From assembly GCF_014196455.1 (NCBI RefSeq), contig NZ_JACIDS010000003.1, positions 496,001 through 560,000 on the forward strand: a DNA stretch of 64,000 bases, given 5' to 3'. This document shows positions 1-64,000 of this stretch, piece after piece (position 1 is the first letter of the stretch; each line of letters opens with the position of its first letter). The notes beneath the pieces are model-generated. The model was not told the DNA's origin and did no database searches. It saw nothing but the letters and a program-made list of their open reading frames with translations. The position numbers were made by a program, and so were the translations under genes. This DNA is from Kaistia hirudinis (GTDB taxonomy: Bacteria > Pseudomonadota > Alphaproteobacteria > Rhizobiales > Kaistiaceae).

Positions 1-590
1 GGATCGGAGAACGGATTGTCGCCGCCGACCCAGAGCGTGTTCAGGACCTTGATGTCGGGCTTGGCGTATTTCGCCCCGTCCGCAAAGGAATCGGTCCAGC
101 GGTGAATGAAGGGGATGTCGAGGGCGCCGATCGCACCGATCGTGCCCGTCTTCGAGGTCAGCGCAGCCTCGACGCCGGCGAGGAAATTGACTTCCTGCTC
201 ACGGAAGCCGACGCAGGTGACGTTGGGCGCCGGGTCCTTCGGGCAGGCATCGACATCGAGGAACTTGATGTTCGGGTAGGCCTTGGCCACTTCGGCGAGG
301 ATGTCGTCGAATTCATAAGTGATGGTCACGACCAGATCGGCACCGGCACGCGCTGCCGCCTCCACGTTCTGGCGCTTCGTCGTCGGGTCGGGGCTCTCAT
401 AGAGGCGGGCGGTGCCGCCCAGTTCCTTGGCAGCGCGCTGGGCACCTTCCCAACCCTGTTTCAGGAAGTTGTCGACGCCGATCGGGCCGGTCACATAGAC
501 CAGCAACGGCTTCTTGTCCTCGGCATGCGCAGTGAGCGCGAAGGCGGAGGCGAACAGGGCAGCAATCAGCGATTTGACGGGAAGACCCAT
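1..590 (-). CDS. BMP/PnrA-family substrate-binding protein (partial)
   Basis: This gene begins at 590 and runs off the left edge; about 196 residues are visible. The product starts with a signal peptide (MGLPVKSLIAALF... to HAED) and continues as a basic-membrane-protein (PnrA-like) periplasmic fold. The family hallmarks seen are QGWEGAQRAAKELGG, GADLVVTITYEF, the VGFREQE-x-FLAGV segment and DIPFIHRWTDSFADG. Members of this family bind nucleosides or similar small molecules for ABC importers. It lies 249 bases downstream of the sugar-type permease gene, in the same direction, so it probably belongs to the same cluster but may have its own promoter. The ligand is unknown. No clear ribosome binding site precedes the chosen ATG. 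Confidence 0.8.
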   Translation of the reverse strand, partial: MGLPVKSLIAALFASAFALTAHAEDKKPLLVYVTGPIGVDNFLKQGWEGAQRAAKELGGTARLYESPDPTTKRQNVEAAARAGADLVVTITYEFDDILAEVAKAYPNIKFLDVDACPKDPAPNVTCVGFREQEVNFLAGVEAALTSKTGTIGAIGALDIPFIHRWTDSFADGAKYAKPDIKVLNTLWVGGDNPFSD

Positions 591-839
591 GGCGGCACCA
601 GAAGGATGGAGACACGTATGAGCTATCCGGTCCTCACCCCGCCGAACAGGAATCAGATTGCGATTATCGCGGCGTCGTTGGATTCGGAATTCTCGGCCGG
701 CTCTTTGCGAAGCGCGACATGACGGGGCTTCGACGAGAGTGAGCGGCAGCGGCCGAAAGCGGCAGGCCACACTCCCCTTCGCTGCGAACGAGCGCCGACA
801 GCGAGCATGACCGGTGGCAGGCCAGCATGCGAGCGCGCC

Positions 840-1865
840 TTATGGCGCGCGGGCTCCGGATGAGCGGCGGCTTTTGGCAATAAGCTGCGTCAGGACGACC
901 GCGAGCACCAGCGAGAAGCCGTAGAAGACGTCGTTCACCCAGCCGGTATAGCCGAGAAGCTGCAGGCCGGTGACGCCGGTGACGAGGAAATAGATGGCGA
1001 TGAAGACGCCGGCCACGTTGAAGCGTCCCGGACGGATCACCGTCGAGCCGAGGAAGGCGCCGGCGAAGGCCGGCAGCAGATAACCGCTCGCGACCGCGGG
1101 CACCGAGGCCCCGGTGATGCCGACGAGGAGAATGCCGGCCACGGAGGAAAGCAGCGATGACCAGATCAGCGATGCCGAGCGCATGCGCGCGACGCGGATG
1201 CCGGCGAGACGCGCCACCTCGGCATTCTGGCCGCTGAATACGAAGGCGCGGCCGGCCGGCGTGTGCTCCAGCACGTAGTAGATGCCGATGCCGATCGCGA
1301 AGGTCACGTAGATCGCGAGGGGGGCACCCAAGACATCGAGGGAGACGAGGTCGATGAGCCGTTGGTCGACGCCCGCCCGTGGCGCAGAACCCGCCCAGCC
1401 ATTGGCCGCGCCCATCAGCAGCGTGCCGGAGCCCAGCGTCGTGATGATGGAGGGCACGCCGATCCGGACAGAGATGAAGGCATTGAGCGCCCCGAAGGCG
1501 AGCGCCGCCGCGATGACGGCGAGGATCGTCCAACCGATCGGCCAGGCATAGTCCGTGTTGAGCGTCACGACCGCGGTGGCCGCTACCGCCATCACATTGG
1601 CGACCGACAGATCGAACTCGCCGCCCAGCAACGCGACGACGACGGCAAGCGTGATCACGATCTGCGTCGCCTGCGAACCGAGCACGATCTGGAAGGTCGA
1701 GACCGAGAAGAACGAGGGGACGAACAGCGAGTAGCCGGCGATCAGCAGCAGCCAGACATAGATGAGCCCGAAGCGCTCGATGTCGAGAAGGCCCGCGAGC
1801 GGGTTCAGGCGCGGCCGAGACTCTGGGATCGCGATGGCGACTTCGGCGCTCTGATTCTGGCTCAT
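840..1865 (-). CDS. Ribose-type ABC transporter permease
   Basis: Inner-membrane permease of the RbsC/BPD_transp_2 family, 341 residues. Hydrophobic helices run through almost the whole chain, and the family signature GGEFDLSVANVMAVAA lies near residues 81-96 (the GxxDLSVG-type motif of sugar permeases). It would form the transmembrane channel with the ATPase encoded just upstream; its start codon overlaps that gene's stop (ATGA). Only one permease gene is present, so a homodimer is expected as in ribose transporters. Substrate unknown: the context of sulfur-metabolism genes makes an organosulfur compound possible, which is inference only. Confidence 0.85.
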   Translation of the reverse strand: MSQNQSAEVAIAIPESRPRLNPLAGLLDIERFGLIYVWLLLIAGYSLFVPSFFSVSTFQIVLGSQATQIVITLAVVVALLGGEFDLSVANVMAVAATAVVTLNTDYAWPIGWTILAVIAAALAFGALNAFISVRIGVPSIITTLGSGTLLMGAANGWAGSAPRAGVDQRLIDLVSLDVLGAPLAIYVTFAIGIGIYYVLEHTPAGRAFVFSGQNAEVARLAGIRVARMRSASLIWSSLLSSVAGILLVGITGASVPAVASGYLLPAFAGAFLGSTVIRPGRFNVAGVFIAIYFLVTGVTGLQLLGYTGWVNDVFYGFSLVLAVVLTQLIAKSRRSSGARAP

Positions 1866-3439
1866 GCGGCGTGCGCTCCCTGGCGCTCATCGGCGGAAAG
1901 GACGTCGCGATCACGGAAACCGAGATCCGCGATCGCCGTTTCGGTAAGGTCGGGGCCGGCCAGCACGCCGGCGATGCGGCCGCGGCGCAGCACGGCGACG
2001 CGATGGCAGAGACGCGCGAGGTCCTCGGTTTCGGAACTGGCGATCAGAACCGCGACGCCCGAGGCGGCGATCTCCTCGATGCGGCGGAAAATGTCCTGCT
2101 TCGAGCCGACATCGACGCCTTGCGTCGGTTCGTGCAACACGAGGACCGACGGCGCCGTCTGCATCCACTTGCCGAGCAGCGCTTTCTGCTGATTGCCGCC
2201 GGAGAGGGTGCGGAGCGGCGCCTCGGCGCGCGCCGGGCGCACGTCGAAGGCATGCAGCAGCCGCTCCGCCGCGACCCGTTCCAGGCCCGCGCGGATCGTG
2301 CCGAAGCGTGCAAAGCGCGCGAGCACCGGCAGGCTGACATTCTCGCGCACGCTCGCCTCCTGCGCGCCGCTTGCCTTCTGCCGGTCGGCAGGAAGCAGAG
2401 CGAGGCCGGCTGCGCGGGTCGCGATCGGGTCGAGGAGGCGCGCGTCATATTTCCGCTCGCCGATTCGCACGACGCCACCGGCGGCCCGGCTGGCGCCGGC
2501 AATGAGATAGGGCAGTTCTTCGTGGCCGGCGCCGGCGAGCCCGGTGAGCCCGACGATCTCGCCGCGCTGCACCGTGAACGAGGCGCCGCTGACCGTCTCG
2601 CCGTCGAGCTCGCGCACCGAGAGGGCGAGTTCCTCGCGGGCCGGCGCCAGGGCGGGATAGAAAGTCCGGACATCCTCGCCGAGGATGTGCCGCACGAGAT
2701 CGTCCTCGCCGAGCCCGGCGACCGGGCCCTCATGGACCAGCGCGCCGTCGCGCAGCACGGTGACCGAATGGGCGATCTCAAGCACCTCGTCCAGCCGGTG
2801 GCTGACATAGATGACGCCACGGCCAGACGCCGCGAGAGAGCGGATGCCGGCGAAAAGGCGGGCGACATCGGCTTCGGGAAGAAAGGCGGAGGGCTCGTCG
2901 AGGACGATCACGCGGCCTGCCGGTCCCCCGGCGTCGATGAAGCCGCGCGCAATGGCGACGAAGGCCCGCTCGGAAGGCGAGAGCGCGCTGACCGGGCGCG
3001 ACGGATCGAGGTCGAGACCGAAGCGGGCCAGCGTCGTACGCACCCGCTCGCGTTCACGCCGCCAGGCGATGGGCGCCGCACGACCGCCGGCAAAGCGCCC
3101 GACCAGGACATTGTCGAGGATGCTCGCCTCGGCGACGAGGCCGAGATCCTGATGGACGAAGGCGAGGCCGGCGGTCCGCAGCTTCTCGGGCGAAAGGGGA
3201 AAGGCGAAATGCTCGCCGCCGATGGCGAGGGTCGTGCCCGACGCTGGGCGATGATAGCCGGAGAGGATCTTGATGAGGGTCGACTTCCCCGAGCCGTTCT
3301 TGCCGACCAGCGCGCGGATCTCGCCGGGCGCCACCGTCAGCGAGACCCGCCTCAGGGCCGTAACCCCGGCGAATGCGATGGAGGCATCGCCGAGGCTGAG
3401 GGCCGCCGGGGCAGAGGAAGCGGCGGCCGTTCCGGTCAC
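1862..3439 (-). CDS. Ribose-type ABC transporter ATPase (two nucleotide-binding domains)
   Basis: Cytoplasmic ATPase of the RbsA/MglA type, about 525 residues, carrying two tandem ABC domains. The first has a Walker A (GKNGSGKST) and Walker B (VIVLDEPSAFL). Its signature is the degenerate ALSPSERAFVAIAR. The second has LSGGNQQKALLGKWM followed by VLHEPTQGVDVG, the usual degenerate form of this family. I start it at a GTG at 3439 because that codon overlaps the stop of the upstream binding-protein gene (GTGA), typical of translational coupling; a longer reading to 3490 is possible but would overlap the neighbour more. It powers the importer formed with the permease downstream. Confidence 0.85.
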   Translation of the reverse strand: MTGTAAASSAPAALSLGDASIAFAGVTALRRVSLTVAPGEIRALVGKNGSGKSTLIKILSGYHRPASGTTLAIGGEHFAFPLSPEKLRTAGLAFVHQDLGLVAEASILDNVLVGRFAGGRAAPIAWRRERERVRTTLARFGLDLDPSRPVSALSPSERAFVAIARGFIDAGGPAGRVIVLDEPSAFLPEADVARLFAGIRSLAASGRGVIYVSHRLDEVLEIAHSVTVLRDGALVHEGPVAGLGEDDLVRHILGEDVRTFYPALAPAREELALSVRELDGETVSGASFTVQRGEIVGLTGLAGAGHEELPYLIAGASRAAGGVVRIGERKYDARLLDPIATRAAGLALLPADRQKASGAQEASVRENVSLPVLARFARFGTIRAGLERVAAERLLHAFDVRPARAEAPLRTLSGGNQQKALLGKWMQTAPSVLVLHEPTQGVDVGSKQDIFRRIEEIAASGVAVLIASSETEDLARLCHRVAVLRRGRIAGVLAGPDLTETAIADLGFRDRDVLSADERQGAHAA

Positions 3440-4590
3440 TTCACGCCCCAGATCGCCTTGAACTTCGCCGGGTAGTCGACGCCATACCAATCGGTATCGA
3501 CCTCCTTGGTCGTGTCGATCGATTGCGTGTTCTCGTGATCGAAGATCTTGTAGCCGATCTTGTAATCGTGGATTGCCGGCTGTCCGGAAAGGACACGCAA
3601 CACGTCGTCGATGACGGCGTAGGAGAACCAGGCATTCGGGCCGCCGAGATCGATCTTGAGCGGCGTGCCGCCCCGCTTCAGATTGGTGACCTGGGTCAGA
3701 ACGGCGTTGAAGCCGGCCGTCTTCACCTTGGCGCCGCGTGCGCCGGACTGCGCCAGCCCGGTCTGTACGAAGAGCGCGAAATCGTCGAACGGCGGGATGA
3801 TGTAGCCGATCGACGGATCGCGGAGCACCGCGGTGCTCGCGACATTCGCCAGGTCCGTCTGGACGGACGGCCCGAGGCTCGTCGCCGCTTCCGAGATCTT
3901 CGCATCGACGCCGAGGCGCTTCACCTCGGCGCGGAAACCGTCCAGCGTCCAGCCGGCGCTCGGAAGGCCGGTGATGTCGACAAGGAGGACATGGCCCTTG
4001 CCGGCGGAATCGGCGACGAACCAGTCGGCGAGCAGCTTGCCGGCATCGGGATAGTTGTAGCTGATGTCGGCGACATGCCCTGGCACTTTGGCCGGCGCGT
4101 CCGGACCGATCGGATGGCTGTTGATGCTGAAGACGGGAATGCCGGCCGCCTTGGCCTTGGCCACCTGCGCCGCGAAGGCGGCGGCGGGATAGCCGGTGCC
4201 GAGGACGATCGCATCCGCCTTGGCGGCAATGGCGAGTTCGAAGCCGCGCACCTGCTCGGGGACCGAGCCGCCGCCGTCATAGAGGTGCCACTTGAGGCCG
4301 CCATCGGCAGCCGCCTTTTCGCCGAGAAGGGCCCACTGCTTCAGGATGTTGGTCTTGTAGTCCGAGATCCACCAAACGGTCTTGCCGCGCGCCGGCGTCG
4401 AATCGAAGCTGGGCGGCGCCCAGAATTCCGGCGTTCCCAGATGCGCCTTCACGATCGCCTCGGCCTCGGCGACACCGGCCGGATTGTCTTCGGCCTGAGC
4501 GAAGGAGGCCGCGAGCGGCAGAGTGATGGCGAGCGCGGCGGCGGCGAGGAAGCGAGGCACCCGAAGGGCTGTAATCGGCGAGAAGGTCAT
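3436..4590 (-). CDS. Sugar-type ABC transporter periplasmic binding protein
   Basis: Periplasmic binding protein of the Peripla_BP_4 (RbsB-like) family, 384 residues. It has a clear Sec signal peptide ending near SFAQAED. The type I fold is recognisable from KTVWWISDYKTNILKQW, then a segment placing the ligand pocket (ADAIVLGTGYPAAAF), and GKGHVLLVDITG. Homologues with this N-terminal region are usually annotated as sugar binders, but the ligand cannot be read from the sequence. The gene lies 53 bases after a DszB-like gene and overlaps the ATPase gene by GTGA, so transporter and desulfurisation-like enzymes appear co-transcribed. Confidence 0.82.
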   Translation of the reverse strand: MTFSPITALRVPRFLAAAALAITLPLAASFAQAEDNPAGVAEAEAIVKAHLGTPEFWAPPSFDSTPARGKTVWWISDYKTNILKQWALLGEKAAADGGLKWHLYDGGGSVPEQVRGFELAIAAKADAIVLGTGYPAAAFAAQVAKAKAAGIPVFSINSHPIGPDAPAKVPGHVADISYNYPDAGKLLADWFVADSAGKGHVLLVDITGLPSAGWTLDGFRAEVKRLGVDAKISEAATSLGPSVQTDLANVASTAVLRDPSIGYIIPPFDDFALFVQTGLAQSGARGAKVKTAGFNAVLTQVTNLKRGGTPLKIDLGGPNAWFSYAVIDDVLRVLSGQPAIHDYKIGYKIFDHENTQSIDTTKEVDTDWYGVDYPAKFKAIWGVK

Positions 4591-4643
4591 GGTCCGGCTT
4601 TCACGATGGTCGGGCGCGATGCCCGAAGAATTGGCTTGGGGGT

Positions 4644-5720
4644 TCAGGCGGCGAGCGAGCGACCGCCCTGGCTGAGGGCTGTTTCGAGCGGCGTCCGGTC
4701 GATCCAGCTCCCGAGGTCGAAATCCTTGCGGATGAAGCCGTGGCTGAGGAGGAACTGCTTGCGCCGCCTGAGCGCCTCGAGGGCCTGCTCCGAAAAGCCC
4801 GTCGCGAGCTGTTGCTCGAGCAACGGATAGGTGGAGTCGGCGATCTCCTCGGAGACGTTGGCCTCGAGCGCCGTGATGTGGACGACCTCCTCACGATGGG
4901 TCGTCGCCCATTCGGCGGCAGCGATCGTCTGTGCCAGGACACGGGCCACGAGATCGGGCCGGTCGCGCAGCAGGCTGGCGCTCACAGTGAAGGCCTGCGG
5001 GATCGCATTGTTGTGGCGGACCAGCGGGTCGGGATGGGTATGTGCGTCATAGACGACATGCGCCCCGAGAAAGCTCTGCAGGTGAACCGAGAAGGAGCTT
5101 TCGGAAAAGATGGCGTCGACGTCGCTGCGAACGAGCGCGGCAAGGTCGCCGCTCAGGGGACTGCGCCGGCGCGCCTGCGAGAAGATCGAGCCGGTGAGCG
5201 CCGATGTATTCGCGGGATCGATGTAGGCCGCCTCGATCGGGACATCGACGAGTTCGACATCGTCGAGCGTCAGGCCTTCGCTCGCCAGGGCGACCTCATA
5301 GGTGCGGATCGCGCCGGCGCGCCAGAAATCGATCTGGTCATTGACGCGGCGCGGCACCGAGAGCCGCCTTCCCTTGAGATCGCGCACATTGCGGATACCC
5401 GATTCCGGCAGTGTGAGGATCACATGCGGTGCGTCGATCCAGGACAGGCCGATCAGCCGCGTGTCGGCGCCTTCGGAGCGCGCCCAGATCGGCGGGATGT
5501 TGCCGCCATAGCGGAAGCTGTCGTCGAGGCTGTGGTCGAAATGCGATTGCAGCTTGGTGCGGTCGGCCTGCTGCAGCGAGGCGATGCGGATGCCATCCGG
5601 CGCGAATTCGCGCTTCAGCAGCCCGAGATGGATGGCCAGGCTGAAGGCGGTCGGGACCGGGCAACGCGTATACCAGATGGTATCGACGGCGCGCGCGCCG
5701 GCAGGCGGGGCGAGGCTCAT
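4644..5720 (-). CDS. DszB-like sulfinate desulfinase homologue 1
   Basis: A 358-residue protein that databases usually label an ABC/NMT1-type binding protein, but it has no signal peptide and resembles DszB, the 2'-hydroxybiphenyl-2-sulfinate desulfinase. The catalytic residues of DszB (Cys27, His60, Arg70, from the published enzyme) have counterparts here: Cys20 in YTRCPVPTA, His60 in SHFDHS and Arg70 in FRYGGNIPP. Other shared blocks are LTLDDVELVDVP and FLLSHGFIRKDFD near the C-terminus. DszB releases sulfite from an aryl sulfinate. The start overlaps the stop of the upstream monooxygenase gene (ATGA). The substrate is not known and a pure binding role cannot be excluded. Confidence 0.72.
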   Translation of the reverse strand: MSLAPPAGARAVDTIWYTRCPVPTAFSLAIHLGLLKREFAPDGIRIASLQQADRTKLQSHFDHSLDDSFRYGGNIPPIWARSEGADTRLIGLSWIDAPHVILTLPESGIRNVRDLKGRRLSVPRRVNDQIDFWRAGAIRTYEVALASEGLTLDDVELVDVPIEAAYIDPANTSALTGSIFSQARRRSPLSGDLAALVRSDVDAIFSESSFSVHLQSFLGAHVVYDAHTHPDPLVRHNNAIPQAFTVSASLLRDRPDLVARVLAQTIAAAEWATTHREEVVHITALEANVSEEIADSTYPLLEQQLATGFSEQALEALRRRKQFLLSHGFIRKDFDLGSWIDRTPLETALSQGGRSLAA

Positions 5721-7048
5721 GTTGCGATCTCCGAACGGGACTGGGAGGAAACGGTGCGTGCGGCCGCCGAGCGGGCATTGTCCGGCGGGATGACGCCGTT
5801 GAGGTGGTAATTGCCGATCGCGTGGTGCCGCCAGCGGATGGGGTCGTGCACGGTATGGGCGCGGGCATTGCGCCAGAAGCGGTCGAGATTCCATGTCTCC
5901 AGCGAAGCGCGGGCGCCGCCGAGCGCGATGATCTCGTTGGAGGCCGTAAGCGCCGCATGATCCGCCGCGGCACGGGCTGCCGCGACGGCGAGCACGGCCT
6001 TCGTCTGAAGCGTCGGCGAATCCGGATCGGTGCGCAGAAGAGCGAGCACGCCGGCTGCCCGTTCGACGAGAGCGTCGGCCGCCTCTTCGAGCACCTTCAG
6101 TTCGCCGAAGGTGCGGATGGTGTGGGGCTCCTCGGCTGCCCGCTCGACGGCGGCTTCCGGCCAGGCGCGTGCCTTGGTGTTCAGGAAGCGCACGGCTTCA
6201 TCGAGGGCACCTGCGGCGATGCCGACATCCACGGCAGCATGCAGGAGCTGCGCGAACGTGTTGCCGCTATGGGGCCGCGGCGGCCCCGACGGGCGGATGA
6301 CGGCGATCTCCTCGACCGCCACGCCGTCGAAGCGAGCGGTGCCGCTGACCGTCGCGCGCTGACCGATGCCGCGCCAGTCGTCGAGGATCGTCAGTCCCTC
6401 GGCATCGCGGGCGATGAAGGCGTAAACGACCGCGCCGTCATCGTCCCTGGCCAGAACGGGGAAGTAATGCGCGACATAGGAGCCGGTCGTGTAGAACTTT
6501 TCGCCGTCGAGCCGGTAGCGGCCCTCGCCGGTCCGCGAAAGGCGCGTCGTGATGTCGGCGGCCGAGCGGGTCTTGGCCTCGGTGAGGGCATTGGCGACCC
6601 GCGCCCCGGCGAGGATCAGCGGCAGGAAATGGTCTTTCTGCGCTGCCGTGCCCTGGTCGGTGATCACGTCGCCGAGCGAATATTGCGCGATCAGGATCTG
6701 GGCGACGCTCGGGTTGGTCCGCGCCACCGCGGATATGACACGCGCCAGCGTCCAGTAGCTCGCCTCCGGGCCGCCATGCGAGCGCGGAACGAAGAGGCTG
6801 GTGAGGCCGAGCGCCGAAGCGCGTTCGAGTTCCACGAGCGGGGGAATGGCCTCGATGGCGCGATCGGCGGAGGCTTCGCGAATCTCCTCGGCGAAGCGCT
6901 CGGCGACCGCGACGGCCTCGTCCGCATCGAAGAGGATCGGCGTCGCGCCGTCGGGCGTGAAGCTTCCGCGATAGGTGCTCGCACGGCTGCGCCGTTCATC
7001 GGCATCGATGGAGCGCGCGGCGGCGAGCGGTGCTGCAGGGGCGTTCAT
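5717..7048 (-). CDS. SfnB/DszC-family flavin-dependent monooxygenase 1
   Basis: A 443-residue protein with the acyl-CoA dehydrogenase fold. It is closest to the SfnB branch (sulfur-acquisition oxidoreductase), judged by ALTEAKTRSAADITTRLS, KFYTTGSYVAHYFPVLA and the C-terminal LDRFWRNARAHTVHDPIRW. The His-x-x-His-Asp pattern near the C-terminus matches the active-site motif of DszC. Unlike DszC, the region equivalent to DszC His92/Tyr96 reads Gln and Ala (SVAQILIAQYS). Such enzymes use reduced flavin and oxygen to oxidise organosulfur compounds. It is one of three neighbouring paralogues and is coupled to the DszB-like gene downstream. Confidence 0.8.
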   Translation of the reverse strand: MNAPAAPLAAARSIDADERRSRASTYRGSFTPDGATPILFDADEAVAVAERFAEEIREASADRAIEAIPPLVELERASALGLTSLFVPRSHGGPEASYWTLARVISAVARTNPSVAQILIAQYSLGDVITDQGTAAQKDHFLPLILAGARVANALTEAKTRSAADITTRLSRTGEGRYRLDGEKFYTTGSYVAHYFPVLARDDDGAVVYAFIARDAEGLTILDDWRGIGQRATVSGTARFDGVAVEEIAVIRPSGPPRPHSGNTFAQLLHAAVDVGIAAGALDEAVRFLNTKARAWPEAAVERAAEEPHTIRTFGELKVLEEAADALVERAAGVLALLRTDPDSPTLQTKAVLAVAAARAAADHAALTASNEIIALGGARASLETWNLDRFWRNARAHTVHDPIRWRHHAIGNYHLNGVIPPDNARSAAARTVSSQSRSEIAT

Positions 7049-7063
7049 GATGTTTTCCCCCGC

Positions 7064-8353
7064 TCAGGTATAGAAGGTCGCCGGCGGATAGGCGCCCGAG
7101 AGCCCCCATTCGCCGAGTTCCCGCACCTTGTAGAAAACGGGGCTGTGCAGCGTGTAGGTGCGTGCGTCGCGCCAGAACCGGTCGAAGCCGTAGCGGTTCG
7201 CGGTCGAGCGCGCGCCCATCAGCTCGAAGATCGTGGAGGTGATGTCGACGCTGGCGCGCGTCGCCGTCACCTTCAGTGTCGCCACGACAACCCGGAGCTC
7301 TCCCAGAAGATCCTCGGTCAGCGCCTCGGGCGGCAGGTTCTTGGCCTGCTGCACCTTTTCCGCCGCATGATTGGCAACCGCGAGCGCCTGCTCGAGCTGC
7401 AGCCAGAGCTCACCGTAACCATTGATGATGAGATCATCGTCGGCGGCGCGTTCGGCCTTGGAGAGGATCCAGGGCCGCGTCTCGGTCTGGATGTAGTCGC
7501 GCGCCGCGCGGAGCGCGCCGATGGCCGTGCCGAGATAGACGTTGGAGAAGGCTAGGTTGCCGGAAGGCACGCCGAGCGGCCCCAGATTCGGCTCGTTCGG
7601 CTTGCCATCCTCCGGCGGCGGCCCGAAGGCGCGCAGATCCTTCTCATCGACGATGACGTTTTCGAGCACGAAGGAGCCGCTGTCGCCCTGCGGCAGGCCG
7701 ATATTGTCCCAGTCGCCAAGATGCGTCAGCCCTTCCAGCGGCGGGCGCAGGATGGCGAGGACATATTGCTGCGTATCGGCGCGGCGCACCTGCGCCCCGA
7801 TCTGGTCGGCGAAGGCGGCGCCGGTGCAGAAGCTCTTGCGTCCATTGAGCGCGAACTTGCCGTTGCCGATCGGCGTCGCGACGATCTCCGGATCGCGCGG
7901 ATTGGCGATGACGCCGCGGAAATGCTTGGTCGCGACGGCGTCCTTCCAGGCCCCGACACGCTCAGGCTCGGGCAGCGAGCCGATCCCCTCGATGCCGAAA
8001 TAATGATGCGTGAGCAGCACGCCGACCGAGGCATTGCCGGCCGCAATCTCGCGGATCACCTCGACCACCAGTCGCCAGTCGCCGCCGCCGCCACCGAATT
8101 CCTCCGGAATGAGCAAGGTCGAAAGGCCCGTCTCCTTGAGCCGGGCGATCTCGGCGCGCGGCGGCCGTCGCGTGCGATAGCCCTCCACGGCGGTCTTCGC
8201 GAATTCGGCCGAAACGTCGCGCGCGATGGCGAGCCACTTCTCCTCGAGAGCGGAATGCGGCCGATCGAACAGCGAACGGGCGCGCAGATAGTCGAGCGAA
8301 GCCGGCGCCTTTTGGGGGCGCGCGGCGATCTTGATGGGGCTGACGGCGGTCAT
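7064..8353 (-). CDS. DszC-like flavin-dependent monooxygenase 2
   Basis: A 429-residue protein of the acyl-CoA dehydrogenase superfamily, resembling the dibenzothiophene monooxygenase DszC along its length. Shared features are LLIPEEFGGGGGDWR, VREIAAGNASVG, the KSFCTGAAFADQ block (DszC: KHFCSGAKGSD), FSNVYLGTAIGAL and the C-terminal FDRFWRDARTYTLHSP. At positions equivalent to DszC His388/His391/Asp392 it has Tyr/His/Ser, and at Tyr96 it has His, so chemistry or substrate may differ. It starts 13 bases after the preceding DszC-like gene and ends 15 bases before the next. The real substrate is unknown; oxidation of a sulfur atom is the likeliest reaction. Confidence 0.8.
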   Translation of the reverse strand: MTAVSPIKIAARPQKAPASLDYLRARSLFDRPHSALEEKWLAIARDVSAEFAKTAVEGYRTRRPPRAEIARLKETGLSTLLIPEEFGGGGGDWRLVVEVIREIAAGNASVGVLLTHHYFGIEGIGSLPEPERVGAWKDAVATKHFRGVIANPRDPEIVATPIGNGKFALNGRKSFCTGAAFADQIGAQVRRADTQQYVLAILRPPLEGLTHLGDWDNIGLPQGDSGSFVLENVIVDEKDLRAFGPPPEDGKPNEPNLGPLGVPSGNLAFSNVYLGTAIGALRAARDYIQTETRPWILSKAERAADDDLIINGYGELWLQLEQALAVANHAAEKVQQAKNLPPEALTEDLLGELRVVVATLKVTATRASVDITSTIFELMGARSTANRYGFDRFWRDARTYTLHSPVFYKVRELGEWGLSGAYPPATFYT

Positions 8354-8366
8354 GATTCCGGTCTGA

Positions 8367-9611
8367 TCAGGCGAAGGAGGGGGGCTCGTGCGCGACGCCG
8401 TTCAGCGCGAAATCGCCGATGGTGCGCAGCTTGTAGTGCTGGTTGTCGTGAAGCGTGTGCGTGCGGATATCGCGCCAGAAGCGGTCGAAGCCGAAATCGT
8501 TGCGCGTCGCCCGCGCCCCGGTGACTTCGTAGATGCGCGGCGTGACGGAAAGCCCGGCGCGCGTCACGAAGGCGCGCACGGCGTTGGCCTTGACGCCGAG
8601 TTCGGCGCGCTCGCGCGCCGTGATGCTGCGGCGGCGTTCGAAGCCGTCCTCGACTTCGCGGCCGACCGAGAGGAAAAAGGCGAGGGCTGCCTCAGCCTCG
8701 GTCCAGAACTCGCCATACTGGTGCAGGACGTAGGGGTCGAGCGTCGCGCTGGCGACGCCCGAACCGGGAGCCGGCCGTGTTTCCTGGCGGGTATAGAGGG
8801 CGGCGGCGTCGATGGCCCCCAGAAGCGAGCCGAGATAATAGCTCGCGAAATAAAGCTCGCCGATCGGCACATAGAGCGGCGGAAAGCTCGTCACCGGCCC
8901 GAAGCTGGAGCGGAACACCTCGTCCGCCTTCAGCTCGACATCGTGGAACTCCAGCGAGAGCGTTTCGGCGCGGCGCAGGCCGAGATGATCCCAAGTGCCG
9001 GAAAAGACGAGGCCCTTGCGGTCGATCGGGACATAGCCATAGGCAAGCTCGGGGACGTCGTCGCGATTGGCGAGCACGGTCGTCACGTCGGCGAGCGAGG
9101 GACCGGTGTTCCAGTGCTTGACGCCATTGAGGCGGAAGCCCTGTCCGTCCGGGGTCGCCGCAAGGCTGCGTGCGCCGGGCTGGCTGACATTGCCCCAGAA
9201 CCAGCGGCCTTCGGCAGAAAGACGTTCGACCGCCTCGGCATCGCCTTCGACATCGAAGAGGCGTGCGACGCCGGAATTCGTATAGTGGTAGCCGAGCAGC
9301 GCGCCGATCGAGGCATCGCCGCGCGAGAGCGCGACGAGGATCTTCAACGCCGTCGTGATGCTGCCGCCGAGCCCGCCGAACCATTCGGGAATGAGGAGGT
9401 TGACGAGACCCGAAGACTTCAGGATCGCGACTTCCGCCGTCGGCCGGATATTGGCCTGTTCCCGTGCCGTCGCAACCTTGGCCAGCGCGGCGCCGAAGGC
9501 CTCGGCGAAGCGCAGCGGCGCCGCCGGATCGACTGACGCCGCCGGCAGGACCGTGTTCGGATCGAAGCCCTCGGCTGCCAGTTCGCCGATGGGATCGACA
9601 TGGATATTCAT
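8367..9611 (-). CDS. DszC-like flavin-dependent monooxygenase 3
   Basis: A 414-residue acyl-CoA dehydrogenase-fold enzyme of the DszC group. It keeps the DszC-type GYHYTN segment (Tyr96 equivalent), the KHWNTGPSLADV block, YFASYYLGSLLGAID and the C-terminal FDRFWRDIRTHTLHDN, with both histidines and the aspartate of the DszC active site. Of the three paralogues it has the most DszC-like catalytic residues. I start it at the ATG at 9611, which has a GGGAAG ribosome site. A GTG at 9641 overlapping the upstream stop is an alternative that adds ten residues. Expected role: FMNH2-dependent S-oxygenation. A reductase supplying reduced flavin is not seen nearby. Confidence 0.8.
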   Translation of the reverse strand: MNIHVDPIGELAAEGFDPNTVLPAASVDPAAPLRFAEAFGAALAKVATAREQANIRPTAEVAILKSSGLVNLLIPEWFGGLGGSITTALKILVALSRGDASIGALLGYHYTNSGVARLFDVEGDAEAVERLSAEGRWFWGNVSQPGARSLAATPDGQGFRLNGVKHWNTGPSLADVTTVLANRDDVPELAYGYVPIDRKGLVFSGTWDHLGLRRAETLSLEFHDVELKADEVFRSSFGPVTSFPPLYVPIGELYFASYYLGSLLGAIDAAALYTRQETRPAPGSGVASATLDPYVLHQYGEFWTEAEAALAFFLSVGREVEDGFERRRSITARERAELGVKANAVRAFVTRAGLSVTPRIYEVTGARATRNDFGFDRFWRDIRTHTLHDNQHYKLRTIGDFALNGVAHEPPSFA

Positions 9612-9637
9612 GATGATCTTCCCGATCTTGGGTCGTG

Positions 9638-10729
9638 TCACGCGACGGAACGGATGTCCGCCGTCCCGCTCGTTCCGGCAGCCTTCCAGGCCGCGACGAT
9701 CTCCTCGGCCCGCGCCAGCGGCCGCGGATCGATCCAGCCGTCGAGGTCGAAATCGGCGCGGATGAAGCCGTGGCGCAGCAGGAAATCCTTGCGCCGCCCC
9801 AGCGCCTCGACGCGGAAGGGCGAGAGGGCGATGTCGAGATGATCGGTCAGGGTCGGGCCATAGGCGACCTCGACGGCTTCCTCAGCCACACGCTGCTCGG
9901 AAGCGACGATGCGAACCGCCTCGCGGTGATGATCGCGCGCCCAGTCGGCAGCGAGGATCGAGGCCGCGAGGATCGTCGCGACTGCCTCGAAGTCCTCCTC
10001 GATGAGGCTCGCCGAGACCGTGAACGCCTCCGGAAGCGCATTGTTGGCGCGTTCCAGGGGATCGGGGTGCTGGCCGACGTCGTAGAGCGTCTCGACGCCG
10101 ACGAAGCTCGCGAGCTCGGAGGCGAATGAGGACTGCGAGTAGATTGCGTCCACTTCGCCTCGGATGAGCGCGAAGACTTCCTCGCGCTGCAGGCCACCGC
10201 CGGTGGCGAGCCCCGCAGGTCCGCGCGGCTTGCGGATGAGCCGGCTGTCGTCGAGATAGCTGCGCGCGACCGGCAGATCGACCAGCGTGACGTCGTCGAG
10301 CGTCAGCCCTTCGCTCGCAAGCGCCGCCTCATAGGCACGGAGCGCCGCCGCGCGCCAGAAATCGATGACGTCGTTCTGGCGGAGGGACAGCGCCAGGCGC
10401 TTGCGCTTGAGATCACGCACCGTCTCGATGCCCGAACCCGGCCTGACCAGGATCGGATGCGGCGTCGGCGTCCAGGACAGGGCGACGATGCGGGTATCGG
10501 CGCCTTCCGACCGCGCAAAGATGGCGGGTGTATTGCCGCCATGACGAATCGAGCTCGCGAGCTGATGGGTGAAGTGCGACGCCTGAGTCGCCCGGTCGCC
10601 TGATTGCTGGATCGAGGCGAGGCTCCGTCCGAGCGGCGCGATCGCCTCATGCAGCGTGCCGCGCTGAACCGCAAGGCCGAGCGCCGTCGGCACGGGGCAG
10701 CGTGTGTACCAGATTTGTCGTTCGGCCAT
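9638..10729 (-). CDS. DszB-like sulfinate desulfinase homologue 2
   Basis: First gene of the leftward run; 363 residues, no signal peptide. It is a paralogue of the other DszB-like protein, with WYTRCPVPTALGLAVQRG at the start, the HFTHQ and IRHGGNTP segments, LTLDDVTLVDLPVARSYLD and a C-terminal FLLRHGFIRADFDLDGWID. Cys11, His52 and Arg62 align with the catalytic Cys, His and Arg of DszB, with the same ten-residue spacing between His and Arg. Having two such enzymes beside three monooxygenases suggests two substrates or two sequential steps. Annotation pipelines may call it an ABC substrate-binding protein because DszB shares that fold. Confidence 0.72.
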   Translation of the reverse strand: MAERQIWYTRCPVPTALGLAVQRGTLHEAIAPLGRSLASIQQSGDRATQASHFTHQLASSIRHGGNTPAIFARSEGADTRIVALSWTPTPHPILVRPGSGIETVRDLKRKRLALSLRQNDVIDFWRAAALRAYEAALASEGLTLDDVTLVDLPVARSYLDDSRLIRKPRGPAGLATGGGLQREEVFALIRGEVDAIYSQSSFASELASFVGVETLYDVGQHPDPLERANNALPEAFTVSASLIEEDFEAVATILAASILAADWARDHHREAVRIVASEQRVAEEAVEVAYGPTLTDHLDIALSPFRVEALGRRKDFLLRHGFIRADFDLDGWIDPRPLARAEEIVAAWKAAGTSGTADIRSVA

Positions 10730-10747
10730 GGGTCGCCTTGTCGCCTT

Positions 10748-10830
10748 GCGAAGCCGCGAAAGCGCTTCGCCATCCTGGCTGGAGGCTAAAGACGATCAAA
10801 TCGATCTACAAAATAGAATTTTCTGATCCC
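10748..10830 (-). promoter_or_regulatory. Putative promoter/leader of the desulfurisation-like operon
   Basis: Upstream of the first gene of the run there is a markedly AT-rich patch (about 10787-10826) in otherwise GC-rich DNA, where a promoter is expected. Closer to the start codon, at 10748-10754 and 10764-10770, the arms GCGAAGC and GCTTCGC form an inverted repeat around a nine-base loop. It could be an operator or leader hairpin. No convincing -35/-10 pair could be fixed by eye. Confidence 0.3.
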
Positions 10831-11231
10831 TGCTTTCCGGGAGAAATGCTCTTTCTTCCGAACAGCGGCCGCACCTCCGATCGGGATTCTGCGGATTGAT
10901 CGAAAACCACATCGAATTTCCCGGATGGGTGTCCGCGATGAGAGAATTTGTGCTCCGTCGCAAAGGACTCAGCCGGCGACACAGTCTGCCGTCCGCCCCG
11001 GCGCGCGGAAGGAAATGCCTTCCCTTGAGGACGGCGCTCGCGCGGCGCAGCAGGATGCGGCGTCAACGGGCAGCGCTTCCGACCGAACCGTCCTTCTTGA
11101 CACCCCGCCACGATGGCGAGTGCCTCAGGCCTCTATGGATCTCGGCGCGTCCTGCGATCGGACGAGGCTCACGACCACGAGAGCCAAAGCCCTGAGCCTT
11201 GGAAATGTTCCGAAGGCACCAGAAGGGGCGC
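10831..11231. other. Gene-free stretch at the accessory/core border
   Basis: About 400 bases with no recognisable gene. Open frames here are short, arginine/serine-rich and have no family features. The stretch separates the operon promoter from the RHS fragment to its right and probably represents degraded DNA of the accessory region. Confidence 0.4.
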
Positions 11232-11524
11232 GGTTGGCGCGCCTCACCTACATGGTCTCGACGCCGTCGGGCGATAATTGGAGCTATGGCTATGACACGC
11301 TCGACCGGCTGCTGACGGCGACGAACAGCGCCGATACGAGTACCCGCCGGACCTGCAGGACAATGCCGCCGGCTCGATCGCGACAAATTCGGCCATCGGC
11401 AGCTATAGCTATCCGGCGCAGCGCGCCAGCGCGGTGCGGCCGTACGCGCCGACCTCGATCGCTGGTTCGACGCGGAGCTACGACGCGGCCGGCAATCTGA
11501 CGACGGCGACGGTCGGCACCAACC
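11232..11524 (+). pseudogene. RHS/YD-repeat protein fragment, frameshifted
   Basis: Reading rightward, the first part (to about 11335) encodes ARLTYMVSTPSGDNWSYGYD and then TLDRLLTATN, a typical RHS repeat. The reading then shifts by one frame. From about 11345 it encodes DNAAGSIATNSAIGSYSYPA, followed by YDAAGNLTTATVGTNPAETL, again classic YD-repeat sequence. There is no start, no N-terminal domain and no C-terminal toxin domain. It is a remnant of a much larger polymorphic-toxin or wall-associated RHS gene. It abuts the integrase stub without a gap, which suggests that a deletion or recombination joined the two. Confidence 0.75.
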
Positions 11525-11525
11525 C

Positions 11526-11667
11526 GGCCGAGACCTTATATGCGAGGCGCCACAGCTTCGAGCCGCCTGGATTGATCAGAAGGTGTAGGCCACCGGAATC
11601 GGAGACCTTGTAGGCCTTCTCTCGCCGCTTTGCGCTACGGATCGCTAAGTCAGTGATCGGATAGCTA
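11526..11667 (-). pseudogene. Tyrosine integrase remnant (N-terminal arm-binding domain only)
   Basis: On the minus strand the translation ITDLAIRSAKRREKAYKVSD, then GGLHLLINPGGSKLWRLAYK, matches the N-terminal DUF4102/arm-DNA-binding domain of P4/CP4-57-type phage integrases. The core-binding and catalytic domains are missing; the frame ends inside the RHS fragment. No good start codon lies at the expected place. A region upstream (about 11711-11727) contains two copies of TTGTTGG-like sequence resembling integrase arm sites. It sits directly downstream of tRNA-Arg, the usual place for an island integrase. Confidence 0.75.
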
Positions 11668-11836
11668 TCGTGCCTGTCGGTATGGCGCTCGGCCGCGCCG
11701 CTTCGAATCCAACAAAACACCAACAAATGCGTCGGACTGCACCGGACGTGGTTGGACAAACATGAATGCAGAATGGCTCAGATCCGCCGATCTATCGGCC
11801 GAGAATGACGGCCTCGGACCATGCTGGATCGGAAGG

Positions 11837-11913
<77 letters not shown>

Positions 11914-11990
11914 AGCCGAATGGGCCGCGAGGGCCTTTGAGGCCGTGCCTCCTCTAGCATGTTCGCCCGCGCCCGTGCCACCCTGTTTGC

Positions 11991-12962
11991 ATGGCTCGGG
12001 GGAACCGGAATCAGGCTCGTGGCGCCGCGCGGCCGTCCTGTCGCGGGGCGGGCGGAAACGGTCGTGCCCGCCATGCCTTTGCCATGCTCTTCGGCATCAT
12101 GGTCGCCATGGCGGTCAGTGGAGAAGCAGCGGTCGGCGGAGACTTGGCGGGCGACACGCGGACGGGCGCGACGGTCGGCAGCGCGGATCCCGGCGGCGAA
12201 CGGCTTCTGGGCGGCGCGGGCTGTGCGCTCGTCGCCGGCGAGGGCGGCGTTGTCGCCTCCGTCATCGATGGCGATACGGTGCAGCTCGACAGCGGCCTCG
12301 AAGTGCGCCTCGCGGGCACGCAAGCGCCGAAACTGCCCTTGGACCGCCCCGGCTTCGTCGCCTGGCCGCTCGCCGATGTGGCCAAGGCCGCGCTGGAGCG
12401 CCTCGCGCTCGGCCAGGCGGTGGAATTGCGCTATGGCGGCGCGCGCCGCGACCGCTATGGCCGCGCGCTCGCGCAATTGTTCGTGATCTCCGAGGATGGC
12501 GGCGAGACCTGGCTGCAGCGCGAGATGGTGGCTGCCGGGCTCGCACGGGTCTATTCCTTCGCCGACAATCGACAATGCGTCGGTGCACTGATCGAGGCGG
12601 AGCGTACAGCGCGCCGTTCTGCACTTGGCCTTTGGGCCGATCCGTATTACGTGATCTACGCCGCGACCGAGCCTGGTCTTGCGCGTCGGCATGACAGCTA
12701 TGATCTGGTGGAAGGACGTGTTCTTTCCGTCGGTGAACGCGGTCCTATCGTCTATCTCGATTTCGGGCTTACCTGGTCGACGGACTTCACGGTGGTCCTG
12801 TCGAGCGAGGCCATGGCCGCGCTTGCCGAGAGCGGCTGGAAGGCAGGCGATTTTCAAGGGCGGCGCGTGCGCGTGCGAGGATGGATCGAGCAGCGCGGCG
12901 GTCCGAGCATCCGGGTGACGCATCCCGAACAGCTCGAACTGCTGGATGATGGTGGACGATGA
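11991..12962 (+). CDS. Thermonuclease-family (SNase-like) protein
   Basis: The central part (about residues 85-200) is a staphylococcal-nuclease-like domain. VIDGDTVQL holds the metal-binding aspartates, VRLAGTQAPK replaces the usual RLxGIDAPE, and RDRYGRALAQLF is the second family motif. The C-terminal third (from HDSYDLVEGRVL) looks like an OB-type extension seen in secreted relatives. The start is uncertain: an ATG at 12084 would begin with a more convincing hydrophobic signal (MLFGIMVAMAVSGEAAVGG). In the motif RLAGTQAPKL the acidic residue normally after the proline is lysine, so nuclease activity is not assured. The stop overlaps the next gene's start (ATGA). Confidence 0.75.
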   Translation: MARGNRNQARGAARPSCRGAGGNGRARHAFAMLFGIMVAMAVSGEAAVGGDLAGDTRTGATVGSADPGGERLLGGAGCALVAGEGGVVASVIDGDTVQLDSGLEVRLAGTQAPKLPLDRPGFVAWPLADVAKAALERLALGQAVELRYGGARRDRYGRALAQLFVISEDGGETWLQREMVAAGLARVYSFADNRQCVGALIEAERTARRSALGLWADPYYVIYAATEPGLARRHDSYDLVEGRVLSVGERGPIVYLDFGLTWSTDFTVVLSSEAMAALAESGWKAGDFQGRRVRVRGWIEQRGGPSIRVTHPEQLELLDDGGR

Positions 12963-14461
12963 GCGAAGGCGCGGCGGGTGCGGTGAGCCCCCGGAGCGGC
13001 AGGCCGTGGTGGCGCGGCACGGGATTGGTGGTGCTGGCGGGGCTGCTCCTCGCCGGCTGCACGACTGCGCTCGAAGGAACCTACGGGCCGCCGCAGACCG
13101 TCGCCGGCGCCACGACCCCGCCCGCGGTCGATCCCACCCAGGCGCGGATCGGCGCCGAGGAACACCCGCGCATCGTCGCGAGCTATGGCGGCGTCTATCA
13201 TGACGACAAGCTCGAGAAGACGCTCGCGCGCATCGTCGGCCGCTGCGTCGCCGCATCGGACGACCCCTCGCAGTCCTATCGCATCACGATCCTGAACAGC
13301 CCCTCGGTCAACGCCTTCGCGCTGCCCGGCGGCTATCTCTATGTGACGCGCGGCCTGCTCGCACTCGCCAATGATTCGTCCGAGGTCGCGGCGGTCATCT
13401 CGCATGAGATGGGCCATGTGACCGCGAACCACGCCATGCAGCGCCAGAACAAGGCGCGCGCGGCCGTGATCGTCAGCCGCGTCGTCTCCGATGTGCTGCA
13501 GGATGGCGAGGCGGGCCAGCTCGCGCTCGCCTCCAGCCAGCGCACGCTCGCCGCCTTCTCGCAGCAGCAGGAGCTGGAGGCCGATGCGATCGGCGTGCGC
13601 ACCATCGGCAAGGCCGGCTACGATCCCTTCGCGGCGGCGCGCTTCCTCGACCTGATGGGCCGCTATGCCGAGTACAAGCAGGCCGGCCAGGTGCAGGACA
13701 AGCGTCCCGATTTCCTGGCGAGCCACCCGGCGACGCCGCAGCGCGTCGAATTCGCCATCCGCGCGGCCCGCCAGTTCGGCGCGCCCGGCATCGGCGAGGT
13801 CGACCGCAACCGCTATCTCGAGGGCATCGACGGCATCGTCTTCGGCGACGATCCCTCGCAGGGCTTCGTGCGCGGCAAGACCTTCCTGCACCCCACGCTC
13901 GGCATCGGTTTCGCGGTTCCCGACGGCTTCGTGCTCGACAATACGAGCGATGCCGTCCTTGCCACAGGGCCGGATGGCACGGCGCTGCGTTTCGACGGCG
14001 CCAATCTGCCGGCCGGCTCGTCGCTCGCGACCTATATCGCCTCCGGCTGGGTCAACGGGCTCGACGCCGCGTCGATCAAGACCTTCCAGGTGAACGGGCT
14101 GGAGGCCGCATCCGCCAAGGCGCAGGCCAAGGGCTGGGTCTTCCGCATCGCCGTCATCCGCGTCGGTCCGAGCGCGACCTATCGCTTCATCTTCGCCAAT
14201 GAGAGCGATACGCCCGGCCTGCAGGCGGCCGCCGATGCGACGATCCAGAGCTTCCGACAGTTGACGCCGCAGCAGATCGCGGCGCTGAAGCCGCTCCGCG
14301 TGCGCGTCATCACGGTGGCGCAGGGCGATACCGTCGAGAGTCTCGCCGGCCGCATGCGCGGCGTCGATCGGCCGCTCGATCTCTTCCGCGTCCTCAACGA
14401 CATCAAGCCCGGCGCGTCTCTGCCGGCCGTCGGCGAGAAGGTGAAGATCATCGCGGAATAG
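12959..14461 (+). CDS. M48-family metalloprotease, lipoprotein
   Basis: A 500-residue zinc protease. A transmembrane/lipoprotein signal ends in the lipobox LLLAGC at about residue 38. The catalytic motif HEMGHVTANHAMQ (HExxH) lies near residue 147 and the third zinc ligand in QQELEADAIGV further on. A C-terminal part includes a LysM-like or SH3-like tail (VITVAQGDTVESLAGRM). Relatives such as BepA/LoiP act in the periplasm on misassembled outer-membrane proteins. It is translationally coupled to the thermonuclease-like gene upstream. Confidence 0.88.
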   Translation: MSEGAAGAVSPRSGRPWWRGTGLVVLAGLLLAGCTTALEGTYGPPQTVAGATTPPAVDPTQARIGAEEHPRIVASYGGVYHDDKLEKTLARIVGRCVAASDDPSQSYRITILNSPSVNAFALPGGYLYVTRGLLALANDSSEVAAVISHEMGHVTANHAMQRQNKARAAVIVSRVVSDVLQDGEAGQLALASSQRTLAAFSQQQELEADAIGVRTIGKAGYDPFAAARFLDLMGRYAEYKQAGQVQDKRPDFLASHPATPQRVEFAIRAARQFGAPGIGEVDRNRYLEGIDGIVFGDDPSQGFVRGKTFLHPTLGIGFAVPDGFVLDNTSDAVLATGPDGTALRFDGANLPAGSSLATYIASGWVNGLDAASIKTFQVNGLEAASAKAQAKGWVFRIAVIRVGPSATYRFIFANESDTPGLQAAADATIQSFRQLTPQQIAALKPLRVRVITVAQGDTVESLAGRMRGVDRPLDLFRVLNDIKPGASLPAVGEKVKIIAE

Positions 14462-14510
14462 CGGTGGGTCGCTTCTCCTCCTCGGGGAGGGGTAGGCGGC
14501 GTTGGCGCAT

Positions 14511-14549
14511 TCCCTCTCCCGCGAAGCGGGGGAGGGCGAGGGAGGGGGC
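14511..14549 (+). repeat. GC-rich palindromic repeat, copy 1
   Basis: The arms CCCTCTCCCGC and GCGGGGGAGGG surround a three-base loop (14512-14536), followed by GCGAGGGAGGGGG. The reverse complement of the same element recurs about 80 bases away, and a shorter version occurs near 55267. It lies just after the M48 protease gene and may also act as a weak terminator. Confidence 0.6.
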
Positions 14550-14619
14550 CAACCTGCACGATCGCTGCAAGCTTCGGCGCCAGCCCTGAACTCTATCAAT
14601 TCCCACAGCCTCGGCCTCG

Positions 14620-14661
14620 ACGCCCCCTCCCCAACCCTCCCCCGCAAGCGGGAGAGGGGGC
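14620..14661 (-). repeat. GC-rich palindromic repeat, copy 2 (inverted)
   Basis: Reads as the near reverse complement of the copy at 14511: GCCCCCTCCCCAACCCTCC followed by CCCGCAAGCGGGAGAGGGGG. The hairpin arms CTCCCCCGC/GCGGGAGAG are separated by AA. Such elements are common between alphaproteobacterial genes. Confidence 0.55.
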
Positions 14662-15190
14662 AGGCCGGTGCGCGCCGGGCGAGCCAGGAAAATAATCTAT
14701 CCCCGCCCCCTCTCGCCGGGCGCATACTCCTTTCATCCCCGCCCACCGAAGAGGGCGAACCGGTCGTTCCGTTTGCGGGTGGGGCTCGGCGGGCCTTGGG
14801 GGCGAGGGGTCACGAGCCTCGTTCCGAAGGGCGGCCGGAACTCCGATGCGCCGGGTCCGTACACGCGGGCCAGCGGCGGGCGTTCGGGCTTTCCGCAAGG
14901 GGAGATCCGGACGCGGGACTTGCCGCCGGGTGACCCAGCAACGAAACACCCACGGTCCATCGGTACCGGCCGCAGATCTCGTCGGCGCGGGGCGCCGGCT
15001 GCCGCAGACGGGCGGCTCGGGCACCTCATCCATCATCTTCAGCCGGCGCGCTGCCCGCGCGCAGGCACTCGGCCGCCCCGCGCGACCTCTTCGTTCACAA
15101 CCCTGCGGCCAAGGCCGGCGGGGTGCATCGGGCTGGCCGCTGTGTCGTCGTCTGTCTGGAGCAGCCCATGGGGACTGCAGCCTGTGACCC

Positions 15191-15222
15191 AAACAAAAAG
15201 GGCAGGCCGGAGCCTGCCCTTT
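15191..15222 (-). terminator. Rho-independent terminator of ilvD
   Basis: Perfect 11-base stem AAAGGGCAGGC/GCCTGCCCTTT (15197-15207 with 15212-15222) around a CGGA loop. Read leftward it is followed by TTTTTGTTT. It ends the ilvD transcript 20 bases after the stop codon. Confidence 0.85.
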
Positions 15223-15242
15223 CAGGATGCGTTATCGGGCGC

Positions 15243-17096
15243 TCAGTCTTCGAGCAGCGTCACGTCGCGGACGGCGCCCTTGTCGGCGCTGGTCGCCATG
15301 GCGGCGTAAGCGCGGAGCGCCACCGAGACATTGCGCTTGCGCGGCGCCGCCGGCTTCCAGCCCGCCTTGCCCTTGGCGTTCATCGCGGCGCGGCGGGCGG
15401 CCAGCGCCTCGTCCGAGATCACGATGCGGATCGAGCGATTGGGGATGTCGATCTCGATCGTGTCGCCGGGCTCGACCAGGGCGATCGCGCCGCCCGAGGC
15501 CGCTTCCGGCGCGACATGGCCGATGGAGAGGCCCGACGTGCCGCCGGAGAACCGGCCATCGGTGATCAGCGCGCAGGCCTTGCCGAGGCCGCGCGACTTC
15601 AGATAGCTCGTCGGATAGAGCATCTCCTGCATGCCGGGACCGCCGCGCGGGCCCTCATAGCGGATGATGACGACGTCGCCTTCCTTGACCTTCTTGTTCA
15701 GGATGCCGTGCACGGCATCGTCCTGGCTCTCGAAGATGACGGCGGGGCCGGTGAACTTCAGGATCGAATCGTCGACGCCGGCCGTCTTCACGACGCAGCC
15801 ATCGGGCGCCAGATTGCCCTTGAGCACGGCGAGACCGCCATCCTGCGAGAAGGCATGCGGCACGTCGCGGATCGCCCCCTTCTCGCGGTCGAGATCGAGC
15901 TCCTCCCAGCGCGCGGACTGGCTGAAGGCGACCTGGGTCGGCACGCCGCCGGGGGCCGCCTTGAAGAAGTCGCGCACGCTCTCGGAATTGGTCTGGCGGA
16001 TATCCCAGCGCGCGATCGCCTCGGCCATGGTCGAGGCGTGCACGGTCGGCAGCTCGGTGTTCAGGATGCCGCCGCGCGCCAGCTCGCCGAGGATCGCCAT
16101 GATGCCGCCGGCGCGGTGGACGTCTTCCATATGAACGTCCTGCTTGGCCGGCGCGACCTTGCACAGCACCGGAACCTCGCGCGAGAGGCGGTCGATGTCG
16201 TCGAGGTCGAAATCGATCCCGGCCTCATGCGCGGCCGCGAGGATATGGAGGACCGTGTTGGTCGAGCCGCCCATGGCGATGTCGAGCCGCATCGCATTCT
16301 CGAACGCGCCGAAGGAGGCGACGTTGCGCGGCAGCACGGTCTCGTCGTCCTGCTCGTAATAGCGGCGGGCGAGATCGACGATCAGATGGCCGGCCTCGAC
16401 GAAGAGCCGCTCGCGGTCCGAATGGGTCGCCAGCATCGAGCCATTGCCGGGCAGCGACAGGCCGAGCGCTTCGGTCAGGCAGTTCATCGAATTGGCGGTG
16501 AACATGCCTGAGCAGGAGCCGCAGGTCGGGCAGGCCGAGCGCTCGATGACCTTGACGTCCTCGTCGGTCACCTTGTCGTCGGCGGCGGCGACCATCGCGT
16601 CGACGAGGTCGAGCGCCACCTTCTTGCCGGCGACCGTGGCCTTGCCGGCCTCCATCGGGCCGCCCGAAACGAAGACGGCGGGGATGTTGAGGCGCAGCGC
16701 GGCCATCAGCATGCCGGGTGTGATCTTGTCGCAGTTGGAGATGCAGACCATCGCATCCGCGCAATGCGCGTTGACCATGTATTCGACGCTGTCGGCGATC
16801 ACCTCGCGCGAGGGCAGCGAATAGAGCATGCCGTCATGGCCCATCGCGATGCCGTCATCGACGGCGATCGTGTTGAACTCCTTGGCGACGCCGCCGGCGA
16901 GCTCGATCTCGCGCGCGACGAGCTGGCCGAGGTCCTTCAGATGCACATGGCCGGGCACGAACTGGGTGAACGAGTTCACCACGGCGATAATGGGCTTGCC
17001 GAAATCGCTGTCCTTCATGCCCGTCGCGCGCCAGAGGCCGCGGGCGCCGGCCATGTTGCGGCCGTGGGTGGTCGTGCGGGAGCGATAGGCAGGCAT
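15243..17096 (-). CDS. ilvD: Dihydroxy-acid dehydratase
   Basis: A 617-residue enzyme that dehydrates 2,3-dihydroxy-3-methylbutanoate (and the isoleucine homologue) to the 2-keto acid in branched-chain amino acid synthesis. It shows the IlvD/EDD family features: [19 protein letters not shown] at the start, [10 protein letters not shown] and [11 protein letters not shown] with the iron-sulfur cysteines, and [12 protein letters not shown]. The start ATG at 17096 is preceded by GAGGATAAA, a good ribosome site; a longer reading would remove this fit. Length is typical for the longer IlvD subfamily. A strong terminator follows. Confidence 0.97.
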
Positions 17097-17351
17097 TTTA
17101 TCCTCGCATCGGTGGCGATTGGCGTGGGGGCTGCTGCGGCCTCTTTCGGGCCGGTGAGGAAAGATAGTGTCGATGCACGAGAATCCGAAGTCTGTCGAGA
17201 AAAAATGCCCGGCCATGCCCCTTGCAAGGCCATGCGGGCCGTCTCACATTATACGGAACGAGCGGGGTCCGGGCCCCTCTGGCGGTGTGTCGCCCACCGC
17301 GATGTCGGACCTCTAGAGCACAGCAACACGGCGACCTGCGCTCGCTCAACC

Positions 17352-18344
17352 ATGTCCATCATTCCGTTCCTGTCGGCCGAGTTCCTCGGCCAGCCTGCCA
17401 GTGCGTGGGCGATCTTTTTCGTCATCATCGTGGCGCTGCTCGCCTTCGATCTCGGCTTCGCCAACAAGGGCGACCACGAGATCGGCATCTCGCGCAGCCT
17501 CGTCTTCTCCGCCTTCTACATCGCCGTGGCGCTGCTCTTCGGCGCCTGGGTCTGGGTCGACCTCGGCGCGAAGGCCGGGATGGACTATCTGACGGGCTTC
17601 CTGGTCGAGAAGAGCCTCGCGCTCGACAACATCTTCGTCATCTCGCTGATCTTCGCGGCCTTTGCGATCCCGCGCGCCTATCAGCACCGCGTGCTGTTCT
17701 GGGGCATCGTCGGCGTCGTGGTCCTGCGTGCCGTCATGATCGGCGTCGGCGCCACGCTGATCAGCAATTTCTCCTGGATCCTCTATATCTTCGGCGCCTT
17801 CCTGTTCTTCACCGGCGTCAAGATGCTGTTCGCCAGCGACGAGCCGGTCGATATCGAGAAGAATCCCGTCGTGCGCATCGTCAGGCGGATGATCCCGGTG
17901 TCATCGAAGCTGGACGGCCACAAATTCCTGACCCATGAGCCGCACCCGGTGACCGGCAAGCTGCGCCGCGTGGCGACGCCGCTGATGCTGGCGCTGGTCT
18001 CGATCGAGATCGCCGACATCGTCTTCGCGGTCGACAGCGTGCCGGCCGTCTTCGCGATCACGACCGATCCCTATATCGTCTATACGAGCAATATCTTCGC
18101 GATCCTGGGCCTGCGCGCGCTCTATTTCGCGCTCGCCGCCGCCGTGCACCGCTTCCACTATCTGAAATATGCGCTCGCTTTGGTGCTGATCGCGGTCGGT
18201 GCCAAGATCTACTGGGCGCACCTCGTCGGCCCGGTCCCGTCCTGGATCTCGCTCGGCCTCACGGTCGGCCTGCTCGGCGGCGGCGTGGTCGTCTCGCTCT
18301 GGAAGACGAGCGGCGAGGCCGAGAAGGCGCCTCAGCGGGGCTGA
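17352..18344 (+). CDS. TerC-family membrane protein
   Basis: A 330-residue integral membrane protein with about nine hydrophobic helices. The family's acidic membrane motifs are present: FDLGFANKGDHEIG, LALDNIFVISLIF and DIVFAVDSVPAVFAIT, the aspartates thought to bind metal ions. TerC/Alx proteins are linked to tellurium resistance and, more recently, to manganese export that serves exoenzyme metalation. The start follows a 255-base region divergent from ilvD. I looked for the manganese riboswitch that often precedes such genes and did not find it. The last 13 bases overlap the convergent amidohydrolase gene. Confidence 0.93.
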   Translation: MSIIPFLSAEFLGQPASAWAIFFVIIVALLAFDLGFANKGDHEIGISRSLVFSAFYIAVALLFGAWVWVDLGAKAGMDYLTGFLVEKSLALDNIFVISLIFAAFAIPRAYQHRVLFWGIVGVVVLRAVMIGVGATLISNFSWILYIFGAFLFFTGVKMLFASDEPVDIEKNPVVRIVRRMIPVSSKLDGHKFLTHEPHPVTGKLRRVATPLMLALVSIEIADIVFAVDSVPAVFAITTDPYIVYTSNIFAILGLRALYFALAAAVHRFHYLKYALALVLIAVGAKIYWAHLVGPVPSWISLGLTVGLLGGGVVVSLWKTSGEAEKAPQRG

Positions 18345-19501
18345 AGCGCCGTCTCGACCAGGCGGGCGAGATAGGACGAGCCGATCGGGATCGCGGCGTC
18401 GTTGAAGTCGTATTCGGGATTGTGCAGCCCGGCCGTGTCGCCATTGCCGAGGAAGATGAAGGCGCCGGGACGCTCCAGCAGCATGTAGGAGAAGTCCTCG
18501 CCGCCCATCATCGGCGGCGACGCCGCGTCGACATTGGCCTCGCCGACGATCTGCTTGGCGACCTCGACGGCAAAGGCCGTCTGATCCGGGTGGTTCACCG
18601 TCACCGGATAGTTGCGGTGATAGCCGACCTCCGCCTTGGCGCCAAAGGCGCCGGCGATGCCCTGCACGATCTCGTTGATCCGCCGCTCGGCGAGGTCGCG
18701 GACCTCCGGGCTGAGGCTGCGGACCGTGCCGCCGATCGCCGCAGAACCGGGGATGATGTTGTGGGCGCGGCCGGCGTGGAACGTCGTCACTGACACGACG
18801 ACGGCGTCGAGCGGGTCGACGGAGCGCGAAGCGATCGACTGCAGCGCCTGCACGACATGGGCGCCGATCAGGATCGGATCGATCGTGACATGCGGCTTCG
18901 CGGCATGCCCGCCATGGCCGATGATGCGGATCTCGAACTCGTCGGTCGCCGCCATAATCGGGCCCGGCCGGATCGCGAACTTGCCGACGGGCAGGCCCGG
19001 CATATTGTGCAGGCCATAGACCTCGTCGATGCCGAAACGCTGCATCAGACCGTCATCGACCATGGCCTTGCCGCCCGCGCCGCCCTCCTCGGCCGGCTGG
19101 AAGACGACGACGGCGGTGCCGTCGAAGTTCCGCGTCTCGGCGAGATAGCGCGCGGCGCCGAGCAGCATGGCGGTGTGCCCGTCATGGCCGCAGGCGTGCA
19201 TCTTGCCCGGCACGGTCGAGGCATAGGGCTTGCCGGTCGCTTCCTCGATCGGCAGCGCATCCATGTCGGCGCGAAGCGCAATGGTCTGACCGGCCTCAGC
19301 CTTGCGGCCGCGGATGACCCCGACGACGCCGGTGCGGCCGATGCCGGTCACGACCTCGTCGACGCCGAAATCGCGCAGGCGATCGGCCACGACCTCGGCC
19401 GTGCGCTGGACGTCATAGAGCAGTTCAGGATGGCGATGAAAATCGCGCCGCCAGGCCGTGATGTCGTCGTGGAAGTCGGCGAGACGGTTGATGATCGGCA
19501 T
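18332..19501 (-). CDS. M20 family metal-dependent amidohydrolase (hippurate hydrolase-like)
   Basis: A 389-residue cytoplasmic amidohydrolase that removes the acyl group from N-acyl amino acids. The metal site motifs are HACGHDGHTAMLLGAA and FQPAEEGGAGGKAM, with the dimerisation-domain IIGHGGHAAKPH and the C-terminal GGEDFSYMLL. The ATG at 19501 has a GGGGA ribosome site and yields the typical family start MPIINRLADFHDDITAWR. The exact substrate (hippurate, acetyl-amino acid, auxin conjugate) is not predictable. It stands alone, between TerC and the urease operon. Confidence 0.9.
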   Translation of the reverse strand: MPIINRLADFHDDITAWRRDFHRHPELLYDVQRTAEVVADRLRDFGVDEVVTGIGRTGVVGVIRGRKAEAGQTIALRADMDALPIEEATGKPYASTVPGKMHACGHDGHTAMLLGAARYLAETRNFDGTAVVVFQPAEEGGAGGKAMVDDGLMQRFGIDEVYGLHNMPGLPVGKFAIRPGPIMAATDEFEIRIIGHGGHAAKPHVTIDPILIGAHVVQALQSIASRSVDPLDAVVVSVTTFHAGRAHNIIPGSAAIGGTVRSLSPEVRDLAERRINEIVQGIAGAFGAKAEVGYHRNYPVTVNHPDQTAFAVEVAKQIVGEANVDAASPPMMGGEDFSYMLLERPGAFIFLGNGDTAGLHNPEYDFNDAAIPIGSSYLARLVETALQPR

Positions 19502-19555
19502 CGAAGCGTTCCCCAGCGATACAAAGAACAAGTCTAGCTGCACTGCAGCAGAAAA

Positions 19556-20178
<623 letters not shown>

Positions 20179-20182
<4 letters not shown>

Positions 20183-20910
20183 GACCGGAAAAGCCTCGTA
20201 TACTGGGTTTCGTGCTTCATGCTGGCGATATCGGCGCGGAACGCGGCGCCGCCGAGCGCGTCGAGCGGCAGATCCTGCGTCGCGCGCACGACAGCCCCGA
20301 TCGTCGGTCCGAGCGCGGCGATGATGCGCTGGCCGTCGGTCTGGCCGAGCGGCACGGCGCGCAGTCCCGCCGAGACGATATTGGCCGAGAAGGCATGCAG
20401 ATAGGCGTGCAGCGCCGGGGCCTCCGCGACGCGATGCGTCGCCGCGGTGATGGCGACGGCGAGCGAGAACGGCGCGCCGTCCTCGCCGAGGATCGCCTCG
20501 GCGGTCGTTTCGAGCGCGGGATCCGCCCAGGCGGCGCGGACGGCGAGGAGGAAGGCCCGGCCCTGCGCCAGCGATTCGAGCCGCCGCTCGGCGCTCGGCT
20601 GGAAGGCGGTGGCAAGCTCCGCGATTTCGGCGAGCTCGTCGATCCGGCCGGCCGCCGCGGCACGGTAGCCATGCGCGAACAGGATCGCATCCGACCGTCC
20701 GGCGCCATGTTCCAGGATCGCGGCGACCCAGGCAGCGAGATCGGCCGCGGTGCGCACCGTCCCGTCTTCGATCGCCCATTCGAGCCCATGCGAATAGGAG
20801 AAGGAGCCGACCGGAAAGGAGGGGGACAGCCAGGCCAGCAGACGATGCAGCCCGGCGAAATCGAGACCGGTCACCGTCATGTCGGGACCGCCGCCGTCAG
20901 CGCTTCCCAT
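20179..20910 (-). CDS. ureF: Urease accessory protein UreF
   Basis: A 243-residue helical protein that couples UreG GTP hydrolysis to nickel insertion into urease. Recognisable by [20 protein letters not shown] near the start, and [20 protein letters not shown] and the C-terminal [15 protein letters not shown]. The ATG at 20910 shares one base with the ureE stop (TGATG); a downstream ATG at 20880 is possible. It overlaps ureG by four bases, so E, F and G are translationally coupled. Confidence 0.96.
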
Positions 20911-21575
20911 CAATCATGTCCGTGGCCGCGATGACCATGATGGTCATGCGCATGGCCGTGATGATGGTCGTGGTCATGGTGATCATGGGCGTGGGCGTGA
21001 TCATGCCCGTGCTCATGGCTGCCGTGATGATGCTCATGGGCATGCGCATGGTCGTCATGGTCATGATGGGCGTGGCCGTGGTGATCGTGCGCGTCGTGAG
21101 CGTGTTCGTGCTCATGGTCGTGATCGTCATGGCCGTGGACGCGGCCGTGACCATAGGCGCCGCCTTCGGGATGGAAGGGGGCGTCGACGGGCACGACATA
21201 GGCGCCGAGCTGGACGAGCATGTCCTCGATCACGTGATCACGGCGGATGCGCAGGCGGTCGCCCAGCAGTTCGGTCGGCAGGTGCCGGTTGCCGAGGTGC
21301 CAGGCGAGGCGCAGCAGATGCGCCCCATCCTTGGCTGTCACCTCGACCAGCGCCTCGGGCGCCGCCTCGACCGCAATGATGCGCCCGTCCTCGAGCAGCA
21401 GCCCGTCACCCTGCTTCAGCGCCACGGCCTCGGGCAGGTCGAGCAGGAATTCGGTCCCGCCCTTCGCGGTCATGGCGATCCGGCGCCGGTGCCGCGCGTC
21501 GAAATCGAGCACGACGGCGTCGGCAGGCGCCTTGGACCAGAGGCCGGCGGGATAGACGGAGAGAGCGCGGATCAA
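20910..21575 (-). CDS. ureE: Urease nickel metallochaperone UreE, His-rich tail
   Basis: A 221-residue nickel chaperone that loads UreG. The N-terminal domain (about 1-70) binds peptide; the metal-binding domain includes [14 protein letters not shown]. The last ~75 residues are an exceptionally long histidine-aspartate tail with over thirty histidines ([20 protein letters not shown] and similar). Such tails bind and store several nickel ions. Translation starts at TTG with a GGAG seven bases upstream, one base after the stop of the DUF29 gene. The simple-sequence DNA of the tail makes it prone to length change. Confidence 0.96.
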
Positions 21576-21576
21576 G

Positions 21577-22065
21577 CTAGTCTCCGATCAGATCGTCTGG
21601 ATGCCACGGCCGGCCAGGCATGAAATCATAAGCGAGGATTTGCTCGATCGTGTAGGGGCACGCCGTCGGGAATATGTCCTGAGCGAGTTTCGTCTCTTCC
21701 GCGGCCTTGCGTATGGCGCCACGATAGGCCCAGTCCAAGGCGTCTTCTGGAAAAGCAGATAGACTGGGGCTGTCCTCGATCACGCCCTCAATATGCACAC
21801 GCTGCTCACTGATCGTCGATTGCCATGAGTGGCATCGAAGCTCGGGCTGGAAATGCCACTTGAGCAGGTGCTGTAGCAGGACACGCAGGCGATTTCGAAT
21901 TTCCGACTTCTGCGACCTGCCCACGCTCTCGATCTCCTCGGCCAGGTTGTCCCAGTCGATCTCGTTGTGGCGTCGGGCACGCAGCTTCTCCGCCTGATCC
22001 TGCGTCCAGGCATAGAAATCGTCGTCATAGCTGGTCGACGGACGCGTGGTGGTTTTGGTGCTCAT
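21577..22065 (-). CDS. DUF29 family protein inside the urease operon
   Basis: A 162-residue DUF29 protein: [20 protein letters not shown], then the [16 protein letters not shown] block and [16 protein letters not shown] are characteristic. The function of DUF29 is unknown; members are frequent in cyanobacteria and proteobacteria, often in toxin-like or scattered contexts. Here it sits between ureC (9 bases upstream) and ureE (1 base downstream), so it must be co-transcribed with urease. Its base composition is noticeably less GC-rich than its neighbours, suggesting later insertion. A role in urease maturation is possible but not indicated by motifs. Confidence 0.88.
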
Positions 22066-22074
22066 GTCCTCAAC

Positions 22075-23787
<1,713 letters not shown>

Positions 23788-23860
23788 CGATCCGTCTCCG
23801 AAAGGCCCTTCGGCCCGTTATCGTTATGCCGAGCCGCGGGACATGGCCCGTTCGCAGCGC

Positions 23861-24166
23861 CTAGAGCGCGCCCATGATCTTCTGCTGGAAGCCGTAGACC
23901 ACGCGGCTGCCGCCGAAGGGGACGAGCGTGACCGTGCGGGTCTGGCCGGGTTCGAAGCGCACCGCCGTGCCGGCAGCGATATCGAGGCGCATGCCGCGCG
24001 CCTTCTCGCGGTCGAAGGCGAGGGCGTTGTTCGTCTCGAAGAAATGATAGTGGCTGCCGATCTGCACCGGACGGTCGCCGGTGTTGGCAACCTCGAGCGT
24101 CACGGTCGGCGCGCCGGCATTAAGCTCGATGTCCTCATGCGCCGTGATGATCTCGCCTGGAATCAT
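23861..24166 (-). CDS. ureB: Urease beta subunit
   Basis: A 101-residue structural subunit of the urease trimer. It begins [18 protein letters not shown] and contains the diagnostic [19 protein letters not shown] and [16 protein letters not shown]. It is encoded separately from ureA, as in most bacteria, but here a DUF1272 gene separates them. Spacing to ureC is 73 bases. Confidence 0.98.
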
Positions 24167-24187
24167 GGTGCTGTCGTCCTCTCGGAT

Positions 24188-24454
24188 TCACGGAGCGCCC
24201 GGCGATACGCGCCGGGATAGGCAGTCGCCGTCCCGCAGCACGCGCACCATGGAGGCGGGATTGCGGATGAGCTTCTCGGCCGGCCTGATGGGCCGGGCAA
24301 CCAGGTTGCCGCCGCAATTGGGGCAGCGGCCGTTGAAGACCGTGCGCGCACAGTCGGCGCAGAAGGTGCATTCGAAGGTGCAGATGAGCGCGTCGACGCT
24401 GTCCGGCGGCAGATCCCGGTCGCAGCATTCGCAGTTGGGACGCAGCTCCAGCAT
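24188..24454 (-). CDS. DUF1272 small cysteine-rich protein
   Basis: An 88-residue protein of the DUF1272 family. Its first 60 residues carry paired cysteines (NCECCDRDL, CTFECTFCADC, CPNCGGNL) that should form a zinc-ribbon or RING-like metal site. Nothing enzymatic is visible. It lies between ureA (8 bases) and ureB (21 bases) and reads in the operon's direction, so it is expressed with urease. Similar placement is known in some relatives, which hints at a metal-linked accessory role, but this is inference. Confidence 0.85.
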   Translation of the reverse strand: MLELRPNCECCDRDLPPDSVDALICTFECTFCADCARTVFNGRCPNCGGNLVARPIRPAEKLIRNPASMVRVLRDGDCLSRRVSPGAP

Positions 24455-24462
24455 GGTGTGCC

Positions 24463-24765
24463 CTAGCGGATGGGCTCGTGAACCGTGACGAGCTTGGTGC
24501 CGTCCGGGAAGGTCGCCTCGACCTGGACGTCGTGGATCATCTCGGCGATGCCGTCCATGACCTGGCTGCGCGAGATGACATGCGCGCCGGCCTCCATGAG
24601 GTCGGCGACGGTCCGCCCGTCACGTGCGCCCTCCACGACGTAGTCAGTGATCAGCGCGATCGCCTCCGGATGGTTGAGCTTGACCCCGCGCTCCAGCCGC
24701 CGGCGGGCGACCATCGCTGCCATGGAGATCAGCAGCTTGTCCTTTTCCCTCGGCGTCAGATTCAT
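24463..24765 (-). CDS. ureA: Urease gamma subunit
   Basis: A 100-residue structural subunit of urease. The full family pattern is present: [60 protein letters not shown], and the C-terminal [19 protein letters not shown]. Encoded just downstream of ureD and upstream of the DUF1272 gene. Confidence 0.99.
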
Positions 24766-24792
24766 CGAAGTCCGTCTCCCAATTCTCGGTTC

Positions 24793-25668
24793 TCAGCAGT
24801 GCCAGACACGCGGCAGTGGACGGCGTCTGAGCGCTTCGGCGACCCGCCGCAGATCCGCTCTCAGGATCTGGCTCGACGCTGCAACAAATCGCACATTCAG
24901 AAGGCCCGGCCAAGCGCTGGCACCGGTCTCGCCTGCACATTCGCCGAGCACCGCGCGGACCTCATCGAGGCGCCGAGGTGCATCCGGCGCCACGAAGACG
25001 AGGCTGCCGATCGCCGTCGCCGCCGACGCCGTTGCGCCACCGGCGAGGATCGCGGTTGCGTCGCCGTTCACGACGATGCCGTCGGCAAAGACGAGGGCGC
25101 CGTCGCGCCGCACGCGCCAGCGGTCCGTCAGCTCAAGCGTGCGGACCGCTTCGCCCATGGCGCCGCGGCCGAACACGATCGTCTCGGCGAGGAGCGCCGT
25201 CGCATCGCCGGCAAGGTCGACCTCTAGGCGACGATCCAACCCGCAGCGGTCGAACAGGATCGTCTCCTGCGGCAGCCAGTCCAGCGATCCGCCCGCCGCG
25301 ACGTTCAGGCGATTGATGACGAAGCCGGGGCCGGCCGGGCTGCGATAGATCCGCTCCGCGGCCTGGGTCGTCACCACCAGCTCGGCACCCGCACCGACGG
25401 CGATTTCGTATTCGAGCCGGTCGCCGCCCGTGATCCCGCCCGAGGTATTGAGCAGGACGGCCTCGACCGGGCGGCCCGGTTCGGGGCGCGGCAGGCGCAC
25501 CTTGCAGCAGCCCTGCTGGTAGAATTCCAGCAGCCGCGTGCGCTCCTCGACGCGGCGAAAGGCGATGCGGGCATGGCCCTGGGCGCGCTGCAGGCGCGGC
25601 GGCGATTCGGCGGGCGCGTGCGCCATGGCAGGCATCGGAAGATCGAGCATGGCGGCAGGATCGGTCAT
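24793..25668 (-). CDS. ureD: Urease accessory protein UreD
   Basis: First gene of the urease operon, about 291 residues. UreD docks on apo-urease and forms a tunnel for nickel delivery with UreF and UreG. Family blocks are FYQQGCCKVRLPRPEPGRP, LLNTSGGITGGDRLEYE, TTQAAERIYRS, WLPQETILFD and the C-terminal VRFVAASSQILRADLRRV. Several in-frame ATGs exist (25701, 25668, 25650, 25635, 25626). I chose 25668, which has a purine-rich GAGGGC just upstream. The operon promoter must lie in the 170 bases between this gene and the divergent carboxypeptidase gene. Confidence 0.93.
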   Translation of the reverse strand: MTDPAAMLDLPMPAMAHAPAESPPRLQRAQGHARIAFRRVEERTRLLEFYQQGCCKVRLPRPEPGRPVEAVLLNTSGGITGGDRLEYEIAVGAGAELVVTTQAAERIYRSPAGPGFVINRLNVAAGGSLDWLPQETILFDRCGLDRRLEVDLAGDATALLAETIVFGRGAMGEAVRTLELTDRWRVRRDGALVFADGIVVNGDATAILAGGATASAATAIGSLVFVAPDAPRRLDEVRAVLGECAGETGASAWPGLLNVRFVAASSQILRADLRRVAEALRRRPLPRVWHC

Positions 25669-25836
25669 GCCCTCGCCCTTGTAAAGCGCGACGCCGTCCA
25701 TGTTGAGCACAGGTGGCAGGTGTGTCGCTTTGCCAAAGCGGCGACCGTTGGTTATGGTTCGCACAGCATCGACGGCATGCTGCATGCCTCTCGCGGACCC
25801 AAATCCCAGCGTGGACCGGAACTCCAGGACAGACCC

Positions 25837-27114
25837 GTGACGCGGCCGATCGCCCAGCTCATCGCGACCTTCTTCGCCCTCATCCTCACAGCCGGCGCGG
25901 CGGCAGCGGTGGAAACGCCCTATCTCGTCGCCGATATGGACAGCGGCAAGGTCCTCGCCGAACGCAACGCGCACCAGCTCTGGTATCCGGCTTCGGTCAC
26001 GAAGTTGATGAATGCCTATGTGGTGTTCAAGGCGCTGCGCGAGGGGCGTGTGACGCTGCAGACCGAGGTGGTGGTCACGCCAGAGGCGCTGGCCGAGCCG
26101 CCGAGCAAGATGGGCTTCAAGGTCGGGACCGTGATCGATCTCGACAACGCCCTCAAGATGATGCTCGTCCATTCCTCGAACGATATCGCCGTCGCCGTCG
26201 CGCAGACGATCGGCGGCACCGAGCAGAACTACGTCGACATGATGAACGCCGAAGCCGCGCGCCTCGGCATGACCTCGACGCATTTCGTCAATCCGAACGG
26301 CTTGCCGGGGCCGGGTCAGGCGACGACGGCGCGCGACCTCGCCGTGCTCGCTCGCGCGCTCTGGACGGAGTTTCCGCAGCAGCGCCCGGTCTTCCAGATC
26401 AGCGCCATCAAGTCCGGCAAGCGCGTGCTGAAATCGGCGAACAACCTGCTGGAGCGCTATACGGGGACGCTCGGCCTCAAGACCGGGTTCATCTGCTCCT
26501 CCGGCTTCAACATCGTCGCCGTGGCCAAGCGCAACGGCCGGACCCTCGTCGCCGTGGTACTCGGCTCCGACAGCTCCAAGGACCGGGCGGAGCTGACGGC
26601 GCGCCTGCTGAACGACGGCTTCTCGAAGCCGATTTCCCTGACGCCGCGCCCGACGCTGGCGAGTTTCCGCGGCTCCTCGCCGGTGCCCTATGCGATCGAC
26701 ATGCGCGATGACGTCTGCGGCAAGCGCAACAAGGGCGAGAACGAGGCCGATGCCGAGAATGCCGGCGGCCCGGTCGCGAGCGCACTCGAGCCGCGCTTCA
26801 AGCTGATGGAGCCCGTCGTGGTGACGACGCTCGGCATGCGTACGCCTTCCGGCGACATCAAGGCGGCGGGCGTCGATCCAACCGACAAGCCGGCCGCTCC
26901 GGCCAAGCCTGCCAAGAAGAAGGTCGTCAAGAAGAAGGCCTCGCCCGATGCGACGGCCTCGCAGGAAGCGCCCGCGCCGACGCTCGTCGACAGCCCGCCG
27001 AAATCCGCGACGAAGAAGGCGGCGAAGCCGTCGTCGAAGATCGAGGTCGGCGTTCCCTTCGATTCGACCGATATCGCGCCTCTGCCGGATGTGCCGGCAC
27101 CGGCGACGCAGTGA
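25837..27114 (+). CDS. D-alanyl-D-alanine carboxypeptidase (penicillin-binding protein)
   Basis: A 425-residue low-molecular-mass penicillin-binding protein of the S11 family that trims the terminal D-Ala from peptidoglycan side chains in the periplasm. The three serine-enzyme motifs are seen: PASVTK (SxxK), HSSNDIAV (SxN) and LGLKTGFICSSG (KTG). A signal peptide ends near GAAAAVE, which fits the GTG start at 25837 preceded by AGGA. The last ~120 residues are a low-complexity Lys/Ala/Pro-rich tail (KKKVVKKKA) rather than a normal PBP5-type C-terminal domain. Its stop overlaps the following GTPase gene. Confidence 0.93.
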   Translation: MTRPIAQLIATFFALILTAGAAAAVETPYLVADMDSGKVLAERNAHQLWYPASVTKLMNAYVVFKALREGRVTLQTEVVVTPEALAEPPSKMGFKVGTVIDLDNALKMMLVHSSNDIAVAVAQTIGGTEQNYVDMMNAEAARLGMTSTHFVNPNGLPGPGQATTARDLAVLARALWTEFPQQRPVFQISAIKSGKRVLKSANNLLERYTGTLGLKTGFICSSGFNIVAVAKRNGRTLVAVVLGSDSSKDRAELTARLLNDGFSKPISLTPRPTLASFRGSSPVPYAIDMRDDVCGKRNKGENEADAENAGGPVASALEPRFKLMEPVVVTTLGMRTPSGDIKAAGVDPTDKPAAPAKPAKKKVVKKKASPDATASQEAPAPTLVDSPPKSATKKAAKPSSKIEVGVPFDSTDIAPLPDVPAPATQ

Positions 27115-28262
27115 GCGGCGCCGGCGGCCGGCGTCCGCCCATTCCCCTTTCCGTGGTCACGGGCTTCCTCGGTTCGGGCAAGACCACGCTGCTCAACCGG
27201 CTTCTGAGCGATCCCGCGCTCGCCGGTACGGCCGTGATCGTGAACGAGTTCGGCGAGGTCGGTCTCGATCAGCTCCTCGTCGGCCAGGCGGATGAGGGGA
27301 TCGTCGAGCTCTCCTCGGGGTGCCTCTGCTGCACCATCCGCGGCGAGCTGGTGACGACGCTGGAGAACCTGCTGCGCGCGCTCGACAATCACCGCATCGA
27401 GCGGCTCGACCGCGTGGTGATCGAGACGACCGGCCTCGCGGATCCCGCGCCGGTGCTGCAGAGCGTTCTGCTGCATCCCTATCTGTCGATCCGCTATCTG
27501 CTCGACGGGGTCATCACGGTGCTCGACGCCGCGAATGGCGCCGCGACGCTCGCCAGCCATGCCGAGGCCGCGCGGCAGGTCGCCGTCGCCGACCGGATCG
27601 TGCTGACCAAAACGGACATCGCCGATCCCGCAGCGACCATCGCCGCGGCCCGCGTGCTTAACCCGATCGCGCCCATCCTCGACCCCGCGAAGGGCGAGGC
27701 GGAAGCGGGTCGCCTGTTCGGGGTCTCACCCTTCTCGACGGAGGGCAAGATCGACGACGTCGCGCTCTGGCTGTCGGCCGGGACCGATGACGGCCACGAT
27801 CATCACCACGATCACCACCATGATGATCACGGCGGACACCATCACCACGGATCGCATCACCACCATGATGTGAGCCGGCACGATGCGCGCATCCGCAGCT
27901 TCGTGCTCCGTCGCGCCGCGCCGATCGGGATCCATGCGCTGGAGGATTTCCTCGGCCGCGTCCTGCGGGCCCATGGCGAACAGCTGCTGCGCATCAAGGG
28001 CATCGTCGCGACCACCGAGGATCCGAGCCGGCCGCTCGTGGTCCAGGCGGCGCAGAAGCTGTTTCACCCGCCGGCGCGTCTTCCGGACTGGCCGTCCGGC
28101 GACCGGCGGTCAGTGCTCGTCTTCATCGTGCAGGACATGAGCGACGCGGAATCGGACCGGCTTGCCGATGAGTTCGCGGGCATCCCGGCGACGGATCGGG
28201 CCGATCTCGAAGTTGCGGCGGCCAATCCCCTCGCGATCCCCGGCTTCGGCGGACGGTTCTGA
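27111..28262 (+). CDS. COG0523/CobW-family metallochaperone GTPase
   Basis: A 383-residue GTPase of the CobW/YjiA/ZigA group, which move zinc, cobalt or other metals to client proteins. It has the P-loop VTGFLGSGKTTLLN, the metal-binding SGCLCCTIRG (CxCC), ETTGLADPAPV and TKTD. A histidine-rich loop of about 30 residues (DDGHDHHHDHHHDDHGGHHH) precedes the C-terminal CobW_C domain. Translation starts at GTG overlapping the carboxypeptidase stop (GTGA). Specificity is unknown: proximity to urease invites a nickel link, while the family most often handles zinc. No Zur-like operator was recognised. Confidence 0.9.
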   Translation: MSGAGGRRPPIPLSVVTGFLGSGKTTLLNRLLSDPALAGTAVIVNEFGEVGLDQLLVGQADEGIVELSSGCLCCTIRGELVTTLENLLRALDNHRIERLDRVVIETTGLADPAPVLQSVLLHPYLSIRYLLDGVITVLDAANGAATLASHAEAARQVAVADRIVLTKTDIADPAATIAAARVLNPIAPILDPAKGEAEAGRLFGVSPFSTEGKIDDVALWLSAGTDDGHDHHHDHHHDDHGGHHHHGSHHHHDVSRHDARIRSFVLRRAAPIGIHALEDFLGRVLRAHGEQLLRIKGIVATTEDPSRPLVVQAAQKLFHPPARLPDWPSGDRRSVLVFIVQDMSDAESDRLADEFAGIPATDRADLEVAAANPLAIPGFGGRF

Positions 28263-28278
28263 GTCGCCCGAGGCGGAC

Positions 28279-29028
28279 TTACCAGCTGCCGGCCGGGCTT
28301 TCGATGCGGGCCGCACCGATGATCGGGCCGGCAACGCCGCCGGGGCTTTCTTCCTGCAGGATCAGCGCGCAGCCATCCGCGTCGCCCTGATGATATTTGC
28401 TCATCGGCAGGTCGACCTTGATCGGCTCGCCGCGCCACATGGCGACGGGCTGCATGCGCCGCACGGCGTTGTAATAGTCGAGGGTCTTGTTGCTGTTCTC
28501 GCCGCGCCCGATCGGGACCTGGGCATGGCGGTCATAGAGCACCAGCCAGAGTGTCGCCTTGCGATCGGCCCAGCCCTCGACCTTGCCGACCGAGACGCTG
28601 ACGGCGTCGCCATTCATCGACACGTCGATCGGCACGAACGGCTTGGCGCTGTGCTCGATCGCTTCCTTGATGGCCTTGTCGTTGCTGCCGATCGCGGGCA
28701 GCTGCCCGTTGACGACGACCTGGGGCGTATAGACCTGACGGTCGCCGCGCGCGGCGGCATAGGCCTTCTGGCGATCGGTGAACTCGTGGCTGGCGAGTGT
28801 GTCCTTCCAGCCTTGATAGTCCCAATAGTCGACCGAATAGGACAGCGCCACCACGTCGGGCCGCTTGGCATATTCCTCGAGCAGCTCGTCCGCCGGCGGG
28901 CAGGAGGAGCAGCCCTGGCTGGTGAACAGCTCGATGACCGCACCGATCTGCCGCTCAGCCGCCGCCGCGCTCGAGGCGAGAGCGGTGCAGATCAGGGCTG
29001 CGGCGAGAGCGGGCTTGTGGCTCAGCAT
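28279..29028 (-). CDS. DUF1223 exported thioredoxin-like protein
   Basis: A 249-residue DUF1223 protein. It has a signal peptide (MLSHKPALAAALICTALASS to AAAAE), then VIELFTSQGCSSCPPADELL, a CxxC in a thioredoxin-like setting, and the family blocks SYSVDYWDYQGWKDTLAS and YTPQVVVNGQ. It is presumably periplasmic. No function has been established for the family; redox activity is plausible from the CSSC motif. I use the ATG at 29028 because the signal peptide begins there. It converges with the COG0523 gene, 16 bases apart. Confidence 0.88.
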   Translation of the reverse strand: MLSHKPALAAALICTALASSAAAAERQIGAVIELFTSQGCSSCPPADELLEEYAKRPDVVALSYSVDYWDYQGWKDTLASHEFTDRQKAYAAARGDRQVYTPQVVVNGQLPAIGSNDKAIKEAIEHSAKPFVPIDVSMNGDAVSVSVGKVEGWADRKATLWLVLYDRHAQVPIGRGENSNKTLDYYNAVRRMQPVAMWRGEPIKVDLPMSKYHQGDADGCALILQEESPGGVAGPIIGAARIESPAGSW

Positions 29029-29137
29029 GGCGTTGGGCCGGTCCAATGGGTGCGCCGGTCCAAGGCGGCCGGCTTCGATGCAGCTTGATAAGGTTTCCAG
29101 CCGATCGCGTACCAGTCAATTCCGGGTGACCGCGCCG

Positions 29138-29172
29138 GAAAAGGAAAGGGCGGCACCCTTCCAGGTGCCGCC
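29138..29172 (-). terminator. Rho-independent terminator of the aconitase gene
   Basis: The arms GGCGGCACC (29149-29157) and GGTGCCGCC (29164-29172) pair perfectly around a six-base loop. Read leftward the stem is followed by CTTTCCTTTTCC. It lies 19 bases after the acnA stop. Confidence 0.8.
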
Positions 29173-29190
29173 CCCTTGTTGCTTGCCGCC

Positions 29191-31878
<2,688 letters not shown>

Positions 31879-32151
31879 GATAGAGTCGTCCTCGGTTCGG
31901 TCGCGTAACGCCTGGCCGAAGTCGATGCACGAAGCGTGCCCGACCCGGTCGGGCAACCTGAGGGAAGACCACGGAAGCGCACCGCTCGGGTCTGACCTCG
32001 GTAGTGACACAGGTCTTGCCGCGACGCAGCAAGCGCCGGGTTGCAGGCCTTATAGTGAATTTCGTAAGGAGAAGCCAGAACAAGGAAACTCGCTGCAGCT
32101 GGAACCTTTCGAGACTGCGGCGAGAGGCCGCTCCCACCCGACGGAGGCCCG

Positions 32152-32760
32152 GTGACACAGCTGGACGTCTCGGATCTCGCCGTCGAACGCGGTGGGAGGC
32201 TGATCCTGAGCGACGTGTCGTTCGTGCTGCGGGCCGGGGAACTCATCGTCCTCACGGGGCTCAACGGCGCGGGCAAATCAACGCTGCTGCGCGCCGTGGC
32301 CGGCCTGCTGCCGCGATCCGAGGGCGCGATCCGCCTCGTTCCCGACGAGCCGCCGATGGCCGAAGCCTGCCACTATTTCGGTCATCTCGACGCCTTGAAG
32401 CCCTCGCTCTCCGTCGCCGACAATCTCGGGCTCTGGACCCGTGTCGCCGGCGCGCCGGGGCTCGCCGTCGAGGAGGCGCTGGCGCGCATCGGCCTCGATG
32501 CGCTCGCCGATCTGCCGGCTGCCTATCTCTCGGCGGGACAGAGGCGACGCGTCGGCTTCGCGCGGCTCCTGCTGGTGCGCCGCCCGATCTGGCTGCTCGA
32601 CGAGCCGACCTCCGCGCTCGACACCGAGGCGGAGCAGGTGTTCGGCGCGCTGCTCGGCCAGCATCTGGCGTCCGGTGGCTCGGCGATCGTGGCGACGCAC
32701 AGGCCCTTGCCGATCGAGGCGGCCACGGTCCTCCGGCTCGGCGCGGGCGGCATCGCATGA
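32152..32760 (+). CDS. ccmA: Haem exporter ATP-binding protein CcmA
   Basis: A 202-residue ABC ATPase of the cytochrome c maturation system I; with CcmB and CcmC it drives release of haem-loaded CcmE in the periplasm. It has a Walker A (LTGLNGAGKSTLLRAVAG), the CcmA-typical HYFGHLDALKPSLSVADNL, a signature SAGQRRRVGFARL and Walker B WLLDEPTSALD. A GTG start at 32152 follows GGAGG at good distance. It overlaps ccmB by ATGA. Confidence 0.95.
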   Translation: MTQLDVSDLAVERGGRLILSDVSFVLRAGELIVLTGLNGAGKSTLLRAVAGLLPRSEGAIRLVPDEPPMAEACHYFGHLDALKPSLSVADNLGLWTRVAGAPGLAVEEALARIGLDALADLPAAYLSAGQRRRVGFARLLLVRRPIWLLDEPTSALDTEAEQVFGALLGQHLASGGSAIVATHRPLPIEAATVLRLGAGGIA

Positions 32761-33422
32761 GCCTCTTTCTCGCCCTCGCCGGACGTACGGCCCGTCTTTC
32801 GCTCCGCGCCGGTGGCGGCGCCTATAGCGGGCTCGTCTTCTTTCTCTCGGTGGTCGCGGTGGTGCCGTTCGGCGTCGGTCCGGATATGCCGCTGCTCGCA
32901 CGCATCGGGCCGGCGATGCTGTGGATCGCGGCGTTGCTCGCGACCCTGCTCGGGCTCGACCGCCTGTTTCAGGACGATCGCGACGACGGCTCGCTCGACC
33001 ATCTGATCCTGTCGGGGATGCCGCTCGAACTGGTCGTGCTCGCCAAGGCGATCGGCCACTGGCTGGCGACGGGCCTGCCATTGGTCATCGGCACGCCGGT
33101 CTTCGGCCTGATCCTCGGCCTCAATGCGAACGCTATCGGTCTCGTCGCGCTGACGCTGCTGCTCGGAACGCCGGCCTTGACGCTGATCGGCACGATCGGC
33201 GCGGCGCTGATCACCGCAATGCGGCGCGGCGGCCTCGTCGTGGCCGTGCTCGTGCTGCCCTTCACCATCCCCGTGCTGATCTTCGGCGTCGGCACGGTGT
33301 CCGGCGCGCTCGGATCGGGCGGGGCCGGAACGCCGCTCATGATCCTCGCAGCGCTGTCGCTCGCCTCGCTCGTCCTCGCCCCGATCGCCGCCGCAGCGGC
33401 GCTCCGGGCGGCGCTCGACTAG
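32757..33422 (+). CDS. ccmB: Haem exporter permease CcmB
   Basis: A 221-residue membrane protein with six hydrophobic helices, the CcmB component of the cytochrome c maturation ABC complex. Typical segments are RLFQDDRDDGSLDHLILSG and LIGTIGAALITAMRRGGLV, and the LPFTIPVLIFGVGTV helix. No ccmC, ccmD or ccmG follows; the next gene is convergent putA. The two genes share the palindromic tetranucleotide CTAG at 33419-33422, which supplies TAG stops to both. Confidence 0.94.
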   Translation: MSLFLALAGRTARLSLRAGGGAYSGLVFFLSVVAVVPFGVGPDMPLLARIGPAMLWIAALLATLLGLDRLFQDDRDDGSLDHLILSGMPLELVVLAKAIGHWLATGLPLVIGTPVFGLILGLNANAIGLVALTLLLGTPALTLIGTIGAALITAMRRGGLVVAVLVLPFTIPVLIFGVGTVSGALGSGGAGTPLMILAALSLASLVLAPIAAAAALRAALD

Positions 33423-36400
33423 CCGATCGTCATCAGGCTGGCATTGCCGCCAGCCGCCGCCGTGTTGGTGCTGATCGAGACCTCCTCGACGAGCATTTCG
33501 AGCGGGAACACCTCACGTCCCGCCGCGAGGCCTTCGGGCGAGACGGCATGGACCGGAACGATCGGCCCGTTCTGGCCGACAAGTGCGGTGCGCAGGCGAA
33601 GCAGTGCGTCGCCGCCGCCCTCGAACAGCACCGCCGCGACGTCGTCGCCATCCCGGTCGAAGGCCGCGCGCACCGGTTCCGGCAGGGCCGCGACGACCGG
33701 TTCGTCGTCGACCACGAAGCGGTTGCCGGTCGCGAGCACCGCCGCGATCGCGAGATGAAGCCCCGTCTCGGTTTCGGCTTCGATGCGGATGCGGCCGCGC
33801 GGGCGGGTGCGATATTCGTCGCGCTCGCCGACCGGTCCCGCGAGTTCGCGGGGTGCCAGCGGCGGGGCAGCCCGCAGTTGGTCGAGCGCAAGCGCGGCGA
33901 GCGCGGCTTTGCCGTTCCCCTCGAGCCAGTCAAGATGCGCCGCGAGCGCCGGGGGCAGGGCGGGCGTCTCGCCGGTCTCCGCGGCCGGCTCCGGAAGCGA
34001 CAGGCGCAGCAGATAGAGCGGGCCGCCCGCCTTAGGACCGGTGCCCGAAAGCCCGTTGCCGCCGAAGGGCTGCACGCCGACCACCGCGCCGATCATGTTG
34101 CGGTTCACATAGATATTGCCGGCGTGGATCGCGCGCGTAGTGGCCGCGATGGTCTCGTCGATGCGGGTGTGGATGCCGAAGGTCAGCCCGTAGCCGGTCG
34201 CATTCACATCATCGAGCAGCGCCGGCAGGTCGCTGCGGGCAAAGCGCAGGATATGGAGAACCGGGCCGAACACCTCGTGGTCGACATCCGCAATGGAGCC
34301 GATCTCGATCAGCGTCGGCGGCATGAAAGTGCCGGATTCGGCCTCGGCCGGCAGGTCCAGCGCATGGACCGCGAAACCACGTTCCGCCATGGCGCCGACA
34401 TGGGCGAGCAGCTTGTCGCGCGCCTCGGCGCGGATCACGGGGCAGACATCGGTCGATAGGCGATCCGGCCGGCCGATCGCAAGTTCCGCCATCGCGCCCT
34501 TGAGCATGGCGATGGTGCGGTCCGCGACATCCTCCTGGATGCAGAGAATGCGCAGCGCCGAGCAGCGCTGGCCGGCGCTGTCGAAGGCGGACTGGATCAC
34601 GTCGGCCGTCACCTGTTCGGCCAACGCTGAGGAATCGACGATCATGACGTTCTGGCCGCCGGTCTCGGCGATCAGCGGCACGCCACGACCCTCCGGCGTC
34701 AGCCGGCCGGCGAGGCTTGCCTCGATCAGCTTGGCGACCTCCGTCGAGCCGGTGAACATGACGGCGCGCGTCCGCGGATCGGCGACGAGCGCCGCGCCGG
34801 TGTCGCCGGCGCCCGGCAGAAGCTGCAGCGCCGCCGGCGGCACCCCGGCCTGGCGCAGGATCCGCACGGCCTCCGCGGCGACCAGCGGCGTCTCCTCGGC
34901 GGGCTTGGCCAGCACCGGATTGCCGGCGGCGAGCGCCGCCGCGATCTGGCCGGTGAAGATGGCGAGCGGGAAATTCCACGGGCTGATGCAGACGATAGGC
35001 CCGAGCGGGCGGCGATGGGCACAGCTGCGCTCGGCTTCATCGGCATAGAAGCGCAGGAAATCGACGGTCTCGCGCACTTCCGACACCGCATTCGGGATCG
35101 TCTTGCCGGCCTCGCGCACCAGAAGGCCGATCAGCGACGGCATCGCCGCCTCGATCCGGTCGGCGCCGCGGCGCAGGATCGCCGCACGCTCCGAAGCCGG
35201 TGTGGCGGCCCAGATCGGCGCAATCGCCTCGGCGTGGTCGAAGGCCAGCGCAACGGAGGCCGCATCCGACGCGACGACCGTTCCCACGACGTCGCGCGCA
35301 TCGGCGGGATTGCGGATCGCCGCGCCCTCGCCGCCGAGAATCTCGCCGCCGACCATCGGCGCCGCCCGCCAGCGCCGGCCCGATTCGCCGACCAGCGTCG
35401 CAGCAAGGGAGGCCAGCGTCTGCTCGCTGGAGAGATCGAGCCCGAGCGAATTCTCCCGCCCGCCATAGAGGGCGCGCGGCGCGCGAATCGCCGGATGCGG
35501 CGCGCCGACGGGCTCGAGCGCGGCCGCCTGCTCGACCGGATCGGCGATCAGCGCCTCGATCGACACCGATGGATCCGAGATCCGGTTGACGAACGAGGTG
35601 TTGGCACCGTTCTCCAGCAGGCGGCGCACCAGATAGGCCAGCAGCGTCTCGTGCGTGCCGACCGGTGCGTAGATGCGGCAGGGCCGGTTCAGCCTGTCCG
35701 GCCCGACGACATCCTCGTAGAGCGGCTCGCCCATGCCGTGCAGGCACTGGAACTCATATTGCCCGGCATAGAAATTCGCCCCGGCCAGCTTCATGACGGT
35801 CGCGAGCGTCAGTGCGTTGTGGGTCGCGAATTGCGGGAAGATCGCGTCGGGCGCGGCCAGCAGCCGCTTGGCGCAGGCGATGTAGGACACATCGGTGTGG
35901 ATCTTGCGCGTATAGACCGGGAAGTCTTCGAGCCCGCCCTCCTGTGCCCGCTTGATCTCGCTGTCCCAATAGGCGCCCTTGACGAGGCGCACCATCAACC
36001 GGTGCCGGCTGCGGCGGCCGAGATCGATCAGCCAGTCGATGACGAAGGGGCAGCGCTTGCCATAGGCCTGGATGACGAAGCCGATGCCGTTCCAGCCCTC
36101 AAGCTCCGGATCGAAGCAGAGCGCCTCAAGGAGATCGAGCGAGAGCTCGAGCCGATCCGCCTCCTCGGCGTCGATGTTGATGCCGATATCATAGCGCCGC
36201 GCGAGCAGGGCGAGGCTCTTGAGACGCGGCAGAAGCTCGCTCGCCACGCGCTCGACCTGCGCGCGGGCATAGCGCGGATGCAGCGCCGAGAGCTTGATCG
36301 AGATGCCCGGCCCTTCATAGATGCCGCGCCCGCCCGCAGCCTTGCCGATCGCGTGGATCGCCTGTTCATAGGAGGCGAGATAGCGTGCCGCATCGGCCTC

Positions 36401-37216
36401 GGTCATCGCCGCTTCGCCGAGCATGTCATAGGAATAGCGGAAGCCCTTCGCCTCCAGACGCCGGGCATTCGCCAGCGCCTCGCCGATATTCTGGCCGGTG
36501 ACGAACTGCTCGCCCATCAGGCGCATGGCGATCTCGACGCCCTTGCGGATGACACCCTCGCCGCCGCGCGTGATCAGCCGCGACAGCGCAGTCGAGAGGC
36601 CGGATTCGCTGGCGGTGCCGGTGAGCTTGCCGGTGACGACGAGGCCCCAGGTCGCGGCATTGACGAAGAGAGAGGGGCTCTGCCCGACATGGGCGCGCCA
36701 GTCGCCGGCCGCGATCTTGTCGCGGATCAGCGCGTCGCGCGTCGCGCGGTCGGGTATGCGCAGCAGCGCCTCGGCGAGGCACATCAGCGCGACGCCTTCC
36801 TGGGTCGAGAGCGCATATTCCCGGATGAGGCCTTCGACACGGCCGCTGCCGGCCTTGGCGCGCAGCCGCTCGACAAGCCCCCGCGCGATCGCCGCGGCAT
36901 CGGCCCGGACGGCGGGCGGCAGCGTCGCTTCGCTGATCAAAAGCGGCAGGCAGTCGGTCTCGGGGAGGCGCGCGGCTGCGGTGATCCGCGCCCGCAACGG
37001 GCTCTGCGGGCGGACCGAGCCGGCCAGGGCGAGGAACGGCCGATCCGGTTCGGCGGGATAAGCGGCATCGCCGGCGCCGCCTTCCGCTTCGGCAATGGCG
37101 GCCATCAACCCCTTCTTGGCGAGCCAGTGCGGCGACTTGCCGATCACGTCGGCGGCGGATTTGAGCCGCGCCTTGGTCTCGTCATCGACCTTGATGCCAA
37201 CCGTGGTGGAACCCAT
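33419..37216 (-). CDS. putA: Bifunctional proline dehydrogenase / glutamate-semialdehyde dehydrogenase PutA
   Basis: A 1265-residue enzyme oxidising proline to glutamate with FAD and NAD. Domain order: an N-terminal ribbon-helix-helix-like DNA-binding segment (about 1-45, STTVGIKVDDETKARLKSAA), a proline dehydrogenase barrel (about 180-460, with VRLVKGAYWDSEIKRAQ and FATHNALT), then an aldehyde dehydrogenase (about 520-980, with ISPWNFPLAIFTGQIAAALA, IAETGGQN and the catalytic cysteine in FDSAGQRCSALRIL). The C-terminal domain ends near residue 1265. The RHH segment suggests that it autoregulates, as in enteric PutA. The ATG at 37216 has GGAGG upstream. Confidence 0.96.
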   Translation of the reverse strand: MGSTTVGIKVDDETKARLKSAADVIGKSPHWLAKKGLMAAIAEAEGGAGDAAYPAEPDRPFLALAGSVRPQSPLRARITAAARLPETDCLPLLISEATLPPAVRADAAAIARGLVERLRAKAGSGRVEGLIREYALSTQEGVALMCLAEALLRIPDRATRDALIRDKIAAGDWRAHVGQSPSLFVNAATWGLVVTGKLTGTASESGLSTALSRLITRGGEGVIRKGVEIAMRLMGEQFVTGQNIGEALANARRLEAKGFRYSYDMLGEAAMTEADAARYLASYEQAIHAIGKAAGGRGIYEGPGISIKLSALHPRYARAQVERVASELLPRLKSLALLARRYDIGINIDAEEADRLELSLDLLEALCFDPELEGWNGIGFVIQAYGKRCPFVIDWLIDLGRRSRHRLMVRLVKGAYWDSEIKRAQEGGLEDFPVYTRKIHTDVSYIACAKRLLAAPDAIFPQFATHNALTLATVMKLAGANFYAGQYEFQCLHGMGEPLYEDVVGPDRLNRPCRIYAPVGTHETLLAYLVRRLLENGANTSFVNRISDPSVSIEALIADPVEQAAALEPVGAPHPAIRAPRALYGGRENSLGLDLSSEQTLASLAATLVGESGRRWRAAPMVGGEILGGEGAAIRNPADARDVVGTVVASDAASVALAFDHAEAIAPIWAATPASERAAILRRGADRIEAAMPSLIGLLVREAGKTIPNAVSEVRETVDFLRFYADEAERSCAHRRPLGPIVCISPWNFPLAIFTGQIAAALAAGNPVLAKPAEETPLVAAEAVRILRQAGVPPAALQLLPGAGDTGAALVADPRTRAVMFTGSTEVAKLIEASLAGRLTPEGRGVPLIAETGGQNVMIVDSSALAEQVTADVIQSAFDSAGQRCSALRILCIQEDVADRTIAMLKGAMAELAIGRPDRLSTDVCPVIRAEARDKLLAHVGAMAERGFAVHALDLPAEAESGTFMPPTLIEIGSIADVDHEVFGPVLHILRFARSDLPALLDDVNATGYGLTFGIHTRIDETIAATTRAIHAGNIYVNRNMIGAVVGVQPFGGNGLSGTGPKAGGPLYLLRLSLPEPAAETGETPALPPALAAHLDWLEGNGKAALAALALDQLRAAPPLAPRELAGPVGERDEYRTRPRGRIRIEAETETGLHLAIAAVLATGNRFVVDDEPVVAALPEPVRAAFDRDGDDVAAVLFEGGGDALLRLRTALVGQNGPIVPVHAVSPEGLAAGREVFPLEMLVEEVSISTNTAAAGGNASLMTIG

Positions 37217-37456
37217 CTGCGCCTCCGCGTTTGCGAAGGCTATACCTTTCGGTCTCGAAAGGAGCAACCGGATCTGGCGCGAACGGCGGCCCGGCAGGAT
37301 GGGCTGCGGATACCGGTTGCTCCGAATCCGTGTCTTCGGGCCTAGAGGGCTGCCGCTGGGCAATTCGATCGCCCACAGGGCACTTTCGGCGCCGCTGGCG
37401 AGTTGCGATGGCGCGGAGGCTGTGCTAACGAACGCGCGGCCTTCGGGCAGGCCATT

Positions 37457-37485
37457 TTGACGCTTTCAAGGCGCTCAAGAAAATT
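37457..37485 (+). promoter_or_regulatory. Candidate promoter of the atp operon
   Basis: TTGACG at 37457 is followed after 17 bases by an AT-rich AAAATT (37480-37485), about 80 bases before the atpH start. The -35 is close to consensus; the -10 is poor, so the assignment is tentative. The 346-base region between putA and atpH contains no gene and must hold promoters for both. Confidence 0.4.
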
Positions 37486-37563
37486 CCAATCCGATCAACG
37501 TGTTGCGATAAGCGACCCCTGGTGGTGCCGGAGCCCGGCGCAAGGTCTGACAGCGAGGTTCAG

Positions 37564-39653
<2,090 letters not shown>

Positions 39654-39664
39654 AGCTGAAGGTC

Positions 39665-39691
39665 GGGCTGGCGCGATGAGCGCGCCGGCCC
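39665..39691 (+). other. Intercistronic hairpin between atpA and atpG
   Basis: An 11-base-pair stem (39665-39675 with 39681-39691, one G-T pair) around the loop ATGAG fills most of the 62-base spacer. There is no T-run, so it is not a simple terminator. It may stabilise the upstream mRNA or lower atpG translation, matching the 3:1 need for alpha over gamma. Confidence 0.5.
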
Positions 39692-39715
39692 TCCCTCGCC
39701 TCGACAGGGACGCTC

Positions 39716-42069
<2,354 letters not shown>

Positions 42070-42188
42070 TCGCGCGACGACGCGTCACTGCGCGGCCGGC
42101 TCGTTCCGGCGGCGCAGCGGCGCCGACAGGTTAGTTTGAAGCGTGCCATCGCCTCGCGCGGTGGCCGCTCGGCAGGAGCAAGCGCCAC

Positions 42189-42593
42189 ATGGCCGAACCG
42201 TTTTCCTTCGAACTCGTCTCGCCGGAGCGGCTGCTCTTCTCGGAGCAGGTGCTCGCGGTCGTGGTGCCGGGCACCGAGGGCGAGTTCACGGTGCTGAAGA
42301 ACATGGCGCCGTTCATGTCGACCATCAAGCCGGGCGTGATCACCGTCACGCCGGTCTCCGGCACGAGCCAGCGATACTTCATCCGCGGCGGCTTCGCCGA
42401 TGTCAGCCCCACGGGTCTGACCATCCTGGCCGAGCAGGCGGTTCCGGTCGAGAGCCTCGATCCGAATCTGATCGCGACGGAGATCAAGAACGCCGAGGAA
42501 GACCTCGCCGACGCCACGGATGACGAGGCCAAGTCGGCCGCTGCGCAGAAGATCGCGCAGCTCAAGGAAGCCCAGGCTGCGCTGGCGCACTGA
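42189..42593 (+). CDS. atpC: F1-ATPase epsilon subunit
   Basis: A 134-residue regulatory subunit at the base of the rotor. The N-terminal beta-sandwich is recognised from [20 protein letters not shown] and [17 protein letters not shown]; the last 45 residues form the helical hairpin ([20 protein letters not shown]). It ends the operon and is followed by a clear terminator. The 119 bases between atpD and atpC are longer than other gaps in the operon. Confidence 0.97.
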
Positions 42594-42620
42594 GCCACCG
42601 ACAAGGCATCGACGTGATTG

Positions 42621-42649
42621 CGGCCGCCCATCGGGCGGCCGTTTCGTTT
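42621..42649 (+). terminator. Rho-independent terminator of the atp operon
   Basis: Perfect nine-base stem CGGCCGCCC/GGGCGGCCG (42621-42629 with 42633-42641) around ATC, followed by TTTCGTTT, 27 bases after the atpC stop. It lies between convergent atpC and rppH. Confidence 0.85.
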
Positions 42650-42674
42650 GGGGGCTTCGAACTGACGGTACGCG

Positions 42675-43193
42675 TTACGGCGCCAGATGGCGGAAGGCCG
42701 CCACGACCTTCTCATAGACCTTGCGCTTGAACGGCACGATCAGCTGCGGCAGTTCCTCGAGCCGCTCCCAGCGCCAGGAGATGAACTCGGCCTCGAAGGC
42801 GCCGCCGCCGGGCGAGAGGACGTCGATCTCGCGCTCCTCGCCCTCGAAGCGGAAGGCGAACCACTTCTGGCGCTGGCCGCGATACTTGCCCTTGAGCGCC
42901 ACGCCGACCAGCTCCGGCGGCAGGTCGTAGTCGAACCAGCCCTCGGCCTCCTCGATCAGCGCCACCGATTGGATGTTGGTTTCTTCATAGAGCTCGCGCC
43001 GCGCGGCCGGCAGCGGGTCCTCGCCGGGATCGATACCGCCCTGCGGCAATTGCCAGACCGGATCGCCGGCGACCAGCTCGGCATTGGGCGAGCGCTCGCC
43101 GATGAAGACGAGCCCGGCGGCGTTGAAGACGACGACGCCGACGCAGGGGCGATAGGGCAGGGTCGAAGGATCGATCGGCTTCTTCTTGGACAT
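42675..43193 (-). CDS. rppH: RNA pyrophosphohydrolase (Nudix)
   Basis: A 172-residue Nudix hydrolase that converts 5'-triphosphate RNA to monophosphate and so triggers mRNA decay. The Nudix box [20 protein letters not shown] is complete (residues about 53-75), and the RppH-specific [16 protein letters not shown] and [17 protein letters not shown] are present. A GGAGG precedes the ATG. In related bacteria a polysaccharide deacetylase gene lies directly upstream; here only a remnant does. Confidence 0.95.
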
Positions 43194-43227
43194 CGCATCC
43201 GGCCTCCAGCGCCGGCGCCGGCAACTT

Positions 43228-43270
43228 AGAGCGTTTTCGGGCGAAGGGAAGTCCGCTTCGCGACAACGCC
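43228..43270 (+). repeat. Degenerate Hyphomicrobiales palindromic intergenic repeat
   Basis: The sequence AGAGCGTTTTCGGGCGAAG followed by GGAAGTCCGCTTCGCGACAA resembles a palindromic element (GAGCGTTTTCGAGCGAAG...CTTCGC) I know from many intergenic regions of this order. It lies exactly in the 99 bases between rppH and the truncated deacetylase gene, where coding sequence has been lost. Confidence 0.45.
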
Positions 43271-43292
43271 GCGACCGGCCGGGCTGCGCCGA

Positions 43293-43556
43293 TCAGGGAT
43301 CGCGGATGATGACCTGGCCGGAGGGATCGTCGGCCGGTTCGGCGGGCGGCGGGGGAGCTGGGAGGACCGCCGGAACGGTCGGAAGTTGCTGGCGGAGGAC
43401 GGGCTGCCCGCCATCGGGATCATGGAACACGATCGCCCAGCCCACGACGAAACCAACGAGGCCGAGCGACAGGGCGAGCGCGATCGGCCAGATGCGCCAG
43501 CGCATGGCGCGGCGGTCGCGATCCAATCCGAGAGGGGCGGAATAGTCGTCCGGCAA
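43293..43556 (-). CDS. Membrane-anchored N-terminal remnant of a divergent polysaccharide deacetylase
   Basis: An 87-residue frame beginning at TTG (43556, with GGAG upstream). It contains the start DDYSAPLGLDRDRR, one transmembrane helix (WPIALALSLGLVGFVVGWAI) and VFHDPDGGQPV, then a proline-rich linker and a stop after VIIRDP. This matches the N-terminus of the divergent polysaccharide deacetylase (YibQ/DUF610-like) that normally lies between ctpA and rppH in this order of bacteria, where it is roughly 350-400 residues. The whole catalytic domain is absent and only 99 bases separate it from rppH. Either a decayed gene or a retained short membrane peptide. Confidence 0.6.
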   Translation of the reverse strand: MPDDYSAPLGLDRDRRAMRWRIWPIALALSLGLVGFVVGWAIVFHDPDGGQPVLRQQLPTVPAVLPAPPPPAEPADDPSGQVIIRDP

Positions 43557-43723
43557 GCGCTGCTCCGGAACCCTGTGCTGGAATGCGGCAGGACGTAGCG
43601 TGGCCCGCCTGTCTGTCGGGGGCCGCTATCCCTGCGGCGCGGCCACGGCAGCCGGCGCATGACGCTGTGGTAGGCCGCGGCCGGCAGAAAAGCGGCGCCT
43701 CAGGGGCGCCGCTCGTTCGCTGC

Positions 43724-45058
43724 TCAGTTCGGGACGACCGCCTTGGGGTCCGGCGGGAAGGCGCTATTGGCGACCTTGCCGTCGAGCAGGCCGATCGCCT
43801 GCTGCAGCTGCTTGTCGTCCTTCGCCTCCGGCGGCACATAGGCCTGCGAGCCGCCGCCCTCGGCGCCACCCGCCTCGTTGGTCAGGTGACCCTTGAGCGA
43901 AGCCTCGCCCTTGGTGTCAGTGACCTGGTCCTTCAGCTCCGGCGGCAGGTCCTGCAGCACCTGGATATCCGGATCGATGCCCTTGGCCTGGATCGACCGG
44001 CCCGACGGCGTGTAGTAGCGCGCCGTCGTGAGACGGATGGCGCCGTTCGAGCCGAGCGGGATGATCGTCTGGACCGAGCCCTTGCCGAAGGAGCGCGTGC
44101 CGAGAATGGTCGCGCGCTTCTGGTCCTGGAGGGCACCGGCGACGATCTCGGACGCCGAGGCCGAGCCGCCATTGATGAGCACGATGACCGGCTTGCCGTC
44201 GGAGAGATCGCCCGGCCGCGCATCGTAGCGCGTGTTCTGGTCGGAATGGCGCCCGCGAGTCGCGACGATCTCGCCCTTGTCGAGGAACGCATCGCCCACG
44301 GCCACCGCCTGGTCGAGCAGGCCGCCGGGGTTGTTGCGGAGATCGAGGATGTAGCCCTTGATCTTGTCGCGGCCGATCTCGTTGTCGAGCTTATCGATCG
44401 CGCTCTTCAGCCCGTCGAAGGTCTGCTCGTTGAAGGAGGAGATGCGGATATAGCCGATGTCGCCTTCGGGACGCGACTTGACCGACTGGATGCGGATCAC
44501 GTCGCGGACGATCTTGACGTCGAAGGGCTTGGCGACGCCCTTGCGCTGGATCTGCAGCGTGATCGGCGTGTTGACCGCGCCGCGCATCTTCTCGACGGCC
44601 TGGTTCAGGTTCATGTTCTGAACCGCATCGCCGTCGATCGCGACGATCAGGTCGCCCGCCTGGATGCCGGCCTTCTGCGCCGGGGTGTCGTCGATGGGCG
44701 ACACGACCTTGACGGCGCCGTCCTCCATCGTGACCTCGATGCCGAGCCCGCCGAACTCGCCGCGGGTCTGCACCTGCATGTCCTTAAACTCTTTCGCATT
44801 CATATAGCTTGAATGCGGGTCCAGCGACGTCAGCATGCCGTTGACGGCGGCTTCGACGAGCGCCGAATCCTCGGGCTTCTCGACATAGTCGGAGCGCACC
44901 CGTTCGAACACGTCGCCGAACAGGTTGAGCTGCCGGTACGTGTCGGAAACGGCGGCGTGCGCCACGCCGGGCACCAGATCCGGCATCTGGCTCAGCGTTA
45001 CCGTGGCCGCGGCGCCGATGATCGTGCCGGCCAGGAGCAGGGTAGCATTACGAATCAT
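43724..45058 (-). CDS. ctpA: Carboxy-terminal processing protease CtpA (S41)
   Basis: A 444-residue serine protease of the periplasm. It has a signal/anchor (MIRNATLLLAGTIIGAAATV), a PDZ domain (GGLGIEVTMEDGAVKVVSPI to AGDLIVAIDGD) and the catalytic core with NGGSASASEIVAGAL (serine) and TRSFGKGSVQTI (lysine). Such proteases tune cell-wall hydrolases, which fits the envC-like murein hydrolase activator encoded upstream with an ATGA overlap. The tail after residue 380 is Gly/Ala-rich. Confidence 0.95.
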   Translation of the reverse strand: MIRNATLLLAGTIIGAAATVTLSQMPDLVPGVAHAAVSDTYRQLNLFGDVFERVRSDYVEKPEDSALVEAAVNGMLTSLDPHSSYMNAKEFKDMQVQTRGEFGGLGIEVTMEDGAVKVVSPIDDTPAQKAGIQAGDLIVAIDGDAVQNMNLNQAVEKMRGAVNTPITLQIQRKGVAKPFDVKIVRDVIRIQSVKSRPEGDIGYIRISSFNEQTFDGLKSAIDKLDNEIGRDKIKGYILDLRNNPGGLLDQAVAVGDAFLDKGEIVATRGRHSDQNTRYDARPGDLSDGKPVIVLINGGSASASEIVAGALQDQKRATILGTRSFGKGSVQTIIPLGSNGAIRLTTARYYTPSGRSIQAKGIDPDIQVLQDLPPELKDQVTDTKGEASLKGHLTNEAGGAEGGGSQAYVPPEAKDDKQLQQAIGLLDGKVANSAFPPDPKAVVPN

Positions 45059-46404
45059 CCGCCAACCTTTTCGTCGTTGGATCGCGCCCACCATGGGGCC
45101 GGGTCGATCGAGGTTCCGTCTTTTCTGAATTCGACATAGAGCACGGGCTGCGTAGCGCCAATACCGTCGACATTGTTGCTGGCCAAAAGTCGCGATCCCA
45201 TGACCGCGACCGGTTCGCCTGCCAGCACGAACTGTCCAAGTTCGACGTCGATCCGCTCCATTCCTGCCAACAACACATGATATCCGCCGCCGGCGTTGAT
45301 GATCAAGAGTTGTCCGTAGGAACGGAACGGGCCGGCATAGACGACCCAGCCATCCGAAGGCGACGAAACACCGGCATCGGCGCGCGTCGCCATCGAAATT
45401 CCCTGCGTGATGCCGCCGAGGCCGTCCGGCACGCCGAAGCCCCTGACCTCGGTGCCGTTGACCGGGCGCGGCAGCATGCCCTTCGTGCTGGCGAAGGCGA
45501 CGGCGGGCGCGATGCGGTTCGGCGCGCCGAGATTGGAGGGCTGCGCCGGCGCCTTTCCGGATTCGACCGCCGCCCGGTTGTCCGCCTCGGCCTGCTTCGC
45601 CGAGGCTGCGGCGTCGGCCGAAGCCGCGATCTGGTCCTCGAGGCTCGCGATCAGGTCCTTGAGACTGGTCGCCTTCTTGGCGAGCTCTTCCGAGCGGGCC
45701 TGCTCCGCGACCAGCTGATCCTGCGACGCGGTTCGGGCCTTCTTCTTTTCCTCCACCAGCAGCTGGATGCGCGTGCGCTCCTCGGCGAGGGCGCTGGCAT
45801 CGGCCCGCATGCGGTCGCGCTCGCGCTGCTGCTCGGCCTTGAGCGCCACGAGATGGTTGAGGTCGTCGGCGAGTGATGTCGCCTCGGTCCGCAGTTCCGG
45901 CACGACGGAGCCGAGCAGCATCGCGCTGCGCACGGCGGAAAGGGCATCCTGCGGTCGGACGACGATCGCCGGCGGCGGCTTGCGGCCCATGCGCTGCAGC
46001 GCGGCCAACACATTGGCGAGAACGCCGCGCCGGGCTACGAGCGAATCGCGAACCGTCTTCTCCTCGTCGAGGAGGCTGCTCATGCGCTTTTCGGCGTCGT
46101 CGATCTTCTTTTCGAGTTCCTGGGCGCGATCGCCCGTGTCGACCAGAGCCGTATTGAGCGAGGTGCTGTCCTGCTCGAGCCTGGCGATCTCGGCCTGCAG
46201 CGCGTCCTGGCGCTCCTTGGTGACCTCGATGTCATGCGTGATCGCGTCGAGCTCGGCGCGGCGGGCGCTCTGTTCGGCGGCGGCCGCCGATCCGGGCGCC
46301 GGCGCCGGCACGTCCTGCGCCATCGCCGAATTCATCCCGAGCATCATCACGGCCGCCATGGCGGCGGCCTGGAAGGATGACGTGGAATTCGAGCAGCGTC
46401 GCAC
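45055..46404 (-). CDS. EnvC-like murein hydrolase activator (coiled coil plus M23 domain)
   Basis: A roughly 449-residue periplasmic protein: signal peptide ending near MNSAMAQ, long coiled coil (about residues 50-260, rich in Glu, Ala, Lys), and a degenerate LytM/M23 domain at the C-terminus (GVSSPSDGWVVYAGPFRSYG, then LLIINAGGGYHVLLAGM). The zinc ligands of an active M23 peptidase (HxxxD and HxH) are not intact: the family's H-x-H appears as VLYVEF. That is typical of EnvC, which activates amidases rather than cutting. Start uncertain: I use the GTG at 46404, which gives a charged n-region; ATG at 46359 or 46491 are alternatives. Confidence 0.82.
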   Translation of the reverse strand: MRRCSNSTSSFQAAAMAAVMMLGMNSAMAQDVPAPAPGSAAAAEQSARRAELDAITHDIEVTKERQDALQAEIARLEQDSTSLNTALVDTGDRAQELEKKIDDAEKRMSSLLDEEKTVRDSLVARRGVLANVLAALQRMGRKPPPAIVVRPQDALSAVRSAMLLGSVVPELRTEATSLADDLNHLVALKAEQQRERDRMRADASALAEERTRIQLLVEEKKKARTASQDQLVAEQARSEELAKKATSLKDLIASLEDQIAASADAAASAKQAEADNRAAVESGKAPAQPSNLGAPNRIAPAVAFASTKGMLPRPVNGTEVRGFGVPDGLGGITQGISMATRADAGVSSPSDGWVVYAGPFRSYGQLLIINAGGGYHVLLAGMERIDVELGQFVLAGEPVAVMGSRLLASNNVDGIGATQPVLYVEFRKDGTSIDPAPWWARSNDEKVGG

Positions 46405-46521
46405 GTTATGAGGAACCGAGAGAAGCGTTCGGCCGGCCGCTCGCAGCGGCCCTGCGGGCCGGCTGTCTATACACCGCCGCCTTTCATCCATGCTCGGCAA
46501 TTGCGGCCGAAGCGCGACGGA

Positions 46522-47001
46522 TCATTCGCGATGATAAGGGTGGCCCGAGAGAATGGTCACCGCGCGATAGACCTGCTCGGCGAGCAGGAGGCGGACGATC
46601 TGGTGCGGCCAGGTCATCGGCCCGAAGGCGAGCAGTTCATCGGCGCGGGCCCTGATCGCGGCGCCGTGCCCATCGGCGCCGCCGATGGCGAAGACGAGGT
46701 CGGGGACGCCGTCGTCACGCAGGCGCCCGATGCGGCGGGCGAAGTCGGCGCTGGTGGGCGCCGTGCCGCGTTCATCGAGCACGACCAACCGCGCGCCCTT
46801 GGGCAGCGCGTTCAGCATGGTCGTGGCTTCCTGGTCCATGCGGTCTTCCGCACGGCCGGCCCGGCTCTCAGAAAATTCGCGCGCGCTCACATCCAGCCCG
46901 AGACTGCGGCCGGCGAGTTTGGCGCGCTCGACATAGCGCTCGATCAGAAGGCTGTCGGGACCCGACTTGAGCCGCCCGATCGCGAAGACTGCTACACGCA
47001 T
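46522..47001 (-). CDS. rlmH: 23S rRNA pseudouridine-1915 N3-methyltransferase
   Basis: A 159-residue SPOUT methyltransferase modifying helix 69 of 23S rRNA. The SAM-binding knot is clear: LVVLDERGTAPTSADFARRI, FAIGGADGHG and LLLAEQVYRAVTILSGHPYH. The ATG at 47001 gives the usual family start MRVAVFAIGRLKSGP. It follows rsfS by 14 bases, an arrangement conserved in most bacteria. Confidence 0.97.
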   Translation of the reverse strand: MRVAVFAIGRLKSGPDSLLIERYVERAKLAGRSLGLDVSAREFSESRAGRAEDRMDQEATTMLNALPKGARLVVLDERGTAPTSADFARRIGRLRDDGVPDLVFAIGGADGHGAAIRARADELLAFGPMTWPHQIVRLLLAEQVYRAVTILSGHPYHRE

Positions 47002-47015
47002 CGTCCGTCCGGCGC

Positions 47016-47399
47016 TCAGCCGGCGTTCGGCTCCGTCACGCTGCGAAGGCCGGTCGCCTTCGGCGCGTCGGCCGTCCACATCTTCTCGATGTTGTAGAAG
47101 GTGCGGACTTCCGGACGGAAGACGTGCACGATCACGTCGCCCGCGTCGATGAGCACCCAGTCACAATGGGGTGTGCCCTCAATGCTGGAGACGCGTCCGC
47201 CGGCTTCCTCGATGTCGCGGGCGATATGGTCCGCGATCGCGCCGACGTGACGTTGCGAACGGCCCGTGGCGACGACCATGTAGTCCGCCAGCGCCGATTT
47301 GCCCGCAATGTCGATGGACACGATTTCCTCGGCCTTCGAATCGTCGAGGCTTTCGAGGACAGTCTTCAGGACGTCATCCGCCGCAATCTGCCGGCGCAC
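47016..47399 (-). CDS. rsfS: Ribosome silencing factor RsfS
   Basis: A 127-residue protein that binds L14 and blocks subunit joining in starved cells. Core blocks: DSKAEEIVSIDIAGKSALAD, YMVVATGRSQRHVGAIADHI, GTPHCDWVLIDAGDVIVHVF and FYNIEKMW. I use the GTG at 47399, but its ribosome site is weak. A CTG at 47456, in frame and nine bases after AAGGAAG, would add 19 residues (TTAIQTEAAPERVPQRT). See findings. Lies between nadD and rlmH. Confidence 0.92.
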   Translation of the reverse strand: MRRQIAADDVLKTVLESLDDSKAEEIVSIDIAGKSALADYMVVATGRSQRHVGAIADHIARDIEEAGGRVSSIEGTPHCDWVLIDAGDVIVHVFRPEVRTFYNIEKMWTADAPKATGLRSVTEPNAG

Positions 47400-47593
47400 A
47401 GCCGTCCGCTGAGGAACGCGCTCAGGCGCGGCCTCGGTTTGAATTGCCGTCGTCAGTGGTTCTTCCTTTCGCCATGGGGCGCATCTGGCCTTTCGAGATG
47501 GCCGGAACAGAACGCTAACCCATGCAGCTTTTGCCGCATGTTCAAAAGATAGGCACGAGCGGGTGAAGCTTTCAAGACGCCGTCTGCAATGCG

Positions 47594-48244
47594 TCAGACT
47601 GAATCGTGCGGATTGGCGCCGCCGGCGCGGATCGCCGTCGAGGAAATCGCCATGCGATGGCCGTGCAGCACCGTCCAGGCGGGCGGCGCGCGGAAGGCGA
47701 GCCCGGCGGCGTCCGTCTCGCTGATACGAAACGATGCCAGCGCGGAGGCGGCCGGCGCGGCGCCGGCCGCGAAGGTGCTGCCCGGCCTATCATAGACGGC
47801 GATCGGCATCATGCCGGCGATCTCGCGCCACTGCCGCCAGCGGTGGAACTGGCGCAGATTGTCGGCGCCCATGATCCAGACGAACCGCACGCCCGGCCGC
47901 CGCGCCTTGAGGATCGACAGCGTCTTGGCCGTATAGCGCGTGCCGAGCGCGGCCTCGATCGCGGTGACGCGGATGCGCGGCTCGTTCGCAGCCATGGCCC
48001 GGGCGGCCTCGACGCGGCGGGCCAGCGCGCCGGGCGCATGGTCCTTCAGCGGATTGGCCGGTGTCACCAGCCACCAGAGCTGGTCGAGCTTCAGCCGGCG
48101 GAGCGCGGCGCGGCTGACCATCAGGTGCCCGGCATGCGGGGGATCGAAGGAGCCGCCGAACAGGCCGATGCGCTGTCCGGCCGCGGCGGCCGGCAGTTTC
48201 AGCGCAGCCCGCAGCGCGGGATCGGAATAATCCTCGGGGCTCAC
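47594..48244 (-). CDS. nadD: Nicotinate-nucleotide adenylyltransferase
   Basis: A 216-residue enzyme forming nicotinate adenine dinucleotide from nicotinate mononucleotide and ATP in NAD synthesis. Motifs: [20 protein letters not shown] (nucleotide-binding HxGH), [27 protein letters not shown] and the C-terminal ISSTAIR. The GTG start overlaps the proA stop (GTGA). Confidence 0.96.
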
Positions 48245-49533
48245 GGCCGGGTCTGGCCTGCGCCGTGGACCCGATATTTGAACGAGGTGAGCTGCTCGAC
48301 GCCGACGGGCCCGCGCGCATGCATCCGTCCCGTCGCAATGCCGATCTCGCCGCCGAAACCGAACTCGCCGCCATCCGCGAACTGGGTCGAGGCATTGTGC
48401 AGCACGATGGCCGAATCGACCTCGGCGAGGAAGCGGTCGGCCGCAGCCTGGTCGGCGGTGATGATCGCATCGGTGTGGTGCGAGCCATAGGTCTCGATAT
48501 GGTCGATCGCCGCGTCGAGGCCGTCGACGACCTTCACCGCAATGATCGCGTCGAGATATTCCGTCGACCAGTCCGCCTCGCTCGCCGGCGTCGCTTCGGC
48601 GACCAGGCGGCGCGTCTCCTCGTCGCCCCGGATCGAGCAGCCCGCATCGATCAGCGCGCGGACGATCGGCACCAGATGCGTGCCGGCGACGGCGCGGTCG
48701 ATCAGCAGCGTCTCCGCCGCGCCGCACACGCCCGTGCGCCGCATCTTGGCGTTCACGACCAGCGGGATCGCCATGGCGAGATCGGCCGCCGCGTGGATGT
48801 AGATGTGCACGATGCCTTCGAGATGGGCGAAGACGGGAACGCGCGCCTCGTCCTGCACACGCGCGACCAGGCTCTTGCCGCCGCGCGGCACGATCACGTC
48901 GATCGACCCGCCGAGGCCTTCGAGCATGGCGCCCACGGCGGCGCGGTCGGCGAGCGGCACCATCTGGATCGCGTCGGCGGGCAGGCCGGCCGCCTCGAGG
49001 CCGCGCGCGAGCGCCGCATGGATGACGGCCGATGTGCGGAGCGTGTCCGAGCCGCCGCGCAGGATGACGGCATTGCCGGATTTCAGCGTCAGCGCGCCGG
49101 CGTCGGCGGTGACGTTGGGCCGGCTCTCATAGATGACGCCGATCACGCCGAGCGGCGTGCGCACGCGTTCCAGATGCAGCCCGTTCGGCCTGTCCCAGGC
49201 TGCCGTGACGGCGCCGACGGGGTCCGCGAGGTCGGCGATCTCCTCGACGCCGCGGGCCATCGCCTCGATGCGAGCCGGCGTCAGCGTGGCGCGGTCGATG
49301 AAGGAGGGGAGCGCGCCGGAAGCCTTGATGGCGGCTACGTCGAGCGCGTTCGCTTCCAGGATGGCGGGCGCGGCGGCGCGGATCTCCGACGCCATGGCGC
49401 GCAGCGCCTGATCCTTGGCGGCCGATGGGGCGAGGGCGATCCTGCGGGCGGCGGCACGGGCCTTGCGGCCCATCGCCAGCATCACGCTCGCCACGTCCTC
49501 GCTCTCGCGCTTCAGAACGGCCGTCGTCGTCAT
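48241..49533 (-). CDS. proA: Gamma-glutamyl phosphate reductase
   Basis: A 430-residue NADPH-dependent enzyme, the second step of proline synthesis. Family marks are [32 protein letters not shown], the active-site cysteine in [19 protein letters not shown], and [19 protein letters not shown]. Of two adjacent ATGs (49539, 49533) the second has GAGG at proper distance. It lies between proB (72 bases) and nadD. Confidence 0.97.
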
Positions 49534-49605
49534 GATCATTCCCTCAGATCCCGAAGAGGCGCCGACAAACGCCCTTCGCCCGGGTGCATTCCACCCGAAA
49601 ACTGC

Positions 49606-52325
<2,720 letters not shown>

Positions 52326-52354
<29 letters not shown>

Positions 52355-53003
52355 TGTCCGCCTCCTGTGGCGTCCTGCGCATCGCGCCCTCTGCGCCCCA
52401 GGCCTTGAGGCTGGCCCAGACGCGTCGCTCGAGCACGAAGCGTTCGATCGGCACCGCGCCGCGCGCCGCGAGCGAGCGTATCATGCCCGTATCGCGGAAC
52501 TGGAAGCCGCACTTCTCCGCGACACGCCGGGCCGCCGCGCTGTTGACGCGGATCGCGCACCAGAGCCGCTCGGCGCCGCCGGCCTGAAAGGCGTGGTCGA
52601 CGATCGCATGCGCGACCTCCGTCCCGAAACCCCGGCCCCAGAAGCGCTCGGCGATCCAGAACGAGATCTCGAAGCCATCGGGCCAGCTGTCGCTGCGGCT
52701 ATGGAAGGCGGCCCCGACCAGCCCGCCCTCGCGCCGCGCCACGGCGACATAGCTGGCGCCGGAGGCGCAGGGACGCGCGCGCTCGCGCTCGACCCAGGCC
52801 TCCGCGTCGTTCCGCAGATAGGGGTAGGGCACGTTGACCAGCCCCATCGCCACCCGCGGATTGTCGAGCGCTGCCGAAAGGGCGGCCACATCGCCCCGCC
52901 TTGGCGGGCGAAGCTGCAGCCGCCGTGTCGGCAGCCACCGTTCTTCGTCGTCGCTCGCCGCTTCGCCGCCGTCGTCCTGCATCGTCGCCTCCCGATGGGC
53001 CAT
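52326..53003 (-). CDS. GNAT acetyltransferase (second copy)
   Basis: A 225-residue GNAT protein with LPTRRLQLRPPRRGDVAALS, FWIAERFWGRGFGTEVAHAI and RVNSAAARRVAEKCGFQFRD. The first ~20 residues are acidic and may be spurious if translation begins at the ATG at 52982. It overlaps the following GNAT gene by 29 bases, so the two are probably a tandem duplication that diverged. Substrate unknown. Confidence 0.88.
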
Positions 53004-53102
53004 GAAGAAAGGGGAGATGGTGTCCCATCTCCCCTCGCAACTGGACCGTCATCAGGCGCGGCCGGGGTCATGGTGACACCGGCGTTCCTTGGGAATGACC
53101 GG

Positions 53103-53375
53103 TTATTCTGCAGCCTCTACCGCCACTGGGGCGACGGAGACGTAGGTACGGCCATTGGCTTTGCGGCGGAACGCGACCACACCGTCCTCGACGGCGAAAA
53201 TCGTGTGATCCTTGCCCAGGCCAACGCCCGTGCCGGGATGCCACTGCGTGCCACGCTGGCGGATGATGATGTTGCCCGAGACGACGGCTTCGCCGCCGAA
53301 CTTCTTGACGCCGAGACGGCGACCCGCGGAATCGCGACCGTTGCGCGAGGAACCGCCTGCCTTCTTGTGTGCCAT
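53103..53375 (-). CDS. rpmA: 50S ribosomal protein L27
   Basis: A 90-residue ribosomal protein near the peptidyl-transferase centre. It reads [20 protein letters not shown], then [19 protein letters not shown] and [16 protein letters not shown]. Its mature N-terminus is already exposed (no Firmicutes-type leader). Follows rplU by 131 bases. Confidence 0.98.
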
Positions 53376-53506
53376 GATCCACTCCAATTCCGCTTCAGGA
53401 AGCGAGCCGCCTCAGGCCCGGTCTTCCCGGCTCACGCGTTCGACCCGCGGAGCCTCGATGAAACCTGGTGCCCGGCCGTTGGGCCGGAGCGCCGCTCGGT
53501 GCCTGC

Positions 53507-53824
53507 TCAGGCGCCCGCCGAGATGCCGGTGATCCGGACCACGGTCTGGTGCTGGCGATGGCCGCGGCTGCGCTTCGAATTCTGACGCCGGCGCTTCTTG
53601 AACACAAGGATCTTGCGCGTACGGGTCTGGTCGACGATCTCGCCGGTGACGGTGGCGCCGGCAACGGTCGGCGCGCCGACGGTGGTGCCTGCCTCGTCGC
53701 CGACCAGGAGCACCTGGTCGAACGTGACGGTATCGCCGGCTTCACCGGCCAGAAGCTCGACGGCGAGCTCGTCATTGGCGGCAACGCGGTACTGCTTGCC
53801 ACCGGTCTTGATGACTGCGAACAT
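53507..53824 (-). CDS. rplU: 50S ribosomal protein L21
   Basis: A 105-residue ribosomal protein: [20 protein letters not shown] at the start and [20 protein letters not shown] with [11 protein letters not shown] at the end. It opens the long leftward block and is preceded by a near-consensus promoter 107 bases upstream. Confidence 0.98.
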
Positions 53825-53930
53825 TGTTCTTTCCGTTGTTCAGCTCAGCCTCAAAGGGCCGGCTTCTTTCAGTCAGGCTAAAGCGAATGAAAAACGGCGC
53901 GACTGCTCTGCCGCACCGTGATCGGCCGCT

Positions 53931-53958
53931 GTTATACGGGCGAGGCTGTTCCTGTCAA
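53931..53958 (-). promoter_or_regulatory. Strong promoter of rplU-rpmA
   Basis: Read leftward: TTGACA (53958-53953), a 16-base spacer, TATAAC (53936-53931). Both boxes are near consensus for the housekeeping sigma factor, as expected for ribosomal protein genes. Confidence 0.75.
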
Positions 53959-53994
53959 GGCCGAACGGTCGGAAATCGGCCTTTTCTGCGCCGT

Positions 53995-54693
53995 TCAGCG
54001 GCGGGCGGCCAGGAGGTCGGGCCGTCTCTCGCGGGTGATCCGCTCCGCTTCCGCGCGGCGCCAGCGGGCGATGGCCTGATGGTCGCCGGAGAGCAGGATT
54101 TCGGGGATCGACTGCCCCTCCCATTCGCGCGGCCGCGTATAATGGGGGTATTCGAGCAGCCCGCCCTCGAAGCTCTCCTCTTCGCCCGAGGCGCTCGCGC
54201 CCATGACGCCGGGCAGCAGGCGGACGACGGCATCGATCAGCACCATGGCGCCGAGCTCGCCGCCGGACAGCACATAGTCGCCGATCGAGACCTCCTCGAG
54301 GCCGCGTCCCGCGATCACCCGCTCGTCCACGCCCTCGAACCGGCCGCAGACGACGATCACGCCCTGCTCCTCCGCGAGAGCGCGCACGCGGCTTTGCTGG
54401 AGCGGACGGCCGCGCGGGCTCATCAGGAGGCGCGGGCGCGTGTCGTCCGGCGTGAGTGCGGCATCGATCGCCGCCGCCACGATGTCGGCGCGCATCACCA
54501 TGCCCGGCCCGCCGCCGGCCGGCGTATCATCGACATTGCGATGGCGTGAGGTGGCCGAGGCGCGGATGTCACGCGCCTCGATCGCCCAGGTGCCGTCCTG
54601 GAGCGCACGGCCGGCCAGCGATGTGCCGAGCGGGCCGGGGAACATCTCGGGATAGAGCGTCAGGACCGTGGCGCGCCAGGGCGGAACGCTCAC
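53995..54693 (-). CDS. trmD: tRNA (guanine-37-N1)-methyltransferase
   Basis: A 232-residue SPOUT enzyme methylating G37 of tRNAs. The SAM-binding trefoil knot is seen in [20 protein letters not shown] and [20 protein letters not shown], with [12 protein letters not shown] after it. The GTG start overlaps the rimM stop (GTGA). rplS, which usually follows, is absent; the next gene downstream is rplU with its own promoter. Confidence 0.97.
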
Positions 54694-55253
54694 GACCCGT
54701 CCTCCGGGCTCGCCGTCTCGTCGCCCTCGCGCGCCTCGGTCTCGTCCGGCGGCTCGACGACGAGCCGCCCGCCGGTGATGTCGACGACCGGGACCACGGC
54801 GCGGGTGAAGGGGAGGTAGAAGCTGCGTCCGCCTTCCGGGAGGATTTCCAGAAGGTCGCCCGCGCCGAAATCCTGCACGGCGACGACACGGCCGAGCGAG
54901 GTTCCATCGCGGCGCTCGGCCGAAAGGCCGACGAGGTCGGCGTGATAGAAATCGTCCTCGTCCTCCAGCGGCGGCAGGGCCGACCGGGGGATGTAGAGCT
55001 TGCGGTTGCGCAGCGTCTCGGCCGCATTGCGGTCGGCGACGCCCTTGACGCGCGCAACAAGCGCCTCGCCCTGCGGACGCAGCTGAACGATCTCGACGAC
55101 GCGGCCGTCGTCGAGCGTCAGCGGGCCATAGTCGGCGAGGCTCGCGGGATCCTCGGCGAAGGCGTGCAGCTTCACCTCGCCGCGAATGCCATGCGCGGCA
55201 CCGAACTGGCCGAGGAGGATCCTGTCCTCACGCAGCGGATCGTCATGCGCCAT
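54690..55253 (-). CDS. rimM: 16S rRNA-processing protein RimM
   Basis: A 187-residue factor for 30S maturation. [20 protein letters not shown] marks the N-terminal domain; [20 protein letters not shown] and [20 protein letters not shown] mark the PRC barrel. An acidic tail of about 20 residues is added. Lies between rpsP and trmD. Confidence 0.96.
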
Positions 55254-55266
55254 GGCGAAGCTCCGG

Positions 55267-55291
55267 TCCCTCCCCGCGAAGGGGAGGGCGG
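55267..55291 (-). repeat. GC-rich palindromic repeat, short copy
   Basis: CCCTCCCCGCGAAGGGGAGGG forms a hairpin in the 57 bases between rpsP and rimM and resembles the pair at 14511 and 14620. It may separate expression of the two genes. Confidence 0.5.
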
Positions 55292-55310
55292 CAGCGGCAA
55301 AGTGGCCGCA

Positions 55311-55667
55311 TTACTCCGCAGCGGCGGCGGCTTCGGCCTTCTTGGCCTTCTCGGCGGCGCGCTCCTGGGCCTTCTTGCCCGGGACGGCCTTCTGCGGGTT
55401 GTTGCGCGGCGCGCGGTTCAAGAGGCCGGCATCGCTCAGGAAGCGGGCGACGCGGTCCGTCGCCTGGGCGCCGACCGAGAGCCAGTGCTTGGCGCGCTCC
55501 TGGTCGAGCACGACGCGGTTCGCGTTCTCCTTGTCGAGCATCGGGTCGAAGGAGCCGATACGCTCGATGAAGCGGCCGTCGCGCGGCGAACGGGCGTCGG
55601 CGACGACGATGCGGTAGAACGGACGCTTCTTCGCGCCGGAGCGGGCGAGGCGGATCTTCAGGGACAT
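55311..55667 (-). CDS. rpsP: 30S ribosomal protein S16
   Basis: A 118-residue protein: [40 protein letters not shown] and [19 protein letters not shown]. The tail from residue 85 is a Lys/Ala/Glu-rich extension common in this order. AGGA precedes the ATG. Confidence 0.98.
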
Positions 55668-55712
55668 TTTCTTCTTCCTTTCAAAGCCAGATTGGTCTGC
55701 GGCGCGTCGCGC

Positions 55713-57272
55713 CTATTTCTTCTTTCCGGGCAAGCCCGGGAAACCACCACCACCAAGGCCGGGCAGCTTCGCCCCGCCGAGGCCGGGAATACCCTTGAGG
55801 CCCTGCGACAGGCCCTGCGACAGGCCCTGCGGCAATCCGGGCGGAAGTCCGCCGGCGCCGCCGCCCATCTGCTTGGCGAGCTTTTCGAGCTCGGCCGGGT
55901 CGATATTGGGCATGCCGCCCATCCCGCCGCCGCCGAGCGCGCCCATCATCTTGCCGAGCATGCCGCCGCCCTTCTGCTTGCCCATGGCCTTCATCATGTC
56001 GGCCATCTGGCGGTGCATCTTGAGCAGGCGGTTGACGTCCTCGACCTTGGTGCCGGAGCCCGAGGCGATGCGCTTCTTGCGGCTCGCCTTCAGCACGTCC
56101 GGATTGCGGCGCTCTTCCTTGGTCATTGAGCCGATGATCGCGACCTGGCGCTTGATCACCCTGTCGTCGAGATTGGCGCCTTCGAGCTGCTTCTTGATCT
56201 TGCCGACGCCCGGCATCATGCCGAGCATGCCCGACATGCCGCCGATCTTTTCCATCTGGCGGAGCTGCTGGGCGAGGTCGTCGAGGTCGAAGATGCCCTT
56301 GCGCATCTTCTCCGCGGCCTTCTTCGCCTGCTCCATGTCGATGTTCTGGGCCGCCTTCTCGACGAGCGAGACGATGTCGCCCATGCCGAGAATGCGGTTG
56401 GCGATGCGGCCGGGATGAAAATCCTCCAGCGCATCGGACTTCTCGCCCGTGCCGAGCAGCTTGATCGGCTTGCCGGTGACGGCGCGCATCGAGAGCGCGG
56501 CGCCGCCGCGGCCGTCGCCGTCGGTACGCGTCAGCACGATGCCGGTAATGCCGACGCGCTCATCGAACGAACGCGCGAGGTTGACGGCGTCCTGGCCGGT
56601 GAGGCTGTCGGCGACGAGCAGGATCTCGTGCGGCTTGGCGATAGCCTTGATGTCGGCCATCTCGACCATCAGCGGCTCGTCGATATGCGTGCGGCCGGCG
56701 GTGTCGAGGATGACGACGTCATAACCGCCGAGGCGAGCCGCCTGCAGCGCGCGCGTCGCGATGTCTGTCGGCGACTGGCCGGCAACGATGGGCAGGCTGT
56801 CGATGCCGTTCTGCTCGCCGAGCACGCGGAGCTGCTCCTGCGCCGCCGGGCGGCGCACGTCGAGCGAGGCGATCAGCACCTTGCGCTTGTCGCGCTCCTT
56901 GAGCCGGCGGGCGATCTTGGCGGTGGTGGTCGTCTTGCCCGAGCCCTGCAGGCCGACCATCATGATCGGCACGGGCGCAGGCGCGTTGAGGTCGATCGTC
57001 TCGGCCTCGGAGCCCAGCATCTCGACGAGCTGGTCGTGGACGATCTTGACGACCATCTGGCCCGGCGTGACCGAGCGGATGACTTCGGCGCCGACGGCGC
57101 GGCTGCGGACCTTGTCGGTGAAGGAGCGGACGACGTCGAGCGCTACGTCGGCCTCGATCAGCGCGCGGCGCACCTCGCGCATCGCCTCGTTGACATCGGC
57201 CTCGCTCAGCGCACCGCGCCGGGTGAGCTTGTCGAAAATGCCGGAAAGGCGTTCTGAGAGACTGTCGAACAT
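55713..57272 (-). CDS. ffh: Signal recognition particle protein Ffh
   Basis: A 519-residue SRP54 GTPase that binds signal peptides on nascent chains. NG domain: MFDSLSERLSGIFDKLTRRG, GLQGSGKTTTTAKIARRL, DTAGRTHIDEPLM and TRTDGDGRGGAAL. The methionine-rich M domain (about 325-440) holds the RNA-binding site RRNPDVLKASRKKRIASGSG. The last ~60 residues are an unusual Gly/Pro/Leu-rich tail with the direct repeat GLPQGLSQGLSQGLKG. The ATG at 57272 is the family start. Confidence 0.97.
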   Translation of the reverse strand: MFDSLSERLSGIFDKLTRRGALSEADVNEAMREVRRALIEADVALDVVRSFTDKVRSRAVGAEVIRSVTPGQMVVKIVHDQLVEMLGSEAETIDLNAPAPVPIMMVGLQGSGKTTTTAKIARRLKERDKRKVLIASLDVRRPAAQEQLRVLGEQNGIDSLPIVAGQSPTDIATRALQAARLGGYDVVILDTAGRTHIDEPLMVEMADIKAIAKPHEILLVADSLTGQDAVNLARSFDERVGITGIVLTRTDGDGRGGAALSMRAVTGKPIKLLGTGEKSDALEDFHPGRIANRILGMGDIVSLVEKAAQNIDMEQAKKAAEKMRKGIFDLDDLAQQLRQMEKIGGMSGMLGMMPGVGKIKKQLEGANLDDRVIKRQVAIIGSMTKEERRNPDVLKASRKKRIASGSGTKVEDVNRLLKMHRQMADMMKAMGKQKGGGMLGKMMGALGGGGMGGMPNIDPAELEKLAKQMGGGAGGLPPGLPQGLSQGLSQGLKGIPGLGGAKLPGLGGGGFPGLPGKKK

Positions 57273-57404
57273 CGGGCCCGCTTGCTTTGAGGGATCGCCA
57301 CCGTCATGCCAAATAGGTACGCCGCCCGCGGGCGCAACGCGCTGGCGGACGTTGACCTCCGGAATCTCGTTCCGGTCGGCAGCTCGGAGGTGACCTCTTC
57401 GCAG

Positions 57405-57443
57405 ATTTCCGCGGCTCTTAAGGAAAAACCGCGGAAATGTCAA
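57405..57443 (-). promoter_or_regulatory. Promoter with palindrome upstream of ffh
   Basis: Read leftward: a perfect TTGACA (57443-57438), 17 bases, then TAAGAG (57420-57415). Overlapping it is a ten-base inverted repeat ATTTCCGCGG/CCGCGGAAAT (57405-57414 and 57429-57438) with a 14-base loop. It could be an operator or the terminator hairpin of the small gene to the right. Confidence 0.5.
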
Positions 57444-57512
57444 TTGCGGCGCGCGCGGACGCCCGATCAGACGGCGCCGGTCCCGCCTATGCCGATGTCG
57501 CGCGCCATGGCT

Positions 57513-57836
57513 TCAGTAGCGCGAAATCGTGCCGCTGCGCGAGACCGTGCCGCCGTTGGGGCCGGTGGTCGAGCCGCCATAATTGATCGCGCCATTGCCG
57601 GTCGCATAGGCGGAGCCCTGGTGGTTCACGGTCCCGCCATTCGGTCCGGTCCAGCTGCTGCCGCGCTGGCAGCCGGCGCCATAGGCACACTTGCCGGACG
57701 CGCTGCCGGTATAGGTCCCACGCGCCGTGGTCACGCTGGAACTCCGCGTCCAGGCCGAGGCGGGTGCGGCGGTCATCGCCACGGCGGCGGCGGCGAAGGC
57801 TCCGGCGACGAGCAGTCTGGTGGTCGCATTCATCAT
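57513..57836 (-). CDS. Small secreted Gly/Thr/Asn-rich protein
   Basis: A 107-residue protein with a clear signal peptide (MMNATTRLLVAGAFAAAAVA to ASAW). The mature part is low in charge and built from repeats: GSSWTGPNGGTVNHQG, YATGNGAINYGGSTTGPNGG and TVSRSGTISRY, plus a Cys pair (CAYGAGC). No family function known to me; repeat proteins of this look are often annotated as hypothetical. AGGAG lies seven bases before the first of two ATGs. Between ffh and a divergent two-component system. Confidence 0.75.
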   Translation of the reverse strand: MMNATTRLLVAGAFAAAAVAMTAAPASAWTRSSSVTTARGTYTGSASGKCAYGAGCQRGSSWTGPNGGTVNHQGSAYATGNGAINYGGSTTGPNGGTVSRSGTISRY

Positions 57837-58010
57837 GGTGCTTCTCCTGGGGTCGAATTGTCGGGAGGCTGGGGTCTTGCTTCGACGCCCTGGAGGATGG
57901 CCGGCCGAGTTTGCGCCGGCTTTTCAGAAACGGCCCGCGATGTAATGTTTTGTAACGATGGCCTCGCGACGCGTTGCAGCGCGCGCGAAGAGGGCGCAGC
58001 TTCCCGCTCC

Positions 58011-58766
58011 ATGGAAGCCAGGGCGAACGAGACGGTGTCGGAGAGCATTGCGGCGCGGCAGCCGGTCCTGCTGGTCGTCGAGGACGATCGCGAGATCGGC
58101 GCGCTCTTGTCCGCCTTCCTGGGGCGCGAGGGTTTCCGCGTCGAGCTCGCCCCGTCGGGCGCGGCGATGGATGCGATGCTGCGCACGCTCCAGCCCGATG
58201 TCGTCATCCTCGATCTGATGCTGCCCGGGGAAGACGGGCTCTCGATCTGCCGCCGGCTGCGGGCGCGCAGCCGCATTCCGATCCTGATCCTCACCGCCAA
58301 GGACGACGACGTCGATCGGATCGTCGGGCTCGAACTCGGGGCCGACGATTATCTCGGCAAGCCGTTCAATCCGCGCGAATTGCTGGCCCGCATCCGCGCC
58401 ATCCTGCGCCGCATTGAGCCGGTCGCCGCCGCCGAGTCCGTGCCGCGCCGTCGCCATCGGTTCGGCGATTTCCTAATCGATATCGACATGCGTAGCCTCG
58501 AGATCGGCGGACGGCGGATCGCGCTCACCTCCGCTGAATTCGATCTCCTCGTCTGCTTCGTCGAGCATCCGCGCCGGGTCCTGTCCCGCGACCAGCTGCT
58601 CGACTGGACGCGCGGCCGCATGGCGGATCCCTTCGACCGGACGATCGACGTTTCCGTCAGCCGCCTGCGGCGCAAGCTCACCGACGCGAGCCCCGGCGCG
58701 GAGGGGCTGATCACCACGGTCCGCAATGGCGGCTATCTCTTCGCCGGCGAGCTGCGGGACGGCTGA
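58011..58766 (+). CDS. OmpR-family response regulator
   Basis: A 251-residue regulator. The receiver domain (about 17-130) has VVEDDREIG, the phosphorylated aspartate in VVILDLMLPGEDG and TAKDDDVDRIVGLELGADDY with KPFNPREL. The winged-helix DNA-binding domain follows (RIALTSAEFDLLVCFVEHP to NGGYLFAGEL). Start is uncertain between ATG 58011 and GTG 58035. It is followed after one base by the kinase gene. Resembles the OmpR/RstA subgroup. The stimulus is unknown. Confidence 0.93.
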   Translation: MEARANETVSESIAARQPVLLVVEDDREIGALLSAFLGREGFRVELAPSGAAMDAMLRTLQPDVVILDLMLPGEDGLSICRRLRARSRIPILILTAKDDDVDRIVGLELGADDYLGKPFNPRELLARIRAILRRIEPVAAAESVPRRRHRFGDFLIDIDMRSLEIGGRRIALTSAEFDLLVCFVEHPRRVLSRDQLLDWTRGRMADPFDRTIDVSVSRLRRKLTDASPGAEGLITTVRNGGYLFAGELRDG

Positions 58767-58767
58767 G

Positions 58768-60111
58768 ATGCTCCGTCTCAGCCTGGCCTGGCGCATCAGC
58801 CTCGTGCTCATCCTTGCGGTGATCGCCCTCCAGATCCTCTCCTCGGTCGCCTTCTTCGTCCGTCGCGACGCGGCCACGGAGGCCGGCTTCCGCGCGCCGC
58901 TGCCCGATCAGGTTGCGTCGCTCGCGACGCTCCTCGACGGCGCATCGGCGGAGCAGCAGCGTCTCGTGCTGCGCGCGCTGAACGGGCCGAGCTTCGATGC
59001 GAGCGTGAGCGAGGCGCCGGTGCCAATGGCCGAGGCGGGCAGTCGCATCGGCTGGCTGGAGGCCGCGATTCGTCGCAATCTGGCACCGGGCGACGGACGC
59101 GAAGTCGTCGCGCGGCGCTCCGGCCCTGCGCTCGAGGGCCAGCCCGTTCGCCGCGGCCTGCGCCGGCTGTTCATGCGCGATCCGATCGAGATCATCGTCG
59201 GTCTCGCAGGCAGGCGAAGCCTCGTCCTCCGTCCAGCCGACAGCCTCAATATCCGCCTGTTCGGCTTCCCCTCCGGTTTCGTCGCGAGCCTGGTCGGATT
59301 CGCGGTCGCGATCCTGGCCGGGCTCGCCATCCTGCGCGAGACGCGGCCGATCACCCGCCTCGCCGCGGCGGTCGAGCGCTTCGGCCAGGGTATGCAGGCC
59401 GAGGCGCTGCCCGAGACCGGGTCGCCCGAGACGCGGTCGCTCGTGCGTGCCTTCAACGCCATGCAGTCGCGCATTGCGGGCCTGGTCCAGGGCCGGACCT
59501 TCGTGGTCGCAGCCATCGCGCATGATCTGCGCACGCATCTGACGCGGCTGCGTCTGCGCGTCGCGATGCTGCCGGACGACGCGATGCGGGATCGCGCGGA
59601 GCGCGATGTCGAAGATATGCAGGCCCTGGTCGAGGAGGCGCTCGCCTATGCCAAGTCGACACGCAGCGCCGCGGCCCGGGCGCCGGTCGACCTCGTGGCG
59701 CTGGTCGATGACATCGCCCGCTCGCGCATCGAGGCCGGCGCGCCGGTCGTCTTCACGCCTCCGGCGGAGCCCATACAGGTCTTGGCGTCGCGGCTGGCGC
59801 TCGGCCGGGCGCTCGGCAATCTGATCGACAATGCCGTCGCCTATGGCGGGTCGGCGGAGCTGTCGATCGAAGCAGGGCGAGACGAGATCGGGATCTTTGT
59901 CGAGGATCGCGGTCCGGGCATCCCGGAGGCGGACCGCGAGCGCATCCTGGAGCCGTTCGAGCGGCTGGAGGCCTCGCGCGGACGCGACACGGGCGGCGCA
60001 GGGCTCGGCCTCGCCATCGTGCGCGAGATCGTCGACGCCCATGGCGGGCGGCTGGCGATCACCGCACGGCCGGGCGGCGGCTCCCGATTCGGCATCGTGC
60101 TGCCGGCCTGA
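58768..60111 (+). CDS. EnvZ/RstB-type sensor histidine kinase
   Basis: A 447-residue membrane kinase. It has two transmembrane helices (about 10-31 and 170-190) enclosing a ~135-residue periplasmic domain, then a HAMP linker (RPITRLAAAVERFGQG). The H-box VVAAIAHDLRTHLTRLRLRV carries the phosphorylated histidine. The ATPase domain shows LGNLIDNAVAYGG (N), DRGPGIPE (G1) and GAGLGLAIVREI (G2). Proline after the DLRT is replaced by histidine (RTHLTRL vs RTPLTRL), a small deviation. Co-transcribed with the regulator. Confidence 0.93.
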   Translation: MLRLSLAWRISLVLILAVIALQILSSVAFFVRRDAATEAGFRAPLPDQVASLATLLDGASAEQQRLVLRALNGPSFDASVSEAPVPMAEAGSRIGWLEAAIRRNLAPGDGREVVARRSGPALEGQPVRRGLRRLFMRDPIEIIVGLAGRRSLVLRPADSLNIRLFGFPSGFVASLVGFAVAILAGLAILRETRPITRLAAAVERFGQGMQAEALPETGSPETRSLVRAFNAMQSRIAGLVQGRTFVVAAIAHDLRTHLTRLRLRVAMLPDDAMRDRAERDVEDMQALVEEALAYAKSTRSAAARAPVDLVALVDDIARSRIEAGAPVVFTPPAEPIQVLASRLALGRALGNLIDNAVAYGGSAELSIEAGRDEIGIFVEDRGPGIPEADRERILEPFERLEASRGRDTGGAGLGLAIVREIVDAHGGRLAITARPGGGSRFGIVLPA

Positions 60112-60124
60112 GGCGCAAAAGCAA

Positions 60125-60146
60125 ACGGGCGCCGTGGGGCGCCCGT
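60125..60146. terminator. Bidirectional hairpin terminator
   Basis: Perfect nine-base stem ACGGGCGCC/GGCGCCCGT around GTGG between two convergent genes. Leftward it is followed by TTGCTTTTG; rightward only by CAAATTC. It probably serves the IalB-family gene and perhaps the kinase gene. Confidence 0.65.
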
Positions 60147-60180
60147 CAAATTCGTTGGCTGATCTCGGGATCAGTTCGGC

Positions 60181-60687
60181 CTAACGGCAGCTCTTGCCCA
60201 TCGCATCGAGCGAGGCCGAGATGCCGGAAAGCGAATAATTGTCGGTCGTGACCGTGCCGCGGCTCGACGTGCCGGACACCGACATGGCGTGGCCCTTCTT
60301 CATCGCCTCGATCATCGCGGTTTCCTCCGCGGCGTTCTCGATCCAGGCGCCATCCTCCTTGGTGAACATGGAGAATTTCTGCCCGTCGATGTCGACGGTG
60401 ACCTTCGAGCCGTCCTTGAAGCGGTAGCCGATGATCACCGACACCTCCGAGCGCACATTCTCGCTCGGCCGCGCCGTGATCATGAAATAGGCCGGGTCGC
60501 GGTTGGCCCCCTTGGGTTCCTGCGACTTGGGCTGCGAGGCGGCGTAGCAGACCTTCCCCTTCTTGTCCGCGTAGGCGTAGGCGCTCCAGTCCTTGAAGGT
60601 GCCGACGCGATTCGGGGTCTGAGCGTGCGCCACGCCGGCGAGGCCGCCGAGGAGAAGCGCCGTGGTCGCGATCCTGATTGCGTTCAT
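60181..60687 (-). CDS. Invasion-associated locus B (IalB) family protein
   Basis: A 168-residue exported protein with signal peptide (MNAIRIATTALLLGGLAGVA to HAQTP). IalB-family features are FKDWSAYAYADKKGKVCYAA, the central YFMITARP and DGQKFSMFTKEDGAWIE, and a C-terminal cysteine that may pair with the one in VCYAA. IalB was named for a Bartonella protein tied to erythrocyte entry; the wider family is found in free-living relatives and its role is unclear. Confidence 0.88.
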   Translation of the reverse strand: MNAIRIATTALLLGGLAGVAHAQTPNRVGTFKDWSAYAYADKKGKVCYAASQPKSQEPKGANRDPAYFMITARPSENVRSEVSVIIGYRFKDGSKVTVDIDGQKFSMFTKEDGAWIENAAEETAMIEAMKKGHAMSVSGTSSRGTVTTDNYSLSGISASLDAMGKSCR

Positions 60688-60874
60688 TATCCTCTCACCC
60701 AAGTTTCAAATCACCGGCGGCGAGGATACCACCAGCCTTCGGAACCAACTCAAATTGGCGGTGTCACATTAACATTCCGTGAACCAATCCGCCTGCGCGA
60801 AACGCCGCGCTCCCCCGAGCACGACGCAGGGAGTTCATGGGGCAAGAAAATGGCCCTAGAGGGGCAAACGTGCA

Positions 60875-61267
60875 TCAGGCTGCTTCGCTGCTGGCACGAT
60901 CGAGCGCGCGCCGGGCCGCCTCACGGTGAACCGGCTTCAAATGCGCGCCCAGCATGGTGACAGCCGTCATCAGCACGGTGGCGTCATCGGCGAAACCGAT
61001 GCCGACGAGAATGTCGGGAACCGCATCCACGGGCATGACGAAATAGGCGAGCGCGCCCATCAGCGTCGCGCGGACCCGAAACGGCGTGCTGGAATCCATC
61101 GCGCAGAAATAGGCGGCGACCACGTCTTCGGCGAAGGGAATGCGTCCCGCCGAACGGCGCAGGGTCTGCCAGAGACCGCGCTGTACGCGCTCGCTTTCGG
61201 CCACGAAATCATCGGGGCCGTGGATCTCGACGGGTTCTGCCTTCCTGCCGCGCTTCCAGCCGAACAT
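60875..61267 (-). CDS. YkvA/DUF1232 family small membrane protein
   Basis: A 130-residue protein with the DUF1232 core: LMGALAYFVMPVDAVPDILVG and IGFADDATVLMTAVTML, which forms one or two membrane segments. Function unknown in bacteria. Stands alone between the IalB-family and phaR genes. Confidence 0.88.
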   Translation of the reverse strand: MFGWKRGRKAEPVEIHGPDDFVAESERVQRGLWQTLRRSAGRIPFAEDVVAAYFCAMDSSTPFRVRATLMGALAYFVMPVDAVPDILVGIGFADDATVLMTAVTMLGAHLKPVHREAARRALDRASSEAA

Positions 61268-61389
61268 CGTTCATCACCTCCAGGCGCTCGATAGAGCTGC
61301 CTGGAAAGAAATGGGAAGCGTGGCGGCGCGCTGCAATGGCGATCGGCACGACAGGCGCCGCGCCGCTCGCAAAGCGAGGCCAGGAGCGG

Positions 61390-61992
61390 TCAGGACTTCC
61401 CGGCCAGCGCGTCGATCTTCTTCTGCATCTCCTCGAGCTGGCGCTTCAGCGTGTCGAACTCGCCGTCGGCCTTGCCCTCGCTGCGCGTCTCCGCCTTGGG
61501 CTCAGTGCGCGGCCGCTCCTGCGTGCTCGGCTCGGGCCGGCCGCCGCTGAACGGCAGGAACATGCGCATTGCCTGCTCGAACATCTCCGTATTGCGACGC
61601 ACCGTCTCCTCGATCGCGGTGAAGGCGCTCGGGCCGAAGGCATTCGCCATCTGGCCGCGAAGCTTGTCGGAGTCGCGCGTCAGGCTGTCGATGGAGAAAT
61701 CGAGATAGGTCGGCACCAGATTCTGCATCGAGTCGCCATAGAAGCGGATCAGCTGGCGCAGGAAGGTGATCGGCAGAAGGTTCTGCCCCTTGTTCTCCTG
61801 CTCGAAGATGATCTGCGTGAGGACCGACCGCGTGATGTCATCGCCCGACTTCGCGTCATAGACGACAAAATCTTCGCCGGACTTCACCATGGATGCGAGG
61901 TCCTCCAGCGTCACATAGGTGGAGGTACCGGTATTGTAGAGCCGCCGATTGGCGTATTTCTTGATCGTCGTCGGTTCTTGATCCTTGGCCAT
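61390..61992 (-). CDS. phaR: Polyhydroxyalkanoate synthesis repressor PhaR
   Basis: A 200-residue regulator that binds both DNA and polyhydroxybutyrate granules, shutting down granule-protein genes until polymer accumulates. The DNA-binding domain KKYANRRLYNTGTSTYVTLE is followed by DFVVYDAKSGDDITRSVLTQ and IIFEQENKGQNLLPITFLRQ; the C-terminus (160-200) is a coiled coil. It is divergent from phaA, with palindromes between (see below). Confidence 0.96.
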   Translation of the reverse strand: MAKDQEPTTIKKYANRRLYNTGTSTYVTLEDLASMVKSGEDFVVYDAKSGDDITRSVLTQIIFEQENKGQNLLPITFLRQLIRFYGDSMQNLVPTYLDFSIDSLTRDSDKLRGQMANAFGPSAFTAIEETVRRNTEMFEQAMRMFLPFSGGRPEPSTQERPRTEPKAETRSEGKADGEFDTLKRQLEEMQKKIDALAGKS

Positions 61993-62123
61993 ACCCGCTC
62001 CCTGAGTGCCAATGGACATATACCGCCGGTTGCGTCGGGCGCGCCAGAAGCGCGCGAGCGCCAGGACCGGCTCTTCCTCTCCTTTTGTCACGATAGGTGC
62101 TTTTGACAGCAGCCGCCATCCTT

Positions 62124-62176
62124 TTGTGCGGCGCATTGCTGCACTCTTGCTGCGCAAACGCTGCGACGCAGCACAA
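62124..62176. promoter_or_regulatory. Candidate PhaR operator (TGC-rich palindromes)
   Basis: Between phaR and phaA lie nested TGC-rich inverted repeats: TTGTGC...GCACAA at the ends (62124-62129 and 62171-62176), TTGCTGCGCAA at 62147-62157, and the perfect GCTGCGACGCAGC at 62160-62172. PhaR is known to bind TGC-rich sites. They sit about 40 bases upstream of a TTGACA (62216) for phaA. Confidence 0.55.
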
Positions 62177-62215
62177 GAGAGAGGCACGGGCGCTGCCGGG
62201 CGCTGCCGCCTCTGG

Positions 62216-62244
62216 TTGACAGCGGGGACGGCGCGGTCTTCTCT
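62216..62244 (+). promoter_or_regulatory. Candidate phaA promoter
   Basis: TTGACA at 62216-62221 with a 17-base spacer and a weak -10 (TTCTCT, 62239-62244), ending 32 bases before the phaA ATG. The -35 is exact; the -10 is poor. Confidence 0.4.
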
Positions 62245-62276
62245 CGCTCGAGGGATCTCCAAACAAGGATTACGCC

Positions 62277-63458
<1,182 letters not shown>

Positions 63459-63534
63459 GCCGGCCGCTGGCCAGACTTTGTCGTGAGGCGGCCGGATTGA
63501 ACCGGCCCCTCCTTTCCAGGGAGCAGGGAGAACT

Positions 63535-64000
63535 ATGGCACGCGTAGCCCTCGTCACCGGCGGTACCCGCGGCATCGGCGCCGCCATCGCCATCGGCCTC
63601 AAATCGGCCGGCCATACCGTGGCCGCGACCTATCACGGCAATGTGGAGAAGGCCGAGGCCTTCAAGGCCGAGACCGGGATCGAGACGTTCAAATGGGACG
63701 TCGCCGATCACGAGGCCTGCGTGAAGGGCATTGCCGAGGTCGAGGCGGCGCTGGGACCGGTCGACATCCTCGTCAACAATGCCGGCATCACCCGTGACGG
63801 CTGGTTCCACAAGATGGACCATGACGCCTGGATCAGCGTCATCAACACCAATCTCGGCTCGATGTTCGCTATGACCCGTCCGGTGATCGACGGCATGCGC
63901 GAGCGCGGCTTCGGCCGCATCGTCAACATCTCGTCGATCAACGGCCAGAAGGGCCAGCTTGGCCAGGTCAATTATTCCGCCGCCAAGGCCGGCGTGATCG
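63535..64000 (+). CDS. phaB: Acetoacetyl-CoA reductase PhaB (partial)
   Basis: A short-chain dehydrogenase cut by the right edge; 155 residues are visible. It has RVALVTGGTRGIGAAIAIGL (NADPH-binding glycine motif), VDILVNNAGITRDGWFHKMD, and the catalytic serine/tyrosine/lysine in RIVNISSINGQKGQLGQVNY-S-AAK. It reduces acetoacetyl-CoA to (R)-3-hydroxybutyryl-CoA for polymer synthesis. GGGAG precedes the ATG. Confidence 0.96.
   Translation, partial: MARVALVTGGTRGIGAAIAIGLKSAGHTVAATYHGNVEKAEAFKAETGIETFKWDVADHEACVKGIAEVEAALGPVDILVNNAGITRDGWFHKMDHDAWISVINTNLGSMFAMTRPVIDGMRERGFGRIVNISSINGQKGQLGQVNYSAAKAGVI

Follow-up and report, generated by a model that had tools for sequence, protein, structure and literature searches.

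A candidate sulfur-scavenging operon of Kaistia hirudinis with two DszB-like desulfinases, three DszC/SfnB-type flavoproteins and a CUT2 importer

The gene cluster and its setting

The window, a stretch of 64,000 nucleotides of the Kaistia hirudinis genome, contains eight genes that run leftward on the minus strand from 10729 to 840, every frame being open. They encode two proteins of the DszB family, three flavoproteins (two of the DszC type and one of the SfnB type) and the three components of a CUT2-class ('ribose-type') importer (Table 1). Families were assigned by hmmscan and by a sequence search of the PDB. The two agree. Coordinates and gene order are those given in an earlier note, in which DszB1 was called DszB-like 2 and DszB2 was called DszB-like 1. 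All five enzymes match DszB, DszC or SfnB near full length, the weakest match being that of DszB1 to DszB (E 3e-15).

Table 1. Genes of the operon, in transcription order, and the adjoining tRNA gene
Feature	Position	Strand	Basis
DszB1, DszB-like desulfinase, 363 aa	9638..10729	-	phmmer to DszB 2de2, E 3.1e-15 over 6-337
DszC1, DszC-type flavin monooxygenase, 424 aa, GTG start	8367..9641	-	DszC 4doy, E 2.5e-67
DszC2, DszC-type flavin monooxygenase, 429 aa	7064..8353	-	TdsC 5xb8, E 2.8e-71; tree
DszC3, SfnB-type flavoprotein, 443 aa	5717..7048	-	TIGR04022 SfnB, 412.3 bits; tree
DszB2, DszB-like desulfinase, 358 aa	4644..5720	-	phmmer to DszB 2de2, E 8.1e-22
CUT2 periplasmic binding protein (Peripla_BP_4)	3436..4590	-	Pfam PF13407, E 4.6e-18; no NCBIfam match
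CUT2 ATPase, two ABC domains	1862..3439	-	NCBIfam AraG/RbsA, 371/344 bits, under cut-offs
CUT2 permease (BPD_transp_2)	840..1865	-	Pfam PF02653, E 2.2e-18; AraH 103 bits, under cut-off
tRNA-Arg (CCT)	11837..11913	-	alignment with four same-genus genomes ends there

The gaps between the genes range from -4 to +53 nt and are, in the order of transcription, -4, 13, 15, -4, 53, -4 and -4 nt. The gap between the binding protein and the ATPase is -4 nt with the likely GTG start at 3439 and -55 nt with the TTG at 3490, at which the mechanical ORF opens. A longer ORF for DszB2, to 5894, enters the preceding gene; its likely start is the ATG at 5720. The GC3 of the eight frames is 0.80-0.88. From the gene spacing alone we infer that the eight genes form a single transcript. 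No sigma-70-like promoter was found in the stretches scanned (1-5000 and 10000-13000), and terminator-like sites are no more numerous there than in shuffles. An Rfam scan of 1-16000 for riboswitches and other RNA control gave only the tRNA above the gathering score.

The operon adjoins the tRNA-Arg gene at a break in synteny. Orthologs of the operon were not found in 13 congeners, and the operon is best explained as accessory. In a search of 84 kb for a tRNA-derived att repeat, no 14-base segment of the tRNA recurred exactly, and no integrase was recognised beside the tRNA. In genome G001 the ORF that adjoins the tRNA encodes an AI-2E-type transporter.

Flavoproteins

DszC1 and DszC2 score better with the NCBIfam DszC model (249 and 248 bits) than with the SfnB model (188.2 and 224.7 bits). 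The opposite holds for DszC3, for which TIGR04022 (SfnB) gives 412.3 bits and the DszC model 183 bits. None of the three reaches the DszC equivalog cut-off of 850 bits or the SfnB cut-off of 430.9 bits, DszC3 being 18.6 bits short of the latter. The best solved relative of all three in the PDB sequence search is DszC or TdsC, and PF08028 outscores PF00441 in each of them. A YEG-type motif for the ACAD catalytic glutamate was not found in two ACAD loci of the same genome.

The motif FDRFWR is found in DszC1 and DszC2 and has the form LDRFWR in DszC3. The motif GNASSENN, given for DszC in the available text of PMC4839641, is absent from all three proteins, which carry GNVSQPGA, GVIANPRD and NALTEAKT instead. 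Their identity to the DszC of pMyong1 is 35%, 36% and 31%.

DszB-like proteins

DszB is known mainly from fuel-desulfurising bacteria. DszB1 and DszB2 are 52% identical to each other, and 28% and 30% identical, respectively, to the DszB of pMyong1. Both keep the Cys-His-Arg-GG set of DszB (C27, H60, R70 and RXGG); in the phmmer alignment to 2de2, C27, H60 and R70 fall on C11, H52 and R62 of DszB1. According to the available text of PMC6100217, DszB desulfinates by a unique mechanism that uses no cofactor, C27 is critical, and H60 and R70 are implicated. Y63 and Q65, also named there, are not kept, the aligned residues being His and Leu in both copies. Because these two residues and GNASSENN are not kept, action on the known substrates cannot be assumed. 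Neither protein has a signal peptide by eye, whereas the operon's binding protein does.

CUT2 importer

The importer is complete, with a Peripla_BP_4 protein that looks secreted, a double-domain ATPase and a BPD_transp_2 permease. None of its proteins reaches a sugar equivalog cut-off in NCBIfam. The binding protein is 26-31% identical to the nearest relatives compared, and the ATPase is 40-47% identical to its nearest relatives as against 34-38% to the CUT2 lineage of the SfnB/DszC clusters. Of the seven loci with the importer's closest relatives, five have genes of the allantoinase, hydantoinase or amidase type nearby. This ureide, hydantoin or amide hydrolase neighbourhood sets them apart from the CUT2 importers in the compared sulfur clusters. 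The importer need not be the carrier of the sulfur compound.

Missing DszA

DszA, an LLM enzyme, performs the step between DszC and DszB. The LLM profile has no match in the window and the adjacent 19.9 kb (84 kb together). Ten LLM (Bac_luciferase) matches occur in the genome. The sole one on the same contig is about 334 kb away, and two are in a stretch of contig C4 that also has two SfnB-like and Ssu-type transporter genes. The ten could act in trans. The missing DszA is a point that the earlier note did not raise. Flavin-reductase domains were matched six times in the genome, and sulfite/nitrite-reductase (NIR_SIR) domains twice, both in a single open frame.

Related clusters

A single-protein scan of genome contigs gave no relatives, but an alignment query found them. 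The catalytic residues of DszB recur in DszB-like proteins of many proteobacteria, a few actinobacteria and others, and in many genera the genes for such proteins lie beside DszC/SfnB, ACAD-like or LLM genes and importers. The combination of a DszB-like gene with a flavin monooxygenase and an importer is widespread, and most loci (54 of 80) have at least two DszB-like copies. Among the 63 full-flank DszB loci, 15 lack both an LLM and a DszC/ACAD-like gene, so that some DszB-like proteins may serve other ends. Three further LLM-free stretches have a DszB-like and an ACAD/DszC-like gene (L028, L118 and L160). The earlier note had found several copies together with an importer unfamiliar and had proposed a search for the same gene order elsewhere. 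Part sets are common, and multiple DszB copies are not the unusual element. However, the whole eight-gene mix without DszA was not met elsewhere in the genomes searched. What stands out is the lack of any hit to a ring-opening DszA-type gene in the surrounding 84 kb and the kinship of the importer with those near hydrolase genes.

The dszABC operon of the dibenzothiophene 4S pathway, represented here by the copy on pMyong1 (L158), likewise has a DszB-family desulfinase with the DszB catalytic residues and a DszC-family monooxygenase in one operon. However, 4S-type operons (dszABC and bdsABC) include an LLM-class DszA-type monooxygenase, which is lacking here, whereas the present operon has extra copies and its own importer and has diverged in sequence, as described above. 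The benzothiophene operon bdsABC of Gordonia terrae C-6 also removes sulfur with a desulfinase and an FMNH2 monooxygenase. The available text of PMC3868597 describes it as functional and as three genes only (desulfinase, FMNH2 monooxygenase and LLM), several ABC importer genes being up-regulated together with it. Its bdsC, an alkanesulfonate-type monooxygenase, has no counterpart in the present operon, which in turn contains an importer.

The DszB-ACAD clusters of Rhizobiaceae and relatives (e.g. L038-L040, L059 and L088) share a DszB-like protein, flavin enzymes and an importer with the operon, and L059 and L088 share its two DszB copies. They differ in having an Opp importer, an LLM and acyl-CoA-dehydrogenase-like proteins of another clade in the tree. 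The pairing of a CUT2 importer with SfnB/DszC genes is not unique either, because it recurs in Rhizobium, Shinella and two same-genus genomes. Each of five such clusters, L145, L146, L147, L155 (Shinella) and L156 (Rhizobium), encodes one or more proteins of the SfnB type and of the DszC type that fall in the same clades of the tree as DszC3 and DszC2. However, they have no DszB match in the stretch, four of the five contain an LLM, and their importers belong to another CUT2 lineage. SfnB and MsuC, which act in dimethyl sulfone and methanesulfinate oxidation, share the superfamily and the proposed sulfur role of the operon's flavoproteins, but no SfnG/SsuD-type LLM partner was found for the latter.

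Proposed function

On balance, the sequence data favor an accessory operon that would scavenge sulfur, without DszA, from a small polar organosulfur compound. The compound would be taken up by the CUT2-type importer, and one or more of the flavoproteins, FMNH2-dependent by analogy and supplied with reduced flavin by a reductase encoded elsewhere, would convert its sulfur to a sulfinate by oxygenation. The sulfinate group would then be removed as sulfite by the two cysteine desulfinases of the DszB type, and the sulfite reduced for assimilation. As no DszA-type enzyme was found nearby, the sulfur is likelier to be exocyclic, in a thiol, thione, thioether or sulfinate, than part of a thiophene ring. 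We infer the substrate class, the reaction order, the sulfite product and control by sulfur limitation. Import, S-oxygenation and desulfination had been proposed before, and the DszB residues, the DszC/TdsC relatives and the secreted-looking binding protein fit that scheme; its 'sugar-type' importer may be a misleading label because of the hydrolase genes that adjoin the importer's nearest relatives.

A full 4S-like route, with a ring-sulfur or sulfone substrate and the DszA step performed in trans by another LLM, for instance one beside the second SfnB cluster on C4, is unlikely but has points in its favor: the genome has LLM genes to offer, two of them in the SfnB/Ssu-type stretch, and an LLM accompanies DszB in 47 of the 63 full-flank loci. 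However, none lies in the 84 kb around the operon, where desulfinase and oxygenase genes have multiplied and no LLM has joined them. There is little probability that the DszC-like proteins instead oxidise alkanesulfinates or sulfones, as MsuC and SfnB do, leaving the DszB-like proteins to a minor sulfinate or another role. MsuC (6u76) is a relative of DszC1 (E 3.5e-54) and DszC2 (E 1.2e-64), and DszC3 nearly attains the SfnB cut-off, but DszC1 and DszC2 are closer to DszC/TdsC than to MsuC. Moreover, the products of MsuC are sulfonates, which then need an LLM (SsuD/MsuD) that was not found here, and both DszB triads are intact.

It is just as improbable that the DszB-like proteins are non-catalytic cytoplasmic binders in an operon that breaks down a compound free of sulfur. 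The SsuA binding-protein profile matches them below its cut-off, the importer has the hydrolase-associated relatives described above, and 22 of 181 DszB-family copies elsewhere have Ser in place of the catalytic Cys, so that membership in the family is by itself no proof of catalysis. On the other hand, Cys, His, Arg and GG are kept in both proteins, DszB itself is their best solved match, and three proteins of the DszC/SfnB class share the operon.

A more specific form of the scavenging proposal, rather unlikely as it stands, names a small polar N-heterocycle with an exocyclic thione or thiol, of the thiohydantoin, thiouracil or thioimidazole type, as the imported compound. DszC/SfnB-type enzymes would convert its sulfur to a heteroaryl sulfinate, from which the paired DszB-type proteins would release sulfite, and the importer would be kin to those of ureide/hydantoin clusters. 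The literature search, as far as the text of its sources was available, found no DszA-free desulfurisation pathway for such thiones or thiols.

Across taxa, the DszB-family clusters look like sulfur scavenging. Two desulfinases and three oxygenases without DszA raise the question of whether S-oxygenation and desulfination alone can strip sulfur. Among the 40 plasmid records listed, 11 are annotated, all 11 as 'ABC transporter substrate-binding protein'.

Layout and genomic location

The operon is real and its reading frames are open. All eight genes have GC3 values of 0.80-0.88, and the gaps between them, ranging from -4 to 53 nt, bear out the earlier claim of eight leftward genes that mostly overlap or lie less than 60 bases apart. 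The earlier note calls DszB1 "DszB-like 2", and its SfnB-like protein is DszC3.

Features of the operon and its surroundings, with genes in transcription order
Feature	Coordinates	Gap to next gene (nt)
Operon, eight genes, leftward	10729-840	
DszB1		-4
DszC1		13
DszC2		15
DszC3		-4
DszB2		53
Binding protein		-4 (ATPase GTG start); -55 (ATPase TTG start)
ATPase	3439 (GTG start)	-4
Permease		
tRNA-Arg (CCT)	11837-11913	
Second CUT2-type importer	L033:15946-19470	

Alignments with four genomes of the same genus (G001, G004, G005 and G013) take in the tRNA-Arg and stop at 11837; that with a fifth, G008, starts at 12210, and the tRNA was not found in the G008 stretch. One flank past the tRNA-Arg is common to G005 and G013, and a block is common to G001 and G008. 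Because the flanks beyond differ among species, the alignments suggest a variable site adjoining the tRNA-Arg. Neither an integrase nor a repeat was found at this site.

Protein families and active-site residues

DszB1 and DszB2 match DszB (2de2) over almost their full length (E 3.1e-15 and 8.1e-22, respectively) and are 28% and 30% identical to DszB of the dszABC reference pMyong1. The Pfam scan gave no match for DszB1 and a match to NMT1 for DszB2 (22.1 bits, cut-off 20.5); both match the SsuA family of NCBIfam, under its cut-off. The top-scoring NCBIfam model is DszC for DszC1 (249 bits) and DszC2 (248 bits), against a cut-off of 850, and SfnB for DszC3 (412.3, cut-off 430.9). The closest solved relatives of these three proteins are DszC or TdsC, followed by MsuC and the probable monooxygenase 8cda; PF08028 outscores PF00441 in each, and identities to pMyong1 DszC are 35%, 36% and 31% for DszC1, DszC2 and DszC3. 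The matches to 2de2, the DszC/TdsC structures and the SfnB model uphold the DszB-like, DszC-like and SfnB-like families named in the earlier note.

One paper describes C27 of DszB as critical, H60 and R70 as implicated, and the RXGG motif as highly conserved among DszB homologs (PMC6100217). The aligned equivalents are C11, H52 and R62 in DszB1, and all three are likewise retained in DszB2. Y63 and Q65 of DszB are replaced by His and Leu, so the substrate is probably unlike that of DszB. Both histidines of the DszC motif RTHxLHD are retained in DszC1 and DszC3, whereas DszC2 keeps just the second (RTYTLHSP). GNASSENN, given as a DszC motif in PMC4839641, is absent from all three.

In the tree, DszB1 and DszB2 are sisters (SH-aLRT 95), and the pair therefore looks like a duplication within this lineage. 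In the flavoprotein trees, which were quick and have long branches, pMyong1 DszC shares a clade with DszC1 and DszC2 (support 97), and SfnB-like proteins group with DszC3 (support 92).

Distribution of the operon and of DszB relatives

With the source genome counted, query P0006 has matches in 3 of the 14 genus genomes at E 1e-40, the best of the others being 31-32% identical; at 1e-70 it matches 7 of 397 genomes of the order, where the best other reaches 42%. DszB2 matches seven of the latter at 1e-40 (best other 44%) and query P0003 six at 1e-30 (others 28-32%), again with the source included; query P0007 matches 5 of 385 class genomes, source included, at 1e-60 (others 37-38%). Both the order set and the class set sample bigger groups. 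Nowhere in the genomes searched does the operon recur as a whole. Among the matches listed in full-text searches of open PMC papers, none describes the arrangement or a broad DszB-like family. We regard the operon as a new variant of DszB/DszC-type clusters.

The DszB-like query P0008 matches 87 plasmid records, mainly of Sinorhizobium and Rhizobium, all below 60% identity. Among the 40 listed, all 11 annotated matches are named ABC transporter substrate-binding protein; in another search a few carry other names. An alignment scan of GTDB contigs gave at least 552 relatives among at least 590 pattern matches, and the best 80 relatives (identity at most 47%) were retained as loci. Locus contents are approximate scripted profile counts, depressed by short contigs, and include DszB fragments above 140 bits. 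Two or more DszB-family ORFs occur in 54 of the 80 loci and a luciferase-like monooxygenase (LLM), the class of DszA, in 62; two DszB together with three DszC/ACAD-type genes occur in none. Both flanks reach about 10 kb in 63 loci: 48 have at least two DszB, 47 an LLM, 15 a DszC- or ACAD-like gene, and 15 neither of the last two. Among these 63, only L118 has a DszC/ACAD-like gene without an LLM. Outside the best 80, L028 (same family) and L160 (a Paracoccus plasmid) pair a DszB-like with an ACAD-like gene and have no LLM match, so the LLM-free arrangement is uncommon yet not unique.

Missing DszA and probable role of the operon

No LLM profile match occurs among ORFs of at least 150 aa in the window or in L033, the adjoining 19.9 kb on its left. 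The genome has 10 such matches, and the sole one on the operon's contig is about 334 kb away. Two others lie beside two SfnB-like genes on contig C4, and help in trans is therefore possible. That stretch (L034) is a further sulfur-type cluster, which also has Ssu-type transporter genes. The genome also holds six flavin-reductase matches, and two NIR_SIR matches in one open frame.

The operon probably serves sulfur scavenging; we infer both its substrate and a chemistry that would proceed without DszA. Published reports mention bdsABC with up-regulated importers (PMC3868597) and, in Gordonia 135, described there as without a DszB analog, sfnB and acyl-CoA dehydrogenase genes altered by DBT (PMC11852219).

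Cysteine and serine copies

Cys-His-Arg-GG is retained in 141 of 181 DszB-family ORFs, a Cys share biased upward because one scan pattern (WYTRCPVP) contained the cysteine; neither of the patterns included His or Arg. In 22 of the 181, Ser replaces C27. These copies resemble the inactive C27S mutant, are without a signal peptide (by eye), and could possibly be pseudo-enzyme partners. Pseudomonas and Burkholderia DszB clusters often have a further such copy (L041, L100, L108, L110, L113, L120 and others). The weak DszB-family matches in L071 and L050, whose N-termini look like signal peptides, are probably genuine binding proteins.

Lineage of the importer

Seven stretches, all located via DszC-type queries, have a CUT2 (ribose-type) importer adjoining DszC/SfnB-type genes (L035, L145, L146, L147, L152, L155 and L156); six have an LLM and none a DszB match. 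Of 15 stretches compared, L139-L143, L154 and L162 are the only ones that the operon's binding protein matches. Identities to these loci are 40-47% for the ATPase and 36-44% for the permease, compared with 34-38% and 26-29% to the sulfur-cluster importers. Judging from these values, the window's importer is of a lineage other than the sulfur-cluster CUT2 importers.

In a scan of chosen neighboring ORFs, five of the seven related loci (L139-L142 and L162) have, near the importer, a gene for a hydrolase of the allantoinase, allantoate/hydantoinase or AtzE type, which immediately follows the permease in L140, L141 and L142; PuuE and AtzE matches fall under curated cut-offs, hydantoinase/carbamoylase matches over them. 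The four ORFs scanned in L143 include no such gene, and L154 has an argE-type gene at greater distance. A second CUT2-type importer, immediately outside the left edge of the window, resembles putative vitamin B6 importer models, under cut-offs; genes for an M20 deacylase and a GntR/UTRA regulator lie nearby.
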